64,000 nt of DNA from an uncultured Eubacteriales bacterium (GTDB taxonomy: Bacteria; Bacillota; Clostridia; Oscillospirales; Acutalibacteraceae): positions 21,004 to 85,003 of the forward strand of contig OMWP01000010.1 in the NCBI GenBank assembly GCA_900314795.1. Reading direction: 5' to 3'. A model generated the notes under the pieces. The model had not been told where the DNA came from. It did no database searches and was given only the letters and a program-made list of their open reading frames with translations. Numbering within the stretch: position 1 is the stretch's first letter; every line of letters begins with the position of its first letter. Of this stretch, positions 1-64,000 are shown in pieces. The translations under genes were made by a program, and so were the position numbers.

Positions 1-444
1 AGTGAGGTGATAGACGGGGGTGATCATATCGCTGTCGGTTACCTTGCAGAATTCGGGCGACACCATCTGGTAGCCGTATTTATCGTAGGCGACCTTGCCC
101 ATAAACAGATAGGTCTCACCGTATCGGAGCATGGACGAGATATACTTATTGTTGAAGAACACGAGGTTCAGGTAACCTGTATCGTCGCTGATACTCAGCT
201 TCGCCATTGTGCGGCCGCCCGAGATACGGATCGTATTGACAGGGGTCGAGACCCTGCCGCGCACGACACACTTGGTTTCGGGTTGTACCGCGGCAATATC
301 GGTGGTATCCGACCAGTTTTCATAAGAACGCGGATAATAAGAGATCATATCGCCGACGGTCTCAATGCCGAGCTTGCGGAACAAAGCGGCGCGCTTCTCC
401 CCTATGCCGCTGAGTTTTGTGATCGGGACTTCATATAAAGACAT
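1..444 (-). CDS. recG: ATP-dependent DNA helicase RecG, N-terminal part (truncated by window edge)
   Basis: RecG remodels branched DNA, driving fork reversal and Holliday junction migration. The 148 visible codons carry the N-terminal helix-hairpin-helix-like motif LSGIGEKRAALFRKLG (residues 10-25) followed by the YYPRSYENWSD signature and the start of the wedge/OB domain (FNNKYISSMLRYGETY), in the order seen in RecG. The helicase motifs would lie beyond the window. The ATG at 444 is preceded by an AAAGGCGG ribosome binding site. The gene runs off base 1, so it is partial only because of the window. Identification is firm from the N-terminal motif pattern. Confidence 0.9.
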   Translation of the reverse strand, partial: MSLYEVPITKLSGIGEKRAALFRKLGIETVGDMISYYPRSYENWSDTTDIAAVQPETKCVVRGRVSTPVNTIRISGGRTMAKLSISDDTGYLNLVFFNNKYISSMLRYGETYLFMGKVAYDKYGYQMVSPEFCKVTDSDMITPVYHLT

Positions 445-462
445 ATCGCACCGCCTTTCCGT

Positions 463-672
463 TAATACTAAGTTTCATTAAAACACTTTAACATTTATTG
501 CGTTGCGTCGTCGCTCGCCGTTCTCGGTAAGCGTATCCAGTAGGTACGCTTTGACCTCGTATAACTTCGTTGTCCTCCTTGACAGGCGCCAGCCTGCCTG
601 CGTCGTCCGCCTCGTTCTACGAAATTTTCCGTTATTAAATTTGTTAAAGCGTTTAATGGAAACTTAGTATAA
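463..672. mobile_element. MITE-like element with about 30-bp inverted ends
   Basis: The left end (463-497) and right end (about 640-672) are inverted copies sharing GTTAAAG-GTTTTAATG-AAACTTAGTA with few differences. The interior is GC-rich and includes GACAGGCGCCAGC, a word also present in the structured element at 10832-11101. No plausible transposase is encoded; the open frame on the minus strand has no coding character. It fills the recG upstream gap. Confidence 0.6.
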
Positions 673-720
673 TATAAACCTATTGTACTAAATTCGAACA
701 TATATGTCAATCGCAAAATA

Positions 721-751
721 TAAGAAAGGCTGTTCCCGAAGAAACAGCCTT
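721..751 (-). terminator. Rho-independent terminator of the FakA-like gene
   Basis: Stem AAGGCTGTT/AACAGCCTT (726-734 with 743-751), 8-nt loop, followed on the minus strand by TTTCTTA. It lies downstream of the stop at 807, with an RptA copy between. Confidence 0.7.
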
Positions 752-758
752 GATGATT

Positions 759-790
759 GATTGAGATTGTCACGCCTCGCAATGACAATA
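759..790. repeat. RptA copy
   Basis: Short palindromic repeat TGAGATTGTCAC...CGCAATGACAA, located between the FakA-like stop codon and its terminator. Confidence 0.7.
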
Positions 791-806
791 TAGAAATATG
801 CGCGTC

Positions 807-2483
807 TTACTCTACACTGAAAATGTAGTAGTAGATGGGCTGATCACCCTTGATGTAGGTGATGTCGACCTGATCGGCAAACTTGTTCTCGAGCATTTCG
901 ACTGCGGAAGCCGCTTCTTCCTCAGAGACGCCCTCACCGGAGATCAGGGTCACAAAGGACATTTCCTTGTTGATCATGGACTTAGCGAGCTTATACAGCG
1001 CCTTGTTCGGAGAAGAGGAGGTAACAGTGAGCTTACCGTTATCCAGACCGATGATCTCACCCTCTTTGATTCTTCTGGCACCGAACTCGGAGTCACGCGC
1101 CGCAAAGGTAACCTGACCGGTAGAGACATTCTTAGCCGCCTGGAGCATATTATCGACATTGGTCTCAGCGTCGGAATCGGGATCGAATACCAGCATCGCG
1201 GAGAGTCCCTGCGGGATGGTACGGGTCGGAACGATGATGACCGTTCTGTCCTCAACGATCGCGGCAGTCTGCTGAGCCGCCATGATGATGTTCTTGTTGT
1301 TCGGGAGCACATAGATGCACTTGGCAGGAGTTGCCATTACAGCCGCATAGATATCCTCGGTGGAGGGGTTCATGCTCTGGCCGCCGGATACGACGTTCTG
1401 ACATCCAAGCTCATTGAAGAGATTGCACAGACCCTCGCCTGCCGCTACAGCGACAAAGCCGTATTCCTCGGTAGGCTCGGCGACAGTGAGCTCAGCCTTT
1501 TTCTCGACCTTCTCCTTCGCCTTTTCGTTCTCTTCCTTCGCCTTTCTGTGCTGCTCCTTCATATTCTCGATCTTCACGGTGAGGAGCTGACCGTATTCAA
1601 GACCGTGCTGGAGTGCGTCGCCGGGGGTCTCGGTGTGTACATGAACCTTGATGATCTCCTCATCCGCTACCATGACGATGCTGTCGCCGATGGTCTCGAG
1701 ATACAGGCGGAGATCGTTAGGCTCTTTCTCACACTCGGTATTACGACCGACGATGAACTCGGTGCAATAGGTGAAGTTGATAACCTGGTCAAACTCAGCC
1801 GCAGCGGAACGGAAGAAATCATCCTCGATCTCGTTCTCATTCTCCTCTTCCTTCAGCTCAACGACTACGCCGTCGCGCAAAACAGAGAGCATACCCTCGA
1901 AGATGGTCAAAATACCCTTACCGCCCGCGTCAACGACGCCTGCCTTCTTGAGGACAGGGAGCATGGTGGGCGTCAGATCAAGTGCTTCAACAGAAGCGTC
2001 ACAGACGATCTCCCACAGTACAGCGGGATCTTCCTCAGTATCGAGCGCCTCTAAGCCTGCCTCATAACCCATACGGGCTACGGTGAGGATGGTACCCTCG
2101 GTGGGCTTGGTGACTGCGTTATAAGCCGCCTCAACGCCCAGACCCAGTGCATGGATCAGGTCAGCGCCGGAAGCCTCCGCCTTGCCCTCCAGACCCTTGG
2201 AGATACCTCTGAACAACAGAGAGGTGATAACGCCGGAGTTACCGCGAGCACCGCGCAGCATAGCGGAAGCAGTCATCTTAGCAACTTCGGATACATCGGC
2301 AGGCTCCGCGTCCTTGAGCGCGTCGGCAGCCGCTGTGATCGTCATCGACATATTGGTACCTGTATCACCGTCGGGAACAGGGAAGATATTGAGGTCGTTG
2401 ATTCTCGCCTTGATGGACGAGATGTTGTTCGCACCGGAAATAATCGCTTGTTTTAGAGTTTCACCGTTAATCAACGTAAACAC
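807..2483 (-). CDS. FakA-like fatty acid kinase (DAK2/YloV family)
   Basis: Dihydroxyacetone-kinase-like protein of the YloV/FakA family, which phosphorylates fatty acids bound to a FakB (DegV) partner to acyl-phosphate for phospholipid synthesis. The N-terminal DAK2 (DhaL-like) domain shows the nucleotide/Mg site NIFPVPDGDTGTN (about residue 32) and MLRGARGNSG (about 80); the C-terminal half is the FakA middle and C-terminal domain region. The frame extends to a TTG at 2537, but family proteins begin near xINGETLKQ, so the GTG at 2483 (or TTG at 2474, after AAGGA) is preferred, giving about 558 aa. No FakB gene is adjacent; a second FakA paralog with a DegV gene lies at 44.9-47.5 kb. It has its own sigma-A promoter at 2564-2592. 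Role in fatty acid use is inferred from family knowledge. Confidence 0.85.
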   Translation of the reverse strand: MFTLINGETLKQAIISGANNISSIKARINDLNIFPVPDGDTGTNMSMTITAAADALKDAEPADVSEVAKMTASAMLRGARGNSGVITSLLFRGISKGLEGKAEASGADLIHALGLGVEAAYNAVTKPTEGTILTVARMGYEAGLEALDTEEDPAVLWEIVCDASVEALDLTPTMLPVLKKAGVVDAGGKGILTIFEGMLSVLRDGVVVELKEEENENEIEDDFFRSAAAEFDQVINFTYCTEFIVGRNTECEKEPNDLRLYLETIGDSIVMVADEEIIKVHVHTETPGDALQHGLEYGQLLTVKIENMKEQHRKAKEENEKAKEKVEKKAELTVAEPTEEYGFVAVAAGEGLCNLFNELGCQNVVSGGQSMNPSTEDIYAAVMATPAKCIYVLPNNKNIIMAAQQTAAIVEDRTVIIVPTRTIPQGLSAMLVFDPDSDAETNVDNMLQAAKNVSTGQVTFAARDSEFGARRIKEGEIIGLDNGKLTVTSSSPNKALYKLAKSMINKEMSFVTLISGEGVSEEEAASAVEMLENKFADQVDITYIKGDQPIYYYIFSVE

Positions 2484-2563
2484 ATCCTTTTTCCGTACAT
2501 CGTCAGCACCGGCTAACCAAGTGCGCAGGATGTACAAAATACTATTTGTTACAAACTTGTATT

Positions 2564-2592
2564 ATTATACACTAAAATGGTTCAAGAAGCAA
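2564..2592 (-). promoter_or_regulatory. Sigma-A type promoter for the FakA-like gene
   Basis: On the minus strand TTGCTT, 17-bp spacer, TATAAT (2569-2564). It sits about 80 bases upstream of the GTG start. Confidence 0.6.
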
Positions 2593-2628
2593 GCATTTTG
2601 TATACAAAAAAGTAAGACAAAAATAGAA

Positions 2629-3402
2629 TTATATTAGTTCATATGACTGAGCAGCGGTGCATTTCCCGCTGTTGCGATCGATATCGAACACCGCGCAATT
2701 GAGCTTGCAATCTCCCTTTGCCAGATCAAAGCGTTCGGGTAATTGCGTCGTAAAGCGTCGGAGGATGATCTCCTTCTTCACACCCAAGATACTGTCGATC
2801 ACGCCCGTCATGCCGACGTCGGTGATATAGCCCGTGCCCTCCGGCAGTACCTGGGCGTCACCCGTCAAAACATGGGTATGCGTGCCGAACACCGCGGACA
2901 CCCTGCCATCCAGATAAAAGCCCATCGCGCGTTTCTCAGAGGTCGTTTCGGCGTGGAAATCGACGATGATGATCTTCGCGTCGAGCTCTTTGAGGATCTG
3001 ATCCGCGCGGATAAAGGGATTTTCAAGGCTCGCGTCCATGAACTGCTGACCCATCAAATTGATCACGCCGATCGAGGTAAAGCCCATGTCGACCACCGCC
3101 CAACCGCAGCCCGGAGTAGCAGAGGTCGGATAATTGGCGGGTCGGATGATGTGGGGGTGTTCGTCGAGGAAAGGATAGACCTCCTTACGGCGAAAGCTAT
3201 GGTTGCCGAGTGTGATGAAGTCCACCCCCGAGGTGAACAGATGCTCGGCGGATCGCGGGGTAATCCCGTTGCCGTCGGCGGAATTCTCACCGTTGCAGAT
3301 CACAAAATCGATTTGCTGTTGTTGCTTGAAACGAGGCAAACGCCGGCGCAGGAATTCGCATCCTACAGAGCCGACAACGTCGCCGATACACATAATGCGC
3401 AT
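2629..3402 (-). CDS. ymdB: YmdB family metallophosphoesterase (phosphodiesterase)
   Basis: Metal-dependent phosphoesterase of the YmdB family, which in Bacillus affects RNA turnover and the choice between motility and biofilm. The 257-aa length fits the family. Metal ligands are visible in order: GD in CIGDVVG (residue 8), NGENSA (about 38), LGNHSF (about 67), DFHAE (about 149) and GTHTHV (about 174). It is a single-domain cytoplasmic protein with no signal peptide. It follows YqfD on the same strand but is 193 bases away, across an RptB solo end, so co-transcription is doubtful. In other Firmicutes ymdB neighbours rny and spoVS; neither is here. Confidence 0.9.
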   Translation of the reverse strand: MRIMCIGDVVGSVGCEFLRRRLPRFKQQQQIDFVICNGENSADGNGITPRSAEHLFTSGVDFITLGNHSFRRKEVYPFLDEHPHIIRPANYPTSATPGCGWAVVDMGFTSIGVINLMGQQFMDASLENPFIRADQILKELDAKIIIVDFHAETTSEKRAMGFYLDGRVSAVFGTHTHVLTGDAQVLPEGTGYITDVGMTGVIDSILGVKKEIILRRFTTQLPERFDLAKGDCKLNCAVFDIDRNSGKCTAAQSYELI

Positions 3403-3563
3403 GTTATCATCTTTCTATATCTAAGATAGATGCAGTATACCACAGAATCGGGAGAATTACAAGGGCGTAACAAATGACAAAATGCCGCTGTTAGCCGTCC
3501 GTTTGAAAGGTATATTACTCTCCTATCTTTAGGCTTTTGATTTATAAAACTCCTGTCATTCTC

Positions 3564-3600
3564 GGTACGTCGGACACGCGTGTCGGCGCCGTACCCTACA
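3564..3600. repeat. RptB solo end overlapping the yqfD stop codon
   Basis: The sequence GGTACGTCGGACACGCGTGT to CCGTACCCTACA is the right end of an RptB element (compare 21004-21119). Read on the minus strand it begins TGTAGGG, and that TAG is the stop codon of yqfD at 3598-3596. Confidence 0.65.
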
Positions 3601-4822
3601 AATCTTTTTTCTCAGTCGGAGCAACATATGGCGTGAGATCGGTGTTTTCATCCGTGCCGATCGGCTCGCTTAAGGCAATATCTTCTACACAGGTGTAGGT
3701 CGCGTAGAGTGTGTATACACCGTCATTGTGCTTAAGCCGGTATTCGCGTGACTCGATCGTACAATTCTGTAAAGCAAAGGCTTCATATAATCGGGCTTCT
3801 TGCTGTAATAATTCTTCTGCGGAATTATCATCAAGAATCATCTCTTCCTCAGAGAGCGCATTGACATGATCCGTCACGACGCCGATCGGCAGAGTGATGC
3901 CCAGCGGCGCAGGAACCTCTGTATCCGTATTCGATACGGCGCTCGGGGAATCGACCGCATTCACACGGTACGGCAGCCGCAATCCGAGGAACTCCAGCAT
4001 TTGGCGCTCGGCGTCCTCACCGTTCGGCCGCAGCAGCTTCATCTGCTCCGACATCGAAAAGCTCGCCTGCCGCGTTGTACGCGCCATCACACGCGCGTCG
4101 GCGTGCACCAGTCGGTGAGTACCCTGCTCATCGGTTCGAATCCCGCTGACAATGAGCTGACCTTCGATCACGCCGGAGCCTTCCATCACCACGGTCTCCC
4201 CCTCCGCCGCCTCGATCCGCACGATCACGCCATCCGACTTTGCCTTGACGTTGCAGGGAGAATACACGTCCTCCACCTCGGGCGGCACAGCTTCTTCCTT
4301 GATCTCAACAGAGGCGTAAGAGCCTGTCATATTCACCGCCATCCAACCGATCTCATGCCGCTCGATCATCACATCGCGCGATAATTTCCGAACATCCAAT
4401 GACGGCTTGAACGCGCCGATATACAGTCCGTGCTCCCGCAAAACATCATTCATCTGAGATCGGCTGACGGTCTCCAGCCCAGTGATATCGATGCTCCAAA
4501 TGAACAGCGACATCACAAAGATCGAAAGGATAAACGCACATGCTCCGATCAAAATGCCGACACGCTCCCGATAGCGGAACAGCATTGTCGGCATGCCGTT
4601 CTTGCTGATGACCTGCAATCGCACACCCGCGCCGCGTGCCAAGGGTCGGATCCTGCGGTAATCCGAACGGTACATACAGGCCGTGAAGCGGCTATCCGAT
4701 CGATGAACATTCCACAGGCGCACCCTGTGGCGAGAGGTGATGTTGATAAAGCGTTCCGGGTATTTTCCGCTGACGGAGAATTCGACCGATCCGCGCACCA
4801 TACGCAATAGATCTAACAGCAT
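3596..4822 (-). CDS. yqfD: Sporulation protein YqfD
   Basis: Membrane-anchored sporulation protein of the YqfD family (about 400 aa in Bacillus; 408 here). The N-terminal region (1-85) holds the RFINITSRHRVRLWNVHR motif typical of the family, then one transmembrane helix at about 88-111, and an extracytoplasmic domain containing DITGLETVSRSQMNDVLREH (POTRA-like) and a GVIV-EGE-V lipoyl-like stretch. It lies 3 bases after yqfC, an order conserved in spore formers, supporting co-expression in the mother cell. The last codons run into a repeat end that supplies the TAG stop; the C-terminal EKKDL tail may therefore be new. Identification is strong; biochemical function is unknown in the family. 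Confidence 0.9.
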   Translation of the reverse strand: MLLDLLRMVRGSVEFSVSGKYPERFINITSRHRVRLWNVHRSDSRFTACMYRSDYRRIRPLARGAGVRLQVISKNGMPTMLFRYRERVGILIGACAFILSIFVMSLFIWSIDITGLETVSRSQMNDVLREHGLYIGAFKPSLDVRKLSRDVMIERHEIGWMAVNMTGSYASVEIKEEAVPPEVEDVYSPCNVKAKSDGVIVRIEAAEGETVVMEGSGVIEGQLIVSGIRTDEQGTHRLVHADARVMARTTRQASFSMSEQMKLLRPNGEDAERQMLEFLGLRLPYRVNAVDSPSAVSNTDTEVPAPLGITLPIGVVTDHVNALSEEEMILDDNSAEELLQQEARLYEAFALQNCTIESREYRLKHNDGVYTLYATYTCVEDIALSEPIGTDENTDLTPYVAPTEKKDL

Positions 4823-4825
4823 AGG

Positions 4826-5086
4826 CTACACCGTAAAGCTCAGGCTCATAATAAAGCCGTCGATGATCAGCGCGGAATCCGAGATACAGCGCAAGTTCAG
4901 CTCACGCCCCGATACATTCACGAGCATGCCGCCCGTATTGATCCGCACGGAATCGGTTGAATATTCCAACACGCCCTTACTGCCCTCGATCAACAGCTCA
5001 CGATTGCCGCTGAGCTCGATGCAAGGCGCGTTCAGCGTGGATAAAAAAGGCGGACGACGTTTTGATTCTTTCTGCTTTTCTTTCAT
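4826..5086 (-). CDS. yqfC: Sporulation protein YqfC (YabP/YqfC family)
   Basis: 86-aa beta-rich protein of the YabP/YqfC family, known from the sigma-E regulon of spore formers. The conserved pattern is visible in PCIELSGNRELLIEGSKGVLEY and NTGGMLVNVSGRELNLRCIS. It starts at an ATG preceded by GGTGA and is followed after 3 bases by yqfD. Upstream on the minus strand, GATAATA and CATAAAAT are spaced roughly like a sigma-E promoter, which would suit the family, but this is a weak match judged by eye. It is divergent from the YlbJ-like gene. Confidence 0.88.
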   Translation of the reverse strand: MKEKQKESKRRPPFLSTLNAPCIELSGNRELLIEGSKGVLEYSTDSVRINTGGMLVNVSGRELNLRCISDSALIIDGFIMSLSFTV

Positions 5087-5141
5087 TGTATCACCGATTC
5101 ATTTTATGAAGATGATCGCATATATATTATCGGTGAGCAAA

Positions 5142-6200
5142 ATGAAGATCAAAAAATTATTCTATTTCAGAAAAATAATCGTCATAATTCCGATTGCTGT
5201 CGGATGTGTGATCTGCTTGAAATATACACAGGAATGTGCCGACGGCATCAAAAAAGGGATCCTTTTCTGCATCGAGGTACTGGTGCCGTCGCTGTATGCG
5301 TTCATGGCATTATCATCAGCGGTGATCCGCAGCGGCGTTGCCGTATCGCTCACAAAACCACTCGGAAAACTATCAAGATTTCTGTTCCGACTACCGCCGT
5401 CGGGATCAGCAGTCATCCTGTTGAGTATCCTCGGCGGCTATCCTGTCGGCGCTCGATGCTCGGCTATGCTCTTTGAGCAACGCAGTATCAGCCGCTCGGA
5501 CGCGGAAAAGGCCGCCAATATCGCCGTATGCGCCGGTCCGGGATTTCTGATCAATTATATCGGAAGTGCTTTACTGGGCAACCGTCAGCTCGGGATCATC
5601 CTGTTATGCGCCGAGATCACGGGAGTAGTGGTGACGGGTGTGATCGTGGGAAGGACGATGCGCTCGGCTCCCCTGCCCCATCCGCATCATACGACCGAGA
5701 ATCCGTCACACAATCTGTTGATCGCATCCGTCACCGACGCATCGCGTGCGACCTTCCACATGTGCGGGATGGTGGTGATCTGCACAGCGATGATCGCAGT
5801 GATCGAAAAGATATCGCCCGATGAAAGAATCACGGATATCGCATCCGCTATCATTGAGATCACCGAAGGATGCCACAGGATGTGCGGGAGCTATCCGCTG
5901 TATCTGATCGCGTTCTTCATCGGATTCGGCGGGATCTCGGTACATTTGCAGGCGTATTCCGGGATGGGAGATCTGCACATCAACAAAGGATTATTTTTCC
6001 TATTTAGAATCATACAAGGAATAATCACTGCCGCCGCAGCATATAGTTATCTTATGATTTTTCCGGTGGATCAAGGGGTGTTCAACTCGACCGACACAGA
6101 GTTGACTGTTGCCAAATCCGCTACGCTGGCAGGATCGGCGGCATTGGTGCTCAGCTCACTCTGCTTCATCGGATCGATACATCGGCGCAGGGAGCAGTAA
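5142..6200 (+). CDS. YlbJ-like sporulation integral membrane protein (nucleoside recognition/gate domain)
   Basis: Polytopic membrane protein of about 352 aa. The segment LVPSLYAFMALSSAVIRSG followed by LPPSGSAVILLSILGGYPVG and FEQRSISRSDAEKAANIAVC matches the YlbJ arrangement of two gate (nucleoside recognition) half-domains; a second FIGFGGISVHLQAY segment appears at about 270. YlbJ is a sigma-E membrane protein needed for cortex formation in Bacillus. The open frame is longer upstream, but that part overlaps yqfC/yqfD antisense; the ATG at 5142 (after GGTGAG) or 5106 is the likely start. Being divergent from yqfC-yqfD gives a local sporulation cluster. The alternative is a general gate-domain transporter of unknown substrate. 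Confidence 0.75.
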   Translation: MKIKKLFYFRKIIVIIPIAVGCVICLKYTQECADGIKKGILFCIEVLVPSLYAFMALSSAVIRSGVAVSLTKPLGKLSRFLFRLPPSGSAVILLSILGGYPVGARCSAMLFEQRSISRSDAEKAANIAVCAGPGFLINYIGSALLGNRQLGIILLCAEITGVVVTGVIVGRTMRSAPLPHPHHTTENPSHNLLIASVTDASRATFHMCGMVVICTAMIAVIEKISPDERITDIASAIIEITEGCHRMCGSYPLYLIAFFIGFGGISVHLQAYSGMGDLHINKGLFFLFRIIQGIITAAAAYSYLMIFPVDQGVFNSTDTELTVAKSATLAGSAALVLSSLCFIGSIHRRREQ

Positions 6201-6206
6201 AATAGA

Positions 6207-6234
6207 TGCGGGAGGAGCAAGCCCCTCCCCTACA
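6207..6234. repeat. RptB solo end
   Basis: GCGGGAGGAGCAAGCCCCTC followed by CCCTACAG, a palindromic RptB end placed 20 bases before asnB. Confidence 0.6.
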
Positions 6235-6256
6235 GTATGATTATTGGAGGTAACAT

Positions 6257-8131
6257 ATGTGCGGAATCGCAGGCTGGCTGGATCAAACAGCCGATCTCAA
6301 TGAAAAGAAAGATGAATGTTGGAAGATGTCGGAGAGTCTGAAGCGACGCGGCCCCGATGAACACGGCGAGTACATCCGCCGTCACGCGGCACTGCTTCAT
6401 CGAAGGCTGAGCGTCATTGATCCCGAGAACGGTCAACAGCCTATGAGTACGCTGTACGAGGGCGAGAAGTACACCATCGTCTACAACGGCGAGCTGTACA
6501 ATACCGATGAACTGCGGGATGAGCTGAAAGCGGCGGGCTTCGGGTTCGGCACGCACAGCGATACAGAGGTGCTGCTCAAGGCGTACTGCTACTATAAAGA
6601 AGCGTGCGCCGAGAAGCTCAACGGGATCTTTGCCTTTGCGGTGTATGAGGAAAACTCGGGCAGGCTCTTTCTCTGCCGCGACCGAGTCGGCGTCAAGCCG
6701 CTGTTTTACCACACCTATCGTGACGGTATTGTGTTCGGTTCAGAGATCAAGGCGATCTTCCACAGCGGGATGATCGCGCCGCAGGTGGATGAAGAAGGGC
6801 TGTATGAGCTGTTCTTCCTCGCTCCCGCGAGAACACCGGGCAACGGGATCTTCAAGGGGATCCATGAGCTTCTGCCCGGCGAATACGCGGTATATGAGAA
6901 CGGCGAGTTGCAAAAATACCGCTACTATCGGCTCACGGCACATCCGCATGAGGACAGCGAAGCGCAGACGATCGAGAGGATGCGGCACCTGCTGACAGAC
7001 GCGATCGAGCGGCAGTTGGTGTCCGATGTGCCGATGTGCTTCTTTCTGTCGGGCGGACTGGATTCAAGCATCATCTGTCAGACAGCTTCAAATTATTATA
7101 ACAGACGATCGGATCTGCTTCCGACATCAACGCGCCCTCTCGGTGAACGGTACGCGATCGACACCTATTCCGTCGAGTATGCGGACAATCGAAAGTATTT
7201 TACCAAGACGCTGTTCCAGCCGAACGCCGATTTTGAATTTATCGACTTGATGGTACGGAGCACGGGCTCGCATCACCATGAGATCATCCTCGATAACAAA
7301 GAGGTTCTCGAAGCGCTTTATCCCTCCGTCATAGCGCGTGATCTGCCCGGGTATGTCGACATCGACTCTTCCCTGTTGCTCTTCTGCAAGGAGATCAAAA
7401 AGGATTTTACCGTCGCGTTATCAGGTGAATGTGCCGACGAGCTGTTCGGCGGTTATCCGTGGTATCATAATCACGATATTCTTTTTGAGGACTGCTTCCC
7501 GTGGTCGAGAGAGCAAGCTATCCGCCGCAGCATCCTAAAGGACGGCATATTGCCAAAGGGTGAAAGCTATGTGCGGCAGCGGTATCTCGACACGATCCAT
7601 GCGGTGGACAGTCTGCCGCAGGACAGCAAGATCGACAGACGGATGCGCGAGATGTTCGCCCTCAACTACTACTGGTTTATGCAATGCTTATTGGAGCGCA
7701 AGGATCGGTGCTCCATGTACTCGGGGCTCGAGGTCAGAGTGCCGTTCTGCGATTACAGGCTGATCGACTACGCCTACAACATGCCGTGGCAGCTCAAAGC
7801 CTACGGCGGCAGAGAGAAGGGCATCATCCGCAAGGCGTTTGAGGATATTTTACCGAGGGACATCGTCTATCGTAAAAAGAGCCCCTACCCCAAAACGCAC
7901 AACCCGATCTATCAAAAACTGTGCGCGGAGAAAGTCGAAAGGATTCTCAACGATCCGACGCGGCGCATCAATGAGCTGATCGACTCAGACGGTGTTCGCG
8001 CGATCATAGAGCATCCCGAAAAGGTCACCTCACCATGGTACGGACAGCTCATGAAAGCGCCGCAGATACTGGCATACATCATCGAGATCGACTACTGGCT
8101 CGAGGAATACCATGTTAAAATCGATATGTGA
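6257..8131 (+). CDS. asnB: Asparagine synthetase, glutamine-hydrolysing
   Basis: Makes asparagine from aspartate, glutamine and ATP. Class II glutaminase with the catalytic Cys2 directly after Met (MCGIAGWL), RRGPDEHG (about 31), RLSVID, and NGELYN; followed by the synthetase domain with the ATP pyrophosphatase P-loop FFLSGGLDSS (about 264) and the LSGECADELFGGY motif (about 400). Length (624 aa) is normal for AsnB. The start has a strong GGAGG seven bases upstream. It is monocistronic in appearance, framed by RptB repeats on both sides. Identification is firm. Confidence 0.95.
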   Translation: MCGIAGWLDQTADLNEKKDECWKMSESLKRRGPDEHGEYIRRHAALLHRRLSVIDPENGQQPMSTLYEGEKYTIVYNGELYNTDELRDELKAAGFGFGTHSDTEVLLKAYCYYKEACAEKLNGIFAFAVYEENSGRLFLCRDRVGVKPLFYHTYRDGIVFGSEIKAIFHSGMIAPQVDEEGLYELFFLAPARTPGNGIFKGIHELLPGEYAVYENGELQKYRYYRLTAHPHEDSEAQTIERMRHLLTDAIERQLVSDVPMCFFLSGGLDSSIICQTASNYYNRRSDLLPTSTRPLGERYAIDTYSVEYADNRKYFTKTLFQPNADFEFIDLMVRSTGSHHHEIILDNKEVLEALYPSVIARDLPGYVDIDSSLLLFCKEIKKDFTVALSGECADELFGGYPWYHNHDILFEDCFPWSREQAIRRSILKDGILPKGESYVRQRYLDTIHAVDSLPQDSKIDRRMREMFALNYYWFMQCLLERKDRCSMYSGLEVRVPFCDYRLIDYAYNMPWQLKAYGGREKGIIRKAFEDILPRDIVYRKKSPYPKTHNPIYQKLCAEKVERILNDPTRRINELIDSDGVRAIIEHPEKVTSPWYGQLMKAPQILAYIIEIDYWLEEYHVKIDM

Positions 8132-8180
8132 TTATGACCGTATGGGTAATTTGATTCATTCGGAAGTGTTATCGTGTGTT

Positions 8181-8317
8181 TGTAGGGGAGCGGCTTGCTG
8201 CTCCCGCGATACAACTTTTATTCATAGGAAGCCTCAATTGGGTAGTAGTGTCGTTTGCTTCGCACGAATCTGCATTTAATCAGTAGTGTTTCGGGAGGAG
8301 CAAGCCCCTCCCCTACA
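8181..8317. mobile_element. RptB element, complete
   Basis: 137-bp unit starting TGTAGGGGAGCGGCTTGCTG and ending AGCAAGCCCCTCCCCTACA: both ends are imperfect hairpins facing each other as inverted repeats. It fills most of the gap between asnB and the PAP2 gene; the remaining 150 bases are AT-rich leader with no gene seen. Confidence 0.6.
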
Positions 8318-8492
8318 GATTCTCCCACTCAAGGCTCTCAACGATTACAGTGCTGTAACAATCGCAGAAAAAACGCACGATTTCAAAGAATTATCATAGA
8401 ATGTTAATAGATTAGTCATTTTTTGTTCTAAATAGCGACACAAACAGTTGTTATGATAGAGTCAACATCAAATGACGAAAGGAAGTGGCGGA

Positions 8493-8996
8493 ATGAAAGG
8501 CGAAAGCTATAAGAATGTAAACGCGTATTTTTCACAGACAAAAGCGCGCAATACCACCATCAAGGCATTACATGATATTCTGCCGCTCGTGATGTATATC
8601 TTCTATCCGATCCAGCTGTTAACACTGGCGATCAACGAGGGCATCGGCAGTGAGCTGTTCCTGAAATTCACACTCATTCCCCTATGTACGCTGATCCTGA
8701 TCTCCGTGCTGCGGCTGATCATCAACGCGAAGCGTCCGTATGAGGTGTATGATTACACGCCCGCGGTCAACAAGAACACTACGGGAAAGAGCTTTCCCTC
8801 ACGCCATACCGTGAGCGCTTTCATCATCGCGATGGCGTTCCTCTATGTCAACACAAATCTCGGGATCATCATGCTGTGTCTGGCGACCGCGATTGGCTTG
8901 ACGCGTATTCTGTCAGGCGTGCACTTCGTCCGCGACGTTGTAGGCGGCGCCGCGATCGGCATTTTCATCGGCATCATCGGATTCTTTATCTTTTGA
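8493..8996 (+). CDS. PAP2 superfamily membrane phosphatase
   Basis: Small membrane phosphatase of the PAP2 type, acting on phosphatidic acid, undecaprenyl pyrophosphate or similar lipid phosphates. The three signature motifs are in order: KRPYE (about 81), PSRHT (about 104; the usual PSGH with Gly to Arg) and TRILSGVHFVRD (about 142), surrounded by four to five hydrophobic segments. The ATG at 8493 has AAAGGA at 9 bases, better than the upstream in-frame ATG at 8472. It shares a bidirectional terminator with the convergent flippase-like gene. Substrate cannot be read from sequence. Confidence 0.85.
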   Translation: MKGESYKNVNAYFSQTKARNTTIKALHDILPLVMYIFYPIQLLTLAINEGIGSELFLKFTLIPLCTLILISVLRLIINAKRPYEVYDYTPAVNKNTTGKSFPSRHTVSAFIIAMAFLYVNTNLGIIMLCLATAIGLTRILSGVHFVRDVVGGAAIGIFIGIIGFFIF

Positions 8997-9005
8997 TAAT
9001 CAATT

Positions 9006-9059
9006 AGTTGAGATTGCCACGTCGTTGAACACGCGTGTGCGCTCCTCGCAATAACAATA
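9006..9059. repeat. RptA copy
   Basis: TTGAGATTGCCACG, internal palindrome around ACACGCGTGT, then CTCGCAATAACAAT, between the PAP2 stop and the shared terminator. Confidence 0.7.
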
Positions 9060-9067
9060 TAATAAAG

Positions 9068-9104
9068 AAAAGCGTGGGCAGTTCATTTTGCTCACGCTTT
9101 TTGT
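9068..9104. terminator. Bidirectional terminator between convergent genes
   Basis: Stem AAAAGCGTGGGCA/TGCTCACGCTTTT (13 bp, one G-T) with an 8-nt loop; T-runs on both strands. It serves the PAP2 gene and the membrane protein converging on it. Confidence 0.8.
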
Positions 9105-10204
9105 TATGATGCTGTTTTCTTCCCTTTTCTTTTCGGCTCGATAAAATGGACGATGATATGGTGCACCAGCGTCACGATCCCCGCAAAGATAAAGCTGATA
9201 TAGAAGTTGATACCTCGGGTGATGACCATCGTGGAATTGAGTAATACCACATTACTGATGACCATTTTGAACACGCTGTTGAAGATCGCTTCACTCGCGC
9301 CGACCGCTCCGGGAAGCGGAATACAATAGGAACCGAACCAACAGAACGCCTCAAGCGCATAGATATCGATGACATTGATCTTCACACCGGCAAGCTCCGG
9401 GATGTTGTACAGTGCACCGTAAAACACCAGTACGCCGATGGAGATATAGGTGATTCGCTCAGCGAAATTGAGCAGGAACGATCCGACCAGCGCCTTTTTA
9501 TCATGATTGAGGAGCTTGATCGAATTTTTGAAACGCTTGACGGAAGCATCGATGCGTCCGAGATACTCTTCCCTATCCTTGATGATGCGGAAGAACGCAC
9601 CGATCTTGACGAGCCATGTGGCGATCTTCATGACCGTTTTCTCAGACACCATGATGATCACGTACACAGAGAGGAACAAGAGCTGTACAAGCAACCCGAT
9701 GACGATACAGACCTTGACGATCCATGAATCGATGTTGAAGAACAGGTTTGGTCTGACGATGAAAGTGACCAAAGCCAACGCCATCAATGACGCGGTATAC
9801 ATCAGGAGATTGACGGATAAAATCGCCGTGGTGTGCGAGATCGGGATCTCGTCCTTGACCATATAATATGCCGAGGCGGGTTGTCCGCCTGTAGCCGAGG
9901 GTGTGATCGCCGAAAAATAGATATCAGCCGCGGCATAAGAGTAGTTCTTTAAGGGCCCCTTTTTATAGCCCAGCGCGCGTGACAGAACACCGATACTCAT
10001 ACCCTTGAAGCCGATATTCATCACCATGCAGAATATTGCGCCGAGCAAGAACGGCCAATGGATCTTGCTGACAAATTCGCCCAGTGATTGCAGCGAGAAT
10101 CCGTCGTTGTTATGGAAGATGATGAAGAAGGTGAATCCGATCAGCAACAACAAAACAGCGACATTGATCAACTGCTTCTTCAAACTGGGCTTTTTTGTTT
10201 GCAT
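9104..10204 (-). CDS. Flippase-like (LPG synthase transmembrane, UPF0104/YbhN type) membrane protein
   Basis: 366-aa integral membrane protein with about eight hydrophobic helices. Family features include SPSATGGQPASAYYM-type signature, here ITPSATGGQPASAYYMVKDE (about 102), and WFGSYCIPLPGAVGASEAIF (about 290), both typical of the lysylphosphatidylglycerol synthase transmembrane-region (flippase-like) family. No C-terminal aminoacyl transferase domain follows, so this is the stand-alone membrane part, thought to move lipids or isoprenoid-linked molecules. The ATG at 10204 has AAAGGAGGTG six bases before it; the longer GTG start at 10213 overlaps that site. Substrate unknown. Confidence 0.85.
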   Translation of the reverse strand: MQTKKPSLKKQLINVAVLLLLIGFTFFIIFHNNDGFSLQSLGEFVSKIHWPFLLGAIFCMVMNIGFKGMSIGVLSRALGYKKGPLKNYSYAAADIYFSAITPSATGGQPASAYYMVKDEIPISHTTAILSVNLLMYTASLMALALVTFIVRPNLFFNIDSWIVKVCIVIGLLVQLLFLSVYVIIMVSEKTVMKIATWLVKIGAFFRIIKDREEYLGRIDASVKRFKNSIKLLNHDKKALVGSFLLNFAERITYISIGVLVFYGALYNIPELAGVKINVIDIYALEAFCWFGSYCIPLPGAVGASEAIFNSVFKMVISNVVLLNSTMVITRGINFYISFIFAGIVTLVHHIIVHFIEPKRKGKKTAS

Positions 10205-10384
10205 CGGACACACCTCCTTTGCCGCGTGCGACAGTGATCTTATGACTGTGTCACAGTGACGAAGCAGTCAGCCACAGTGTAAGCACAATCACTCATTGCG
10301 TTTCTATATATTTTACCTTAAAACGCCGCAAAGGTCAAGTTACAATAAATGCATACCCATATCATTACGGTGAATAATATTCCT

Positions 10385-10867
10385 ATGACGATACGGGAAT
10401 TACTCAGTGAAAATAGAATCGAGATCGGCGCGGAGCTGTACTCTAAGGATGAAGCGCTGGATGAGCTGATCCGCCTGCAAAAGAAGGGCGGCACGATCCA
10501 TAATCCGAGGGCATTGAAGCGAGAGATCGTGGAGCGTGAGCGCAAGGGCAATACCGCCGCGGGATGCAGGATCGCGATCCCCGACGTAGCGCACAGCGGC
10601 TCGGCAAAAACCGCGATCAGCGCGGTCACGGTCAAGGATGGAATCGATTACGGCGCACCCGACAAGCGCAAGGTCAAGCTCCTCTTTATGATTGCGGGAA
10701 AAAGCGGGAGTGATGAGCATCAAAGGGTCAAAGAGCAGCTGCTAAGGCTGTTGTCCGACCCTGCCTTTACCGCACAATTATGCGCGGCTCCCGATCAAAA
10801 GTCATTCTTAGCCTTGATCGATCGCAAAGAGAATAAGCAACCGAGAATAAATCCGAACACGCTGTAA
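10385..10867 (+). CDS. PTS EIIA-2 (fructose/mannitol type) domain protein lacking the phospho-histidine
   Basis: 160-aa single-domain protein with the PTS EIIA type 2 pattern: TIRELLSENRIEIGAELYSKDEALDEL at the start, RERKGNTAAGCRIAIP (about 51-66) and FMIA...EHQRVKEQLLRLLSDP. In active EIIA the residue after IAIP is the phosphorylated His; here it is Asp67 (IAIPDVAH), with a His three residues later. It is therefore probably a sensor or relic rather than a phosphocarrier. The ATG at 10385 fits the family start better than ATG 10349; neither has a strong ribosome site. The C-terminal residues KQPRINPNT are coded by the left arm of an inverted-repeat element, so the tail may be altered. No PTS permease is nearby. 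Confidence 0.7.
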   Translation: MTIRELLSENRIEIGAELYSKDEALDELIRLQKKGGTIHNPRALKREIVERERKGNTAAGCRIAIPDVAHSGSAKTAISAVTVKDGIDYGAPDKRKVKLLFMIAGKSGSDEHQRVKEQLLRLLSDPAFTAQLCAAPDQKSFLALIDRKENKQPRINPNTL

Positions 10868-11101
10868 ATGACAATATTTCGGAATAATTCGGCTTATCAA
10901 TCTTGGCAGGCGCCAGCGCGTCCTCGCGGGCTGCGCTTATTGGTAACGGTCAGGTATGACCGTTACCGTATCGCTTCGCCGCTCGTCCTTTCCCCAAAAA
11001 GCAGGCTTTTTGGGACCCTGACGGGTTCGCGAGGATTTTAACAAAGAGCGGGCGGAAATATGCCCGTCAAAACCGGGTTCGGATTTGTTCTCGGTTGCTT
11101 A
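10832..11101. mobile_element. Structured element with 24-bp inverted ends
   Basis: Arms 10832-10855 and 11078-11101 are perfect inverted copies except one base. Between them are strong hairpins: GGTAACGGTCA/TGACCGTTACC (10938-10963), CCCAAAAAGC/GCTTTTTGGG, TCCTCGCG/CGCGAGGA and GCGGGC/GCCCGT. No gene inside. The left arm lies within the 3' end of the EIIA-like gene. It explains the 300-base gap before the next gene. Confidence 0.6.
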
Positions 11102-11112
11102 AGCATGCAAAA

Positions 11113-11149
11113 CAGCCGCTGCGGTAACGTCCGCAACGGCTGACTTTTT
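11113..11149. terminator. Terminator, probably bidirectional
   Basis: 12-bp stem CAGCCGCTGCGG/CCGCAACGGCTG (one G-T), 6-nt loop, TTTTT on the plus strand and TTTTGC on the minus strand. It would end the EIIA-like gene and the T-box unit 1 transcript. Confidence 0.75.
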
Positions 11150-11170
11150 GAACAATATTCGAAATTAGAA

Positions 11171-11980
11171 TTATATTGATAAACCATAAAGCTTCTTGGC
11201 ATTCTCGCTGAGGATCAGCTTCATCTCGTCATCGGAAAGTCCGAGGTTGAAGAACATCTCCAGTTCGTCCTTGGGATGCCACATCGGGTAGTCCGTGCCG
11301 AACAGCACCCTGTCAGCACCGTAACGGCGGATGATCTCTGCTGTTTTGTCGAGCGGTACCCACGCCATCGTAGAGGAACAGTCAACATAGAGATTCGGCG
11401 TGCCCGCAAGCGCTAAGCTCGCTTCTTCCCAGAGTGACCAGCCGCCCATATGCGCGCCGATGATGGTCAGGTTGGTGTAGGTCTCCAGAATCGGGATCAG
11501 ACGATTCGTGTTGGAGAAATCATAGCGCTTATCGCCGGTGTGCATGAGGATCGGCAGACCGAATTCCTCGCACAGCTCATAGATTTTCAGACAGCGATAA
11601 TCATCGATCTTGAACTGCTGGATATCGGGATGGAGCTTGACGCCCTTTAACCCTAAATCTACTAAGTGCTGTACATCCGCGCGCTGATCCTCGCTGTCGG
11701 GATGGAGCGTGCCCAGACCCGTGAGCTTACCATTTGAGCTTTTGACAGTATCGGCAATGAAATGATTGATGGACTGCACCTGCTTGGGGGTCGTCGCGAC
11801 AGACTGCACCAAAGCATGATCGATACCAACGTCAGCGTTGATTTTCAAAAGACTGCGCGCAGTCCCGTCACACTTGGCGACGGTGTCATAAAAGGTATCG
11901 GTGCCCGCGACCGCCTTTGCGGCGATCTTCTCGGGATAGATATGGCAGTGGGAGTCGATGATCGTAAATCCGTTTCTCAT
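11171..11980 (-). CDS. Amidohydrolase family (amidohydrolase_2) metal-dependent hydrolase or decarboxylase
   Basis: 269-aa TIM-barrel protein of the amidohydrolase_2 group. Metal ligands: HCH near the N-terminus (residues 11-13, IIDSHCHIYPEK), GVKLHPD (about 116), ILMHTGD (about 147), IGAHMGG (about 178) and FGTDYP (about 229). The group contains decarboxylases (ACMSD, resorcylate type) and hydrolases of ring-cleavage products, so the reaction cannot be named. Its ATG overlaps the stop of the upstream fusion gene as ATGA, which implies translational coupling, and it is the last gene of T-box unit 1. A link to leucine or branched-acid metabolism is inferred from this position only. Confidence 0.8.
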   Translation of the reverse strand: MRNGFTIIDSHCHIYPEKIAAKAVAGTDTFYDTVAKCDGTARSLLKINADVGIDHALVQSVATTPKQVQSINHFIADTVKSSNGKLTGLGTLHPDSEDQRADVQHLVDLGLKGVKLHPDIQQFKIDDYRCLKIYELCEEFGLPILMHTGDKRYDFSNTNRLIPILETYTNLTIIGAHMGGWSLWEEASLALAGTPNLYVDCSSTMAWVPLDKTAEIIRRYGADRVLFGTDYPMWHPKDELEMFFNLGLSDDEMKLILSENAKKLYGLSI

Positions 11981-14502
11981 GCCGTCACCACGCTGTTTGC
12001 CTTATGCAGACCGAGCTTTTCAACCGCGTCCTCACGCATTTTGTACTTGAGGATCTTACCCGCGGCGTTCATCGGGAAGCTGTCGACAAAGTCAATATAA
12101 CGCGGTACCTTATGACGCGCCATGTTCGCGGCGATATAATCCTTCATCTCCTGCTCGGTCATGGTCTCACCCTCCTTGAGGATGATGCACGCCATGATCT
12201 CTTCGCCGTAGTTTTCATCGGGAACGCCGATGACCTGTACATCGGAGACCTTGGGATTGGTGTAGATGAATTCTTCGATCTCTTTGGGATAGATATTCTC
12301 ACCACCGCGGATGATCATATCCTTCAGACGACCGGTGATCTTATAATAGCCGTCCTCAGTCTTGCAGGCAAGGTCACCTGTATGGAGCCAGCCATCCTTA
12401 TCGATAGCCTCGGCAGTCTCCTTGGGCATCTTATAATAGCCCTTCATGATATTATAACCGCGCGCAAGGAACTCACCGTTGACGTTCGGAGGACACTCCT
12501 CCCCTGTCTCGGGATCGACGATCTTGCACTCGATCTCGGGCAGTTCCTTTCCGACAGTGTTGACGCGCACTTCGATGCTGTCCTCGGTCGAGCTCATGGT
12601 ACAACCCGGAGAAGCCTCGGTCTGACCGTAGACGATGGTGATCTCGGTCATGTGCATCTTGTCGACGACCTCGCGCATCTTATCGATCGGACAGGGGGAA
12701 CCCGCCATGATACCTGTGCGCATATAGGAGAAGTCGGTTTTCGGGAAATCAGGATGCTCCAAGAGAGAGATGAACATCGTGGGAACGCCGTGGAAGGCGG
12801 TGATATGCTCGTTGTTGATGCACGCCAATGCAGGCTTGGGGCTAAAATACGGCAGAGGCAGGACGGTAGCGCCGTGGGTCATGGAGGCGGTCATCGCCAG
12901 TACCATGCCAAAGCAATGGAACATAGGCACCTGGATCATCATGCGGTCGGCAGTGGAAAGATCCATGCGGTCGCCGATATTCTTACCGTTGTTGACGATA
13001 TTGTAGTGGGTCAGCATGACGCCCTTGGGGAAGCCGGTGGTACCCGAGGTGTACTGCATGTTGCACACATCGTCCTTATCCACCTGCGCCGCCATGCGAT
13101 AAACCTCGCTCTTCGGCGTTTTGGCGGCATATCCCATCGCCTTTTCCCAGGTCAGACAGCCCTTCTGCTCAAAGCCGACGGTGATGACGTTGCGAAGGAA
13201 CGGCAGGCGCTTTGCGTGGAGCTGTTCTCCCTCTTTGACATGTTCGAGCTCGGGACACAGACGGGCGATGATCTCGCCGTAGCTGGTGTCCTTCGCACCC
13301 TGCGTGATGATCAGCGTATGGGTATCGCTCTGTTTGAGCAGATACTCCGCCTCGTGGATCTTATAGGCGGTGTTGACGGTGACCAGTACCGCGCCGAGCT
13401 TGACGGTCGCCCAGAAAGCGATATACCACTGCGGCACGTTACTCGCCCATACCGCAACATGAGAGCCCGCCTTGACGCCCAGTGAGATCAATACACGGGC
13501 GAATTCATCGACGTCGTCACGGAACTCGGTATAGGTGCGGGTGTAGTCGAGAGAGGTGTATTTGAACGCGAGCTGATCGGGGAACTCCTCGACCATGCGG
13601 TCAAGCACATCGGAGAAGGTCGCGTCGATCAGCGTTTCTTTTTTCCAGACGAACTTACCGGTGTGGCGGTTATTCCAGTACAGCGCGGATTCATTCTTGG
13701 AGGTATCGGCGAACTGCTTCATGAAGCTGATAAACTGGGCGAAGATGATATCCATATCATCCAGATCTGGCTCCCAGGTGGGATCCCACACCAGCGAGAT
13801 AAAGCCGTCGTAGTTGACGGAGCGCAGCGCCTTCATCGTCTCGGTGATGGGCAGATCGCCCTCGCCGACCAAGCGGTATTCAATGCCGTCGTCAGTCTTG
13901 ACAGCGTCGTTGAGGTGAACATGACGGACATACGCGCCGAGATTAGAGATGATCTTGGCGGGGCTCTCCCCTACGGTGAAGTAGGCGGCGGACATATTCC
14001 ACAGCGCCGCGACATAGTCGGACGCGAAGTATTCGAGCGTATCGCGCAGAAGCGCGGTATCCGCATACAGACCGCGGGTCTCGATCAAAAGCGAGATCTT
14101 ATCCTTCTCAGCGTCGGGCAGAATGGTCTCGATCAAGTGCTTTGCATTATTGACCGCCTTGTCTACATCCTCATGCGCTTCCGCACGCAGGCGGATGTTG
14201 GGGATACGCAGATTGGCGGCGATCCGCATACAGCGCTCGATCTCGGCGAATGCGGCATCGAACTGATTTTCGTCAGCAATATCGTTGATCACGTCGATAC
14301 AAGGCAAGCTCAGGTTGCGGTCGTATAGCATGCGTAATGTCGCCGCGGCGGAATAATCCTGGAATACGCCGCTCTTCTCTGAGAACGCGGCATTATCAAT
14401 ATTATGGGGCTCGATGCCCTCGAATTTGAAATACTCGGCGGCTGAGCAAAATTCTTCAAAAGAAATATCATGCCAGCCTTTGGTAGAGAATGAAAATTTC
14501 AT
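11977..14502 (-). CDS. Fusion: sugar phosphate isomerase/epimerase-like TIM barrel + acyl-CoA synthetase
   Basis: 841-aa two-domain protein. Residues 1 to about 255 match the sugar phosphate isomerase/epimerase (AP endonuclease 2-like) barrel: FKFEGIEPHNI, LLIETRG, HVHLNDA, LVGEGDLP. Residues about 280-841 are a complete AMP-dependent acyl-CoA synthetase with YTSGTTGFPKGVMLTH (about 480), VYGQTE (about 605), GWLHTGDLA (about 690), GRLKDMIIRGGENIYP (about 711) and the C-terminal NAAGKILK lysine (about 820). Both halves appear intact. The ligase would activate a medium or branched carboxylic acid; the barrel's job is unknown. It sits 167 bases after the LeuA-like gene and overlaps the amidohydrolase by ATGA. 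A Leu-type T-box upstream suggests a role in leucine supply, e.g. activating isovalerate (inference). The ribosome site is weak. Confidence 0.85.
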   Translation of the reverse strand: MKFSFSTKGWHDISFEEFCSAAEYFKFEGIEPHNIDNAAFSEKSGVFQDYSAAATLRMLYDRNLSLPCIDVINDIADENQFDAAFAEIERCMRIAANLRIPNIRLRAEAHEDVDKAVNNAKHLIETILPDAEKDKISLLIETRGLYADTALLRDTLEYFASDYVAALWNMSAAYFTVGESPAKIISNLGAYVRHVHLNDAVKTDDGIEYRLVGEGDLPITETMKALRSVNYDGFISLVWDPTWEPDLDDMDIIFAQFISFMKQFADTSKNESALYWNNRHTGKFVWKKETLIDATFSDVLDRMVEEFPDQLAFKYTSLDYTRTYTEFRDDVDEFARVLISLGVKAGSHVAVWASNVPQWYIAFWATVKLGAVLVTVNTAYKIHEAEYLLKQSDTHTLIITQGAKDTSYGEIIARLCPELEHVKEGEQLHAKRLPFLRNVITVGFEQKGCLTWEKAMGYAAKTPKSEVYRMAAQVDKDDVCNMQYTSGTTGFPKGVMLTHYNIVNNGKNIGDRMDLSTADRMMIQVPMFHCFGMVLAMTASMTHGATVLPLPYFSPKPALACINNEHITAFHGVPTMFISLLEHPDFPKTDFSYMRTGIMAGSPCPIDKMREVVDKMHMTEITIVYGQTEASPGCTMSSTEDSIEVRVNTVGKELPEIECKIVDPETGEECPPNVNGEFLARGYNIMKGYYKMPKETAEAIDKDGWLHTGDLACKTEDGYYKITGRLKDMIIRGGENIYPKEIEEFIYTNPKVSDVQVIGVPDENYGEEIMACIILKEGETMTEQEMKDYIAANMARHKVPRYIDFVDSFPMNAAGKILKYKMREDAVEKLGLHKANSVVTA

Positions 14503-14530
14503 CGGTAATCACATACCTTTCGTCATAATT

Positions 14531-14664
14531 AGCCTCCCTTTCCTAAGGGAGGTGCCGCAAAGCGGCGGAGGATTGCACTAAATCAAAACCAACAGTAACT
14601 ATGTGAGATACTTTGACAACCCTCAGTCACCTTACGGTGACAGCTCCCTTAGAAAAGGGAGCCT
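14531..14664. repeat. RptC element
   Basis: 134-bp palindromic unit: AGCCTCCCTTTCCTAAGGGA at the left, AGCTCCCTTAGAAAAGGGAG at the right, with inner hairpins GCCGCAAAGCGGC and GTCACCTTACGGTGAC. It separates the LeuA-like gene from the fusion gene; no clear T-tract after a simple stem on the minus strand, so read-through is possible. Confidence 0.65.
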
Positions 14665-14669
14665 ATTTA

Positions 14670-16040
14670 TTAATCCTCTTCGTAGACGATCTTGTTGACG
14701 GCGTTGATATACGCGCGGATGGACGCGCCGATGATATCGGTGGAAAGACCGGTACCGGAATAGATGCGTCCCGCAACACGCAGACGAACCAGCGCATTAC
14801 CCATGGCTTCTTTCTCCTGCGTGACGGTCTGGATAGAGAAATCGTCCAGCTCAAAGCGTCTGCCGATGATCTGCTCGATCGCGTGGAACGCCGCGTCGAT
14901 GGGGCCGTCGCCGATGGCGATCCCCTGTACGGTCCTGCCCTCGCGGTTCAACGCAATCTGGGCGGAGGAGCTGATCCGGTTGCCGCTGTTGATGACATAA
15001 TTCTCGAGCGTGTAGGTCTCGGGCACCTGCAAAGCGGCTGACGCGACGATCGCGTCAAGCTCTTTGATACCGACGCTCTTCTTGCGCGCGATACGGCGGA
15101 ACTCCTCATAGACCTTCTTGACGTCCTCATCGGAGAGGTCATAGCCGATCTTCTCGATATTCTCGCGGACGGTATCGACGGTATCGTTGAGAGACAGACG
15201 AATGCCGTCATCGGTGATCTCGCGGGTCACGACGGTACGCGTCTTACCGCTGATGATCCACTCGATCTGGTCGATGGTGCGGAGCAGCTCGGTGGTGCGG
15301 ATATCGGCAGAAATGCCGTAGTTCTCACGAATATCCTTGATCAGCGAGCCGAACTCACGCAGGGGCGTAGCCTCGCCGCCGATAGAGGTCTTGACGCAGG
15401 CAGCGCCGTTCTTGACCGCTAAGATTGCCGCGGCAGTGGCGACGCCGTTTTTATTGTTGCATTTTACGCCGACAGGCACATCTACATCCTCGGTGACGCG
15501 AACAACAAACGCCGCAAAATCATCGGGCAGCAGGATCGCCGCGTCATCACACAAAGTGACCTTGGTCGCGCCGGCATCGACTGCGGACTTGACTGCTTCT
15601 TTGAGGAACGCTTCTTCGGCGCGGGTCGCGTCAACAGCGGTGAACTCAACGTCATCGCAGACGGATTTTGCCTTTTCAACCATCTTCTTCACATAAGCGC
15701 ACATCTTGGGCTGTTTGATGTGCAGGGTGTATTCCATGATAGACGCGGTCATGGGCAGCTCAACACGAATACGCGGACGTGCCGCAGTAGAGAGCGCGTC
15801 AGCCGCACGGTCGATCGCGTCGGGTGATGACGCTGCCGCAACAGACAAAACGCTGCCCTTGACAAAGGAAGCCGCTGTGCGCACCAGCAGGCTCTCGGCT
15901 TTGGCGGTGCCGACCTCGGGAAGCTCTACGGCATCCACACCCAGTCGCTCCAGCTTGCGCGCGATCTCGAGCTTTTGCTTGAATGATAAGGTCGATTTTT
16001 CATCGGATAAGGTTGTGTCTGCAATCTTGATGTGATTCAT
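14670..16040 (-). CDS. LeuA-like (isopropylmalate/homocitrate synthase family) protein with substituted catalytic residues
   Basis: 456-aa protein with the DRE-TIM barrel order of 2-isopropylmalate synthase (LARKLERLGVDAVELPEVG-like start, CDDAAILLP, KTSIGG) and a C-terminal LeuA regulatory (allosteric) domain from about 330 (YVINSGN...AFHAIEQIIGR). Key residues of the family are changed: DTTLRDGEQ is DTTLSDEKS (catalytic Arg to Ser12), the general-acid-region EDA is VDA (Glu to Val), and the metal-binding HxHND is KCNNKN near residue 190. It is therefore unlikely to carry out the normal condensation and may be a leucine-sensing or structural pseudoenzyme. It is the first gene after a T-box whose specifier reads CUC (Leu). 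ATG is preceded by GAGG. Confidence 0.75.
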   Translation of the reverse strand: MNHIKIADTTLSDEKSTLSFKQKLEIARKLERLGVDAVELPEVGTAKAESLLVRTAASFVKGSVLSVAAASSPDAIDRAADALSTAARPRIRVELPMTASIMEYTLHIKQPKMCAYVKKMVEKAKSVCDDVEFTAVDATRAEEAFLKEAVKSAVDAGATKVTLCDDAAILLPDDFAAFVVRVTEDVDVPVGVKCNNKNGVATAAAILAVKNGAACVKTSIGGEATPLREFGSLIKDIRENYGISADIRTTELLRTIDQIEWIISGKTRTVVTREITDDGIRLSLNDTVDTVRENIEKIGYDLSDEDVKKVYEEFRRIARKKSVGIKELDAIVASAALQVPETYTLENYVINSGNRISSSAQIALNREGRTVQGIAIGDGPIDAAFHAIEQIIGRRFELDDFSIQTVTQEKEAMGNALVRLRVAGRIYSGTGLSTDIIGASIRAYINAVNKIVYEED

Positions 16041-16114
16041 AACAATTCCTCGTTTCGTATGTTAATAGGGTATATCCTGATAGATTACGATATCATTAGC
16101 GGTAAGAGTCCTCG

Positions 16115-16224
16115 CAGTAGCTCTCAGCCAATCATCGTTCGCAGGCTTGAACGCCCACTCCGATTCTTGGGAGAGCCTTGCGTGGGAGTTGTTAGCCAAA
16201 TCGTAGATTTGGACAACTCCTCAA
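16115..16224. repeat. RptF copy 1
   Basis: Begins CAGTAGCTCTCAGCCAATCA and ends with the hairpin GGAGTTGT...GATTTGGACAACTCCTCAA. It abuts the T-tract of T-box 1 and lies in the leader before the LeuA-like start. The second copy is at 25120-25213. Confidence 0.65.
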
Positions 16225-16540
16225 AAAAAGTCCCCGAGGTCACTGACCTCAGGGACGAAGTTACTTCGCGGTACCACCCTGTTTACCGTAATACAACGGT
16301 CACTCTAAGGCTCTGACAAGCCCTCTGCCATGATAACGGGACAATCCGTAGTCGGTTAGTAAATCTATCGGTTGAGATTGCCACAGGCTGACACGCGTGG
16401 CAAGCCTTCGCAATGACAATCAATAGTAGTTCACCGACTCTGCTCCGAAATGAGACTCGCTCCTGCTGTCCTGTTATCTTTCACCGACCGATAACTCTCT
16501 GAAAAGACGTTCTGTAAAAGCGATAATTTCATCAACGCAT
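16223..16540 (-). promoter_or_regulatory. T-box leader 1 (probable leucine specifier) for the LeuA-like unit
   Basis: On the minus strand: Stem I with CAGAGAG and a hairpin whose loop is GGTCGGTGAAA; the pairing GAAAT/ATTTC and TCGC/GCGA brackets GTCTC, giving specifier CUC (Leu). Then the T-box GGGTGGTACCGCG (16280-16268), and a terminator stem GTCCCTGAGGTC/GACCTCGGGGAC with TTTTTTT (16256-16223). Uncharged tRNA would favour the antiterminator and expression of the LeuA-like gene and probably the two genes after it. An RptA copy is inserted inside the leader. Confidence 0.88.
16370..16420. repeat. RptA copy inside T-box 1
   Basis: GGTTGAGATTGCCACAGG...CTTCGCAATGACAAT. Flanking arms AGTCGGT and ACCGACT pair, so the repeat sits in the loop of a leader hairpin between Stem I and the antiterminator. 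Confidence 0.75.
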
Positions 16541-16564
16541 TTATGTGGTTATTCAACTTTAAGT

Positions 16565-16593
16565 AATATAGCACAATGTCAAAGAATTGTCAA
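16565..16593 (-). promoter_or_regulatory. Sigma-A promoter of T-box unit 1
   Basis: Minus strand TTGACA, 17-bp spacer, TATATT, about 25 bases before the leader. Confidence 0.8.
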
Positions 16594-16705
16594 GCGCTTT
16601 AGTGCGTGAAAATATCGTTTTGTTTTATATCACAATCGGGATGTTTTCGGTCGCAAAAAATATGGTGTTTTTGACAGATTTACTATTCAGAGATCATCCA
16701 TCTTA

Positions 16706-16893
16706 CCGTAGGGACGAGCATTGCTCGTCCGAGAATGACGGGCGTCACCTTTATCGAAAATGGATAGATAGGATAATAGCGTTTTCTGCCATGCGGACGG
16801 TCAATGACCATCCCTACTAAAACACGTATTTGCTTCTCGTTTCGATAACGAATATTGGATATGTTTCGGCGGGAGCAAGCCCCCGCCCTACTG
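16706..16893. repeat. RptB element (16706-16818) plus a solo RptB end (16867-16893)
   Basis: The first has CGTAGGGACGAGCATTGCTC at the left and GACCATCCCTAC at the right; the second is GGCGGGAGCAAGCCCCCGCC followed by CTACTG. They fill the space between the T-box 1 promoter and the ilvE terminator; no gene is seen there. Confidence 0.55.
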
Positions 16894-16906
16894 TATTCCT
16901 TCACAC

Positions 16907-16932
16907 AAAAACGGCAGGGTCTCCCCTGCCGT
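16907..16932 (-). terminator. Terminator after ilvE
   Basis: Minus-strand stem ACGGCAGGG/CCCTGCCGT, 4-nt loop, then TTTTTG. It marks the end of T-box unit 2. Confidence 0.8.
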
Positions 16933-16997
16933 TGTCGGTTACTATTTCGTTAAGATTGGACGCAAGCGTCTTTTCTCACAACAATAATCAAACGCAA

Positions 16998-18062
16998 TCA
17001 GATCTCGACTGTCCAGCCGAACTTGTCCTCTACCTCACCCCACTGGATGCCGGTGATGGAATCATAGAGGTGCTGAGAGAGCTTGCCGATCTCGTTGTTG
17101 TTGATAATGTACTTGTGATCCTTGTAGCACAGCTCACCGATCGGAGAGATAACAGCCGCGGTACCGCAGCCCCATGCTTCTTCCAGAGTGCCGTCGGTCA
17201 TCGCCTGAGCCAGCTCTTCAACAGAGAGCAGACGCTCAGAGACCTCGAGACCCTCGCTCTTGAGGAACTCGATGCAGGATTTTCTGGTGATACCGGGCAG
17301 GATGGAACCGGTCAGCTTGGGTGTGACGATCTCACCATTGATCTTGAACATGACGTTCATCGCGCCGACTTCCTCGATATACTTGCGCTCAACGCCGTCG
17401 AGCCACAGCACCTGAGAATAGCCCTGCTGCTCAGCGCGCTCGCCTGCACGGTTGGAAGCCGCGTAGTTACCGCCGCACTTCGCGTAGCCTGTACCGCCGC
17501 GTACCGCACGGACGTCCTGATCCTCGATCATGATCTTGACGGGGTTCAGACCTTCCTTGTAGTAGGAGCCGACAGGAGAAGCGATGATGATGAACTCCGC
17601 GTTATGGACAGCGTGAACGCCGAGGCTCTCATCGTTACCGAACATGAACGGACGCAGATACAGAGAAGTGCCCTTATCGGACGGCGTCCAATCCTGCTCT
17701 AAGCGGACGAATTCGACCAATGCCTGCATGAAGTCATCCTCGGGCATCTGAGGCAGGCAAAGACGCTCAGCGGAATTGTTCATACGACGGATGTTCTCGA
17801 TGGGTCTGAACAGCTGAACCTTGCCGTCGGCGCGGCGATACGCCTTTAAGCCCTCAAAGATCTCGGAGCCGTAGTGCAGAACGGTGGAAGCGGGATGGAT
17901 GGAGAGGTTCTCAAACGGCACAATACGGGGATTGTGCCAGCCCTCTTCGCTGTTCCAGCTCCAGCGGAACATGTGGTCGGTAAAAATCTTACCGAAACCG
18001 AGTGCGGAAGAATCGGTAGGCTTCGCCTTCGGATTCGGGTTTAATGTAACTTTGATATCCAT
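16998..18062 (-). CDS. ilvE: Branched-chain amino acid aminotransferase
   Basis: PLP-dependent fold-type IV aminotransferase that interconverts valine, leucine, isoleucine and their 2-oxoacids with glutamate. 354 aa fits the eukaryote-like class II BCAT. Seen: STVLHYGSEIFEGLKAYR (about 59), LYLRPFMFG (about 133), GYAKCGGNYAAS with the PLP lysine (about 195), and the PLP-binding end TAAVISPIG (about 315). Upstream GGAGGAATAATC is a good ribosome site. On the same strand as the vor genes, 256 bases downstream of them across an RptC element, it completes the route from 2-oxoacid to amino acid. Identification is firm; the operon link is inferred. Confidence 0.95.
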   Translation of the reverse strand: MDIKVTLNPNPKAKPTDSSALGFGKIFTDHMFRWSWNSEEGWHNPRIVPFENLSIHPASTVLHYGSEIFEGLKAYRRADGKVQLFRPIENIRRMNNSAERLCLPQMPEDDFMQALVEFVRLEQDWTPSDKGTSLYLRPFMFGNDESLGVHAVHNAEFIIIASPVGSYYKEGLNPVKIMIEDQDVRAVRGGTGYAKCGGNYAASNRAGERAEQQGYSQVLWLDGVERKYIEEVGAMNVMFKINGEIVTPKLTGSILPGITRKSCIEFLKSEGLEVSERLLSVEELAQAMTDGTLEEAWGCGTAAVISPIGELCYKDHKYIINNNEIGKLSQHLYDSITGIQWGEVEDKFGWTVEI

Positions 18063-18102
18063 GATTATTCCTCCTTATCATATCATGAGCAGGGTGCTTC
18101 CA

Positions 18103-18316
18103 AGCCTTCCCCTTGGGGGGAAGGTGGGCTTTTCGACTCCTCAAGAGTCGAAAAGGTCGAATGAGGGGCTGACTTTTCCACTGAATGTCCGTCTTCAGTG
18201 AGGCTGCTCTCACTATGTCTTTAAGAACTCCACTCTTTGAATCATTGATCTATCGGATGAGTGATCCCCTCATCCGTCACCCTATGGGTGACACCTTCCC
18301 CCCAAGGGGAAGGCTT
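18103..18316. repeat. RptC element, large
   Basis: Inverted ends AGCCTTCCCCTTGGGGGGAA and CCCCAAGGGGAAGGCT, about 214 bp apart, with an inner hairpin CTTTTCGACTC/GAGTCGAAAAG and CACCC/GGGTG. It ends three bases from the stop of the gamma-subunit gene. Confidence 0.65.
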
Positions 18317-18318
18317 TT

Positions 18319-18855
18319 TTATTCAAACTCCGCGCCCATTTGAATCGCCTTGAAGTTGACGTCCTTCATGTTGGCACGCTTTGCGGAAATGACCTTGTCG
18401 AGAGCAGCACGGATGCCGTCTTCGGTATAGTCGCCGGTCTCCTTGAGGAGCTTACCGACGATGATCATGTTGGCGAGGTTGCCGAGCTTCTCATCGGAAG
18501 CCATGCGGGTCGCGGGAATGTAAAATACTTTGACATCGTCACGCTCGACCTTGCGCTCGATCAGTGTGGAATCCGCGAAGATCATACCGCCGGGAACAAC
18601 CTTATCCTCAAATCTGTCGAGAGAGGGCAGGTTCATCGCGACGAGGATGTCGGGGTTCGAAACGATCGGAGAGCCGACAGGTGTATCGGATACGATGACG
18701 GAGCAGGACGCTGTACCGCCGCGCATCTCGGGACCGTAGGACGGAAGCCAACTTACCTGCTTATCCTCGATCAGACCCTTGTAGGCGATGAATTTACCGG
18801 CGAAGAGGATACCCTGACCGCCGAAACCGGAGAATAACATATTTTTAGCACTCAT
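18319..18855 (-). CDS. 2-oxoacid:ferredoxin oxidoreductase, gamma subunit
   Basis: 178-aa gamma (catalytic-domain III-type) subunit of the pyruvate/ketoisovalerate ferredoxin oxidoreductase family. Visible: FSGFGGQGILFAGKFIA (residues 8-24), SWLPSYGPEMRGGTASCSV and NMIIVGKLLKETG, all typical. The complex interconverts 2-oxoacid + CoA with acyl-CoA + CO2, using ferredoxin. The ATG overlaps the stop of the beta gene as TAATG, so the two are translationally coupled. Gene order delta-alpha-beta-gamma matches Vor/Kor clusters. Confidence 0.92.
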   Translation of the reverse strand: MSAKNMLFSGFGGQGILFAGKFIAYKGLIEDKQVSWLPSYGPEMRGGTASCSVIVSDTPVGSPIVSNPDILVAMNLPSLDRFEDKVVPGGMIFADSTLIERKVERDDVKVFYIPATRMASDEKLGNLANMIIVGKLLKETGDYTEDGIRAALDKVISAKRANMKDVNFKAIQMGAEFE

Positions 18856-19613
18856 TATTCTGCCTCCTTCTCTTCTGCGGAGCGATCCTTATAAACGCCC
18901 AGAGGATAGTAAGGCAGCATATCGCTCTCGATCCACTCCAGCGCCTGCTTGGGGGTCATGCCCCAGTTGGTCGGGCAGGAGGAAACGACCTCGACAAGAG
19001 AGAAGCCCTTGCCGTCGATCTGGTTCTGGAACGCCTTTTTGATCGCCTTCTTCGCGTTTCTGACGTTCTTGACGTTGTTGACGGTAACGCGCTCGAGGTA
19101 CTCGGGGCCTACCAGCTCAGAGAGCATCTCGCAAACCTTGATCGGATAACCGCAAGCCTTGGGGTCACGGCCGTAGGGAGAGGTCTGGGTGACCTGACCG
19201 ACCAGAGAGGTCGGCGCCATCTGACCGCCTGTCATGCCGTAGATCGCGTTGTTGATAAAGATAACAGTGATATTCTCGTTACGAGCCGCCGCGTGAACGG
19301 TCTCAGCCATACCGATGGAAGCGAGGTCGCCGTCACCCTGATAGGTGAAGACGATGTTGTTCTCGGGATCGGCACGCTTGACGCCGGTTGCGACAGCCGG
19401 AGCACGGCCGTGAGCCGCCTCGATCATATCACAATTGAAATAGTTATAAGCCATAACGGAGCATCCTACGGGGGCGATACCGATGGTCTTGCCCTCGATG
19501 CCCAGCTCGTCGATGACCTCGGCTACCAGACGGTGTACGATACCGTGGGTACAGCCGGGGCAGTAATGCAGCGGCACATCAATGAGTGCATGCGGTTTCT
19601 CAAATACAGCCAT
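18855..19613 (-). CDS. 2-oxoacid:ferredoxin oxidoreductase, beta (TPP-binding) subunit
   Basis: 252-aa beta subunit binding thiamine diphosphate. YCPGCTHGIVHRLV (about 17) and the TPP/Mg motif GDGDLASIGMAETVHAAARNENITVIFINN (in parts, from about 97) are characteristic, as is YGMTGGQMAPTS. The start chosen is ATG 19613, with GGAGG upstream and a TAATG overlap with the alpha gene; a longer frame to 19709 would overlap alpha out of frame. Works with the alpha, gamma and ferredoxin-like subunits next to it. In clostridia such enzymes can also run in reverse, carboxylating acyl-CoA. Confidence 0.92.
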   Translation of the reverse strand: MAVFEKPHALIDVPLHYCPGCTHGIVHRLVAEVIDELGIEGKTIGIAPVGCSVMAYNYFNCDMIEAAHGRAPAVATGVKRADPENNIVFTYQGDGDLASIGMAETVHAAARNENITVIFINNAIYGMTGGQMAPTSLVGQVTQTSPYGRDPKACGYPIKVCEMLSELVGPEYLERVTVNNVKNVRNAKKAIKKAFQNQIDGKGFSLVEVVSSCPTNWGMTPKQALEWIESDMLPYYPLGVYKDRSAEEKEAE

Positions 19614-20677
19614 TACTTGATACCTCCGTTTACTTCTTTGATCGCATTGAGCACCTGCTCGGGATCGGGGATCATACCGCCGGCGCGGTTGCACAGGGTC
19701 ACGGGGCACTTACTCTCGGTGGCGAGCTGTACGTCCTCGATCATCTGACCCATGTTCAGCTCGACCGAGATGAATGCCTTTGCGTGCTCGGCAGCCTTCT
19801 TGAAGGGAGCCTTCGGGAACGGCCACAGGGTGATCGGACGGATCAAACCGACCTTGATGCCGAGCTTGCGCGCTTCATCAACCGCGTTCTTACTTACACG
19901 AGCCGCGATACCGAACGCCGCGATCACGATGTCGGCGTCATCGACCTTGTATTCCTCATACATGGTCTCGTTCTCTTCGATGACCTTATAGCGATCATAA
20001 CGCTTGAAATTGAGCTCCTCGAGTTCCTCGGGAACCAGAGAGAGGGAGTTGACGATATTGTGCTCACGCTCCATCTTGGTGCCGGTGGTTGCCCACGGCT
20101 TTTCGGGAGCGGGCTTGACCTCGAGGTCATCGATGGAAACGGGCTCCATCATCTGACCCATGGTACCGTCGGCGAGGATCATGGCGGTCATGCGGTAGGT
20201 ATCCGCCAGCTCAAAGCCCTTGACGGTCAGCTCCGCCATCTCCTGTACGGACGCGGGAGCGAGGACGATCATGTGATAGTCGCCGTGACCGCCGCCGCGG
20301 GTGGACTGGAAGTAGTCGGACTGGGAGGGCTGGATGCCGCCGAGACCCGGACCGCCGCGCTGTACATTAACGATCAGCGAGGGCAGGTCGGAGCCTGCTA
20401 AGTAGGATAAACCTTCACCCTTCAGCGATACGCCGGGAGAGGAAGAAGAAGTCATCACGCGTTTGCCCGCGGACGCCACGCCGTATACCATGTTGATCGC
20501 GGCGATCTCGGACTCTGCCTGCAGGAAGGTTCCGCCGACCTTGGGCATAACCTTCGCCATATAGGCAGCTATCTCGGTCTGAGGGGTGATCGGGTAACCG
20601 AAGTAATGCAGACAGCCCGCCTTGATAGCGGCAGCGGCGATCGCTTCGTTACCTTTCATCAAAATCTTATCTGCCAT
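19613..20677 (-). CDS. vorB: 2-oxoacid:ferredoxin oxidoreductase, alpha subunit (VorB type)
   Basis: 354-aa alpha subunit with MKGNEAIAAAAIKAGC (8-23), YFGYPITPQTEIAAYM, FLQAESEIAAINMVYG and TSSSSPGVSLKGEGLSYLAG, then RGGPGLGGIQPSQSDYFQ, a pattern most like subunits annotated as 3-methyl-2-oxobutanoate dehydrogenase VorB. Substrate preference for branched 2-oxoacids is supported by the nearby ilvE and acyl-CoA synthetases but is not proven; 2-oxoglutarate or aryl-pyruvates are alternatives. Ten bases after the ferredoxin subunit gene and overlapping beta. Confidence 0.9.
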   Translation of the reverse strand: MADKILMKGNEAIAAAAIKAGCLHYFGYPITPQTEIAAYMAKVMPKVGGTFLQAESEIAAINMVYGVASAGKRVMTSSSSPGVSLKGEGLSYLAGSDLPSLIVNVQRGGPGLGGIQPSQSDYFQSTRGGGHGDYHMIVLAPASVQEMAELTVKGFELADTYRMTAMILADGTMGQMMEPVSIDDLEVKPAPEKPWATTGTKMEREHNIVNSLSLVPEELEELNFKRYDRYKVIEENETMYEEYKVDDADIVIAAFGIAARVSKNAVDEARKLGIKVGLIRPITLWPFPKAPFKKAAEHAKAFISVELNMGQMIEDVQLATESKCPVTLCNRAGGMIPDPEQVLNAIKEVNGGIK

Positions 20678-20686
20678 CGTTTTTCA

Positions 20687-20893
20687 TCACCTTTCTACCT
20701 TGATAATACAGTCGGGGCACATCATGTAGCAGGAAGCACAACCGATACAGGCGTCCATATCGGTGCACTCTACGGGATGATGACCCTTCTTGTTGATTTT
20801 GTCTGTGGCGATCTGCAAGATCCCTTTGGGACAAGCATCCACACACAGCGCACAACCCTTACAGTTGTCGGTCTTGAATGTTAGTTTTGCCAT
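20687..20893 (-). CDS. 2-oxoacid:ferredoxin oxidoreductase, delta (2x[4Fe-4S] ferredoxin) subunit
   Basis: 68-aa polyferredoxin-like subunit with two cluster motifs, CKGCALCVDACP and CIGCASCYMMCP. It passes electrons between the TPP site and external ferredoxin. An in-frame ATG at 20899 sits only three bases from the GAAGGG site, so ATG 20893 (MAKLTF) is preferred, as in related VorD/KorD. First gene of the four-subunit block. Upstream on the minus strand TTGTTA-17-TACATA could be a weak local promoter (about 20920-20950). Confidence 0.92.
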   Translation of the reverse strand: MAKLTFKTDNCKGCALCVDACPKGILQIATDKINKKGHHPVECTDMDACIGCASCYMMCPDCIIKVER

Positions 20894-21003
20894 ATACATT
20901 TTCCCTTCTTTATAATAAATAATTATTATGTATGGTTATTTCGCTTGAATAACAAGAACCTAATAGATAACATCAACAGCAACAGGAAAGATGATGATTC
21001 TGT

Positions 21004-21119
21004 TGTAGGGTACGGCATTTATGACGTACCGCACGGCAGAAGGTTTCAGATCGATCATGTTTATTCGACAGATACATCTATCGGCTGTTTCGGTACGTCG
21101 ACAAGCGCCGTACCCTACA
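21004..21119. mobile_element. RptB element, complete
   Basis: 116-bp unit from TGTAGGGTACGGC to GCCGTACCCTACA with inner GACGTACC/GGTACGTC copies: a clean inverted-repeat pair. It occupies the gap between the ATPase gene and the vor block; the rest holds no gene. Confidence 0.65.
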
Positions 21120-21185
21120 GAGCGTTACCAAATACTGAAATCTTGAGGTCAAACATAAACTGCTTTCTCTCAGTCGCAATCGGCA

Positions 21186-21848
21186 TCATATCGGCTTCTT
21201 TTGCAGCTTCAAGCGGAATAATGGGCTGATTTTATCCTTGAGATCATCATAAAGATGATCCTCGACGGTGGTGAGCACCAGCGGCAGGTTCGCGAGGCTT
21301 GCGACTTCCTCCGCGTACTTCACAGAGGAAAGAACATCATCCGCGGATGTCTCAACCGCTAAGTTCGAATTGTTGATAATGCCCGTGAACGGGATGCCGC
21401 ACGCCGCTTCGATCTCGCGCATGACCTCGATGGTGGACTCCGCGTCGGGCGTCAGGGGGCGGAACTTGTTGACGACCATCAGCATTTCATAGTCATTCTC
21501 AGTGCGGATCGCGTCGCGCAGTCTGCCGAGCGCGTAGGCTCCTCTATCGTCGCCGCCGATATCCATGATCACGCTCAGCGTTTTGTCATCGGTGATCGAA
21601 TACAGGTCGGCGGGCATGGATGGCAGATCCACGTTGGAGGACGCGAAATCGGAGCAGATCAGGCGAATGCCGTGCTCCTTGAATTCATCCTCACTGTCCT
21701 TACTGCGGAAATAGGGATTGACGATATCGAGGTCGGCGATGGCGACATGATCCCGCTTTGTGGCGAGGTCAAGCGCCATATTGACAGCGATATTGGTCTT
21801 TCCCGAGCCGTAGTGACCGCATAGTATAGTTAATCGTTTGTAGGTCAT
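21186..21848 (-). CDS. P-loop ATPase of the CobQ/ParA-MinD type
   Basis: 220-aa cytosolic nucleotide-binding protein. Walker A is LCGHYGSGKTNIAVNMA (about 9-25), a variant of the GKGGxGKT motif; IADLDIVNPYF (about 38) resembles the deviant Walker/Mrp motif and VIMDIGGDDRGAYALG the Walker B region. No membrane segment or DNA-binding domain. It lies between the acyl-CoA synthetase and the vor genes on the same strand and may take part in assembly or regulation of the oxidoreductase (inference). Start has GGAGG five bases upstream. Confidence 0.8.
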   Translation of the reverse strand: MTYKRLTILCGHYGSGKTNIAVNMALDLATKRDHVAIADLDIVNPYFRSKDSEDEFKEHGIRLICSDFASSNVDLPSMPADLYSITDDKTLSVIMDIGGDDRGAYALGRLRDAIRTENDYEMLMVVNKFRPLTPDAESTIEVMREIEAACGIPFTGIINNSNLAVETSADDVLSSVKYAEEVASLANLPLVLTTVEDHLYDDLKDKISPLFRLKLQKKPI

Positions 21849-21865
21849 TAAAACCTCCGGATTTT

Positions 21866-21990
21866 GAAGTTGAAAGTTGACAGTTGAAAGTGGAAAAATG
21901 TGGGAAACACTCGCGTTTTGATTGATATGGAATTCATTTGAGGGCGAAGCCCTCCCTTAACTTTCCACTTTCCACTTTCCATTTTCCACT
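21866..21990. repeat. RptD element
   Basis: Palindromic array: GAAGTTGAAAGTTGACAGTT on one side and TTTCCACTTTCCACTTTCC on the other, around a GAGGGCGAAGCCCTC hairpin. Read on the minus strand its edge provides the TAG stop of the adjacent acyl-CoA synthetase gene. Confidence 0.6.
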
Positions 21991-24274
21991 ATAAAAGATT
22001 TCTCTGAATCTTACCGCTGGTGGTCTTGGGCAGGCTATCCTTAAAGACGACGATACGCGGATATTTATACGGAGCGGTATGGGTCTTGACGTAGTCCTGG
22101 ATCTCCTTCTTCAGCTCCTCGGTGCCATCGGTGCCCTTGACGAGCACGATGGACGCCTTGACGACCTGACCTCTTACAGGATCGGGCGCGGGAGATACAC
22201 CGCATTCGAGGACATACGGCAGTTCCATGATGACCGATTCGATCTCGAACGGTCCGATACGGTAGCCCGAACTCTTGATAACGTCATCCGCGCGACCGAC
22301 ATACCAGAAGAAGCCGTCCTCATCACGCCATGCGAGGTCGCCGGTATGATAATAGCCGTTGCGCCAGTTCTTGCGGGTGGAGTCGACGTCGTTGTAATAG
22401 TACATTGCCAGACCGCAGGGCATTTTCTCAGCAATATTGATACAGATCTCGCCGGGCTCACCGTCGGGCACGTCGTTGCCGTCCTTGTCGAGCAGGTGGA
22501 TGTCATAGATCGGAGAGGGCTTGCCCATCGAGCCGATCTTATGCGGCGCGCCGATCATATTGCAGATGATAACGGCGGTCTCGGTCTGACCGAAGCCCTC
22601 CATGATCTGCAAGCCGGTGAGCTTCTCAAACTGGTTGTACACCTCGGGATTGAGCGCCTCACCCGCGGTGGTCATACGCTTGACGGAGGAGAAATCGTAT
22701 TTGCTGATATCCTCCTTGATCATCATGCGCAGCATGGTAGGCGGCGCGCAGAAGGTGGTGATATGGTATTTGGCGAACATCGGCAGGATGTCGTCGGCAT
22801 GGAAGCGGTCAAAGTCATAGACAAACATCGGCGCTTCACACAGCCACTGTCCGTAGAGCTTGCCCCATGCCGCCTTTGCCCAACCGGTGTCGGAGATGGT
22901 GAAGTGCAGACCGTCGGGGTCGACATTGTGCCAGAAATGCGCGGTCATAAAGTGACCCAGCGCGAGCTTGTAGCTATGCGCGGCGATCTTCGGATAACCG
23001 GAGGTACCCGAGGTGAAGTACATCAGCATGATGTCGTCGCCGCAGGGAGTGCTCTCCTTGCGCTCAAAATGAGAGGAGAACAGCTTATATTCTTCATCAA
23101 AGTTGCGCCAGCCCTCGCGCACACCGTTGACCATGATGCGCTTTAATTGCGGATAATTCTCCATCGCTTTCTCGACCTCCGCGGCGGAATAGCCGTCGCC
23201 GGTACAGACGATAGCGGAAACGCCAGCCGCCTTGAAGCGATATTCGAGGTCGTGCGCCTGGAGCTGGTTGGTCGCGGGGATCGCGATCGCACCGAGCTTA
23301 TGCAGACCGATGATCGCGAACCAGAACTGATAATGACGTTTGAGGATCAGCATAACGCGGTCGCCCTTGCGGATGCCTAAGCTCTTGAAATAGTTCGCGC
23401 ACTGGCAGGACGCGTGGCGGATATCGGTAAAGGTGAAGCGGTGCTCCGTTTTGTCGTTCGCGACATGGATCATCGCGAGTTTATCGGGATCTTTATAGGA
23501 AATGGCATCGATGACATCGAAGCCGAAGTTGAACTTGTCCTCATTCTTGAAGGTGACCTTGGTGGGCGTGCCGTTCTCGTTGACCTCGTAGTCGACGAAC
23601 TTTTTCCAGACACGCTCCTTGGTATCGGTATTCTCCACCTTCGCGGCAGCGATCGCCTTGGTAGTGGTCAGCTCGGGGATCGGCTCACCCTTGGGGTTGA
23701 GGACGATCGCGTAGAAGATACAATCCTGCTCGCCGACTGCCATCTCACCGTGAGGGGTGTTGGAATCAAAGTAGATGGTATCGCCGGGGCCGAGAATCTC
23801 CTTATGATCGCCGACCTGCACCATCAGCTGTCCCTCGATGACGATATCGATCTCCTGACCGTCATGAGTGGTCAGCTCCATCGGCTTTGTCTGCGCCTCG
23901 GGATTATACTTGCTCTTGACATACAAGGGCTCCGCGATACGGTTCTGGAACGCGTAAGCGAGGTTATAATAGGTCATGCCGTGCGCCTGACTTACCTTTT
24001 GACCGAGTCCGCGACGGGTCACGGTATAGGATTTCAGGTTCGGGGAAATACCCTCGATGATCTCGGTGACGTTGACGTTCAGCGCCTGAGAGACGCGGTA
24101 GATGAACGCGAAGTTCAGATCCTGCTTGCCCGATTCACACGCGATGTACTCATCCTCGGTGACGTCGGTAAACGCCGCCATCTCGGCGATGGTCTTGCCC
24201 TCGAGTTCGCGCAGTTCGCGAATTCGGGTCGCCATTTCTTTTATTTTTTGATCTATGGTCGTTAGATTCTCCAT
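21989..24274 (-). CDS. XRE-cupin-acyl-CoA synthetase fusion (copy 1)
   Basis: 761-aa three-part protein. Residues about 12-72 form an XRE-type helix-turn-helix (RIRELRELEGKTIAEMAAFT...EYIACESGK). Residues about 110-195 form a cupin (HDGQEIDIVIEGQLMVQVG, PGDTIYFDSNTPHGE). From about 240 there is an acetyl/acyl-CoA synthetase: YFTSGTSGYPKIAAHS (about 431), GFGQTE (about 575), YYHTGDLAWRDEDGFFWYVGRADDVIKSSGYRIGP in pieces from about 655, and the C-terminal TTSGKIQRN lysine. Arrangement suggests an enzyme carrying its own ligand-sensing regulator. A T-box precedes it, so it is expected to be made during amino acid shortage; probable substrate a branched or aryl acid (inference). The stop codon lies at the edge of an RptD repeat. 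Confidence 0.88.
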   Translation of the reverse strand: MENLTTIDQKIKEMATRIRELRELEGKTIAEMAAFTDVTEDEYIACESGKQDLNFAFIYRVSQALNVNVTEIIEGISPNLKSYTVTRRGLGQKVSQAHGMTYYNLAYAFQNRIAEPLYVKSKYNPEAQTKPMELTTHDGQEIDIVIEGQLMVQVGDHKEILGPGDTIYFDSNTPHGEMAVGEQDCIFYAIVLNPKGEPIPELTTTKAIAAAKVENTDTKERVWKKFVDYEVNENGTPTKVTFKNEDKFNFGFDVIDAISYKDPDKLAMIHVANDKTEHRFTFTDIRHASCQCANYFKSLGIRKGDRVMLILKRHYQFWFAIIGLHKLGAIAIPATNQLQAHDLEYRFKAAGVSAIVCTGDGYSAAEVEKAMENYPQLKRIMVNGVREGWRNFDEEYKLFSSHFERKESTPCGDDIMLMYFTSGTSGYPKIAAHSYKLALGHFMTAHFWHNVDPDGLHFTISDTGWAKAAWGKLYGQWLCEAPMFVYDFDRFHADDILPMFAKYHITTFCAPPTMLRMMIKEDISKYDFSSVKRMTTAGEALNPEVYNQFEKLTGLQIMEGFGQTETAVIICNMIGAPHKIGSMGKPSPIYDIHLLDKDGNDVPDGEPGEICINIAEKMPCGLAMYYYNDVDSTRKNWRNGYYHTGDLAWRDEDGFFWYVGRADDVIKSSGYRIGPFEIESVIMELPYVLECGVSPAPDPVRGQVVKASIVLVKGTDGTEELKKEIQDYVKTHTAPYKYPRIVVFKDSLPKTTSGKIQRNLL

Positions 24275-24316
24275 AAGATACCTTCCTTCCGTTCGTTCTC
24301 ATAACACTCATACAAA

Positions 24317-24500
24317 TGGATAGTTGATAGTGGAAAATGGGAAATTGCGGGAAACGCTTCGCGTTTTGGAAGTTGAAAGTTGACAGTTGAAAATGGAAAG
24401 TTTCGGGTCGCTTCGCTCCGAATTATGATAGTATTTTACACTTTCCACTTTCCACTTTCCATTTTCCACTTTCCACTTTCCACTATCCATTTTCCACTTT
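24317..24500. repeat. RptD element, long
   Basis: About 184 bp of TTGAAAGTTGA / TTTCCACTTTCCAC runs in inverted arrangement, with hairpin GAAACGCTTCGCGTTTTGG and GGGTCGCTTCGCTCC. It lies between T-box 2 and the synthetase start, so it is within the mRNA leader. Confidence 0.65.
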
Positions 24501-24504
24501 AAAT

Positions 24505-24870
24505 TAAAAAACGCTCATCCCAAAGTCATCACTTTGAGACGAGCGCATAACACCCGCGGTACCACTCAAATTGCAGGCTGATATCTCAGCACTGCCACTC
24601 TCAGGGTCTGTATTTCTCAATCGTCATTGCGAGGAGACGGCAAAACCGCCGACGCGGCAATCTCAACCGATCAAAAGGGAATGACAATTGATATGCTAAC
24701 CCCTATGCATTTACGCAGCAATCACGGAGGAGGTCTAATCATATCATAGGATACTTTCTTCTCCCCGGCTCAGAAGCTACAAACACGGAATCCATCATAG
24801 GAGCTTGCACCAACCGCTCTTTCTCTGAATGATGAGAGAACCGCGCCCTCTTCGTCATAGCCTTTAGCTC
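24505..24870 (-). promoter_or_regulatory. T-box leader 2, upstream of synthetase copy 1
   Basis: Minus strand: GGCTATGACGAAGA at the Stem I base pairing with CTTCTGAGCC, TCAGAGA, the distal loop GGTTGGTGCAA, a specifier-loop strand TTTGTAG, the T-box GAGTGGTACCGCGG (24567-24554), and a terminator hairpin CGCTCGTCTCAAAGT/ACTTTGGGATGAGCG with TTTTTT. The specifier could be UUU, UGU or GUU depending on the fold, so the amino acid is left open. An RptA copy lies inside. Confidence 0.88.
24619..24670. repeat. RptA copy inside T-box 2
   Basis: CGTCATTGCGAGGAGACGGC...GCGGCAATCTCAACC, opposite orientation to the copy in T-box 1; placed between the distal stems and the pre-antiterminator helix. Confidence 0.75.
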
Positions 24871-24875
24871 GTCTA

Positions 24876-24904
24876 ATCATATCACATGATTCTGTTTTTG
24901 TCAA
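24876..24904 (-). promoter_or_regulatory. Sigma-A promoter of T-box unit 2
   Basis: Minus strand TTGACA, 17-bp spacer, TATGAT, just upstream of the leader. Confidence 0.8.
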
Positions 24905-24934
24905 TAGATAAATGTATGGAACGTCGGATAGAAT

Positions 24935-25057
24935 TGTAGGGGTCGTCGGACACGCGTGTCCGACGACCCGCATGGCAGAAGCGATTGTTGCCTATCTACC
25001 GTTTTCGATATCAGAAACGCCCGTCATGCTCGGGATGTCGCAAGCGTCATCCCCTAC
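24935..25057. mobile_element. RptB element
   Basis: About 123 bp from TGTAGGGGTCGTCGG to GTCATCCCCTAC, with an inner palindrome GTCGGACACGCGTGTCCGAC. Confidence 0.55.
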
Positions 25058-25108
25058 GGTAAATACTTCATCTGCTGCGCATTTAACTGACATCGCTCGG
25101 AAATGTTT

Positions 25109-25226
25109 CGGGAGGAGCACAGTGGCGCTTAGCCAATCACAGGCTTTGCCTGTTCTTGGAGCGCTGTTGCATGGGAGTTGTACACCAAATCAAAGATTTG
25201 GACAACTCCTCAAAGCCCCTCCCCTA
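25109..25226. mobile_element. RptB end interrupted by RptF copy 2 (nested)
   Basis: The intact RptB word GGGAGGAGCAAGCCCCTCCC (as at 8294-8313) is split here: GGGAGGAGCA ends at 25119, an RptF unit fills 25120-25213, and AGCCCCTCCCCTAC resumes at 25214. This gives the RptF boundaries directly. No gene in the gap. Confidence 0.7.
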
Positions 25227-25239
25227 CATTACATTATTA

Positions 25240-27504
25240 TTACAGCTTATTGCGCTGGATCTTGCCGCTGATCGTCTTGGGCAGGCTGTCCTTGAAGACG
25301 ACGATACGCGGATATTTATACGGAGCGGTATGGGTCTTGACGTAGTCCTGGATCTCCTTCTTGAGCTCGTCGGTACCCTCGGTTCCCTTGACGAGCACGA
25401 TGGACGCCTTGACGACCTGACCTCTTACAGGATCGGGCGCGGGAGATACGCCGCACTCGAGGACATAGGGCAGCTCCATGATGACAGACTCGATCTCGAA
25501 CGGTCCGATACGGTAGCCGGAGCTCTTGATGACGTCATCGGTTCTGCCGACATACCAGAAATAGCCGTCCTCATCACGCCAAGCGGTATCACCGGTGTGA
25601 TACATGCCGTCGTGCCACGCCTCTTTGGTGGCTTCTTCATTATTATAATAGCCCTTGAACAGACCGCAGGGAACGCGTTTGTCGGTGCGGATGATGATCT
25701 CACCGGGCTCGCCGTCGGGAACAGGATTGCCGTCGGGATCAACGATATCGATGTCATAGCCGGGGATGGGCTTACCCATCGAGCCGAGCTTGGGGGTTGT
25801 ACCGAAGAGGTTGCCGATGGTGAGAGTGGTCTCGGTCTGACCGAAGCCCTCCATGATCCTCAAGCCCGTCGCCTTGCGGAACTGGCGCCAGACCTCGGGG
25901 TTGAGCGCCTCGCCTGCCGTTGTCATATGAGTGATGCTCGACAGATCGTACTTGCTCAGATCCTCCTTAATCATCATGCGCAGCATGGTAGGCGGCGCGC
26001 AGAAGGTGGTGATGTTATATTTTTTGAACATCGGCAGGATGTCGTCCGCGTGGAAGCGGTCGAAGTCGTAGGTGAAGACCGCACCCTCACTGAGCCACTG
26101 ACCGTAGAACTTGCCCCATAACGCCTTACCCCAGCCGGTGTCGGAGATGGTGAAGTGCAAGCCGTCGGGGTCAACGCCGTGCCAGTACTTGGCGGTGACA
26201 TAGTGACCGAGCGCATATTTGTAGCTATGGTTGGCGATCTTCGGATAGCCTGTCGTACCCGAGGTAAAGAACATGACCATGGTGTCGTCGCCGCAGGGGG
26301 TCTCGACCGTGCGATAATAATGGGTGGAGTACATCTCAAACTCCGCGTCAAAGTCATGCCAGCCCTCTCTGGTGCCGCCAACCATGATCTTGGTTTGTAA
26401 GGTCGGAGAGGTCTTCTGCGCTTCATCGACGGAATCGGCAACCAGACCGTCGGCAGTCGCGACGATCGCGGAAACGCCCGCAGATTGGAAACGATACTCA
26501 AAGTCATGCGCCAACAGCTGGTTGGTCGCGGGGATCGCGATCGCGCCCAGCTTATGCAGCGCGAGCATGCTGAACCAGAACTGGTAATGGCGCTTTAACA
26601 CCAGCATGACACGGTCGCCCTTCTTGATGCCGAGGGACTTGAAGTAGTTCGCCGCCTGATTGGAACGGCGCTTCATATCGTTGAAGGTAAAGCGGCGCTC
26701 GACCATGTTCTTATCCACATGGAGCATCGCGAGCTTATCGGGTGTGTTATTCGCGATCGCGTCAACGCAGTCGAACGCAAAGTTGAACTTATCCTCATTG
26801 CGGAAGCTGATCGCCTTGAGGCAGCCGTTCTCATCCTCGAGGGTGCGAACGAACTGACCCGTGATAGCGGATTTTTGCTTGACATGCGCCTTCATGACCT
26901 CGTCATCGCGCTCCTCCGCCTCTTTCTCACCGGGCAGGATGATGGCGATGAACTTGACGTCCTCGCCGCCGATCGCGATCATGCCGTGAGGCGTGGAGGA
27001 ATTATAGTAGATGCTGTCGCCCGCAGCGAGCTCCTCAAAGTTGTTGCCGATCTGGATCTTCATCTTGCCCGACAGGACAAAGTCGAATTCCTGTCCCGCG
27101 TGCTTGGTGAGGTGGATCGGCTTATTCTGCAGGCTCTCGTTATAGTCGTACTTACAAAAATACGGCTCGGCGATCTTGTTCTTGAACATCGGCGCGACGT
27201 TGACGATGGAGATACCCTCCTCCTCGGCAGTCTGTCTGCCGCCGCCGCGACGGGTCACGGTGTAGCTCTTGAGTCGTGCGGACTCACCCTCCAAAATATC
27301 GGTGATGCCCAGTCCGAACGCCAACGCGCACTTGTGGATAAAGGTGAAGGGAAAATCCTCGGTACCGTTCTCATACGCCTTGTACTCAGAGACGGATACC
27401 TCGGTTTTCTCCGCCATTTCCTCAACGGAGAAGCCGCTGATCTCGCGCATTTCTCGAATACGCTTAGCGACCTCGACGAGTTTTTCGTTATCTACAACTG
27501 ACAT
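25240..27504 (-). CDS. XRE-cupin-acyl-CoA synthetase fusion (copy 2)
   Basis: 754-aa paralog of the 21989-24274 gene with the same order: XRE helix-turn-helix (about 8-65, AKRIREMREISGFSVEEMAEKT), cupin (about 95-185, HAGQEFDFVLSGKMKIQIG, AAGDSIYYNSSTPHG), and acyl-CoA synthetase with FFTSGTTGYPKIANHS (about 423), GFGQTET (about 567), MYHTGDTAWRDEDGYF and GKIQRN at the end. The synthetase halves are much more alike than the sensor halves. ATG 27504 has GGGAGG seven bases upstream; the frame extends 18 codons further but without a site. A T-box leads it. A duplicated pair with different sensors suggests two acids or two amino acids served. Confidence 0.88.
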   Translation of the reverse strand: MSVVDNEKLVEVAKRIREMREISGFSVEEMAEKTEVSVSEYKAYENGTEDFPFTFIHKCALAFGLGITDILEGESARLKSYTVTRRGGGRQTAEEEGISIVNVAPMFKNKIAEPYFCKYDYNESLQNKPIHLTKHAGQEFDFVLSGKMKIQIGNNFEELAAGDSIYYNSSTPHGMIAIGGEDVKFIAIILPGEKEAEERDDEVMKAHVKQKSAITGQFVRTLEDENGCLKAISFRNEDKFNFAFDCVDAIANNTPDKLAMLHVDKNMVERRFTFNDMKRRSNQAANYFKSLGIKKGDRVMLVLKRHYQFWFSMLALHKLGAIAIPATNQLLAHDFEYRFQSAGVSAIVATADGLVADSVDEAQKTSPTLQTKIMVGGTREGWHDFDAEFEMYSTHYYRTVETPCGDDTMVMFFTSGTTGYPKIANHSYKYALGHYVTAKYWHGVDPDGLHFTISDTGWGKALWGKFYGQWLSEGAVFTYDFDRFHADDILPMFKKYNITTFCAPPTMLRMMIKEDLSKYDLSSITHMTTAGEALNPEVWRQFRKATGLRIMEGFGQTETTLTIGNLFGTTPKLGSMGKPIPGYDIDIVDPDGNPVPDGEPGEIIIRTDKRVPCGLFKGYYNNEEATKEAWHDGMYHTGDTAWRDEDGYFWYVGRTDDVIKSSGYRIGPFEIESVIMELPYVLECGVSPAPDPVRGQVVKASIVLVKGTEGTDELKKEIQDYVKTHTAPYKYPRIVVFKDSLPKTISGKIQRNKL

Positions 27505-27548
27505 GGTGTTTCCTCCCAATCGATGTTTATATGAAAAAGTATGATGAC

Positions 27549-27680
27549 TATGATACAAGTGGTCAGTGGTTAGTGATTAGTGGTCAGAATCTCAGGTCGC
27601 TTCACTCCGAAAAAAAATAATCGGGTACGGGCAGAGCCCGTCAACAACTGTTCACTGTTCACTGAAAACTGTTCACTAAA
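27549..27680. repeat. RptE element
   Basis: AGTGGTCAGTGGTTAGTGAT at the left and ACTGTTCACTGTTCACTG at the right, inverted, with the hairpin GGGTACGGGCAGAGCCCGT between. It lies in the leader between T-box 3 and the synthetase. Confidence 0.6.
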
Positions 27681-28015
27681 CAAAAAACGCCCGTCTCAAC
27701 ATTGAGACGAGCGTGAAAAATCACATCCGCGGTACCACTCAATTTGCAGTATTGCTACTGCCACTCTCAGGATCGATATAAATTGTCATTGCGAGGCATT
27801 TGACACGCGTGTCGAGCCGTGGCAATCTCAACCGATATGAATCCCTATGCCTTTACGCAGCAATCACGGGGAGTATCTACTCAGCATACGAATGTATCAC
27901 TTTTCGGGCTCCCGGCTCAGAAGCGATGGGTACTCAGGCTCATTCTATCGGCTCACACCAGCCGCCGACTCTCTGAAAAAACAATGCCTTGACCGTCTTC
28001 GTCACAGCCTTTATT
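27681..28015 (-). promoter_or_regulatory. T-box leader 3, upstream of synthetase copy 2
   Basis: Minus strand: GGCTGTGACGAAGA pairing with CTTCTGAGCC, TCAGAGAG, hairpin TCGGC/GCCGA with loop GGCTGGTGTGA, specifier-loop strand GTACCCATCG, T-box GAGTGGTACCGCGG (27738-27730 region), and terminator ACGCTCGTCTCAA/TTGAGACGGGCGT with TTTTTTG. Specifier candidates are UAC, ACC or CCC; not resolved. It carries an RptA copy. Confidence 0.88.
27781..27833. repeat. RptA copy inside T-box 3
   Basis: AATTGTCATTGCGAGGCATT...CGTGGCAATCTCAACC with inner GACACGCGTGTC palindrome, at the same leader position as in T-box 2. Confidence 0.75.
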
Positions 28016-28029
28016 AATTGTCTGTTAAA

Positions 28030-28058
28030 AATGTATCACAATTATGCAAAAAAGTCAA
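28030..28058 (-). promoter_or_regulatory. Sigma-A promoter of T-box unit 3
   Basis: Minus strand TTGACT, 17-bp spacer, TACATT. It overlaps the terminator of the DMT transporter gene. Confidence 0.7.
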
Positions 28059-28077
28059 TATCGGCAATATGCCGATA
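28048..28077 (-). terminator. Terminator of the DMT transporter gene
   Basis: Stem TATCGGCA/TGCCGATA, loop TAT, then TTGACTTTTTT on the minus strand; 12 bases after the stop. Confidence 0.6.
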
Positions 28078-28088
28078 AAGTCAAAATG

Positions 28089-28976
28089 TCACTCTGATAT
28101 TTTAGTTACTTTTTCTCTGCTGAGAATATAATTCAGCACCGCCATCGAAATGATGATGACATAGCCGACGACACTCCAGATATCGGGCACCTGCTGGAAC
28201 ACGATCAGGCTCATCAGCGACGCGAAAATGATCTGGCTGAAATCATAGACGGAAATCTCCTTGGCGGGCGCGTAGGTATACGCCGCGGTGATGGAGAACT
28301 GCGCGAGCGCCGCGCTGACACCGGCACTCAGCAGATACACCCACTGCAACGCCGTCATCGGGACATAGCCCGCGATCATGATCGGTGTGACGATCAGGGT
28401 GGACGCCGTCGAGAAGAAGAACACGATAAACGGGTTGCTCTCCCCCATCAATCCAAGCTTGCGCACACACCCGTAAGCCGCTCCCGCGCATACGCCGCCT
28501 AAGAATCCCACCAATGCGGGGATGAAAGCAGCGTTGGCAAAGCTGGGCTTGATGACGAAGATCGTACCGAATAACGCGCCGCCGAGGATCAGCCATTGAT
28601 AGAGCTTCGGGCGCTCATGAATGAAGATAAATGAGAAGATCACCGCGAAGAAGGGCGACATCTTATTGAGGATGGACGCATCGGACAGCACCAGCGTCTC
28701 GAGCGCATAGTAATTGCAGACCACGCCTGTCAAGCCAAATAACGTCCGCAATACCAGGAACTTCCAGCTGCCCTTGACAGTCGGTCGCAGGGGTGCTTTA
28801 TTCTTCAAAAGAACAATAAAAGCGATCACCGACGCCATCGCGTTGCGGAAAAACACCTTTTGGAACACAGGCAGCTCATCGCCGCTGAGCTTGACAAACA
28901 TATTCATACAGGCGAAGAAAAACGCCGATAAGATCAGAAGCAGGATTCCTTTGGTTCTTTTACTCACTTTATCCAT
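28089..28976 (-). CDS. DMT (EamA) family transporter
   Basis: 295-aa membrane protein with about ten hydrophobic helices in two EamA repeats: first repeat from GILLLILSAFFFACMNMFVK, second from ALVGFLGGVCAGAAYGCVRK. ALETLVLSDASILNKMSPFFAVIFSFIFIHERP (in parts) is the typical end of repeat one. Members export or import small metabolites, often amino acids or purines; substrate not readable. It is transcribed towards the T-box 3 unit but ends at its own hairpin, so it is probably separate. The ribosome site is weak. Confidence 0.88.
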   Translation of the reverse strand: MDKVSKRTKGILLLILSAFFFACMNMFVKLSGDELPVFQKVFFRNAMASVIAFIVLLKNKAPLRPTVKGSWKFLVLRTLFGLTGVVCNYYALETLVLSDASILNKMSPFFAVIFSFIFIHERPKLYQWLILGGALFGTIFVIKPSFANAAFIPALVGFLGGVCAGAAYGCVRKLGLMGESNPFIVFFFSTASTLIVTPIMIAGYVPMTALQWVYLLSAGVSAALAQFSITAAYTYAPAKEISVYDFSQIIFASLMSLIVFQQVPDIWSVVGYVIIISMAVLNYILSREKVTKISE

Positions 28977-29146
28977 CTCGCATCATACAATAATAACGGT
29001 TATAACGAGTTGATCTCGCAACCTTTTTCTATTGTAACACAAGTATGAATGATTTTCAAATCATGTTGATCTTTGATTGTCGGAATAAAACGCGGCAAAC
29101 TGTCAAAGATAATGGCAGATGAAACAAATTCAGGAGTGTGAAGAAA

Positions 29147-29494
29147 TTGCATATCAAACGCGGCGATATCTATTATGCCGATCTCAGTCCGGTGGTCGGA
29201 TCGGAGCAGGGCGGTGTACGACCCGTGCTGATCATCCAGAATGATGTGGGGAATCGCTACTCCCCCACCGTCATCGCGGCGGCGATCACCAGTAAGACAG
29301 ATAAGACAAAGCTGCCCACGCATATCCCGATCGAAGCGCGTGACTGCGGCTTATACAAGGACAGCGTTGTCTTGCTCGAACAGGTTCGTACATTAGATAA
29401 ACGCAGACTCAGAGAGAAGATGGGTTCTGTCAACGTGCAGTCGATGAAGCAGATCAATCAGGCGCTGTCGGTATCCTTCGGGCTGATTGGATGA
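29147..29494 (+). CDS. MazF/PemK family endoribonuclease toxin
   Basis: 115-aa MazF-type mRNA interferase: [20 protein letters not shown] (4-23), [27 protein letters not shown] and [18 protein letters not shown] are all classic NdoA/MazF segments. The start chosen is TTG 29147, ten bases after AGGAG and matching the family start; GTG 29138 overlaps the ribosome site. No antitoxin gene (NdoAI/MazE type) is present upstream; instead a 9-codon frame (ATG 29112 to TGA 29140) covers the ribosome site. It is followed by RptA and the convergent metK terminator. Cleavage specificity unknown. Confidence 0.9.
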
Positions 29495-29536
29495 CGCGGA
29501 GGCGCGTGCGCATCTTTTCCGTTATCGACTTTGAAT

Positions 29537-29598
29537 TGGTTGAGATTGCCACAGTCCCGACACGCGTGGACGCGCGCGTCAAGGGCTTCGCAATGACG
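29537..29598. repeat. RptA copy
   Basis: GGTTGAGATTGCCACAGTCC, GACACGCGTGGACGCGCGCGTC inside, then CTTCGCAATGACGA. Confidence 0.7.
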
Positions 29599-29601
29599 AA
29601 T

Positions 29602-29646
29602 AAAAAAGAATCCCGAGGACAAAGCCGTGCGGCTCCGTCTTCGGGA
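29602..29646 (-). terminator. Terminator of metK
   Basis: Minus-strand stem ATCCCGAAGAC/GTCCTCGGGAT with an inner GAGCCG/CGGCTT stem, then TTCTTTTTTA; 16 bases after the metK stop. Confidence 0.8.
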
Positions 29647-29661
29647 TCGATTATTTCTCTA

Positions 29662-30843
29662 TTATGATGCAAGCGCCTTTAAGAGCGCGTCAGTCTTGTC
29701 GGTATTCTCCCAGCGGACGCCAAGCTCCTCGCGACCCATATGGCCGTATGCCGCCAAGGGCGCGTATTGTGTATTCAGCAGATCGAGCGTGCGGATGATG
29801 GACGCTGGACGCGCGTCAAACACCTTGTTGACAGCAGCGGCGATCTGCTCATTGGTATATTGCGAGGTACCAAAGGTCTCAACCATGACCGACACGGGCT
29901 TTGCCACGCCGATCGCATAGGCGAGCTGTACCTCCGCCTTCTTCGCGATACCCGCGGCTACGATGTTCTTCGCGATATAGCGCGCGAAATACGCCGCGCT
30001 GCGGTCAACCTTTGTCGGATCCTTACCCGAGAAAGCGCCGCCGCCGTGACGCGCGTAACCGCCGTAGGTATCGACGATGATCTTTCTGCCGGTCAAGCCG
30101 GAATCGCCCTCGGGACCGCCGATGACAAATCTGCCGGTCGGATTGACAAAGATCTTGGTGCTGTCATCGATCAGATTCTCGGGGATGATGGGACGGATGA
30201 CCTGCTCGATCAGGTCTCTGCGGATGGTATCGAGAGAGGTCTCCTCGTCATGCTGAGTCGACACGACAACGGTGTCCACACGCTTGGCAGTGTCGCCGTC
30301 ATATTCGATGGTGACCTGTGTTTTGCCATCGGGGCGCAGGTACGGCAGGGTGCCGTCCTTACGCACCTGTGTGAGGCGCTTTGCCAGCTTATGCGACAAG
30401 GAGATCGCCAGCGGCATGAGCTCGGGTGTTTCATCACAGGCATAGCCGAACATCATACCCTGATCGCCCGCGCCGAGCTGATTCTCAGCGGCCTCCTCAC
30501 CATCCTTGAGCTCGTAGGAAGCGTTGACGCCCATCGCGATATCGGGGCTCTGCTGATCCAAAAATACATTCACATCACAGGTGTGACCGTCAAAGGTCGC
30601 CGCCTTGCTGTCATAGCCAATCTCGCAGACAGCGTCACGGATGACCTGCTCAAAATCGACATCAGCGGTCGTGGAGATCTCACCCATCACATTGATGCGG
30701 CCTGTCGTAGCCGTTGTCTCACACGCGACATGCGCGTTTTTGTCCTGCGCCAAGATCGCGTCAAGGATGGAATCGGACACACGGTCGCACACCTTATCGG
30801 GATGACCCTCGGTGACGGATTCAGATGTAAATAAATATGACAT
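29662..30843 (-). CDS. metK: S-adenosylmethionine synthetase
   Basis: Makes S-adenosylmethionine from methionine and ATP. 393 aa, standard length. Visible: [16 protein letters not shown] (5-20), [12 protein letters not shown] (about 115), [27 protein letters not shown] (about 233) and [16 protein letters not shown] (about 262), the signature motifs of the three-repeat MetK fold. The ATG has GAGGT seven bases upstream. It is controlled by a SAM-I riboswitch in its leader and a consensus sigma-A promoter. Identification is certain by sequence. Confidence 0.98.
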
Positions 30844-30876
30844 AATCGTACCTCATTTCCATATTATACTAAACAG

Positions 30877-30935
30877 CACTGATCACAAATCACTGACCAC
30901 TAGTCACTGACCACTAATCACTGACCACTGATCGC
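30877..30935. repeat. RptE tandem array in the metK leader
   Basis: Several copies of AATCACTGACCACT-like 14-15-mers, between the riboswitch terminator and the metK start. Confidence 0.6.
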
Positions 30936-30941
30936 TAAAAC

Positions 30942-31068
30942 AAAAACTCCGCACGGGTTACCGTACGGAGCGCTTAACTCATCTTTCGGTAAACCCGCAG
31001 GATTTAGCACCTTACTCACGCAGGTTGCCGGACTTCACAGGGCCTGTCCCTCAGTCGCTCTTGATAAG
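30942..31068 (-). promoter_or_regulatory. SAM-I (S box) riboswitch of metK
   Basis: Minus strand: CTTATCAAGAG, GACTGAGGGACAGGCCCTGTGA, CCGGCAACC, GGTGCTAAATCCTGC and GAAAGATGAG in the canonical order, then the terminator CTCCGTACGG/CCGTGCGGAG with TTTTTG. SAM binding would favour termination before metK. The aptamer is complete. Confidence 0.95.
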
Positions 31069-31091
31069 TGATCAGTTATTCAGCTTTCAAG

Positions 31092-31120
31092 ATTATAATA
31101 CCATCGACAGCATATGTCAA
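31092..31120 (-). promoter_or_regulatory. Sigma-A promoter of the SAM riboswitch/metK transcript
   Basis: Minus strand perfect consensus TTGACA, 17-bp spacer, TATAAT. Confidence 0.85.
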
Positions 31121-31147
31121 GGTATTATGGTTCATTATCGCGAAAAG

Positions 31148-31441
31148 TTACGCGATCTCCTCCAGAGAACAGCCGCAATCGATAGAATGCTTGACTCTGT
31201 CCCGAACCTCAGCGCGCTTTGCGTCGTTGAAGCGGTCAACGGTACCGACAAGATAACCGGTGATACGGCGGATACGCTCGAAGGGGACGTTGTCGTAGGT
31301 GTAGCTCATATCAACATACTCACCGTCTACAGTGAAGGATACGGAGGTGATCACCTTGTCGGGATTCTTCTCCTTGAGCTGCTGTACATACGCGTTGATT
31401 TCTGCTTTTGAAAGGCTGCCGCCTGTGACTGTTACTGTCAT
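31148..31441 (-). CDS. Small protein related to the C-terminal part of anaerobic ribonucleotide reductase (NrdD)
   Basis: 97-aa protein. The segment ERIRRITGYLVGTVDRFND followed by KRAEVRDRVKH (about 54-84) resembles the C-terminal end of class III ribonucleotide reductases, but the zinc-ribbon cysteine pairs of NrdD are not present; two cysteines occur as CGC near the end. No glycyl-radical domain is coded nearby. ATG 31441 has GAGGAG six bases upstream; the frame extends upstream without support. The promoter carries a palindrome matching the NrdR box, which independently ties the gene to ribonucleotide reductase control. Similar short proteins are annotated as anaerobic ribonucleoside-triphosphate reductase in clostridia; function unknown. 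Confidence 0.65.
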   Translation of the reverse strand: MTVTVTGGSLSKAEINAYVQQLKEKNPDKVITSVSFTVDGEYVDMSYTYDNVPFERIRRITGYLVGTVDRFNDAKRAEVRDRVKHSIDCGCSLEEIA

Positions 31442-31525
31442 AATAAACTCCTCATTTCCTAAAGATTCTTTGATTTCAATACAATATATGCGGTGTAAAC
31501 ACACTTTATCTTGATTGCAATTAGA

Positions 31526-31554
31526 ATAATAGCACAATATATTGTGGTTTGCAA
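31526..31554 (-). promoter_or_regulatory. Promoter with NrdR-box-like operator
   Basis: Minus strand TTGCAA (31554-31549), 17-bp spacer, TATTAT (31531-31526). The spacer is the perfect palindrome CACAATATATTGTG (31533-31546), matching the NrdR consensus core. A half-matching second site, ACAATATAT...GGTGT, lies at about 31481-31496. Confidence 0.7.
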
Positions 31555-31561
31555 GTAACAA

Positions 31562-31760
31562 AAGGGTATTTTTCAGTTACAAAGTTTTAACATATTTTGT
31601 ACTTTCTCCCGATAGGGGCGCTATATATAGTATTGTACAGCATAAACGTATATTTATAATGCGTATAGAGAATAATAAAATATAAATATATATTCACACA
31701 CAATCGTTAATTATGAAATGAATATCCCCGTTACAAGCAACAGGCGATTCAACCTTTTTA
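31562..31760. other. AT-rich intergenic stretch
   Basis: About 200 bases rich in TATA-like words (for example TATATATAGTATTG and TATAATGCGTATAG). No reading frame with a ribosome site and no hairpin with a T-tract were found. May hold promoters for the small DUF3789 gene. Confidence 0.4.
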
Positions 31761-31761
31761 T

Positions 31762-31868
31762 TGGTTGAGATTGCCACAGGGCGCAATTCAGATCGTCATT
31801 ACGAGGAGGAACCTCGTTCCGGCGCGGCAATCTCAGCCTTAACGATTGCGCCCTTCGCAATGACAAAT
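31762..31868. repeat. RptA nested within RptA
   Basis: Outer copy: TTGAGATTGCCACAGGGCGC (from 31765) and GCGCCCTTCGCAATGACAAA (to about 31866). Inner copy in the opposite sense: CGTCATTACGAGG to GCGGCAATCTCA (31794-31835). Confidence 0.65.
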
Positions 31869-31890
31869 CATGATTCAGGGAGGGATCACA

Positions 31891-32013
31891 ATGATCGGAT
31901 TCATCATCGGGCTGATGCTCGGCGGCTTCTTCGGCGTTGCGCTTATGGCGCTGATGCAGATTGCCTCAGACGCGGATGACAGGGCGGGAATACGCAGCAA
32001 ACAGAATCATTGA
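31891..32013 (+). CDS. Small membrane protein, DUF3789 type
   Basis: 40-aa protein MIGFIIGLMLGGFFGVALMALMQ..., one N-terminal transmembrane helix followed by a short charged tail (DADDRAGIRSKQNH). The start has a strong GGGAGGG six bases upstream and the gene ends at a good terminator, so it is a real single-gene unit. The MIGFIIGLMLGG beginning matches the DUF3789 pattern as I recall it; members are common in clostridial genomes and mobile elements. Function unknown. Confidence 0.7.
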   Translation: MIGFIIGLMLGGFFGVALMALMQIASDADDRAGIRSKQNH

Positions 32014-32020
32014 ACAGCAA

Positions 32021-32055
32021 AGGAGCAGCCCGGCCGGACTGCTCCTGATTATTAT
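32021..32055 (+). terminator. Terminator of the DUF3789 gene
   Basis: Stem AGGAGCAGYCC/GGACTGCTCCT around GGCC, followed by GATTATTATT. Confidence 0.65.
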
Positions 32056-32060
32056 TCGAC

Positions 32061-32098
32061 TGTGATTGCCACATCCCCTAACGGAGATTCGCAATGAT
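32061..32098. repeat. RptA copy
   Basis: TGATTGCCACATCCCCTAAC...GATTCGCAATGAT, next to the stop of the SPFH gene. Confidence 0.65.
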
Positions 32099-32102
32099 AG
32101 GA

Positions 32103-33002
32103 TTATTTATCCGTCACCATTTCCTTGACGGAGGTGGCGAGGGACGCGATGTTCTGCATATCGGAGGGGATGATCAGCTTGGTTGCCTGACCGTCGGCCA
32201 CCTTCTGCAGGGCTTCAAGCGATTTGAGCTCGATGACCTTCTCGCTCGGGTTTGCTTCACTGAGCATGCGCAGGGAGTCGGCATATGCCTTTTGAACCGC
32301 TAAGATCGCCTGTGCTTCACCTTCTGCCTCACGGATCTTACTTTCCTTGACGGCGTCTGCCTTGAGGATCGCGGATTCCTTTAAGCCTTCGGCAACGAGG
32401 ATCTGGGAGCGCTTCTCACCCTCTGCATCGAGGATGCGGGCACGGCGCTCACGCTCCGCCTTCATCTGCTTCTCCATGGCATCCTGGATCTCACGCGGAG
32501 GCAGGATGTTCTTGAGCTCAACGCGGATCACGCGGATGCCCCACGCGTCGGTGGCTTCATCGAGGATGATACGGATCTTGTCGTTGATGGTGTCGCGCGA
32601 GGTCAGGGTGGAGTCGAGCTCCAGGTCACCGATGATGTTGCGCAGGGTGGTGGCGGTCAGGTTCTCGATCGCACTGAGCGGACGTTCTACACCGTAGGTA
32701 TAGAGCTTGGGATCGGTGATCTCAAAATACACGACGGTGTCGATCTGCATGGTGACGTTATCGCGGGTGATAACCGGCTGGGGCGGGAAATCCACGACCT
32801 GCTCCTTGAGCGATACACGCTTGGAGATCCTGTCGATGAACGGCACCTTCAAGTGCAGACCCGTGCCCCATGTCTGATGATACGCGCCGAGACGCTCGAT
32901 GACAAAGGCGTGCGCCTGGGGAACGATCTTGATGTTGCGCGCGATGATGATGATCACAGCCAGTGCGATCACAGCAAGGACGATGAATGATACGATTGAC
33001 AT
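32103..33002 (-). CDS. SPFH/band 7 stomatin-like membrane protein (QmcA family)
   Basis: 299-aa protein with an N-terminal membrane helix (about 5-22), then the SPFH domain: ERLGAYHQTWGTGLHLKVPF (36-55), QVVDFPPQPVITRDNVTM, YGVERPLSAIENLTATTLRN and LDEATDAWGIRVIRVELKNI, followed by a coiled-coil EKQMKAERERRARILDAEGE and AEGEAQA repeat region. Such proteins form oligomeric rings in membrane microdomains. It follows an NfeD gene, the usual partner, with 60 bases between that contain TTATTTC repeats. ATG preceded by AAAGGAAAG. Typical size and order; firm. Confidence 0.92.
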   Translation of the reverse strand: MSIVSFIVLAVIALAVIIIIARNIKIVPQAHAFVIERLGAYHQTWGTGLHLKVPFIDRISKRVSLKEQVVDFPPQPVITRDNVTMQIDTVVYFEITDPKLYTYGVERPLSAIENLTATTLRNIIGDLELDSTLTSRDTINDKIRIILDEATDAWGIRVIRVELKNILPPREIQDAMEKQMKAERERRARILDAEGEKRSQILVAEGLKESAILKADAVKESKIREAEGEAQAILAVQKAYADSLRMLSEANPSEKVIELKSLEALQKVADGQATKLIIPSDMQNIASLATSVKEMVTDK

Positions 33003-33062
33003 GATACTTTCCTTTCTCCATGATACATGGATATATAGTTCTTATTTCTTATTTCTTATTTC

Positions 33063-33500
33063 TTAGCTCTTAGTTATACTGACGATCAGCTTGACGCCCT
33101 CGATCGCGGTGACGGTGACATCCTCGCCCTCTTTGATCGGCTGACCGTCCGCACTGCGTGCCGTCCACTTCTCGTTATCGACCTTGACCAGTCCCTTGGC
33201 ACGGGCGTTGTCGATATCCTGCAGGACGATGCCGTGCTTGCCGATATAGCGGTCGGCGTTGGTGGCCTCCGGGCGTTTTTGCTTCATCCGTTTGACGATC
33301 GGTCGGGTCACCGCGAGAGCGATCGCCGTCACGACGACGAACACGATCAACTGTATCGTTAGTTTATCCGTGAACAGCGAGGTGATACATGCCGCCACGC
33401 CGCCGATCGCGAACCATAACGATACCAGCTGGACGGTACACGCCTCCAGCACGCCCATCACGATCGCGATCACCAGCCATATGATTGTCATTGTACTCAT
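33063..33500 (-). CDS. NfeD family membrane protein
   Basis: 145-aa NfeD short form: three to four hydrophobic segments in residues 1-70 (LVIAIVMGVLEACTVQLVSLWFAIG in part) and a C-terminal OB-fold (IGKHGIVLQDID...GLVKVDNEKWTARSADGQPI). It pairs with SPFH proteins in membrane microdomains. No ClpP-like protease domain. ATG preceded by GGAGGTAGACT. The SPFH gene follows on the same strand. Confidence 0.9.
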   Translation of the reverse strand: MSTMTIIWLVIAIVMGVLEACTVQLVSLWFAIGGVAACITSLFTDKLTIQLIVFVVVTAIALAVTRPIVKRMKQKRPEATNADRYIGKHGIVLQDIDNARAKGLVKVDNEKWTARSADGQPIKEGEDVTVTAIEGVKLIVSITKS

Positions 33501-33618
33501 AGTCTACCTCCAATAGAAGAATCCGAACGGGGGTCAGCACAGGAACCGACGCCTGCGATGGATCGGGATAAAGAGCGGAATCGGGATAGTACGCCCGCGG
33601 CGAAAGGGTCGAAACAAA

Positions 33619-33930
33619 TTAAACATCATGATCCTTGAATAACGCCTCCTTATTCTCCTCTGCCTTTTCAACAGGGGCATTCTGTCTGTCGGCACGTTTC
33701 GCGACGAAGAACGAGATCATCAGCCCGATGAATACGGGGATGAAGATGACCATCATCAGTCGGTTGCCCGTAAAGATCGAGATCATCATCAGCACGAAGG
33801 TGATCACACTCAGCACCGCGCTGACGGTTGTAAAAGTGGATTTCTTCTGTGACCCGAACACGTCCTTGATCTGGTTGGCGTTGGCTGCTACGGGTCTGTT
33901 CTTCATAAAATCGGTTTGATTGTTTTCCAT
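33619..33930 (-). CDS. Small membrane protein with two helices, unknown
   Basis: 103-aa protein: polar N-terminus with NRPVAANANQIKDVFGSQKK, two transmembrane helices (about 37-55 and 59-77) and an acidic-basic tail (KAEENKEALFKDHDV). ATG 33930 lies 5 bases after the stop of the DUF1836 gene and uses AGGTGAGG, so the two are coupled. No family recognised. A role with the DUF1836 regulator is inferred from position. Confidence 0.7.
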   Translation of the reverse strand: MENNQTDFMKNRPVAANANQIKDVFGSQKKSTFTTVSAVLSVITFVLMMISIFTGNRLMMVIFIPVFIGLMISFFVAKRADRQNAPVEKAEENKEALFKDHDV

Positions 33931-33935
33931 GATCC

Positions 33936-34484
33936 TCACCTTGATTGCGGCAAATCACCGATCTGCTGTGCGTACAACGCATCTGCGGATCGCTTATATT
34001 GATTTGCCATATATGTGGTTGCCATCACTGTCAACGCCGTAGTCAGCTTTGCGGAATCAGTGGTCTTGACGCTGTTATCGAGGAACACCGCGACTCTCTG
34101 CCCTATTTGATCGGGCGGGGTAAGCTTTTCAGATAGCTCCTGCGCGATATCACAGAACAGGTCATACAACGCCTCTTCCGTAATGATATCATCGCTCTCA
34201 TCATCGGCGTCGCCGTTGACATAGCGGAGCAGTTCACCGACGCGATCGATCTGCATACTCTCTCTAAGCTGAGCGATCAGCAGGATGCGCGCCAAGTGGC
34301 GTTCACGATACTTCTTCCCCACCGGATGCGGTACATAACCGCGCTTGATCCAGTTCTGGATCGTTGACGGCTCCAGCGCGCTCAATGTGCAGACCTGGCT
34401 GAGTGTCAGTCCGTCTGTCGCACGGATCAGCGGCAGGTATTCCGCAATTCTGCACGGTTGTCGGTCATTTGGATTATCTATCAT
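33936..34484 (-). CDS. DUF1836 family, MerR-like helix-turn-helix regulator
   Basis: 182-aa protein with a MerR-like N-terminal helix-turn-helix (GLTLSQVCTLSALEPSTIQNWIKRGYVPHP, in two parts, residues 24-53) followed by KKYRERHLARILLIAQLRESMQIDRVGELLRYVNG, the DUF1836 pattern. The ATG at 34484 has GGAGG seven bases upstream. Its promoter is full consensus and holds an inverted repeat in the spacer, a plausible autoregulatory operator. It is co-transcribed with the small membrane protein. Effector unknown. Confidence 0.8.
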   Translation of the reverse strand: MIDNPNDRQPCRIAEYLPLIRATDGLTLSQVCTLSALEPSTIQNWIKRGYVPHPVGKKYRERHLARILLIAQLRESMQIDRVGELLRYVNGDADDESDDIITEEALYDLFCDIAQELSEKLTPPDQIGQRVAVFLDNSVKTTDSAKLTTALTVMATTYMANQYKRSADALYAQQIGDLPQSR

Positions 34485-34512
34485 CACGCGACCTCCTTAT
34501 TGGGTTTGTTTG

Positions 34513-34541
34513 ATTATATCACAGGTTCATGTGACTGTCAA
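34513..34541 (-). promoter_or_regulatory. Consensus promoter with operator-like palindrome for DUF1836 gene
   Basis: Minus strand TTGACA, 17-bp spacer, TATAAT. Spacer contains TCACA, 6 bases, TGTGA, a perfect inverted repeat. Confidence 0.8.
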
Positions 34542-34582
34542 TAGTTTTCATAAGATTATTTTAGGAAATTTTTGGTTGTATT

Positions 34583-34724
34583 TGTTGAGATTGCCACACC
34601 GCCTGACGGCGATTCGCAATGACATTTGATTGAGGTTGAGAGCAACACAGCTTTTAGCAACCCTCAGTCTGCTTCGCAGACAGCTCCCTTAGGAAAGGGA
34701 GCCTTTTGACCCCTCGCAATGACA
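34583..34724. repeat. RptA copy followed by an RptC half element
   Basis: RptA at 34583-34624 (TTGAGATTGCCACACCGCC...TTCGCAATGACA), then CAACCCTCAGTCTGCTTCGC and AGCTCCCTTAGGAAAGGGAG (34651-34702), then another RptA right arm CCTCGCAATGACAAT. The gap 34725-34841 holds only RptE-like words; no gene seen. Confidence 0.6.
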
Positions 34725-34841
34725 ATTTTGAATCAACTGCCCCATCGCAAACACGAAAGCGTCCGCCGAACACTTAACCCTCGCACAAATCTGACGGCGC
34801 ATTTGACTCTTCAAAACCAATCACTGACCACTGAACACTAA

Positions 34842-34873
34842 TAAAAGAAAAGCCCGCCAATCATGACGGGCAT
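34842..34873 (-). terminator. Terminator of the lipoprotein gene
   Basis: Minus strand GCCCGTCA/TTGGCGGGC hairpin followed by TTTTCTTTTA, seven bases after the stop. Confidence 0.75.
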
Positions 34874-34880
34874 TGTACGT

Positions 34881-35384
34881 TTATTCAAAAGTTCTCTCGG
34901 TGATGACAGCGTTATCGCCGTTGCGGTAGACGACCTTTACCTTGGGATTCTCAACATCAACATAGGTTTTAAGCGTGCCGGCAACAGAGGTAAAGGTGGA
35001 ACCCTTTTCCTCCAGCGCCTTATCCAGTCCGGATTTGAGCTCGGCAACATCGTTCTCATCATAAGTCTTTGTAAAGCTGTAATCATAGACCAGCGTATCA
35101 TCGCCTTCCGCATAGACCGACATTTGCATATCATCGGTCTTGTTGGATTCGATGGTGGAGTTAATCTGCGACTGCACCTCGGGTGTATCCAGGTATTCTT
35201 TAACGGTCGCGTATGTCTTACCGGATGTCTTGGCGTCGGCTTCAGCAGCCCGGGTCGCTTCAAGGGGCGTTGCGGCGGATGACGCTGAATCGGAAGTGGC
35301 GCCGGGATCATTCTGCTTCTTTGAGCACGCCGCCAAACCGACGCAGAAGAGCGCGATCAGCAATACACAAACAATTCTTTTCAT
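34881..35384 (-). CDS. Secreted lipoprotein, DUF4854-like
   Basis: 167-aa exported lipoprotein. Signal peptide MKRIVCVLLIALFCVGLAAC with a lipobox LAAC (Cys20), then a Ser/Thr/Ala linker (21-55), and a soluble domain VKEYLDTPEVQSQINSTIES...DVAELKSGLDKALEEKGSTF...VKVVYRNGDNAVI. The YLDTPEVQSQIN and VVYRNGDG-like ending suggest the DUF4854 family, which is common in gut Firmicutes; function unknown. It is a single-gene unit with its own promoter and terminator. Confidence 0.8.
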   Translation of the reverse strand: MKRIVCVLLIALFCVGLAACSKKQNDPGATSDSASSAATPLEATRAAEADAKTSGKTYATVKEYLDTPEVQSQINSTIESNKTDDMQMSVYAEGDDTLVYDYSFTKTYDENDVAELKSGLDKALEEKGSTFTSVAGTLKTYVDVENPKVKVVYRNGDNAVITERTFE

Positions 35385-35420
35385 GGGTAGCCTCCATTTA
35401 TTTCATTGTTTTACGTCCAT

Positions 35421-35449
35421 AGTCTAACACAAACGATCTGTTTATGCAA
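35421..35449 (-). promoter_or_regulatory. Promoter of the lipoprotein gene
   Basis: Minus strand TTGCAT, 17-bp spacer, TAGACT. Confidence 0.5.
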
Positions 35450-35468
35450 GCTCTTGACCGAAATAACC

Positions 35469-36359
35469 CTATTGATAATCAAATCCGCTGTTCTCCCCTA
35501 TCGGCTGATCCAGCAGCTCGGGGTGAGCGCAGATATAATGGATCAGTTTCAGACTGCGGGCAAAGTAGAAGCCGTCGCCGATCCGCTCATCGAGCGTCGC
35601 GCCGATATCGCAAACCTTGCGGATCTCTTTTGAGCCGTCGGGCATGAGGCGTTCTTCGTCATGGATCGTACCGATGGTGACCATGATGCTGTTGGTGCCG
35701 TAGTTGTTGAGATGATGATAGACGGCGGGGCACTTGATCGATCCGAGGTTAGAGAGCAGGACGGTCGCATAGTGCGGATCGCCCTCGGTCAGCGCCGCGG
35801 GATTCTTGCCCCAGAAATCGAGCCATCGCACGAGCTTGCAGATCAGCATGACGATCGGACGAGGGAATGCCGCTACCTTGTCGAGCAGTTCATCAACGCC
35901 CGCTTTTTTATTGCCGCGTGAACGAACCTTTTTGACCTTGTTGACGACCATCTGACTGACGTTGTCAACGGTGTCGGTATCCTTGGGGACAAAGAACAGG
36001 AGCGCTTCCTCCGCATGATCCTCAAATGCCAGCTTCGCGACAAATGCCACGCTGATATCAAAGCGCTCATACATGCGCCGTCCCTGCACAAAGCGGTTCA
36101 TCAGGGGGCGTTCTCTGACCATCTTGGCAACCGCCGCGATCACACAGTGGAAGAAGGTGGTTTTCAGATCGGGGTGCTCGAGGTTCTTTTGCTCGACGAA
36201 CTTTACCATTTCGGTGACGTCGATCGTATCGTGCAGATACACCTCGCTGTCGGTGCGCTTCGGCCACAGGCTCGCGATGATCGTCTGCATACCGGTCGCC
36301 TTAACGCGTCTGCCGTCGCGGCGATCGCCCCATTTTCTCTTATATTTTGTCCTTGCCAT
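35469..36359 (-). CDS. E2-like (CAT fold) acyltransferase without lipoyl domain, catalytic His replaced
   Basis: 296-aa protein with the fold of the 2-oxoacid dehydrogenase E2 catalytic domain and no lipoyl or peripheral-subunit-binding domain. It starts KRKWGDRRDGRRVKATGMQT and has SNLGSIKCPAVYHHLNNYGTN-like and TIGTIHDEE strands. The E2 active motif DHRxxDG reads DERIGDG (about 257-263), so the catalytic histidine is Glu while the Asp-Gly remain. Either it uses different chemistry or it is a non-catalytic binder. It is 25 bases after the MBL gene and, with the ligase before that, forms a three-gene set on one strand. Confidence 0.75.
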   Translation of the reverse strand: MARTKYKRKWGDRRDGRRVKATGMQTIIASLWPKRTDSEVYLHDTIDVTEMVKFVEQKNLEHPDLKTTFFHCVIAAVAKMVRERPLMNRFVQGRRMYERFDISVAFVAKLAFEDHAEEALLFFVPKDTDTVDNVSQMVVNKVKKVRSRGNKKAGVDELLDKVAAFPRPIVMLICKLVRWLDFWGKNPAALTEGDPHYATVLLSNLGSIKCPAVYHHLNNYGTNSIMVTIGTIHDEERLMPDGSKEIRKVCDIGATLDERIGDGFYFARSLKLIHYICAHPELLDQPIGENSGFDYQ

Positions 36360-36384
36360 AATTTGCTTCCTCTTTTAAACTATC

Positions 36385-37164
36385 TTATATCTCATAAGTC
36401 TTTCCGCGCTTCAACGCCGCGGCGGGGATGCCGTGACGCAGCAGCCTTGCGGTAAAGTTCACCGTATCGACATGGGACGACATCGGCGGGAAGGTGTTGT
36501 CATAATGATCGAGATAGACCCTCTTCGGTTGGAGCCTGTTGATGATCGGCACCACCGTGCGGGCGGGGTTGGAAGTCCCCTGGAACGGCAGGATCAACAC
36601 ATCGGCGCCGGTCGGATACACGGTATCGAGATCGAGCCCCATACTGCCCAAAAGCTGGATGCGCTTGCCCTCGGCTTCGATCTCATAAAAGAGCGTCTCA
36701 CCGTTCTCCGCGTAAATGCGGTTGAGCTTAACCAGCTCCATCAGCCGCTTGAGATGGAAAAAGGAATCCGGCTTGAGCAGGGTTTTCAGTATGATGCCAA
36801 GATCGAAACGACAGTGTTTGCCCTGAAAAACGCGGATGGTAAAGCTGCCGAGCCTAAAGGTCGCGCCGGGGATGATCACACGGAGCTGTTCGCGTTCCAT
36901 GCTGCGCTTCATCAGGGTTTTACAGGGCGCACTCGTGGCGTAGATCAGCGTATCGGAATCCTTGTACAATCGCGGGATATCAATGATATGATCAAAATGG
37001 CCGTGGGTCACCAAAACGGAATCCGCGGTACGGTATTTGATGGCGTGCAGTTTTCTGCGGCAGGTGGTCTCATGCAGCGGGATGGTCAAAAAGGGATCGA
37101 AAGCGATCCGATAACCGTCGGACTCGAGCAGGATCGATGCGGTTCCGTGCCAACTCAGTTTCAT
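36385..37164 (-). CDS. MBL-fold metal-dependent hydrolase
   Basis: 259-aa metallo-beta-lactamase-fold protein. The zinc motif THGHFDHI (about 53-60) fits HxHxDH; other ligands are less clear (GLDLDTVYPTGADVL near 178, LDHYDNTFPP near 220 as in the UlaG/L-ascorbate-lactonase-like group). ATG overlaps the stop of the ligase gene by four bases, so they are coupled. A thioesterase or phosphodiesterase role next to an acyl-CoA synthetase is possible but only inferred. Confidence 0.8.
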   Translation of the reverse strand: MKLSWHGTASILLESDGYRIAFDPFLTIPLHETTCRRKLHAIKYRTADSVLVTHGHFDHIIDIPRLYKDSDTLIYATSAPCKTLMKRSMEREQLRVIIPGATFRLGSFTIRVFQGKHCRFDLGIILKTLLKPDSFFHLKRLMELVKLNRIYAENGETLFYEIEAEGKRIQLLGSMGLDLDTVYPTGADVLILPFQGTSNPARTVVPIINRLQPKRVYLDHYDNTFPPMSSHVDTVNFTARLLRHGIPAAALKRGKTYEI

Positions 37165-38846
37165 GATTTTTCCTCCTCTTCGGCGTTTGCCTCTTCTTCC
37201 AGTTTTCGATAGGCGACCTTGCCGACCAGCGTTTTGGGCAGTTCATCGCGGAAGATGATCTCCTTGGGCAATGCATACTTGGCAACATGCAGTGCGAGTT
37301 CATCCATAATCTTCTGCTTTAACTGCTCTGTCGGCTCGACGCCGTCATGCAATACGATATAGGCGCGTACCCTTTGGATACGGCGGGGATCCCTGACGCC
37401 GATGACACAGCTGTACGCCACCTCGTCCATGCCGTCGATGACGTTCTCGATCTGACCGGGATAGACGTTGTAACCGTTGGTGATGATCATGCGCTTGATA
37501 CGCTGTTTGAAATAGACATAGCCGTCCTCGTCCATGGAACCGAGGTCACCCGTATAGAGCCAGATGTTGCCGTCGGCGAGCGTTCGCAATGTCTTTGCGG
37601 TCTCTTCGGGATTCTTCAAATACCCCTTCATCAGGGTGGGGCCGCGCAGGATGATCTCGCCCTCTTCCCCATACGGCAGTACGTCATCGGTGCCGGGGCG
37701 GACAATCTGATAGACCATATCGGGGAACGGCAGTCCGATGCTGTTCTCACGATATTCATTCGTCGGGGTCAGACAGCTTGCGGTGACACATTCGGTCAAG
37801 CCGTAGCCCTCGCGCACCTGGATAGGGGCGTTGTGCTCATGGAGGAAGGTATCGATCTTGCGCTTGAGCTCAACGGAAAGGGAATCACCGCCGCAGAACA
37901 TCCCGAGCAGATAAGACAGGTCTTTGCCCTCCAACTCAGGCAGATGTAACAGTGCTTCAAATATCGTGGGGACGCCCGCGATGAAATTGGGCCTTTTCTG
38001 TAATAACGCCTTGGCGTAGGTATGTTTATTGAAGGTCGGCATCAGCATGCACAGTGCGCCGAAGACCAGACCGACATGGATGTTGATGCCCAACCCAAAG
38101 CCGTGGAACATCGGCATACAGCTGAGCAGCCTCATGCCGCGTTTCGCATCAAAATTCAGCGCCTCAAAGCCCTGCATGGCGAGCGCGTTGAAGTTGAAGT
38201 CGGTCAGACAGATACCCTTGGGAAATCCCGAGGTGCCGCCGCTGTAGAGAATGACCGAGGTGCGATCTTCTTCAAACGGTTCGATCCCGACGGAATCGAC
38301 TGTATCAGCGCCCTTCAGGAAATCCTTATATAACATGCCGTAATCGATGTTCGGATACTTCAGATAATCCTTGCCCTTTTTGATAAAGTAGGCGACCGAC
38401 AGGAAGAAGGGCAGTTCCTCCTGCATACGGCAGACGATCTCCTTCACGGGGTGATCGGCGTTTTCAATCGCGTTCTGCACCGTCTCACAGAACAGATCGA
38501 CCGTGACGATCGCTTTGCTCTCGCTGAGGTTCAGATAATAGGTGATCTCATTCTGCGCGGACTGGGGATGGATCATGTTGGCGATCGCGCCGATGCGGTT
38601 CAAGGCATAAAAGCACTCCACTGTCTGCGGGATATTCGGCAGGCACAACGTCACCGCGTCGCCCTTTTGGATCCCCAGTGCCTTGAACGCCTTGGCGCAG
38701 CGCTCGATCCGCCGGATCAGCTCGCCGTAGGATATCAGCTTACCGTAGAACTCCAGGGCGTTATCCTTCGGATTGATATTCGCGCAATTCTCCACCATCT
38801 GATACATCGTCAAGCGGGGATAATCGATCATATAGTTTTCGTTCAT
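37161..38846 (-). CDS. Long-chain acyl-CoA synthetase-like AMP-forming ligase
   Basis: 561-aa ANL enzyme with motifs in order: LYSGGTSGFPKGICLTD (about 205), MPMFHGFG (about 248), GYGLTE (about 349), LYTGDLGSMDEDGY (about 439), KRMIITNGYNVYPGQIE (about 460) and the C-terminal lysine in LVGKVAYRK (about 545). It would activate a fatty or other carboxylic acid with ATP, passing it to CoA or another thiol. First gene of a three-gene set with the MBL protein (ATGA overlap) and the E2-like acyltransferase. GAGG ribosome site seven bases before ATG. Divergent from pncB. Confidence 0.88.
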   Translation of the reverse strand: MNENYMIDYPRLTMYQMVENCANINPKDNALEFYGKLISYGELIRRIERCAKAFKALGIQKGDAVTLCLPNIPQTVECFYALNRIGAIANMIHPQSAQNEITYYLNLSESKAIVTVDLFCETVQNAIENADHPVKEIVCRMQEELPFFLSVAYFIKKGKDYLKYPNIDYGMLYKDFLKGADTVDSVGIEPFEEDRTSVILYSGGTSGFPKGICLTDFNFNALAMQGFEALNFDAKRGMRLLSCMPMFHGFGLGINIHVGLVFGALCMLMPTFNKHTYAKALLQKRPNFIAGVPTIFEALLHLPELEGKDLSYLLGMFCGGDSLSVELKRKIDTFLHEHNAPIQVREGYGLTECVTASCLTPTNEYRENSIGLPFPDMVYQIVRPGTDDVLPYGEEGEIILRGPTLMKGYLKNPEETAKTLRTLADGNIWLYTGDLGSMDEDGYVYFKQRIKRMIITNGYNVYPGQIENVIDGMDEVAYSCVIGVRDPRRIQRVRAYIVLHDGVEPTEQLKQKIMDELALHVAKYALPKEIIFRDELPKTLVGKVAYRKLEEEANAEEEEKS

Positions 38847-39025
38847 GTATTTGCCTCGTTAATATTTGCAATATTAAATATATGATAAACAAAATTGCAA
38901 ATAATGTCAATCAATTCGAGGGAATCCGATACCGAAAACGCCCTTTGCTTGACTTATCAAACAGAAAGTATTATGATGTATACGCCGAGCCATTCAATCT
39001 ACTTCGGCACGAAAGGAATCCTAAC

Positions 39026-40222
39026 ATGAAACTCGATCCGATAGTCATATCGTTACTGGACACCGATCTGTATAAATTCAATATGGATCAGGTTATTTTC
39101 CATAAGCACACTGATCTGTGCGGTAAATACTACTTTAAATGCCGCAATAAGGACGTGAGATTCACACAGGAGATGCTCGACGAGATCAACTCCCAGATCG
39201 ACCATCTGTGCACCCTGCGATTCAGAAAGGATGAGCTGGATTATCTGCGCTCCATCCGCTTCATCAAAAACGACTATGTGGAGTTCCTGAGACTGTGGCG
39301 ACCGATCCGCGAATATGTCACCACCGAGCTGAGCAAGGACGGCGAGCTGTCGATCATCGTAGACGGCCCCCTGTTCTCGGCGATGCAGTTCGAGATCCAC
39401 CTCTTAGAGATCGTCAACGAGGTCTACTTCCGCATGTCATACGATTATGACACCCTCTTGAAATCCGCCGAGGAAAAGCTCAACGCGAAGATCGAGGCGC
39501 TGAACAACGGCACCTACACCTTCAAGTTTGCCGAATTCGGCTGCCGCAGACGACTCTCGCGCGAGTGGGAGGACGTCGTGGTGCGCCGACTGTCCACCGA
39601 AACCGACAAATGTATCGGCACCTCCAACGTCTACCTCGCGATGAAATACAACCTCACCCCCATCGGCACCTATGCGCATGAGTTCGTGCAGATGTACCAG
39701 GGCATCGACCGCTATCCCCTCGCCTACACCAACCATTACGCCATGCGCGACTGGTATGACGAATACGACGGCGACAACGGTACCGCCCTGACCGATACCA
39801 TCACCACCGACCTGTTTCTGATGGACTTCAACCGCTCCATGGTCAACAACTACAACGGTGTGCGGCACGATTCGGGCGATCCGTATGAATGGGGCGAGAA
39901 GATCATCAAGCACTACGAGAGCTACGGCGTTGATCCCCGGACAAAGCTGCTGCTGTTCTCCGACGGTCTGGATTTTGACCGCGCGCAAAAGCTCTTTGAC
40001 TACTTCAAGGACAGAGCCAAGGTCAGCTTCGGCATCGGCACCTTCTGCTCTAACGATACCTGTGCCGAGCCGCTGAACATCGTCATCAAGCTCCAATACG
40101 TCAACGGCAAGCCAGTCGCAAAGCTCAGTGATAACCCCGAGAAGAGCATGTGCCACGACGCGGATTACCTCAAATACCTCAAGCGCTCCGTCGCCTTCCG
40201 TCTGAAAAGAGAAACTTTATGA
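39026..40222 (+). CDS. pncB: Nicotinate phosphoribosyltransferase
   Basis: Converts nicotinate and PRPP to nicotinate mononucleotide in NAD salvage. The 398-aa size and LLDTDLYKFNMDQVIFHKH start match the shorter, E. coli-like PncB form rather than the roughly 480-aa form common in Firmicutes. Also seen: EFGCRRRLS (about 165), SNVYLAMKYNLTPIGTYAHEFVQMYQG (in part, about 210), GVRHDSGDPYEWG (about 279) and LLFSDGLDF (about 311). ATG 39026 has AAAGGAA seven bases upstream; a longer frame to 38882 lacks support. The TGA stop is the first bases of a tandem RptA array. Confidence 0.92.
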   Translation: MKLDPIVISLLDTDLYKFNMDQVIFHKHTDLCGKYYFKCRNKDVRFTQEMLDEINSQIDHLCTLRFRKDELDYLRSIRFIKNDYVEFLRLWRPIREYVTTELSKDGELSIIVDGPLFSAMQFEIHLLEIVNEVYFRMSYDYDTLLKSAEEKLNAKIEALNNGTYTFKFAEFGCRRRLSREWEDVVVRRLSTETDKCIGTSNVYLAMKYNLTPIGTYAHEFVQMYQGIDRYPLAYTNHYAMRDWYDEYDGDNGTALTDTITTDLFLMDFNRSMVNNYNGVRHDSGDPYEWGEKIIKHYESYGVDPRTKLLLFSDGLDFDRAQKLFDYFKDRAKVSFGIGTFCSNDTCAEPLNIVIKLQYVNGKPVAKLSDNPEKSMCHDADYLKYLKRSVAFRLKRETL

Positions 40223-40331
40223 TCGGTTGAGATTGCCACGGCATGAACGCCTCGCAATGACAATGATAATCGGTTGAGATTGCCACGGCATGAACGCCTC
40301 GCAATGACAATGATGATCGGTTGAGATTGCC
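40222..40331. repeat. Tandem RptA array, exact 47-bp period
   Basis: Two complete units and one partial, starting at 40222, 40269 and 40316, each ATCGGTTGAGATTGCC then ACGGCATGAACGCCTCGCAA and TGACAATGAT. The array starts within the pncB stop codon. Confidence 0.85.
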
Positions 40332-40376
40332 GTGGAAATGTTTTTCATTCCATGCATCGACGATCAAGCACAGATG

Positions 40377-40412
40377 AAAACCCCGCCTTTTTCGGCGGGG
40401 TTCGTTTTATTT
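40377..40412 (+). terminator. Terminator of pncB
   Basis: Stem AACCCCGCC/GGCGGGGTT, loop TTTTTC, then CGTTTTATTT. Confidence 0.8.
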
Positions 40413-40557
40413 CTCTCCGTTGTGCGAGATCAAACGCACAAAACGTCACGAAAGACATCAGGCAAGGATCAGCAAAACGATTCTCTTCATCGTGATTATC
40501 TCTCTTTTCTTGTTCGAAGAGTCAACACCACTATCATCACAGCAGGCAGGTAGAGAA

Positions 40558-40977
40558 TTACCGCTTTCTGAAAACATACTTCAAGCGGAAGATAACGCGT
40601 TTGATCGGCATAAAGTCACTGTATACATGTGCGTAGAGGCGCTTTTTGGGGCTGTAGACCGAGATGGTCTCACCGTCACGAATGATCTCGGTGAGCACAC
40701 CGATAATATGCCGATCGGTAATACCCGACTCCACTCCCACGCGATTGTCACCGCAGATCAGGTAATCATCCTTGCGCACCTTGATGATACGATGCAGGAC
40801 ATACTGACCGCTGTCGCGCTTATACAGCGGGATATCCAGCCGTTTTAACGGCAGCTCGGGTCGTTTGATGACCAGCAGATCGCGCGGTTGGATCAGCGGA
40901 TACATGCTGTCGCCGACGTTGGTATAGATCAGCTCGCCTTTTTCGGCAAGCACCTCTTCAAAACTGGATTTACTCAT
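40558..40977 (-). CDS. S24/S26 (SipW-like) peptidase
   Basis: 139-aa serine peptidase of the S24/S26 type. VGDSMYPLI holds the nucleophilic Ser (about residue 24), RDLLVIKRPE follows, and YVLHRIIKV (about 59) has the His seen in archaeal/SipW-type signal peptidases instead of Lys; YLICGDNRVG completes the pattern. There is no obvious membrane anchor. ATG 40977 overlaps the end of the PqqD-like gene by eight bases. Such PqqD-plus-peptidase pairs usually accompany RiPP (ribosomal peptide) clusters, but no radical SAM enzyme or precursor is visible here. Confidence 0.78.
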   Translation of the reverse strand: MSKSSFEEVLAEKGELIYTNVGDSMYPLIQPRDLLVIKRPELPLKRLDIPLYKRDSGQYVLHRIIKVRKDDYLICGDNRVGVESGITDRHIIGVLTEIIRDGETISVYSPKKRLYAHVYSDFMPIKRVIFRLKYVFRKR

Positions 40978-41230
40978 CGATGGCTCCGATCGCGCGCAGT
41001 CTTTTGATAACATCGGCGATATCCGCACGCATATCTTCCTCATCACCGTCGTATTTTTCTTTTAAAGAATCAAGAATCTTTTCTTCCGTTGTATCTTCCT
41101 TTAAGCAGCTCAATATCGTATCCACTGTTTTATTGCCCTGCACCAGACCGTGAAAGCTCGCTTCTGCGGTCGGCACTAAGAGGGTCTCATCTCCGATATT
41201 GTGTACGATAAATTCGTTTTTCAGTTTCAT
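40970..41230 (-). CDS. PqqD-like peptide chaperone
   Basis: 86-aa winged-helix-like PqqD family protein: FIVHNIGDETLLVPTAEASF (residues 7-26), VQGNKTVDTILSCLKEDTTEEKILDSLKEKYD and DIADVIKRLRAIGAI. In RiPP pathways the family binds leader peptides (RRE). Overlaps the S24/S26 peptidase gene, forming a two-gene unit; likely acts with it. The 73-base gap to the next gene and the upstream region hold no candidate precursor peptide with a ribosome site. Confidence 0.8.
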   Translation of the reverse strand: MKLKNEFIVHNIGDETLLVPTAEASFHGLVQGNKTVDTILSCLKEDTTEEKILDSLKEKYDGDEEDMRADIADVIKRLRAIGAIDE

Positions 41231-41303
41231 GATGTCACTTCCCGTTGGTAATTGCTATTATCATACATGATAATCGATCAAGATACAAGACTATTTTAAA
41301 AAT

Positions 41304-42299
41304 CTATCCCAGCGCCGAATGATAGAAAGACAACACTGTATTGATAAAACTCGGGTCAAGTTGGTTGCTTTTTGCCATATCGACAGGGGTATCCTCCGGG
41401 TGATCGGCACGATAGCGGAGCGCGTTCTCCGACAGCCAGATCCCGCTGTGACCGCTGCGTAACGGCTCGTCATACACGGTGAGGTTGATTCCGGCTTGAT
41501 CGGTTTTATCCAGAGTCGTACTCAGCCGCTGAGAGAGCGGGACTCGTTCGTCATCAGCGCCCTCAAACACGGCTACCGGTGCCGACGCATTTTCGATGCG
41601 ATCAGATACACAAGGCATATCGCCGAACAACAGGCGGTTTTCCAACAGCAAAAACGGATATTCGATATCGGCAAGGAAGCCGACATAAGGTCGCGCGGAT
41701 TCACGCATCAGCTGTACGGGGTTTTCAAAGCCCGATATGATGACAGCCGCTTTGACGCGATCATGATCCATACCGGTCGCCGCCGCATAGCCTCCGGCGG
41801 AATGACCGTACAACAGGATCGGAAGGGATGACAAACGCTCATCCTCTTCGGTGTATCGCAGTGCCGCTTGCAGATCGAGCGCGGGTTGTGATAAGCCGCC
41901 TTTCCCGCTGCCCTCACTCTCCCCTACGCCGGTCGCGTCATAGCACAACACACCGTAACCGTTGTCAACAAACGCCTTCATCTCAGAAAGATGCGCTGTG
42001 CCGCCGTCGCCGAAGCCCGCCGCGATCACCACAAGCGCCTTGGGAGCATCGGGCGCAAAGTAATATCCGGTCAGCATATTGTTACCGGAGGGGAACTCGA
42101 CCTTTTGATAGGGATAACCGGCAGATTCCATTTGTGAATAGGAATAGGAAAATTCACTCGGCGTATCACTGCGCGGGAACGCCGTATGAAAGAAGATCAC
42201 GGTCACGATCATCGAGATCGCCGAAAATGATAACACAAAGATCAAAAGAGCCAAAAGCACCCGTTTCACATATCGGTTTCGTTTACTATGTAACTGCAT
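41304..42299 (-). CDS. Membrane-anchored alpha/beta hydrolase
   Basis: 331-aa protein: one N-terminal transmembrane helix (about 14-36) then an alpha/beta hydrolase domain facing outward or membrane-bound. AAGFGDGGTAHLSEM (oxyanion area, about 93), CYDATGVGESEG (about 119) and the nucleophile elbow LYGHSAGGYAA (about 162); Asp likely in FEGADDERVPL and His in SGHSGIWL. ATG 42299 has AAAGGAG eight bases upstream. Substrate unknown. It is one of four similar N-anchored hydrolases in the window. Confidence 0.82.
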   Translation of the reverse strand: MQLHSKRNRYVKRVLLALLIFVLSFSAISMIVTVIFFHTAFPRSDTPSEFSYSYSQMESAGYPYQKVEFPSGNNMLTGYYFAPDAPKALVVIAAGFGDGGTAHLSEMKAFVDNGYGVLCYDATGVGESEGSGKGGLSQPALDLQAALRYTEEDERLSSLPILLYGHSAGGYAAATGMDHDRVKAAVIISGFENPVQLMRESARPYVGFLADIEYPFLLLENRLLFGDMPCVSDRIENASAPVAVFEGADDERVPLSQRLSTTLDKTDQAGINLTVYDEPLRSGHSGIWLSENALRYRADHPEDTPVDMAKSNQLDPSFINTVLSFYHSALG

Positions 42300-42381
42300 T
42301 GCCGCTCTCCTTTCATATAGTATTATCTGTTGCGGATCCATCATGCATGGTGCGCATCCGGGTATTCTTATAGGATGAAAC

Positions 42382-42405
42382 AGCCCGCACCACGGGGTGC
42401 AGGCT
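42382..42405 (-). terminator. Weak terminator hairpin after the first zinc-ribbon gene
   Basis: AGCCTGCACC/GGTGCGGGCT stem, 4-base loop, with only GTTTCAT after it on the minus strand. Confidence 0.45.
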
Positions 42406-42420
42406 GAGATCGATTTTTGA

Positions 42421-43242
42421 TTATAAAGATAATAAAGCGCCGAAGGCAAACAGGTAAATGGTATAATATACTGTCAGAATGATACCGAACACCAGAGCGA
42501 TAACGCCCAAAACCTTACCGGTGACTCTGCGACCGTTGGTGGGATAACCCGCCGCGTCAAACCTCTTGGCTCTGCTGATCGCGATCGCGCCGAAGATGAT
42601 GCCCAAGATCGAGCCGATCGGGAACCATGCTAAGATGATCGCCGCAATTCCGAACCCGAGAATACTCTTTGACAATGACTGAGACTCGGGAGTAACACCC
42701 TGCTTAGGCTGTGCATATTGCGGCTGGCCATACTGCGGCTGAGCATAGGTAGGCTGACCATATTGCGGCGGTATCGGCTGAGCCTGCATCGGTTGCGGTT
42801 GGGGTTGTGCAACCTGCGGCTGTACCGGTCGGGAGCTCTCATACTGAGGGCGCATCGGCTGAGGCGCTGTCGGCGGCTGGACAGGTTGAGGCTGCGGTTG
42901 TGCGTACTGCGGTGGAATAGGCTGAGAGGTTTCGTACTGCGGTCTCATCGGCTGAGGCTCTGTCGGCGGCTGAACCGGCTGCGGCTGTATCGGTTGCGGC
43001 TGTATCGGTTGCGGCTGAGGCGGCTGAACAGGCTGCGCAACCTGCGGTGCTTGCGGCTGTGGTTGGGGCTGCACCGGCTGCGCCTGTGCCTGTTGTACAG
43101 GCTGTGCAACCTGCGGCTGTGCAGGCTGCGCTCCTACCGGTTCATCATCTACCAGCATCGTCTGGAGCTCGACCTCGGTGCCGCAAACCGCACATACCTT
43201 ATCATTGATATTGATCTCATTTCCGCATTGTCTGCAAATCAT
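42421..43242 (-). CDS. Zinc-ribbon, Q/P-rich, DUF4190-type membrane protein (copy 1)
   Basis: 273-aa protein: N-terminal zinc ribbon with CRQCGN (3-8) and CAVCGT (17-22), a long low-complexity linker of QPQPVQP and QYGQPQ units (about 38-185), and two C-terminal membrane helices with FGIAAIILAWFPIGSILGIIFGAIAISRAK, the DUF4190 pattern. Probably a membrane scaffold with a disordered cytoplasmic arm; exact function unknown. A shorter paralog lies directly upstream on the same strand. The number of QP repeats probably varies between strains. Confidence 0.8.
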   Translation of the reverse strand: MICRQCGNEININDKVCAVCGTEVELQTMLVDDEPVGAQPAQPQVAQPVQQAQAQPVQPQPQPQAPQVAQPVQPPQPQPIQPQPIQPQPVQPPTEPQPMRPQYETSQPIPPQYAQPQPQPVQPPTAPQPMRPQYESSRPVQPQVAQPQPQPMQAQPIPPQYGQPTYAQPQYGQPQYAQPKQGVTPESQSLSKSILGFGIAAIILAWFPIGSILGIIFGAIAISRAKRFDAAGYPTNGRRVTGKVLGVIALVFGIILTVYYTIYLFAFGALLSL

Positions 43243-43275
43243 AGTAGTGTCTCCTCAAAACAATTGATGGTTTTA

Positions 43276-43800
43276 TCACAGAACAGCCAAAATTCCGAGA
43301 ACGATCCATACGATACTGACGACCAAACCGACGATTCCCAGAATCCTACCGGTCTTTGCCTTGCCCACCAACGGGTATGTCAAGGCATAATTCTTTGCCT
43401 TGCTCATCGCGATAGCGCCGAAGATGATCCCTAACAGGGGGATCAACATAGAAAAGACCAATCCGAGTATACCGAATTTCAACACCGAGCCCGCCAACTG
43501 ATCCTGTGTGTACTGACCGTATTGGGGTTGAACAGGTTGACCATACTGGGGTTGACCATACTGGGGTTGACCGTACTGCGGCTGACCGTACTGCGGTTGA
43601 GTAGGCTGACCGTACTGCGGCTGAGCGGGTTGACCGTACTGCTGCTGAATAGGCTGTTCGTACCGAGGCTGCTCCGACTGTACGGGCTGTTCATATCGGG
43701 GTTGTGCAGATTGATTGGCGGCAGCATCATTCGGAGCGCCGCAGGCACCGCAGAATTTATCGTTGGGAGCAAGTTCATTTCCGCATTGTTTACAAATCAT
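43276..43800 (-). CDS. Zinc-ribbon, Q/Y/G/P-rich, DUF4190-type membrane protein (copy 2)
   Basis: 174-aa paralog of the next gene: zinc ribbon CKQCGN and CGACGA (3-22), linker with PQYGQPQYGQPQ tandem repeats (about 35-100), and two membrane helices (FGILGLVFSMLIPLLGIIFG and ILGIVGLVVSIVWIVLGILA). ATG 43800 has GGAGG six bases upstream; the frame extends 27 codons upstream without a site. 33 bases from copy 1, probably co-transcribed. A tandem duplication with divergence of the linker. Confidence 0.8.
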   Translation of the reverse strand: MICKQCGNELAPNDKFCGACGAPNDAAANQSAQPRYEQPVQSEQPRYEQPIQQQYGQPAQPQYGQPTQPQYGQPQYGQPQYGQPQYGQPVQPQYGQYTQDQLAGSVLKFGILGLVFSMLIPLLGIIFGAIAMSKAKNYALTYPLVGKAKTGRILGIVGLVVSIVWIVLGILAVL

Positions 43801-43928
43801 GTGTAACCTCCTGATAGTGTTGATCGGATAACCGATCCTTCTTTGAAACCCGCCTTTGGTCAAAGAAAAACAACTAACCATAAACCCTCATTTGTCAAAA
43901 ACACAAAAGCGGAAAACGTACAATAATA

Positions 43929-44864
43929 TTATATATCTATATGATCAAAGAAGTCAATAACAGTTTCGTCATATCTTTGCGTATCATTGATGCGCACGCG
44001 TGAATGAGCGCCCTTCTCAAACCAAACCAGCTTCTTTTCACTTGTACAGCGGTCATAAACCTGCTGTACCTCGGACGGTAAAGAGAATACATCCTCCTTA
44101 CTGTGCAGGAAAAGGATCGGTTTTTTGAGCTGATCGATCCGATACAGCGGTCCGTCATGCACCACGTCCGCACCTGCAAAAATACGGATGTAGAGCGTCA
44201 CGAGGAAGGTCGCGGGCTGGATAGGATGATGTCCGTCGATCAGATGATTGACAAAGGAATCCTTGAAGGTGGTGAACATCCCTTCCGCCGCCATCCCCTT
44301 GAAGTAATCGGGACAGTCGGGTGAGCATAAGGCGAACAGCCCGACGCAGGAACCGATACAGATCCCGTGGATCACGATGCTCTTTTGGTGAAAGCGATCA
44401 TGGAGCAATTCACCCCAGCGCAGGATATCACGATATTCCTTGGCGCCGAGCGACAAATACTTGCCCTCGGACAGACCGTGGGCACGGTTGTCGATCACCA
44501 GAATGTTATACCCGAGTCGGCGGTACGGTTCCGCAAAATAATAGGAATACAACAACGACTCCATCCGCCCGGCGATGATGATCACCGAGGTGTCGGAACC
44601 GAAATCAAAGTATTCTCCGACCAGCTTGAGACCGTCGCTGACGACCTCGACCGGCTGCTTGTATGAATGGTACTGCTTCTCCCACTCGATGCCGATATCA
44701 AACATCCGCTTGTATTCCTCATCATCGGGAATACTGCATTCCCTACCCCATTTCTTCTTGGAGGTGCGCACCAGAAGCACCGAGTAGAGATAGTAGGCGA
44801 GGATCGGCAGGGGCAGGATCCCAAGTATGATGATCGCGATCACGATCCAAATCCAGATTGGCAT
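43929..44864 (-). CDS. Membrane-anchored alpha/beta hydrolase-like protein with Cys at the nucleophile elbow
   Basis: 311-aa protein with an N-terminal membrane helix (about 4-30) and an alpha/beta hydrolase fold: IIIAGRMESLLYSYYFAEPY, VIDNRAHGLSEGKYLSLG (about 123), elbow VIHGICIGSCVG (about 169), FLHSKEDVFSLP (Asp) and EKGAHSRV (His). The usual GxSxG Ser is Cys (GICIG), and the overlapping GSCVG also has Cys. It could be a thiol hydrolase or acyltransferase. It is 9 bases after the FakA-like gene and so probably belongs to that unit. Ribosome site AAGGAG overlaps the FakA stop. Confidence 0.78.
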   Translation of the reverse strand: MPIWIWIVIAIIILGILPLPILAYYLYSVLLVRTSKKKWGRECSIPDDEEYKRMFDIGIEWEKQYHSYKQPVEVVSDGLKLVGEYFDFGSDTSVIIIAGRMESLLYSYYFAEPYRRLGYNILVIDNRAHGLSEGKYLSLGAKEYRDILRWGELLHDRFHQKSIVIHGICIGSCVGLFALCSPDCPDYFKGMAAEGMFTTFKDSFVNHLIDGHHPIQPATFLVTLYIRIFAGADVVHDGPLYRIDQLKKPILFLHSKEDVFSLPSEVQQVYDRCTSEKKLVWFEKGAHSRVRINDTQRYDETVIDFFDHIDI

Positions 44865-44873
44865 AATAACTCC

Positions 44874-46517
44874 TTAGGCTAAACCGATGATCCAGTGATA
44901 GATCTCCTGACCGCCGTCGATGAACTCAAAATCCATCAGCGGATAGCGGGAGGACAGGATCTCATATAATTCCTCTTCCCTCTCTTTGGGAACGCTCAAC
45001 CCGCGGAAGACCACACAGGTCTCTTTCTCATCGATATCCTCGATCGATGCAATAGTATCCGCGATCGTCTTGACATAATCGGAACCGACGCTGACGATCT
45101 CGCCGTCAAGCAGGGCGATCTCATCCCCCTTGCGGCAGCTGATCTGGTGATAGCTGTAATCGCGGGAGGCGACCGTCTGGCTGACGGTGGCGATATTCTC
45201 GATACCGCTCTTCATCTGTGATACACGGAACTGCGCGTCGTCGCTGTCGGGGACATCCATCGCCATCGCAAAGTAGCCCTGCGCAACGCTTTTGGATTCG
45301 ATCACGGTGATATTGTGACGTTTGGAAAGCTCGACCGCCTGATGCGCGGCGAGGATGATATTGGGATTGTTCGGCAGGATCACGATCTCGTCGGCGTCGA
45401 CCTCATCAAATGCCTCCAAGAACTCAGCCGACGATGTATTCATCGTCGTACCGCCGTCGATGACGATCGCACAGCCAAAATCCTCAAACAGCTTTTTCAT
45501 GCCCTCGCCGTTGACGACTGCGATCACAGCAAGGGGCTTGTGCTCCTTTTTCTTCGCGATTTCCAGATCATGCTCGTTGTGCTGCACCTGCATATTGTCC
45601 ATCTTGAAGGTCAAGAATTCGCCATACTGCTGTGCCAAGGCGATCACCTTGGCGGGATAGAGCGTATGGATATGCACCTTGACGCGCATCCCGTTGACGA
45701 CAACAGCAATCGAATTACCGAAAAAGCGGAGCTCCGAAATGAATTTCTGCTTATTAAAATTCTGTTGATAGCGTGTGTTGGTCAGGCGCTGGAGAATGAA
45801 CTCCGTGCAGTAGCCGTCCGAAAACTCAGAGGTCTCGTTGAACAACGATAGATCAACTAAAGGTTGTTCCGCTTTTTGAACCGGTACATCGACAAGCTCG
45901 ATCACCTCACCGTACAGGCACTTGAGCATGCCCTCCGTGATCAGGATGAATCCGTAGGCGCCGCTGTCGACCACACCGGCTTCCTTGAGCACGCTGAGCA
46001 TTTCCGGCGTAAAGGACAGCGTCTTGCGCATCTCGGCGATATACATCGACAGGATGGTTTCGATCGAGGAATTGCGCGTGATCTGCGTGCGGATATGCTC
46101 GATCCCCTCGCGGGTGACAGAGAGGATCGTACCCTCTACCGGATGCACGACCGCTTCATACGCGGTACGGTAACCGCGGATCAATCCGTTTCGCAGCTCC
46201 CCCGGTCCGATGAGCGGTGAACGCACCAGCTCATCCGCAAAGCCGCGGTAAAACTGGGAGAGGATCACGCCCGAATTACCGCGCGCGCCGAGCAGCATGC
46301 CGTCGGACAGACTGCGCAGATAAGCGCCGGCGTTTTCGTCGGACTTGGCGTAGCGGATACCGTTGCCGAGGGTCAGCGCCATGTTGGTGCCGGTATCACC
46401 GTCGGGAACAGGAAACACGTTGAGGCGGTTGACCTCTTCCTCGTGCTGTTGCAAAAACGCCAACCCGTTTTTTATCATTTTTTCCAGATGGATTCCGTTA
46501 ATTCTTCTCATAGACAT
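44874..46517 (-). CDS. FakA-like fatty acid kinase, second copy
   Basis: 547-aa DAK2/YloV family paralog of the 807-2483 gene. NVFPVPDGDTGTNMALTLGN (33-52) and MLLGARGNSGVILSQFYRG hold the kinase site; VDSGAYGF (about 195) and the DegV-like C-terminal half follow (VNGEGMKKLFEDFGC, ILPNNPNIILAAHQA). It would phosphorylate a FakB-bound fatty acid. A DegV/FakB gene lies 66 bases upstream on the same strand, giving a complete kinase pair, followed by a membrane hydrolase. The ribosome site is weak (AAAG). Confidence 0.85.
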   Translation of the reverse strand: MSMRRINGIHLEKMIKNGLAFLQQHEEEVNRLNVFPVPDGDTGTNMALTLGNGIRYAKSDENAGAYLRSLSDGMLLGARGNSGVILSQFYRGFADELVRSPLIGPGELRNGLIRGYRTAYEAVVHPVEGTILSVTREGIEHIRTQITRNSSIETILSMYIAEMRKTLSFTPEMLSVLKEAGVVDSGAYGFILITEGMLKCLYGEVIELVDVPVQKAEQPLVDLSLFNETSEFSDGYCTEFILQRLTNTRYQQNFNKQKFISELRFFGNSIAVVVNGMRVKVHIHTLYPAKVIALAQQYGEFLTFKMDNMQVQHNEHDLEIAKKKEHKPLAVIAVVNGEGMKKLFEDFGCAIVIDGGTTMNTSSAEFLEAFDEVDADEIVILPNNPNIILAAHQAVELSKRHNITVIESKSVAQGYFAMAMDVPDSDDAQFRVSQMKSGIENIATVSQTVASRDYSYHQISCRKGDEIALLDGEIVSVGSDYVKTIADTIASIEDIDEKETCVVFRGLSVPKEREEELYEILSSRYPLMDFEFIDGGQEIYHWIIGLA

Positions 46518-46583
46518 TCTTTACAAGCAGGGTTCATGGGCGCAACAACGCGCGCCCGTTCTTCAATGATATGTGGATGGAAA

Positions 46584-47519
46584 TCACTTGCCCTCGGAAA
46601 TAAACTGTTCGATCAAGACGCGTTCGGTGCTCAGATCATCGGAGATCGGTTTGCCGACATAATATGCCGCCATCAGTCCGGGTCCGACGTTGATACCGCA
46701 GAACGGATAGACGTCGTTGATATAGACCGCCTTGGGACGGAACTTCTCTTCGATCATTTTCTTGTACACCTCAGCCTGCGGATAACGGCAGGACTGGGCG
46801 ATGAAGATCACCTGATCCTCGGGGCTTTCGATGGTCGCTTCGATGTACTTCATCAAGACCGCATACGCCGCCTTAGCGCCCTTTGCCTTACCGAGAACGG
46901 TCGTCATACCGCCGGAATCGAATTCGCCGATGGGCTTGATCCCGGCGAGGGTGCCGAAAAACGCCTTGGGATGCGTGAGTCTGCCCTTCTTGGCGACAAA
47001 GCTCAGATCATCCAGCCAGCCTGCCTGATGGAAACGATTCTTGTTCTGCTCCAGATAAGCGCACACCTCTTCAAAGCCCTTGCCCTCACTGCGCAGCATC
47101 GCTGCGTGTACGACCATCAAGCCGAAGCCGGGGCCGTAGCGCATGGAGTCGACCAGTTGGATCTTGGAGTCGGGATACTTAGAAAGGATGTTTTTGCGTG
47201 CGGTTGTCGCAAAATCAAACGAGCCGGACATGGCGCTCGAGATCGTAATGCAGATGATCGGCTTGCCGTCTTTCACATATGTCTCAAACGCCTTTTCGTA
47301 CTCCGCTGTGTTCGGAGGCGCAGTCGCAAAGTCGGACGGATTCTTTTTCAGCTCCGCGTAAAAGTCCTCGCGCTTCACATCCTTCCACTCCATAAAGCTG
47401 GGTACATCACCCTTATCGGGCAGGACAAGATGTCCGTCAATGATTTTGATATCATATTGTTTTTGGAATTCGGCGGAAAGGTCGCATCCCGCGTCCGCCA
47501 TCAAAATAAAATCGTTCAT
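46584..47519 (-). CDS. DegV family fatty acid binding protein (FakB-like)
   Basis: 311-aa DegV protein that carries a single fatty acid to the FakA kinase. Characteristic pieces: ILMADAGCDLSAEF (5-18), ITISSAMSGSFDFATTAR (about 93), VDSMRYGPGFGLMVVHAA (about 123), LSFVAKKGRLTHPKAFFGTL (about 172) and VGPGLMAAYYVG near the end. Of two adjacent ATGs, 47519 is six bases from GGAG and is preferred over 47522. Located before the FakA copy and after a hydrolase on the same strand, in a lipid-related gene series. Confidence 0.88.
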   Translation of the reverse strand: MNDFILMADAGCDLSAEFQKQYDIKIIDGHLVLPDKGDVPSFMEWKDVKREDFYAELKKNPSDFATAPPNTAEYEKAFETYVKDGKPIICITISSAMSGSFDFATTARKNILSKYPDSKIQLVDSMRYGPGFGLMVVHAAMLRSEGKGFEEVCAYLEQNKNRFHQAGWLDDLSFVAKKGRLTHPKAFFGTLAGIKPIGEFDSGGMTTVLGKAKGAKAAYAVLMKYIEATIESPEDQVIFIAQSCRYPQAEVYKKMIEEKFRPKAVYINDVYPFCGINVGPGLMAAYYVGKPISDDLSTERVLIEQFISEGK

Positions 47520-47616
47520 CATAATCTCCTTTGTATTTGCAGATAGAGAATTCTATCGGTTTATCGATCGTGTAATCGCGAGCATCCGCATATGTACATG
47601 CGTTGATCTTCGCATA

Positions 47617-48546
47617 TTATTCATGAAAATAGGTTTGAAGAAAGTCTGTCATCGCCGCTGTTACCTGTTGTTCACCGGTGCAAAAGGCGGTGGTATGACC
47701 CGCGCCCTCCACCACAACGAACGCCTTTTCGGCGGAGCAGGACTCATAGTTCTTACGTCCCTCCTCCAAGGAAACGGTCGAATCGGCTGTTCCGTGGAAA
47801 AAGAGGATCGGTTTTTTGGCATACCTTAAATGCTCCGTCGTCTTTTCCCGGATATCGATCTTCTGTTCCTTTTGACAGAGCCATCGGAGATACGGGATCA
47901 ACAGCCGCGGCAGATGCATGCGCTTCGCGTCGCTGTAGAGCTGGTTTTCCGCGGAAATAAAGCCGCAGTCGATCATCATGCACGGCACACGTTCCTCTGT
48001 CAAAGTGTCGGACAAATACGCGAGTGTGGAGCCGCCCATCGATGTTCCGTACAGCAAAACACGCTGTCTGTCATCCCGCCTGAGGATCTCTCGGATCCAC
48101 ACCGTAACGTCGTCTTTTTCACGCAGACCCATTCCGCAGCGATCGCCGCCGCTGCAGCCGTGGGCACGCTGATAGATCACCAGCACATTATAGCCCTGAT
48201 CGTAGAACCACCGTGCGGGCGCCACCAGATTCACATACGGATCGGCGTTGAAGCCGTGCACCATCAACACGGTGCGGTCAGCGGCGCGATCATACCGATC
48301 GCCGCACAGGGTCACCCCGTCCGTCGCAGTGACTTTGACGCGTTCAAACCCCTGATCGCGCAGGTAGTGCCAATCGCGCAGCATGCGCTTCTTAAAAGGT
48401 TCTATCGCCGGTTTATGGAGCTTTTCATCATCCAACTGCAAGACCTTATGTCTGCCGAAGATCGAGCGGTAACACACGATACCGGGCGCGATCCAGAAGA
48501 TGACAAAAAGCAAAATGATAGCAAGAATAAGATAGAGTATCAACAT
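47617..48546 (-). CDS. Membrane-anchored alpha/beta hydrolase
   Basis: 309-aa protein; N-terminal membrane helix (2-24) followed by an alpha/beta hydrolase domain with LMVHGFNADPYVN (about 94), IYQRAHGCSGG (about 123), elbow LLYGTSMGGSTLAY (about 162), HGTADSTV (Asp, about 252) and EGAGHTTAF (His, about 280). Full catalytic triad. ATG has AGGAAG upstream, 14 bases after the LRAT-like gene. Probably handles a lipid or acyl ester given the neighbours (inference). Confidence 0.85.
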   Translation of the reverse strand: MLILYLILAIILLFVIFWIAPGIVCYRSIFGRHKVLQLDDEKLHKPAIEPFKKRMLRDWHYLRDQGFERVKVTATDGVTLCGDRYDRAADRTVLMVHGFNADPYVNLVAPARWFYDQGYNVLVIYQRAHGCSGGDRCGMGLREKDDVTVWIREILRRDDRQRVLLYGTSMGGSTLAYLSDTLTEERVPCMMIDCGFISAENQLYSDAKRMHLPRLLIPYLRWLCQKEQKIDIREKTTEHLRYAKKPILFFHGTADSTVSLEEGRKNYESCSAEKAFVVVEGAGHTTAFCTGEQQVTAAMTDFLQTYFHE

Positions 48547-48560
48547 AATACTTCCTGTTT

Positions 48561-48974
48561 TTATTGATCAGAGTGAAAGCGCTGCCATTTGCGGCGCACC
48601 TCCAGCTCCTGTTCGGATATCTTTTCACCGAACACGATCTCATTGACAAAGTGCTCGCAGTTATTGTGGATCAGGTTGTAGCCGCCTTCACCGATGCGCG
48701 CTCTTGCGGCGGATACCGTTTTGTCGGGATTGTGACGTCTGAGCTTTTCTTTCAGCGTCAGCTGTGCCGCTTCTACCATGTTGCCGCAGGAAAAGGCATC
48801 GATATCGGTGGCGAGCACCTTAATATCCTGCTGATGCTGCAGATTCTCTGCTGTCGGCGGCAGTCCGAACGCGATCACCTCGTCCTCCGACACAAAGATC
48901 CCGTAATGATACACAGAGCCTAACTTGACGCGGATGATGTCGCCGTACCGACACTCCCGATAGACCCACTTCAT
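48561..48974 (-). CDS. LRAT/HRASLS-like (NlpC/P60 superfamily) acyltransferase or thiol hydrolase
   Basis: 137-aa protein with the permuted papain-like LRAT pattern: GDIIRVKLGSVYHYGIFV gives His23, and NNCEHFVNEIVFGEK gives Cys106, the thiol nucleophile in the NCEHFV motif. The second His of eukaryotic HRASLS enzymes is not clear (VIAFG in its place). Family members move acyl groups from phospholipids to amines or alcohols, or hydrolyse them. ATG overlaps the ACP stop as ATGA, and the ligase, ACP and LRAT genes form a tightly packed trio. Confidence 0.82.
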   Translation of the reverse strand: MKWVYRECRYGDIIRVKLGSVYHYGIFVSEDEVIAFGLPPTAENLQHQQDIKVLATDIDAFSCGNMVEAAQLTLKEKLRRHNPDKTVSAARARIGEGGYNLIHNNCEHFVNEIVFGEKISEQELEVRRKWQRFHSDQ

Positions 48975-49225
48975 TTGAGCTTTCCCTCGATATAGGTCAC
49001 GACGTCACCGATGGTATCAAAATCATTCATCGACACATTGTCGAACACGATCCCGAAGCTCTCTTCGATGGCGATCACCATGTAGAGCACCGACACCGAG
49101 TTGAAGCCCAGATCGGTAACGAGCTTGGTGCTTTCGTCACAATTCTTGATCAAATCGCTGTTCTTGGCGTCGGCAAAAAGCAAAATCTCTTTCAGTTTCT
49201 CAAAAATCTCTGCTCTGCTCAGCAT
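48971..49225 (-). CDS. Acyl carrier protein
   Basis: 84-aa carrier protein. The phosphopantetheine Ser is in LGFNSVSVLYMV (Ser43), where the usual DSL motif is NSV. Helix pattern and acidic ends are those of ACP (EIFEKLKEILLFADA, FDNVSMNDFDTIGDVVTYIEGKL). It overlaps the ligase stop by 7 bases and the LRAT-like gene by 4, so the three are translated together; the ligase probably loads it. Not the housekeeping fatty acid ACP, given its DNSL deviation and setting. Confidence 0.85.
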   Translation of the reverse strand: MLSRAEIFEKLKEILLFADAKNSDLIKNCDESTKLVTDLGFNSVSVLYMVIAIEESFGIVFDNVSMNDFDTIGDVVTYIEGKLK

Positions 49226-50733
49226 TTTTTATACCTCTTTATCTTCATACTGGGGGTGCGCTCAAAATCGGAATCACGGATGATGATGCGTGAGACGCGT
49301 TGGAAGGTGGGTAAGGTATTGTTGATCTTTTCGAGCGCGGCAGTCAGGTGCTGACCGATGTTTTCGATACCGAGTCGGGCGATCTCCGGCATGCGGGGCA
49401 CGACCTCGAGCGCTAAGATATGGGTGCCGTTCTCGGTCACATCCTCATACACCTGCGCGTCCTGGATCAGGCTCAGCTCGAGGAACTTGACCTCTAACTC
49501 CGCGGGAGAGATATTCTCACCGGAGGGCAGCACGATGATCTCTTTGATACGACCGGTGATATAGAGGAAGCCCTCGTCATCGACGCGAACCAGATCGCCG
49601 GTGCGGAAAAAGCCGTCCTCATCATAGACGCCTTCTTCCTCTTCTCCGACGTAGCCGGACATCATGTTCCTGCCCTTTAAGAGCAGTTCGCCGTCCACGA
49701 TCTTGTACTCCTGATTCGGATACAGCAAGCCGACGGATTCGGGCTTACTGAGATATTCGGGATTACCGGATACGAGATTAGCGCTTTCCGTCAAGCCGTA
49801 ACCGGGCAGCAGCATGATACCGAATTCCTTATGATACTCTTTGATCAGATAAGGCGGTACGGCAGCCGCGCCGCAGATGATCGCTTTGAGCGAATCGCCG
49901 AGCATATTCTTTCTGAATTTCTTGGAGAGGTTGAGCGCCATTTCCGCCAGTGCGGGTACAGCCACCAGGATCGTCGGACGGAACACCGCGATATCGCGGA
50001 ACATGTCTTTATTATTACGGCAGATAAATAAGGTAGAGCCGGTGTACAGTGAGGTCATCAGATTACGGATCAAGCCGAACACATGGGACAGCGGCAGGAT
50101 CAGCAGATAGCGCTGATGGAACACATCCCGATAGCCGTAGCAGCCGTTGACCGTGCCCTGCATGACAGCGGCATTCGAAAGCAACGCGCCCTTGCTTTTG
50201 CCGGTCGTACCGCCGGTGAACATGATCACGCACGGGGTATCGCCCGAGGGGAACGCCATTTCGGTCAAGGTATCGCCCTGTGTATCGGATGCAATCAGCG
50301 TAACATCGGGACGTTTTTCGGCTGTGATCGCCGTATTCTCCTGCAACGACGGATGATAAAGGATCATGTCAAGACCGTACTTCATCGTACAGCCGAACAC
50401 CGTCATTGCATCGAGCTGAGCGGGTAAGATCACAGCGGTATAGCCGAGGGTCGTCACCGCCAAAAACGAACGGACAAAATCATAGGAATTCGGGCAGTAG
50501 ATGCCGACGCGCAGGGCTTTTTCATCACTTTTGATGACGGTGCGCAGGCGGCTGACATCCGCTTCGATCTGAGCGTAGGTATAGCGTTTGCCGTCATCCT
50601 CGATCGCGACTGTGTCGGGATCATTCGTGACAGAAGCCTGCCACATCTCGGACACGCTGTCATAATCGATGATACGCTCGAATTGCTCCGGATCGGTATA
50701 TTTTTTGAAGATCTCTTTAGTAGGACTTTGCAT
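49219..50733 (-). CDS. AMP-forming acyl/ACP ligase
   Basis: 504-aa ANL ligase with MFTGGTTGKSKGALLS (about 170), LPLSHVFGLI (about 212), GYGLTES (about 315), FFRTGDLVRVDDEGF (about 390), GRIKEIIVLPSGENISP (about 408), and a C-terminal region ending RTPSMKIKRYKKC with the catalytic lysine among several. The partner ACP gene overlaps its 3' end, so an acyl-ACP synthetase role is the best guess. Start has GGAGGGAG. The next gene upstream (PlsC 2) is 96 bases away across an RptA copy. Confidence 0.87.
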   Translation of the reverse strand: MQSPTKEIFKKYTDPEQFERIIDYDSVSEMWQASVTNDPDTVAIEDDGKRYTYAQIEADVSRLRTVIKSDEKALRVGIYCPNSYDFVRSFLAVTTLGYTAVILPAQLDAMTVFGCTMKYGLDMILYHPSLQENTAITAEKRPDVTLIASDTQGDTLTEMAFPSGDTPCVIMFTGGTTGKSKGALLSNAAVMQGTVNGCYGYRDVFHQRYLLILPLSHVFGLIRNLMTSLYTGSTLFICRNNKDMFRDIAVFRPTILVAVPALAEMALNLSKKFRKNMLGDSLKAIICGAAAVPPYLIKEYHKEFGIMLLPGYGLTESANLVSGNPEYLSKPESVGLLYPNQEYKIVDGELLLKGRNMMSGYVGEEEEGVYDEDGFFRTGDLVRVDDEGFLYITGRIKEIIVLPSGENISPAELEVKFLELSLIQDAQVYEDVTENGTHILALEVVPRMPEIARLGIENIGQHLTAALEKINNTLPTFQRVSRIIIRDSDFERTPSMKIKRYKKC

Positions 50734-50760
50734 AATCTCCCTCCGTTTATGATTGGAAAT

Positions 50761-50812
50761 TCGGTTGAGATTGCCGCGGGGCTAAACACGCGTGTTTGCC
50801 CCTCGCAATGAC
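50761..50812. repeat. RptA copy
   Basis: TCGGTTGAGATTGCCGCGGG, inner AAACACGCGTGTTT palindrome, CCCCTCGCAATGACTG. Its inner part is nearly the same as in the copy at 54197-54249. Confidence 0.7.
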
Positions 50813-50829
50813 TGTTTTAAATCAAACGA

Positions 50830-51480
50830 TCAGCGCCGAAACGCGATCGCTTTGAGTTCGTTTTCTTTTTCAAACAAGCGGTTGGTGATCTCTTCGATCT
50901 CTGCCATTGACGGACGGCCGGCATACATTTGATTGATATCGATCGGCTCGCCGATGACAACGCGCAGTCGGGATGAGCGGGGCTTATGCTCACATACATA
51001 GATCGGCACGATCGGCACCTTGGCGCGCATCGACATCAACACCATCCCGCTTTTGAACTGTCGCATCTCTCCCGAACCGTCGTTGATATGACCTTCGGGG
51101 AACATCGACACCAGATCGCCGCTTGTCAAGTGGTCATTGATGACCTTCATCGTTTGAAAGCCGATGTTCTTCGTATCGATCGAGATACACAGAACATGAT
51201 TCAAAAACCACTTCGCCTTGGTCTCATAAAACTCTTTATTGATGATAAAATGATGGCGGCGGTACCAGATCGCCAGCATCACATAGACAGGATCAAAAAA
51301 GCAGTTGTGGTTGGAGATCACCAACGCACCGCCTTTGATCTTCTTTTTCGCGGTCTTGTTCTCATAGATGATCTTCGGTCGATACCACAGCAGCGTCGGG
51401 ATCGCGCCCGTCACGCGGACAAAATCGACAAAGAAGTATCGGGGTGAAAACAACTTCGCTTTATTTGCTTGATCGTTCAT
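50830..51480 (-). CDS. 1-acylglycerol-3-phosphate acyltransferase-like (PlsC) protein 2
   Basis: 216-aa membrane-associated acyltransferase of the PlsC type: ISNHNCFFDPVYV (about 55) gives the NHx4D motif, and SMFPEGHINDGSGEMRQFKSG (in part, about 124) gives the FPEG motif and the substrate loop; VPIVPIYV (about 155) follows. It acylates glycerolipid or a similar alcohol using acyl-ACP/CoA. The start lies 20 bases inside the 3' end of the other PlsC gene, so the two are coupled. Two different PlsC proteins side by side suggest an sn-1/sn-2 pair or a non-glycerol acceptor. Confidence 0.85.
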   Translation of the reverse strand: MNDQANKAKLFSPRYFFVDFVRVTGAIPTLLWYRPKIIYENKTAKKKIKGGALVISNHNCFFDPVYVMLAIWYRRHHFIINKEFYETKAKWFLNHVLCISIDTKNIGFQTMKVINDHLTSGDLVSMFPEGHINDGSGEMRQFKSGMVLMSMRAKVPIVPIYVCEHKPRSSRLRVVIGEPIDINQMYAGRPSMAEIEEITNRLFEKENELKAIAFRR

Positions 51481-52102
51481 GCAGATTATTTCCTAAACTA
51501 ATGATTTTGTTCCTCATCAGGTCGGTCAGCGCGGCGATATTCTCTTTATCGCTGAGCTTGGGATCGGCGACCTGTGAGGGAATGATCGGTGTGCCGATGA
51601 TCACGCGGGCACGTTCTTTTGAATTGAAGTACGAGCCGTTGGTCACCATCGGGATGATCGGTGTATCGGTCATCAGCGCGAGATACGCCGCGCCGGTTTT
51701 AAACGGCAGCGGTCGGGGTTCATCCTTGCGCGGCAGTCTGCCCTCGGGACAGATCCCGATCACACCGCCTTTTTCGAGGATCTTTTCGCACTTCGCCATA
51801 AAAGCAAAATCATGGGAATCGCGGTCAACACAAATGCCGCCGAGCATCCGAAGAAAAGTGCCCAACACCGGCTTCTTCATCACCAGCTCAGACATCTGGA
51901 ACCGCAGGGTACGTCCGAAAAAGACGAACATCGCGAGCGGATAATCATATACGGACAGATGGTTGGAAATGAGGATCGCTTTCCCCTTGATCCGGCGGGA
52001 TTGCACCGCCTTATCTTCATAATATATCTTTTTGCGAAAACACAGGAGCTGGATCGGCCAGCCCGTGATCTTCACAAACCAATTCAACAAACAATAGAAC
52101 AT
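51461..52102 (-). CDS. 1-acylglycerol-3-phosphate acyltransferase-like (PlsC) protein 1
   Basis: 213-aa PlsC-type acyltransferase: ISNHLSVYDYPLAMFV (about 46, NHx4D), GICVDRDSHD (about 88) and CPEGRLPRKDEPRPLPFKTG (about 117; FPEG variant CPEG, with the family loop). N-terminal hydrophobic stretch FYCLLNWFVKITGWPIQLL. ATG 52102 preferred over TTG 52108. It overlaps PlsC 2 and follows the ligase-ACP fusion by 37 bases, so the activated acyl chain may be handed from the fusion to these enzymes (inference). Confidence 0.85.
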   Translation of the reverse strand: MFYCLLNWFVKITGWPIQLLCFRKKIYYEDKAVQSRRIKGKAILISNHLSVYDYPLAMFVFFGRTLRFQMSELVMKKPVLGTFLRMLGGICVDRDSHDFAFMAKCEKILEKGGVIGICPEGRLPRKDEPRPLPFKTGAAYLALMTDTPIIPMVTNGSYFNSKERARVIIGTPIIPSQVADPKLSDKENIAALTDLMRNKIISLGNNLHERSSK

Positions 52103-52139
52103 AATCAATCTTACGCATCATGATCGACAATCATGATCG

Positions 52140-54059
52140 TTACATTATATCAGAAAGGTAACGGTGGAAATCGGCAACGGATGACAGGTTTTTCTCTGTT
52201 GAGATCTTGACGGAAAACTCGTTTTCCATCGCGGATACCATGCCGAAATAATCGAGTGAGGTACCGCCCAGATCGAGGAAGAAATCCGCTCCGTCTGCAA
52301 TATCCTCCGCAGAACGCTCCAGTGCCGCGGCAAAGAACTCTTTGATCCTTTTTGCCAATGCGTCCTGCAAGCCCTCATCCTTTTTCAACGGCTTCACTTC
52401 GTGAAAACCGTTTTCTGCAAGCTGTTGCTGTAATCGGATCCGATTGAGCTTGAACTCATCGCCGACGATCAGCTGATCGCTGACATACAGGATCCGTTTG
52501 ATCTCAGCGTTGAGGTGCATTTCCTCCAACTTTTCCCTGATCGCCTGATCCAATGCGGAAAATCTATCCTCGCTGATAAAGCGGTTGACGGAGATCAACA
52601 ATGTCGGAACGGGATGTGCGCCGTCACGATCGCCGATCAAACAAATCTCGTTGACGTCTTTGAGTCTTAGCTGAGGCTCGATCAGATTCGGATTCAGGTT
52701 CTCGCCCGATACGCCGACGATCAGATCGTCCTTGCGACCAAGGATCTTATAATGACCGTTCTCACACACCGCCAGATCATGGGTGTTGAAGAAATCGGTG
52801 TTGATGATCTTCTTCTCGCCGTCCTCGATGATATAGCAGGCGATCGCCTTCCCCTTGACCTCCAGCTCGCCTTGATCGTTGATACGGTATTCCACACCGT
52901 CCATGGGCTTGCCGATATAGCCGTCATTGAGGATACTCGGCTTCTTGGACAGTTCAAGAGAAGTGATACCGATCTCGCTCATGCCGTAGCCGTCAGCAAG
53001 ATGATAGCCGATATTGTTAAAGAACCGCATCGTTTCCTTAGCGATCGACGAGCCGCCCGTGATCATAAATCGGATGCTGTCACCGAACAGATTGTCGCGT
53101 ACTTCTTTGAACGCGACGCGCGTGAACAGCGCACCGGCTGCGGAATCGCCGAGCTTGTCGCGCAGCTTCATCGCTTTCTCAAATTTACGGTCGGTCTCTT
53201 CCCCGCGCAGACGGATCGTCTTACGCGCTTGGCTGTAGACCGTCTCCCAAAACAGCGGCACGGCAAACAGGTGGGTAACGTGATGGCGCCGAACGGTACC
53301 GGTGATGGTCTCGGGCTTCATATCCTTCAGCTCAACAAAGGTGCGCGAAAAGAACGAAAACCAGATATAGACCGCTACCAATCCGAATACATGATAAAAC
53401 GGCAGGAAGGTCAACAGCTTCAAGCGATCCTGATAATGCCGCTTGACCTCGTTACACTCTTGGATGATGCCGTAACTGCCCTTGATTTGATAAAAAAGCT
53501 CCTCGGCGGAGTAGGCGCAGAGCTTGACATGGCGAGAGGTACCGGAGGTCATCACGATGATCTGTGTTCCGAACTTGTCGGGGGTATAGGTTTCATCCGA
53601 CCGCTTGATCTCATCGCTCATGATCGTCCTGACGGAATAGGTGCGCCGATCGGAGATCACCGCCTGTACATTGCAGTCACGGATGGCGCCCTCCACTGAC
53701 TCTTGCGGCAGGCGCAGGTTGATCAGCAACGGTCGAAAGCCGCACAAAAGGATCGCCCAAAAGCACTCGATCCACGACAGCGAATTGTCCATCGACAGCC
53801 CGATCACCGAACCGCGTTCCGCATCGGCAAGCAGCTTCTTCAATGACGCGGCACGCGCCATGATCCTTTTCTCGACCTCGCCGTAGGTGAAGCTCTCGAT
53901 ACGATAACCCGCGGATCGCTCATACATGATATTCTCTTTTTCCTGAAACATCAGGGAGAAAAGCGTCTCCATCGACAGCCCGCGTTCTTCAAAAGCGCGC
54001 AGCTTTGATTGGACAAAATCCTTGATGGTTTTATATTGTCCGAGCCCCAGATCACCCAT
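52140..54059 (-). CDS. AMP-binding ligase fused to a C-terminal ACP domain
   Basis: 639-aa protein: ANL ligase domain (about 20-555) and a C-terminal carrier domain (about 565-639) with LGGTSLDYF, Ser at about 612. The ligase P-loop reads MTSGTSRHVKLCAYS (about 170), an odd version of SGTTGxPKG that keeps the Lys but loses the second Gly; GYGMSEIG (about 362), CYIIEDGEKKIINTDFFNTHDLA (in part) and GRKDDLIVGVSGENLNP (about 430) are present. It may activate and load an acyl chain on its own ACP for the PlsC enzymes 31-37 bases downstream. First gene of the minus-strand lipid series. Ribosome site AAAGGGGTGA. Confidence 0.85.
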   Translation of the reverse strand: MGDLGLGQYKTIKDFVQSKLRAFEERGLSMETLFSLMFQEKENIMYERSAGYRIESFTYGEVEKRIMARAASLKKLLADAERGSVIGLSMDNSLSWIECFWAILLCGFRPLLINLRLPQESVEGAIRDCNVQAVISDRRTYSVRTIMSDEIKRSDETYTPDKFGTQIIVMTSGTSRHVKLCAYSAEELFYQIKGSYGIIQECNEVKRHYQDRLKLLTFLPFYHVFGLVAVYIWFSFFSRTFVELKDMKPETITGTVRRHHVTHLFAVPLFWETVYSQARKTIRLRGEETDRKFEKAMKLRDKLGDSAAGALFTRVAFKEVRDNLFGDSIRFMITGGSSIAKETMRFFNNIGYHLADGYGMSEIGITSLELSKKPSILNDGYIGKPMDGVEYRINDQGELEVKGKAIACYIIEDGEKKIINTDFFNTHDLAVCENGHYKILGRKDDLIVGVSGENLNPNLIEPQLRLKDVNEICLIGDRDGAHPVPTLLISVNRFISEDRFSALDQAIREKLEEMHLNAEIKRILYVSDQLIVGDEFKLNRIRLQQQLAENGFHEVKPLKKDEGLQDALAKRIKEFFAAALERSAEDIADGADFFLDLGGTSLDYFGMVSAMENEFSVKISTEKNLSSVADFHRYLSDIM

Positions 54060-54196
54060 TTAGCTCACCCCTTTCACGCAAAAAAGCCGAAACTCTCCTT
54101 TATAGCATTAACAGGTATCATCTTACCACAATCATCCCCGAAAAGCAAGATAAATCGACATCCCTCGACACGGCAGATTATCCCAATTTTTATATA

Positions 54197-54249
54197 CGGT
54201 TGAGATCGTCGCGGGGCTAACCGCGTGTTTAGCCCCTTTCAATGACGAT
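54197..54249. repeat. RptA copy
   Basis: CGGTTGAGATCGTCGCGGGG, inner CTAACCGCGTGTTTAG palindrome, CCCCTTTCAATGACGA, between the ligase-ACP gene and the divergent Bax-inhibitor gene. Confidence 0.65.
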
Positions 54250-54265
54250 TTGAATAAAATGACTA

Positions 54266-54294
54266 TTGCGTTTTATGAAAAAGTGTATTATGAT
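54266..54294 (+). promoter_or_regulatory. Promoter of the Bax inhibitor-1 family gene
   Basis: TTGCGT, 17-bp spacer, TATGAT; the start codon is about 30 bases downstream with AGAGG. Confidence 0.6.
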
Positions 54295-54324
54295 ATGGTT
54301 ATCAAAAACAGAAAGAGGTAATTT

Positions 54325-55173
54325 ATGGCACGTTTATCATCCAACAACAATACCGCGACCAAGGAAAGAAGGTCGTTCTTATCCTCGAACCCTGTCATGC
54401 ACAGACTGGATAAGGTGAACGAATACAGTGAGACCGATTCAGCCACCTACGGCGGTATCGCGGCAAAGACAGTCTACTTCCTGCTGTTCTCCATAGTAGG
54501 TATCGCGGCGGAACGGATCCTATCGCAGGTGCTTGCCACAGGTCAAACCTTCGACATCAGCTACAAGGGCTTCCAAACCACGCTCTACATGGGCGAATCG
54601 ATCGCTTTGCTCGCAAGCGTTGTTCTCGCAATCGTATTCCAGCTGCTCGCGTTTTTCGCGAAATCCACCACTCCTGTCACCGGCGCGCTGTACTGCGTCA
54701 CGCAGGGCTACTTTATCTCCTTCTTACTCTTCAAGGTGCTCCGCGGATTTGAATATCTCGGTCTTTTGGCGCTGGCGATCACCATGACGATCGTCATGGT
54801 AATGGCGATCCTCTACGCCACCGGCATCATCCGCGTGACCAAGAAGTTCAGGATGGTGATGTTGACGCTCTTTATCACCGTCATCGCCGTATCACTGCTG
54901 ATGCTGATCGGCTCGTTCATCCCTGCTACCGGTGAGCTGGTCGCGCAGATCAGAAACAACTTTGCGATCTCTATCGGCTTCTCGGTGATCTTCATCATCA
55001 TCGCGGCACTGTTCCTGATCTGTGACTTTGCTACGATCGATCATGTCGTACAGGATCAACTGCCCAAGAAGTATGAGTGGCAGGCAGCGTTCGGACTCTC
55101 CTTCACTGTCTTGTGGCTCTATATCAAAGTACTCGATCTGATCATTACGATCTTCGGCAACAGAAACAAGTAA
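54325..55173 (+). CDS. Bax inhibitor-1/YccA family membrane protein
   Basis: 282-aa membrane protein with about seven helices. The cytoplasmic start SSNPVMHRLDKVNEY...TYGGIAAKTVYFL is typical of the bacterial Bax1-I-like family (NPxF/M, then TYxGVAxKT), and the end FATIDHVVQDQLPKKYEWQAAFGLSFTVLWLYIKVLDL (in part) carries the conserved E-W and D-L of that family. Likely a channel or leak protein of the BI-1 type; substrate unknown. Single-gene unit with clear promoter and terminator, lying between two minus-strand lipid/NRPS units. Confidence 0.88.
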   Translation: MARLSSNNNTATKERRSFLSSNPVMHRLDKVNEYSETDSATYGGIAAKTVYFLLFSIVGIAAERILSQVLATGQTFDISYKGFQTTLYMGESIALLASVVLAIVFQLLAFFAKSTTPVTGALYCVTQGYFISFLLFKVLRGFEYLGLLALAITMTIVMVMAILYATGIIRVTKKFRMVMLTLFITVIAVSLLMLIGSFIPATGELVAQIRNNFAISIGFSVIFIIIAALFLICDFATIDHVVQDQLPKKYEWQAAFGLSFTVLWLYIKVLDLIITIFGNRNK

Positions 55174-55183
55174 CTCACGGCAA

Positions 55184-55229
55184 AAACCGCGTACAGTCGT
55201 TTGTGAACTGTACGCGGTTTATTTTTTTA
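55184..55229. terminator. Strong terminator, bidirectional by symmetry
   Basis: 14-bp perfect stem AAACCGCGTACAGT/ACTGTACGCGGTTT, then ATTTTTTTATT on the plus strand; A-rich on the other side, so it may also stop the esterase transcript coming from the right. Confidence 0.85.
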
Positions 55230-55278
55230 TTGTTTTATCGCGATAACCGATAGTTCTTGTGATGATCGACCATGCGAT

Positions 55279-56955
55279 CTACCGTCGCAGCATCTTGATG
55301 ACGCCGACACTCAGACCGATCACACCCACTGCGGCCAACGCCGCCAAGCCAATGGTTTTGTGCACAAAAGGCACGTTATAGTTCATTTCGGAATAGGACG
55401 GATTGATCATATAGCGCAGCAGCGGGAACAAGAGCTGGCGTTGTTCGGGCAGTACATCGTCCTGCATGTGGCTTTCTTTGCATAAGATCATGGTAGAACG
55501 GCTGAAAGGATCGTAACGCTTCCATTTGAGGTCTTTGACAGACGGATCACCCGTGCGGGCAAAGTTCGCCCACATGGTCATCACCTGCTTGGACAGTGCT
55601 TCGTCTCCGCGCTCACCGGTGAAGATGGTTTCATCGAGATTGCCGAACACATACGAGAGCTCGACCGCATGGCACGCGCCGCAATACTCGTTCGTGGAAG
55701 GCTCTGTCCAGTAGTACATATAGGTTCTGCCGCCGTAGCTCGAATGGCACTCCGCCTGTTTGACGGCAGGCAGTCGGAACATCATCTCATCATAGAACTC
55801 CGACATTTTCCAGATGCTGTAGCCGTCAAGTCGGTGCATGAACGCCTTGACGCGAGCCTGATCCTTTTGATCAAATGTTTTCAGATCGTTCTCGAACTTG
55901 ACGGGGATGCTGAAACGATACGGCACGATGCCGCCGATCTCCCCTACCCAGTACCGTGATTCGTCGCTGTTGGTACCGATCAGCATATCGATATGCGCCG
56001 ACCGGCCCGCTTCATACGCCTCATAGGGCTTTAAGGGGATCAGGCGACCGTCGCGCTGGGGGAAGTTATTGTAAGCGTTCAGCTTTTCATTCAGGCGCAT
56101 AAGCTCCTTTTCAGGGAGCGCCATGAGCTTCGCCATAGAATGGAAGCCGGTCTCTTCGATCAGTCGTCGTGTGAACGGCTTGCACTGCTCCTTGGAGAAG
56201 GTCAGCGCCACCGAACCGCTCTGAGCAATCACACGGCGGAATAAGCCCTTTGCTTTGGGGATGATCGGTAACAGCGAAACGCTCGCACCGCCGGCGGACT
56301 CACCGAAGATGGTGACGTTTTTGCGATCGCCGCCGAAGAACCCGATATTCTTCTGCACCCATCTGAGCGACTCGATCTGATCAAGAATGCCCAGATTCGG
56401 CGCATCGGCAAAATTCGATCCGCCCTTGAGCGATGAGAAATCCACAAAGCCCATCAAACCGATACGATAACCGACGGTGACAAGAATGATATCGGGATTC
56501 TGCCTCACAAAATTCGCGCCGTCATAGAGCGGATCAGCGGTACCGCCCCAGCCGAAACCGCCGCCGTGGAAAAATACCATGACAGGCTTTTTGGCGGAGG
56601 CATTGGTACGGTTCACCCAGATGTTCAGATACAAACAGTCCTCGCCCTGGGGATAGTAGGAGCCCTGCTCGGTCTCCCACTCGGTCTGGATCGGGCTTTT
56701 GCCGAAATAATATGCCTCATATACACCGTCGTTAGGCGCCGCGGGAGCAGGACGCTTCCATCGGCGACTGCCGACAGGGGGCTTTGCGTAAGGGATCCCA
56801 CGAAAAGCAAGGATGCCCTCATCCTGCTGTCCGACAAAGGTTCCGTTAAAACACTTGACAGCGGCAGACGGATGATAGGAGCCGTCAATTTTATGGTTCA
56901 CACCGTAAGATGCTCTGATCTTATCGCGTGCAGATAATGAAACTGTTTCAGACAT
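55279..56955 (-). CDS. Type-B carboxylesterase with C-terminal membrane anchor
   Basis: 558-aa carboxylesterase: FRGIPYAKPPVGSRRWKRP (about 51), EDCLYLNIWVN (about 104), FFHGGGFGWGG (oxyanion hole, about 128), IFGESAGGASV (Ser, about 214), TNSDESRYW (acid residue, about 326) and YVFGNLDE with ACHAVELSYVF (His, about 431). Catalytic triad complete. The last 25 residues (KTIGLAALAAVGVIGLSVGVIKMLRR) are a tail anchor, unusual for the family. ATG overlaps the NRPS stop (TAATG). It may release or remodel the NRPS product at the membrane (inference). Confidence 0.88.
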   Translation of the reverse strand: MSETVSLSARDKIRASYGVNHKIDGSYHPSAAVKCFNGTFVGQQDEGILAFRGIPYAKPPVGSRRWKRPAPAAPNDGVYEAYYFGKSPIQTEWETEQGSYYPQGEDCLYLNIWVNRTNASAKKPVMVFFHGGGFGWGGTADPLYDGANFVRQNPDIILVTVGYRIGLMGFVDFSSLKGGSNFADAPNLGILDQIESLRWVQKNIGFFGGDRKNVTIFGESAGGASVSLLPIIPKAKGLFRRVIAQSGSVALTFSKEQCKPFTRRLIEETGFHSMAKLMALPEKELMRLNEKLNAYNNFPQRDGRLIPLKPYEAYEAGRSAHIDMLIGTNSDESRYWVGEIGGIVPYRFSIPVKFENDLKTFDQKDQARVKAFMHRLDGYSIWKMSEFYDEMMFRLPAVKQAECHSSYGGRTYMYYWTEPSTNEYCGACHAVELSYVFGNLDETIFTGERGDEALSKQVMTMWANFARTGDPSVKDLKWKRYDPFSRSTMILCKESHMQDDVLPEQRQLLFPLLRYMINPSYSEMNYNVPFVHKTIGLAALAAVGVIGLSVGVIKMLRR

Positions 56956-59945
56956 TACAGCTTTCTCCTCAGAATAGTCTTTAAAAAGTCAAAGAAGTTG
57001 GTCTTGTCCATGACGTTCTTGTACAGCTCACCGAGTGTGACGTCCTTTTGAGAATCATATTTTACGATAGTCTGTACCAAACGGACAAAGTAATCGCGGA
57101 AGAGCTCCATACTGCTGTCCTCGTAGCGGCTGGCGGCAAAATCGATCATCAGCATCAGACCGTCCTCGCCGTCGAGGATCTCCATATCGAGGATCGTCTG
57201 GGACGCCGCCTGATTCTGGCGCACATCGATGGTCTCGACGTTGTAATTATCCAGTCCTCCCGTATCGCGGATATCCTGCTGATACAGGACATATGCCGCC
57301 TCGCCGTCGCCGATATCACAGGTGATGTCAACGTATGGATAGCAACAGTGCTCGATGCCCTTCTGGACCTGTTCGTGTACATCCGCGAACAGATCGCGCA
57401 GGGTCATTTTTTCATGGAGATGAGCGCCGACGGGCAGATCGCGGAACAAGAGACCGACCGTGTTCATCAGCTCCATCTCCTCGCGGCCGTTGTAGATCCA
57501 GCTGATCTTGATGTCGTTCTTGTTGTTATAGATCGCAATTGCGAGCATACCGACGGTGATGAAGAACTCGTTACGGCTGATCCTGTACTGATTCTCGATC
57601 TTCTTGAGCTGTGCAGGCTCTACGCCGAGTTCCGCGAAGATCTCACCGAGCTCATTCTCACGCGAGGTATGATCGACAGAAGGACTGCTCGACCATTTTA
57701 TATTATCATATCTGTCCTCGAAATACTTTTTGCTCTCCTGATAGAATTCCGTCTCCTGAGCGTGTTCACGCTGATGGAGCATGTAGTAATAGTAGTCGGG
57801 TTCAGGCTGAGCGCCCATATAGACCTTGCCGACATTTGCCATAAACACCTTGAAGGAGGTGCCGTCGAAGAGGGTGTGGTGTACGTCAAAGAAGATATAG
57901 GCATTCTTCTCCGTTTCAAAGACACGGCAGCGAAAGAGCTTGCCGCCGATGATCTTGAACGGCTGTACCAGATTATCCTTGATGTTATCAAACTCAAATT
58001 CGCTGAGCTTTTCGACATGGATCTCCTCGAGTATCTCGGGGGTATAACGCTGGATGACCTCACCATCCTCGTTGAAGTGGAAGGTCGTCAACAGCGCGGG
58101 ATGGTTCCTGATAACGGTATACATGGTATCCGCCATTTTCTTCGGCTCAAAGATGGTCTTATCCAGCTTCATGACGGTATACAGATTGTACATCGTCGAC
58201 TTCGGTGTATAGAGCTGATAGTCTACCATATACAGCATCTCAGCAGTCAAAGGATGATCCCGCTTGATGGATTTCTCCTGGATGACGTCGGGAGAATCGT
58301 CTCCCGCTTTCGCGCGTCTTTGCGTATAGATCTCGGCGATCTTCTCAGGCGTTCTGCCGCGGAAGACATCGCCCGCGTTGAGTCCGGGCAAGTTACTTTC
58401 GGTGATCAAACGGATGGAGGTCAGCGAATCGCCGCCCATCTCATAAAAGTCATCGTGAATACCGACTTGCTCGAGCTTGAGGACGGTCTCCATCGCGTGA
58501 CAGAGCTTCTCCTGCGTCTCGTTCTCGGGAGCGACATACTCGGTCTTGAAGTCGTCAGCCTCGGGCGCGGGAAGCGCCTTACGATCCATCTTGCCGTTCG
58601 GCTTTAAGGGAACCTTATCGATCTTGATAAAGTAAGCGGGGATCATATAATACGGCAGGCGCTTAGACAGCTCCGCTCTCAATTTGTCAGAATCCACTTC
58701 GATGTCGTCGATATAATACGCGCAAAGGAAGCTCTTGCCGCTTTCTTCAAAGCCGCGTGCCGCAGCCCATTCGATGCCGAGCGCCTGCTTGACGGCGGCT
58801 TCGATCTCGGCGGGCTCGATACGGTTACCGTTGATCTTGATCATATCGTTGGATCTGCCGAGCAGGACATAGTTACCGTCGGACTCACGGCGCGCAAGAT
58901 CACCGGTATGATAAATACCGTTTTGGAACGCCTTCTCGGTTTCCTCCGGCAGATTCAGATAGCCGCGCACATAGGGATTCTCAAAGCACAGCTCGCCGAT
59001 CTCACCGTCCTCGACCTCGTTGCCGTCCTCACCGATCAGGGTGATCTTGGTCTCGATCTCCGGCTTACCGATGGGACAGGTCTCATACGCCTTATCGATC
59101 GTGAATACGCCTACCGCGAAGCCGCTTTCGGACGCCGCGTAGACATTGATCAGCTCCACATTGGGATTATAAAGGTTGTTCGCAGGTTCACTGCCGACTA
59201 CCAGCATACGCAGGAAGGGACCGGTGGTATTGCCGAGCATGCGAACATAAGAAGGCGTCAGGAAGGTGACGCTGATGCGCTTTTCAAGGAAATAGGTCTT
59301 CAGCGCGAGGGGGTTCTTGATGGTCGCGTAGCTGACGACAAAGAGCTTGGCGCCCTCGATGCTGAACAGCTTCAAAATAAGGATGACGGAGGCGACAAAG
59401 TTCATCGGCGCGAGCAGTGCGACGCGTTCCTTGCCGGTGAAGGGATCCTCACCGCCTACGCGGATCGATTCGATCGCGCGGCTGAGGTTGCCGTATTCGT
59501 GCAGCACGCCCTTGGGATTGCCTGTCGTACCGGAGGTATAGATCGCGTATGCCGCGTCATGCAGATCGGTCTTTTCGTGTCCCGACAAAGGATCACATTT
59601 CATGATATCGTCCCAATTGTCGGCATTCAGCTCCGCCTTACAGCCGCAATCCTTGCGGATATAGGCGATACGCTCGGGCGCATAGGTATCTTCGACCAAC
59701 GCCCATGCGGCACCCGCTTTCCATACGCCGAACATCGCGATAACGGGCAAAACACCGCGGGGCAGTTTGATCAGGACAAAGTCCTCTCTCCCTATCCCCT
59801 GCTGCTTCAAGTAGGCGTAAACACGTCCGCTCATATCTTCGAGCTGAGCATATGTAAGACCCCTTGCGTGCGCGTCGTCATACAAGACCGACGCCTGTGG
59901 ATCATTTTGGGTATACTGCTCCAATAATTGCATTATATCTGTCAT
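56955..59945 (-). CDS. Single-module NRPS, A-PCP-C, without thioesterase
   Basis: 996-aa non-ribosomal peptide synthetase. Adenylation domain about 1-465: YTSGTTGNPKGVLHEYG (about 138, A3), YAASESG (about 272), GIYHTGDLARRESDGNYV (about 345), GRSNDMIKINGNRIEP (about 365) and PNGKMDRKAL (catalytic Lys, about 452). In the substrate pocket, aligned to GrsA FDAS, the sequence is NFVASV: the Asp that binds the alpha-amino group is Val, so the substrate is probably not an alpha-amino acid. PCP about 480-550 with GGDSLTS. Condensation domain about 570-996 with VHHTLFDGTS (HHxxxDG, about 695). The terminal C domain needs an acceptor in trans. Operon: STAS gene 10 bases upstream, carboxylesterase overlapping downstream. 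Confidence 0.9.
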   Translation of the reverse strand: MTDIMQLLEQYTQNDPQASVLYDDAHARGLTYAQLEDMSGRVYAYLKQQGIGREDFVLIKLPRGVLPVIAMFGVWKAGAAWALVEDTYAPERIAYIRKDCGCKAELNADNWDDIMKCDPLSGHEKTDLHDAAYAIYTSGTTGNPKGVLHEYGNLSRAIESIRVGGEDPFTGKERVALLAPMNFVASVILILKLFSIEGAKLFVVSYATIKNPLALKTYFLEKRISVTFLTPSYVRMLGNTTGPFLRMLVVGSEPANNLYNPNVELINVYAASESGFAVGVFTIDKAYETCPIGKPEIETKITLIGEDGNEVEDGEIGELCFENPYVRGYLNLPEETEKAFQNGIYHTGDLARRESDGNYVLLGRSNDMIKINGNRIEPAEIEAAVKQALGIEWAAARGFEESGKSFLCAYYIDDIEVDSDKLRAELSKRLPYYMIPAYFIKIDKVPLKPNGKMDRKALPAPEADDFKTEYVAPENETQEKLCHAMETVLKLEQVGIHDDFYEMGGDSLTSIRLITESNLPGLNAGDVFRGRTPEKIAEIYTQRRAKAGDDSPDVIQEKSIKRDHPLTAEMLYMVDYQLYTPKSTMYNLYTVMKLDKTIFEPKKMADTMYTVIRNHPALLTTFHFNEDGEVIQRYTPEILEEIHVEKLSEFEFDNIKDNLVQPFKIIGGKLFRCRVFETEKNAYIFFDVHHTLFDGTSFKVFMANVGKVYMGAQPEPDYYYYMLHQREHAQETEFYQESKKYFEDRYDNIKWSSSPSVDHTSRENELGEIFAELGVEPAQLKKIENQYRISRNEFFITVGMLAIAIYNNKNDIKISWIYNGREEMELMNTVGLLFRDLPVGAHLHEKMTLRDLFADVHEQVQKGIEHCCYPYVDITCDIGDGEAAYVLYQQDIRDTGGLDNYNVETIDVRQNQAASQTILDMEILDGEDGLMLMIDFAASRYEDSSMELFRDYFVRLVQTIVKYDSQKDVTLGELYKNVMDKTNFFDFLKTILRRKL

Positions 59946-59955
59946 GGGCCACTCC

Positions 59956-60252
59956 TTATTTGACAGTCAATACATCCGAGAAACCGGTTACTTCAAAAAT
60001 CTCCTTGACCATATCGTTAGCGTTGATGATCGTCATGGAACCCTGGTTATTCATCTTCTTTTGCAGCATCAGCAAAAGGCGCAGACCTGCGGAAGAGATG
60101 TAATCGAGCTGTTTGAAATCAAGGATCAGCTCTTTTACGTTATCAAGGCTGCCTGTGAGCTCCTGCTCTGCCTGAGGGGTGGTGTTGGTGTCCAGTCGAC
60201 CCTCAAATGCCGCGGTGAGCTTTGTACCTTCAAGTTTCTTTGTAACAGTCAT
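59956..60252 (-). CDS. STAS domain protein, anti-sigma factor antagonist type
   Basis: 98-aa single STAS domain. FEGRLDTNTTPQAEQEL (16-32) and LDFKQLDYISSAGLRLLLML (about 44-63) are the classic anti-anti-sigma pattern, with a phosphorylatable Ser at SSAGL (Ser54). In Bacillus such proteins bind an anti-sigma kinase; no kinase (RsbW/SpoIIAB type) or phosphatase is nearby. ATG 60252 has AAAGGAG ten bases upstream; a longer frame to 60312 lacks support. The TAA is followed at once by the NRPS ribosome site, so the two genes form one operon, an odd pairing. Confidence 0.88.
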   Translation of the reverse strand: MTVTKKLEGTKLTAAFEGRLDTNTTPQAEQELTGSLDNVKELILDFKQLDYISSAGLRLLLMLQKKMNNQGSMTIINANDMVKEIFEVTGFSDVLTVK

Positions 60253-60403
60253 AGTAATCTTCTCCTTTACAATTATAATATATTTATTGCATGATTGGTT
60301 GTATTGTAACATAGAACGAGAAAAAAATCACTACTTTTTTGTAAAAAATTTGCGGTTCTCACGATAAACTATATCTAACAAATATGCGGTATGACCTGAA
60401 TGA

Positions 60404-60432
60404 TTGCATTCATCGGTCGAATATGGTAGAAT
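60404..60432 (+). promoter_or_regulatory. Promoter of the alpha/beta hydrolase gene
   Basis: TTGCAT, 17-bp spacer, TAGAAT, followed by an RptA copy in the leader. Confidence 0.55.
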
Positions 60433-60445
60433 AACAGTATCATTT

Positions 60446-60480
60446 GCTGAGATTGTCACAGCCTAACGACTTCGCAATGA
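60446..60480. repeat. RptA copy, short
   Basis: GCTGAGATTGTCACAGCCTA...CTTCGCAATGA between promoter and ribosome site. Confidence 0.65.
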
Positions 60481-60503
60481 ATTTTTCATATCAAGGTGGT
60501 ATT

Positions 60504-61427
60504 ATGATTTTCGCGATTATCATTGCCGTGATACTGATAGGACTGTTGCTCGTCCTGTTCTTTTCGTATTACAAAGTGTTTTATTATCCGATCAAGAATA
60601 TATCCGAAACAAAAGGTCCTATTACCAAAACAAGACATCCTTATCGAGATGAAGCAAGGACAAGAGTCAAAGAGCTTGCCGCGATCGAGTGTGAAACCAT
60701 CACGACACAGTCCTATGACAACCTCAAGCTCAGTGCACGCTACTATCAGGGCGATCATACAAAGCCGCTGATCATCTGCTTTCACGGCTACCACGGCTCT
60801 GCCCTGCGCGATTATTCGGGCGTGGGATTGTCACTGATCCGACAGGGCTATCCCGTCATCATGATCGATGAAAGAGCCCACTGGCGCTCCGAGGGTCACA
60901 CCATCACCTTCGGCATGCGCGAACGGTTTGATGTGCTGTCATGGGTCAAATACGCTTGTAAACGATTCGGCAATGACTGTCCCATCTACCTGCATGGTAT
61001 CTCGATGGGCGGCGGTACGGTGTTGATGGCGTCCGGACAACAGCTCCCCGACAACATCAAGGGCATCATCGCCGACTGTCCGTTCAACGACCCCGAAAAG
61101 ATCATCCGCCATGTTTGCAAGCTGGTCAACCTCAAGCCCGATCTGTGCTGGCCTTTCATCAAGATCTCAGCACTGATCTTCGGTCGTTTCAACATCAACA
61201 AGACGACTGCGGCAAAGGAAGCGAAGAATGCGACCGTTCCGATCATGATCGTCCACGGCGAGGGCGATGACTTTGTCCCCGCGTCTATGAGTGAAGAGGT
61301 ACAAAAGGCGAATCCCGATTTGATCGAGTATCATCTGATCGCCGAGGCGGGTCACGGGCTGGCGTATTATTACGATCCGCAGCAATACGAAACACTCATG
61401 AATGGTTTTATCAACAAAACAAGCTAA
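60504..61427 (+). CDS. Membrane-anchored alpha/beta hydrolase
   Basis: 307-aa protein, N-terminal membrane helix (2-24), then an alpha/beta hydrolase domain: IICFHGYHGSALRDYSG (about 89), MIDERAHWRSEGHTITFG (about 118), elbow YLHGISMGGGTVLMASGQQL (about 158), VHGEGDDFVP (Asp) and AEAGHGLAYYY (His). ATG 60504 has AAGGTGG five bases upstream; the longer frame begins inside the repeat. Closest in layout to the 43929 and 47617 proteins (helix, ERAH/NRAH motif, elbow), so they form a paralog group, here with Ser intact. Confidence 0.85.
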   Translation: MIFAIIIAVILIGLLLVLFFSYYKVFYYPIKNISETKGPITKTRHPYRDEARTRVKELAAIECETITTQSYDNLKLSARYYQGDHTKPLIICFHGYHGSALRDYSGVGLSLIRQGYPVIMIDERAHWRSEGHTITFGMRERFDVLSWVKYACKRFGNDCPIYLHGISMGGGTVLMASGQQLPDNIKGIIADCPFNDPEKIIRHVCKLVNLKPDLCWPFIKISALIFGRFNINKTTAAKEAKNATVPIMIVHGEGDDFVPASMSEEVQKANPDLIEYHLIAEAGHGLAYYYDPQQYETLMNGFINKTS

Positions 61428-61486
61428 GGCATCACCGCATCATTCAAGGCGCACACCTGAAGCATGCAGATTTGCTTTGCAACCAC

Positions 61487-61522
61487 ACCGCGTAAGAGCT
61501 AAGCTCCTGCGCGGTATTTTTT
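61487..61522 (+). terminator. Terminator of the hydrolase gene
   Basis: ACCGCG/CGCGGT stem with an inner GAGCT/AGCTC stem, then ATTTTTTGG. Confidence 0.7.
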
Positions 61523-61544
61523 GGCGGCATTTTCTCTGTTCCCG

Positions 61545-61573
61545 TTGATTTTTGATAGAGCCGATGATATAAT
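61545..61573 (+). promoter_or_regulatory. Sigma-A promoter of the esterase gene
   Basis: TTGATT, 17-bp spacer, TATAAT; 45 bases before the start codon. Confidence 0.75.
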
Positions 61574-61618
61574 AGATTTCACCTGACCGACCGGGAATCC
61601 CGAATGAGGAGGAACATC

Positions 61619-62416
61619 ATGATAGAAGAAAAAATCATACCTTTATATATACCGTACCCCGACAGTAACGATGAAAGATTAGTACGCGTATACATCCCTG
61701 AACATGAAGCGGGAGAAACCTTTCCCGTTATTTATATGACAGACGGACAAAACCTCTTTGAAGACAACCACGTCGAATTCGGCTGCTGGTATACGAGAGA
61801 ATCGGTTCGCGATGAAAAGAAAGCAACAGGAAAAGCCGCGATCATCGTCGGCATCCATAACGATGGCGATACGATAAAACGTACCAATGAGCTGACCCCC
61901 CTCACGATCGGCGAGCTTTCCTGTCCCGAGGAACTCAAATTACAGATCACCCCGCAGGGTGAGATCTTCGATGACTTTGTCGTCAACCGCTTGATGCCTG
62001 TGATCGAAAAGGACTTTCCCGTAGAGATCGGCAGGAACGCGACCGCGATCTGCGGCAGTTCATCGGGCGGACTGCAGGCGTTCTTCACGGCGCTGAACCA
62101 TCCTGATCTGTTTTGCGCGGCAGGCGTCCTCTCCCCCGCCTTTGTCCTGTACACACCCGAGGATATGCGGGATTGGATCCACACCAAGCTCCAACCTGTC
62201 GTGCCGTATCTCTATCTTTATTCGGGAGCGGGTGACGATCAGGAAAAGCTGATCTACCAAAGCACCGAATGGACATATGAAATCTTAGAAGAGTGTTACC
62301 CACCCGAAAAGCTCAATGAGGTGATCCTCTTTGAAATGCCCCATCACGAGACTGCATGGGAGCAAGTATTCAAAGACTTTCTGCACACCTACCTCCAACG
62401 CCGAGCAGAATTCTAA
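61619..62416 (+). CDS. Esterase of the enterochelin esterase-like / esterase D family
   Basis: 265-aa cytoplasmic alpha/beta hydrolase. VRVYIPEHEAGETFPVIYMTDGQNLFED (in parts, 21-48) is the typical start; elbow AICGSSSGGLQAF (Ser, about 143); SGAGDDQEK (Asp, about 207) and MPHHETAW (His, about 247). Similar proteins cleave siderophore or other esters; substrate unknown. ATG 61619 has GAGGAGG six bases upstream, whereas ATG 61604 has none. It is 21 bases before the NSS transporter gene, forming a probable two-gene unit. Confidence 0.85.
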   Translation: MIEEKIIPLYIPYPDSNDERLVRVYIPEHEAGETFPVIYMTDGQNLFEDNHVEFGCWYTRESVRDEKKATGKAAIIVGIHNDGDTIKRTNELTPLTIGELSCPEELKLQITPQGEIFDDFVVNRLMPVIEKDFPVEIGRNATAICGSSSGGLQAFFTALNHPDLFCAAGVLSPAFVLYTPEDMRDWIHTKLQPVVPYLYLYSGAGDDQEKLIYQSTEWTYEILEECYPPEKLNEVILFEMPHHETAWEQVFKDFLHTYLQRRAEF

Positions 62417-62437
62417 AAAAGCCAAGGAGATAAGGTA

Positions 62438-63799
62438 ATGGAACGAGAAAGCTTTCAATCCCGACTGGGATTCATTTTAGTCAGCGCGGGCTGTGCGATC
62501 GGCATCGGCAACGTGTGGAAATTCCCCTACATCGCGGGTCAGAACGGCGGCGGTTTGTTCGTGCTGATCTACCTGCTGTTTTTGGCAATCATGGGCATCC
62601 CGATTTTGACGATGGAGTTGGCGCTCGGACGCGGCAGCGGACTGAGCATCGTCAAGGCGTACAAGAAGCTCGAACCCAAGGGCTCCAAATGGCACATCCA
62701 CGGATGGTTCTGTCTGGCGGGTTGCTACCTGTTGATGATGTTCTATACCACCGTGTCGGGCTGGATGATCGACTACGGATACAAATTCGCCGTTGGTACC
62801 TTTGACAATATCACCGTCGAGCAAGCTGATTCGGTATTCACCGATATGCTCGCCAATCCGTGGGAGATGCTGATCTTCATGGGACTGACGGTGCTGATCG
62901 GCTTTTTGGTCTGCTTCGGAGGCGTCAAGAACGGACTGGAACGCATCACCAAATGGATGATGCTCGCGCTCTTGGCGTTGATCATCATTCTGGCAGTCAA
63001 CAGCCTGTTCCTCAGCGGTGCGGGCGAAGGCTTGCAATTCTATTTGATGCCCGATTTCAGCTCGATCAAAAAGGTCGGCTTGATGAATATCATCAGCGCT
63101 GCTATGAGTCAGGCATTCTTCACACTGAGTCTGGGTATCGGCTCGATGCAGATCTTCGGCAGTTATATGTCGAAAGACAGCACCCTGACGAGTGAAGCGA
63201 TCCGCATCACAGCGCTCGACACCTTTGTCGCCATCATGAGCGGTCTGATCATCTTTCCCGCGTGCTTCAGCTACGACGTCGCGCCTGCAGAGGGTCCCTC
63301 GCTGATCTTTGTCGCTCTGCCTAAGATCTTTATGAACATGCCGCTCGGTCGGCTCTGGGGCTGCTTGTTCTTCATCTTCATGAGCTTTGCAAGCCTCTCT
63401 ACCGTCACAGCGGTATTCGAGAATCCGATCTCCGCGTGTATTGACAACTTCGGCTGGTCGCGCAAGAAATCCACAATCATCAACTGCGTGCTGATTTTCG
63501 TGCTGAGCCTGCCCTGCCTGCTTGGATTCAATGTGTTGTCCGGCGTCAACGTCCTCAACAAGGATATTTTGAGCATGGAGGACTTCTTGGTGAGCAACCT
63601 GCTCTTACCCGCGGGCGCATTGGTGTTCCTGATCTTCTGCTCCTACAAATTCGGATGGGGCTTTGATAACTACCGCGCGGAGGCAAACACCGGTAAGGGC
63701 GTCAAGATCGGCAAAGGCATGGTATATTACTTCAAGTTCGTGTTGCCGATCCTGATCTTATTCATATTAATAACCGGACTGATCCCGAAACAGAACTGA
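62438..63799 (+). CDS. Neurotransmitter:sodium symporter (NSS/SNF) family transporter
   Basis: 453-aa sodium-dependent transporter of the LeuT/MhsT type with about eleven helices. Helix 1 signature GFILVSAGCAIGIGNVWKFPYIAGQNGGG (11-39, seen in order), then PILTMELALGRGSG (about 57) and helix 6-like AAMSQAFFTLSLGIGSMQIFGSYM (about 218), holding sodium and substrate sites. Bacterial members take up amino acids such as leucine, tryptophan or tyrosine. ATG has AAGGAGATAAGG upstream. Amino acid uptake would fit the amino acid theme, but the substrate is not readable. Confidence 0.92.
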   Translation: MERESFQSRLGFILVSAGCAIGIGNVWKFPYIAGQNGGGLFVLIYLLFLAIMGIPILTMELALGRGSGLSIVKAYKKLEPKGSKWHIHGWFCLAGCYLLMMFYTTVSGWMIDYGYKFAVGTFDNITVEQADSVFTDMLANPWEMLIFMGLTVLIGFLVCFGGVKNGLERITKWMMLALLALIIILAVNSLFLSGAGEGLQFYLMPDFSSIKKVGLMNIISAAMSQAFFTLSLGIGSMQIFGSYMSKDSTLTSEAIRITALDTFVAIMSGLIIFPACFSYDVAPAEGPSLIFVALPKIFMNMPLGRLWGCLFFIFMSFASLSTVTAVFENPISACIDNFGWSRKKSTIINCVLIFVLSLPCLLGFNVLSGVNVLNKDILSMEDFLVSNLLLPAGALVFLIFCSYKFGWGFDNYRAEANTGKGVKIGKGMVYYFKFVLPILILFILITGLIPKQN

Positions 63800-63849
63800 C
63801 CGAGAGTAATGATGTAAATAAACGGATACAAAACATGAAGGTATAAGAT

Positions 63850-63882
63850 GAAAGCAGACGCAAATGTGTCTGCTTTCTTTTT
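63850..63882 (+). terminator. Terminator of the NSS transporter gene
   Basis: 10-bp perfect stem GAAAGCAGAC/GTCTGCTTTC, 8-nt loop, TTTTT. Confidence 0.85.
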
Positions 63883-63907
63883 GGCATAATTAATGGTATA
63901 AAATCAT

Positions 63908-63980
63908 AACCACCCGTAAAACGGGTGGTTTGCTCTGGGGCTATAAGCCCCTGTTACTGACCCGCGTCTCAAGGCGCGGG
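63908..63980. other. Three consecutive hairpins, possibly an IS200/IS605-type end
   Basis: AACCACCCGT/ACGGGTGGTT (63908-63930), GGGGCTATAAGCCCC (63937-63951) and CCCGCG/CGCGGG (63961-63980) follow one another. Such strings of subterminal hairpins occur at the ends of IS200/IS605-type elements; the rest would lie beyond the window. No transposase is seen here. Confidence 0.4.
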
Positions 63981-64000
63981 CTTTAACTTTGTTCAAGCCT

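Follow-up and report, generated by a model that had tools for sequence, protein, structure and literature searches.

A STAS–NRPS–esterase operon with an adenylation domain lacking the amino-binding aspartate and a predicted tail anchor on the esterase

The minus strand of the window, by which we mean the whole stretch of 64,000 nucleotides of DNA that was analysed, carries an operon for a STAS-domain protein, a single-module NRPS with adenylation (A), carrier (T) and condensation (C) domains, and a type-B carboxylesterase with a hydrophobic C-terminal tail. The A domain lacks the amino-binding aspartate, and the account that we put forward, with slightly less than even confidence, is that this NRPS may be a stand-alone acyl ligase working in the manner of AstA, accompanied by a membrane esterase and subject to post-translational control. 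The first-pass annotation had proposed an operon of these three genes, and three minus-strand open reading frames are indeed found at the positions given, with the Pfam matches listed here:

59956–60252, minus strand: STAS-domain protein of the anti-sigma-factor-antagonist type, 98 aa, motif YISSAGLR with a phosphorylatable serine (Pfam STAS, 4.4e-14)
56955–59945, minus strand: single-module NRPS, A-T-C, 996 aa (Pfam AMP-binding 1.2e-50, PP-binding 2.5e-05, Condensation 1.9e-40)
58569–59936, minus strand: adenylation domain of the NRPS, from the alignment to LgrA; ten-site code V A I F V G V F A K
59394–59396, minus strand: codon of Val184, at the place of the amino-binding Asp235 (alignment)
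58425–58427, minus strand: codon of Ser507 in GGDSL, the phosphopantetheine attachment site (motif)
57861–57881, minus strand: HHTLFDG, catalytic motif of the condensation domain (motif; the C-domain model matches PDB condensation domains)
56961–57005, minus strand: predicted C-terminal basic amphipathic helix of the NRPS (hydrophobic moment; model helix 981–995, low confidence)
55279–56955, minus strand: type-B carboxylesterase, 558 aa, catalytic GESAGG (Pfam COesterase, 4e-99)
55318–55374, minus strand: C-terminal hydrophobic helix of the esterase, a putative tail anchor (hydropathy scan)
55184–55220, no strand: perfect 14-nt inverted repeat just beyond the esterase, between the convergent operon and a Bax-inhibitor-like gene

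The STAS gene starts with an ATG at 60252 that has AGGAG upstream. The 10-nt gap between STAS and NRPS contains GGAG, and NRPS and esterase overlap as TAATG; these junctions show a single operon with STAS as its first gene, as had been claimed. The inverted repeat beyond the esterase is probably a bidirectional terminator. Scans for promoters and terminators were uninformative, with 6 promoter-like sites versus 5.6 (sd 2.7) in shuffles and 7 terminator-like sites versus 5.0 (sd 1.9).

A search for the operon in other genomes had been suggested, and it gave 13 more NRPS orthologues in the 59 relatives searched, with 69–93% identity to the window's copy. Across the 14 same-genus loci, the window's included, STAS stands beside the NRPS in all 14 and the esterase in 13 (G034 is without it), which indicates that the three-gene grouping is more than chance. 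The identity to the window's proteins is 69–93% for the NRPS, 58–91% for the esterase and 47–88% for STAS. The chance of finding a STAS gene within 400 nt of a given gene is about 0.0017, calculated from the 11 STAS matches in the genome.

A wider scan took one genome per species and retained the best 80 of 341 relatives. This set overlaps the same-genus set (for example, L088 and G012:C14), so that the two counts are not independent. In the 80 loci, the NRPS has 66–93% identity and 78 copies are of 980–1045 aa. Judging from the record titles of these best 80, the relatives come mainly from the ruminant gut: 39 titles carry RUG, which we take to stand for rumen uncultured genomes, 21 carry RGIG or name a ruminant, 3 carry RUI, and the remaining 17 fall outside these groups. 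All 80 copies retain the A10 lysine, GGDSL and HHxxFDG. An A-T-C protein that ends in its C domain, without a release domain, might be thought a decaying fragment of a longer synthetase; the chance of this is next to negligible and already contradicted by the presence of all the motifs checked at such identities and lengths, and by a mean column identity of 83% for the NRPS among the 14 orthologues.

The arrangement around the NRPS is less uniform in the best 80 of 341 relatives. STAS is found immediately upstream in 50 of the 77 loci that have at least 500 nt of room and is not there in the other 27, and the esterase follows immediately in 66/80. The gaps between STAS and NRPS are of −4 to 32 nt in 46/51 cases, with starts that are first-start choices, and 48 of the 66 NRPS–esterase junctions are overlaps of 4 or 1 nt. 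Among the 14 loci without an immediate esterase, the esterase reading frame is present in L095 and L136 and overlaps the NRPS end further, L110 and L137 stop at a contig edge, and a MATE gene comes after the NRPS in L106, L138, L166 and L167. That the esterase is missing at some loci, with MATE instead in these four, counts against the account put forward above. Two loci that appear to come from isolates differ as well: L109 (Lachnospiraceae AC2029) has NRPS and esterase with no STAS upstream, and L120 (Ruminococcaceae P7) has the order PP2C-kinase-STAS-NRPS and lacks the esterase. Mapped onto the NRPS tree, STAS shows a minimum of 13 changes of state; for esterase versus MATE the minimum is 4, counted on loci that have one or the other. 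Given these changes of STAS and its absence from directly upstream in 27/77, the switch is not obligatory.

The absence of the amino-binding aspartate, which had been noticed in the window, proved general. In the alignment with LgrA, the pocket motif NFVASV falls on FDGS, which places a valine opposite the aspartate. The position of Asp235 is occupied by Val in 14/14 same-genus orthologues. Among the best 80 of 341 relatives, 79 have Val there and one has Ile, position 236 is Ala, and neither 235 nor 236 holds an acid in any of the 80. The ten-site code listed above was read by a script from the LgrA alignment, at what we presume to be the code's site numbers. A beta-alanine-type pocket, which we assume to require Asp at site 236, is ruled out by the Ala there. 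The other NRPSs of the genus have Ser or the usual Asp at the pocket position. The first A domain of an NRPS on another contig of the same genome (C33) has the same FVASV motif, and therefore this pocket type also starts longer assembly lines. One phosphopantetheinyl transferase match is found in the genome.

The A domain, therefore, has an aliphatic residue in place of Asp235, which is typical of keto-acid-activating A domains as described in excerpts of PMC10949194. Pfam gives just AMP-binding, PP-binding and Condensation in the NRPS module, with no ketoreductase, and therefore other non-amino acids are as likely as a keto acid; if the substrate were a keto acid, the lack of the usual ketoreductase would speak against a stand-alone ligase. 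A carboxylic acid without an amino group would be the substrate according to the pocket, and our guess is a branched-chain keto acid, or a short branched or aromatic acid. The fold and sequence of the domain are closest to those of the amino-acid-activating LgrA, as would be expected if it recognised an amino acid, common or unusual, in a different manner and gave an aminoacyl amide or ester. We consider this quite improbable, with Val or Ile at 235 and Ala at 236 in every one of the best 80 loci.

Three further AMP-binding ligase genes of the window were recorded. At 11977–14502, a xylose-isomerase-like TIM barrel is fused with an AMP-binding ligase, and at 21989–24274 and 25240–27558 there are two AMP-binding ligases, each with cupin and helix-turn-helix matches in front, of which the helix-turn-helix of the first is below Pfam's cut-off.

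The C domain comes last, as had been noted, and the Pfam order A-T-C with its catalytic motifs is that of a single-module acyl ligase. In five of the 14 genomes, the only condensation-family match is this NRPS's own domain (G005, G006, G007, G017 and G034, with completeness of 100%, 89%, 92%, 89% and 95%, respectively), and therefore no partner NRPS is needed; the remaining nine have 1–3 further condensation matches. Beyond the switch genes and MATE, the most frequent neighbour families in the best 80 of 341 relatives are a 231-aa protein lacking any Pfam match, present at 10 loci, and a Bax-inhibitor-like protein, present at 9; all other families are found in at most 6/80. Given that there is no second condensation domain in those five genomes and no common neighbour family, the C domain most likely uses a free acceptor and not a carrier-bound one. 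The models of the full NRPS (pTM 0.47) and of the C domain (pTM 0.76) were used in fold searches, which confirm the NRPS folds and leave the nature of the acceptor undecided.

The acceptor might instead be bound to a carrier, in which case the A-T-C protein would be a separate starter module that delivers to another NRPS or carrier protein by docking through its C-terminal helix. Short helices at NRPS ends can serve as docking domains, and the nearest relative in the same genome, at 31% identity, is the 1979-aa A-T-C-A-T-reductase of C33, with FVASV in its first A domain. This reading is unlikely, given that the five genomes above have no other condensation domain and that a second NRPS is not a conserved neighbour. 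The suggestion that a partner carrier lies in the nearby island did not hold either: as a general partner, the lipid island at 49219–54059 is rejected, being present in just 2 of the best 80 of 341 relatives (L088 and L090, both among the nearest relatives), a count in which short contigs hide some flanks. The lipid-like island itself, at 44874–54059, contains a FakA-like kinase, two PlsC-type acyltransferases and AMP-binding ligases, one of them with a carrier domain; its ligases and acyltransferases are also present in L088 and L090. A small LRAT-domain protein is encoded at 48561–48974.

The esterase has the COesterase fold and the catalytic serine motif of type-B carboxylesterases, and a search with it gave the operon copy as the sole match in this genome. 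The 66 operon esterases among the best 80 of 341 relatives have GESAGG in 62 cases and GESAGA in 2, and 2 have no letters there. In a 19-residue hydropathy scan of the window's protein, the C-terminal segment alone reaches at least 1.6, in agreement with the membrane-anchoring helix that had been described. With an 18-residue scan, the tails reach at least 1.6 in 55 of the 61 complete copies among the best 80; the esterase bodies checked peak at 1.31–1.84, and 11/15 of them also reach 1.6. The basic tails of the NRPS are similar in the first 40 loci examined, except for one truncated copy without a tail, and the hydrophobic moment of four of them is 0.39–0.41. Judged by hydropathy, the tails of NRPS and esterase suggest that both are placed at the membrane, where a transfer to lipid would be possible. 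The enzymes could then form a membrane acylation and deacylation pair, in which the NRPS would acylate a lipid or a hydrophobic alcohol or amine, the esterase would reverse or trim this, and phosphorylated STAS would switch the enzyme (and the MATE-kinase where present) directly and not via transcription. In this specific form, the proposal appears distinctly unlikely.

STAS matches NCBIfam TIGR00377 with 66.2 bits (cut-off 53.45), and the phospho-serine motif of partner-switching proteins is conserved in all 50 operon copies from the best 80 of 341 relatives, as SSAGLR in 48 and SSSGLR in 2. At least 31 of the 80 stretches, whose contigs end nearby, carry a PP2C phosphatase, a kinase or a MATE-kinase, with at least 27 having PP2C, 27 a separate kinase and 12 a MATE fused to a kinase. 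The motif and these neighbours mark STAS as a component of a partner-switching set. No kinase or PP2C match was found on the window's contig; a kinase–PP2C pair is present on contig C36 of this genome, where there is no STAS match. The 'anti-sigma partner' expected by the first-pass annotation is, therefore, probably better read as a kinase–phosphatase pair, which in sister loci lies close by and in this genome is found on a different contig.

The sequences of the C36 pair are consistent with this. Its PP2C was searched in 39 relatives, a set that leaves out G024–G035, and has full-length matches there solely in G012 (98%), G007 (70%) and G005 (60%); those of G007 and G005 are operon-linked, and that of G012 is not on the NRPS contig. 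The C36 kinase has 92% identity to its counterpart in G012 and 56–66% to linked kinases at three loci. Operon-linked proteins were also compared with the set from this genome: 17 of 19 kinases have the C36 kinase as their best match and 16 of 29 PP2Cs have the C36 PP2C, each at up to 70%. Against the assignment of the C36 pair to this STAS, the other 13 PP2Cs are closer to another PP2C of the genome (9 to one on C64 and 4 to those on C33). We read the STAS of the window and the C36 pair as a putative single regulatory set split between two places; the small STAS genes on C35 and C45 could be alternative partners of the pair.

STAS, an RsbW-like kinase and PP2C also make up the classical sigma-regulating set, and NCBIfam matches are to anti-sigma families. 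Accordingly, this STAS might control an ordinary sigma factor encoded elsewhere, its place in the operon reflecting co-expression without a direct link to the enzyme. We regard this as somewhat unlikely, given that such a set is also found next to other NRPS genes and that a MATE exporter carries its kinase domain as a fusion, observations that weigh weakly against it. Fusions of a MATE-family transporter to an RsbW-like HATPase_c_2 domain are encoded at L042:5901–7691 and L052:13820–15565. The latter lies in a locus on C33 of this genome (L052:7237–17910) that comprises STAS, the 1979-aa A-T-C-A-T-reductase, the MATE-kinase fusion, a PP2C–kinase fusion and a second STAS.

The stand-alone acyl ligase would work as follows. 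The A domain, with its hydrophobic pocket, would adenylate a carboxylic acid without an alpha-amino group and load it onto the carrier domain, and the C domain would form an amide or ester by passing the acyl group to a free amine or alcohol. The basic amphipathic tail of the NRPS and the tail anchor of the esterase would bring both to the membrane, where the esterase may trim, release or undo the product. An RsbW-like kinase would phosphorylate STAS and a membrane PP2C would remove the phosphate, a pair that for this STAS would be the one on C36; the phosphorylation state of STAS would select its binding partner, so that activity would be gated after translation. A compact set of enzymes without an obvious partner, frequent in ruminant-gut Firmicutes, probably makes an unrecognised small-molecule product, and it is small enough to be rebuilt in a laboratory strain. 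The repeated occurrence of STAS, kinase and phosphatase beside NRPS genes, together with kinase-fused exporters, suggests that protein phosphorylation switches secondary metabolism in these bacteria.

Compared with the open literature searched, the new features are a single-module A-T-C whose pocket is aliphatic, an esterase with a tail anchor, an exporter fused to a kinase and a split kinase–PP2C pair; the parts are known individually, unlike their combination and its product. That literature contained nothing relevant that links STAS, an anti-sigma antagonist or partner switching with an NRPS, and the word 'STAS' is absent from the excerpts of a rumen gene-cluster survey (PMC8241843). The excerpts of PMC5024094 describe AstA as a fungal A-T-C ester synthase of astellolide biosynthesis, which resembles the present NRPS in being a one-module A-T-C that uses a non-amino carboxylic acid and for which a free acceptor at the C domain is proposed. 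It differs in being fungal and of 1338 aa, in transferring aryl acids onto a sesquiterpenoid and in having no such operon; the resemblance is by description. FUM14 and SgcC5 are precedents for a free acceptor, with C domains that form ester bonds and, for SgcC5, also amides (excerpts of PMC10212144); these are bidomain and free-standing proteins, again likened by description. The AusA-like synthetase of C33 shares a first A-T-C module with FVASV and an upstream STAS; however, it goes on with A-T-reductase, has 31% identity and is below the cut-off of the AusA model. The esterase shares a catalytic domain with GESAGG with type-B carboxylesterases such as Est50 and para-nitrobenzyl esterase, from which it differs by the added hydrophobic C-terminal tail and the setting in an NRPS operon. 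The closest setting for the switch is mru0066–mru0071 of Methanobrevibacter ruminantium M1, described in 2010, where serine phosphatases, an anti-sigma factor antagonist and a MatE exporter stand beside an NRPS (excerpts of PMC2812497). That cluster belongs to an archaeon, its NRPS has two modules with a terminal release domain, and the excerpts name no esterase, whereas the operon of the window places a single A-T-C module directly before one.
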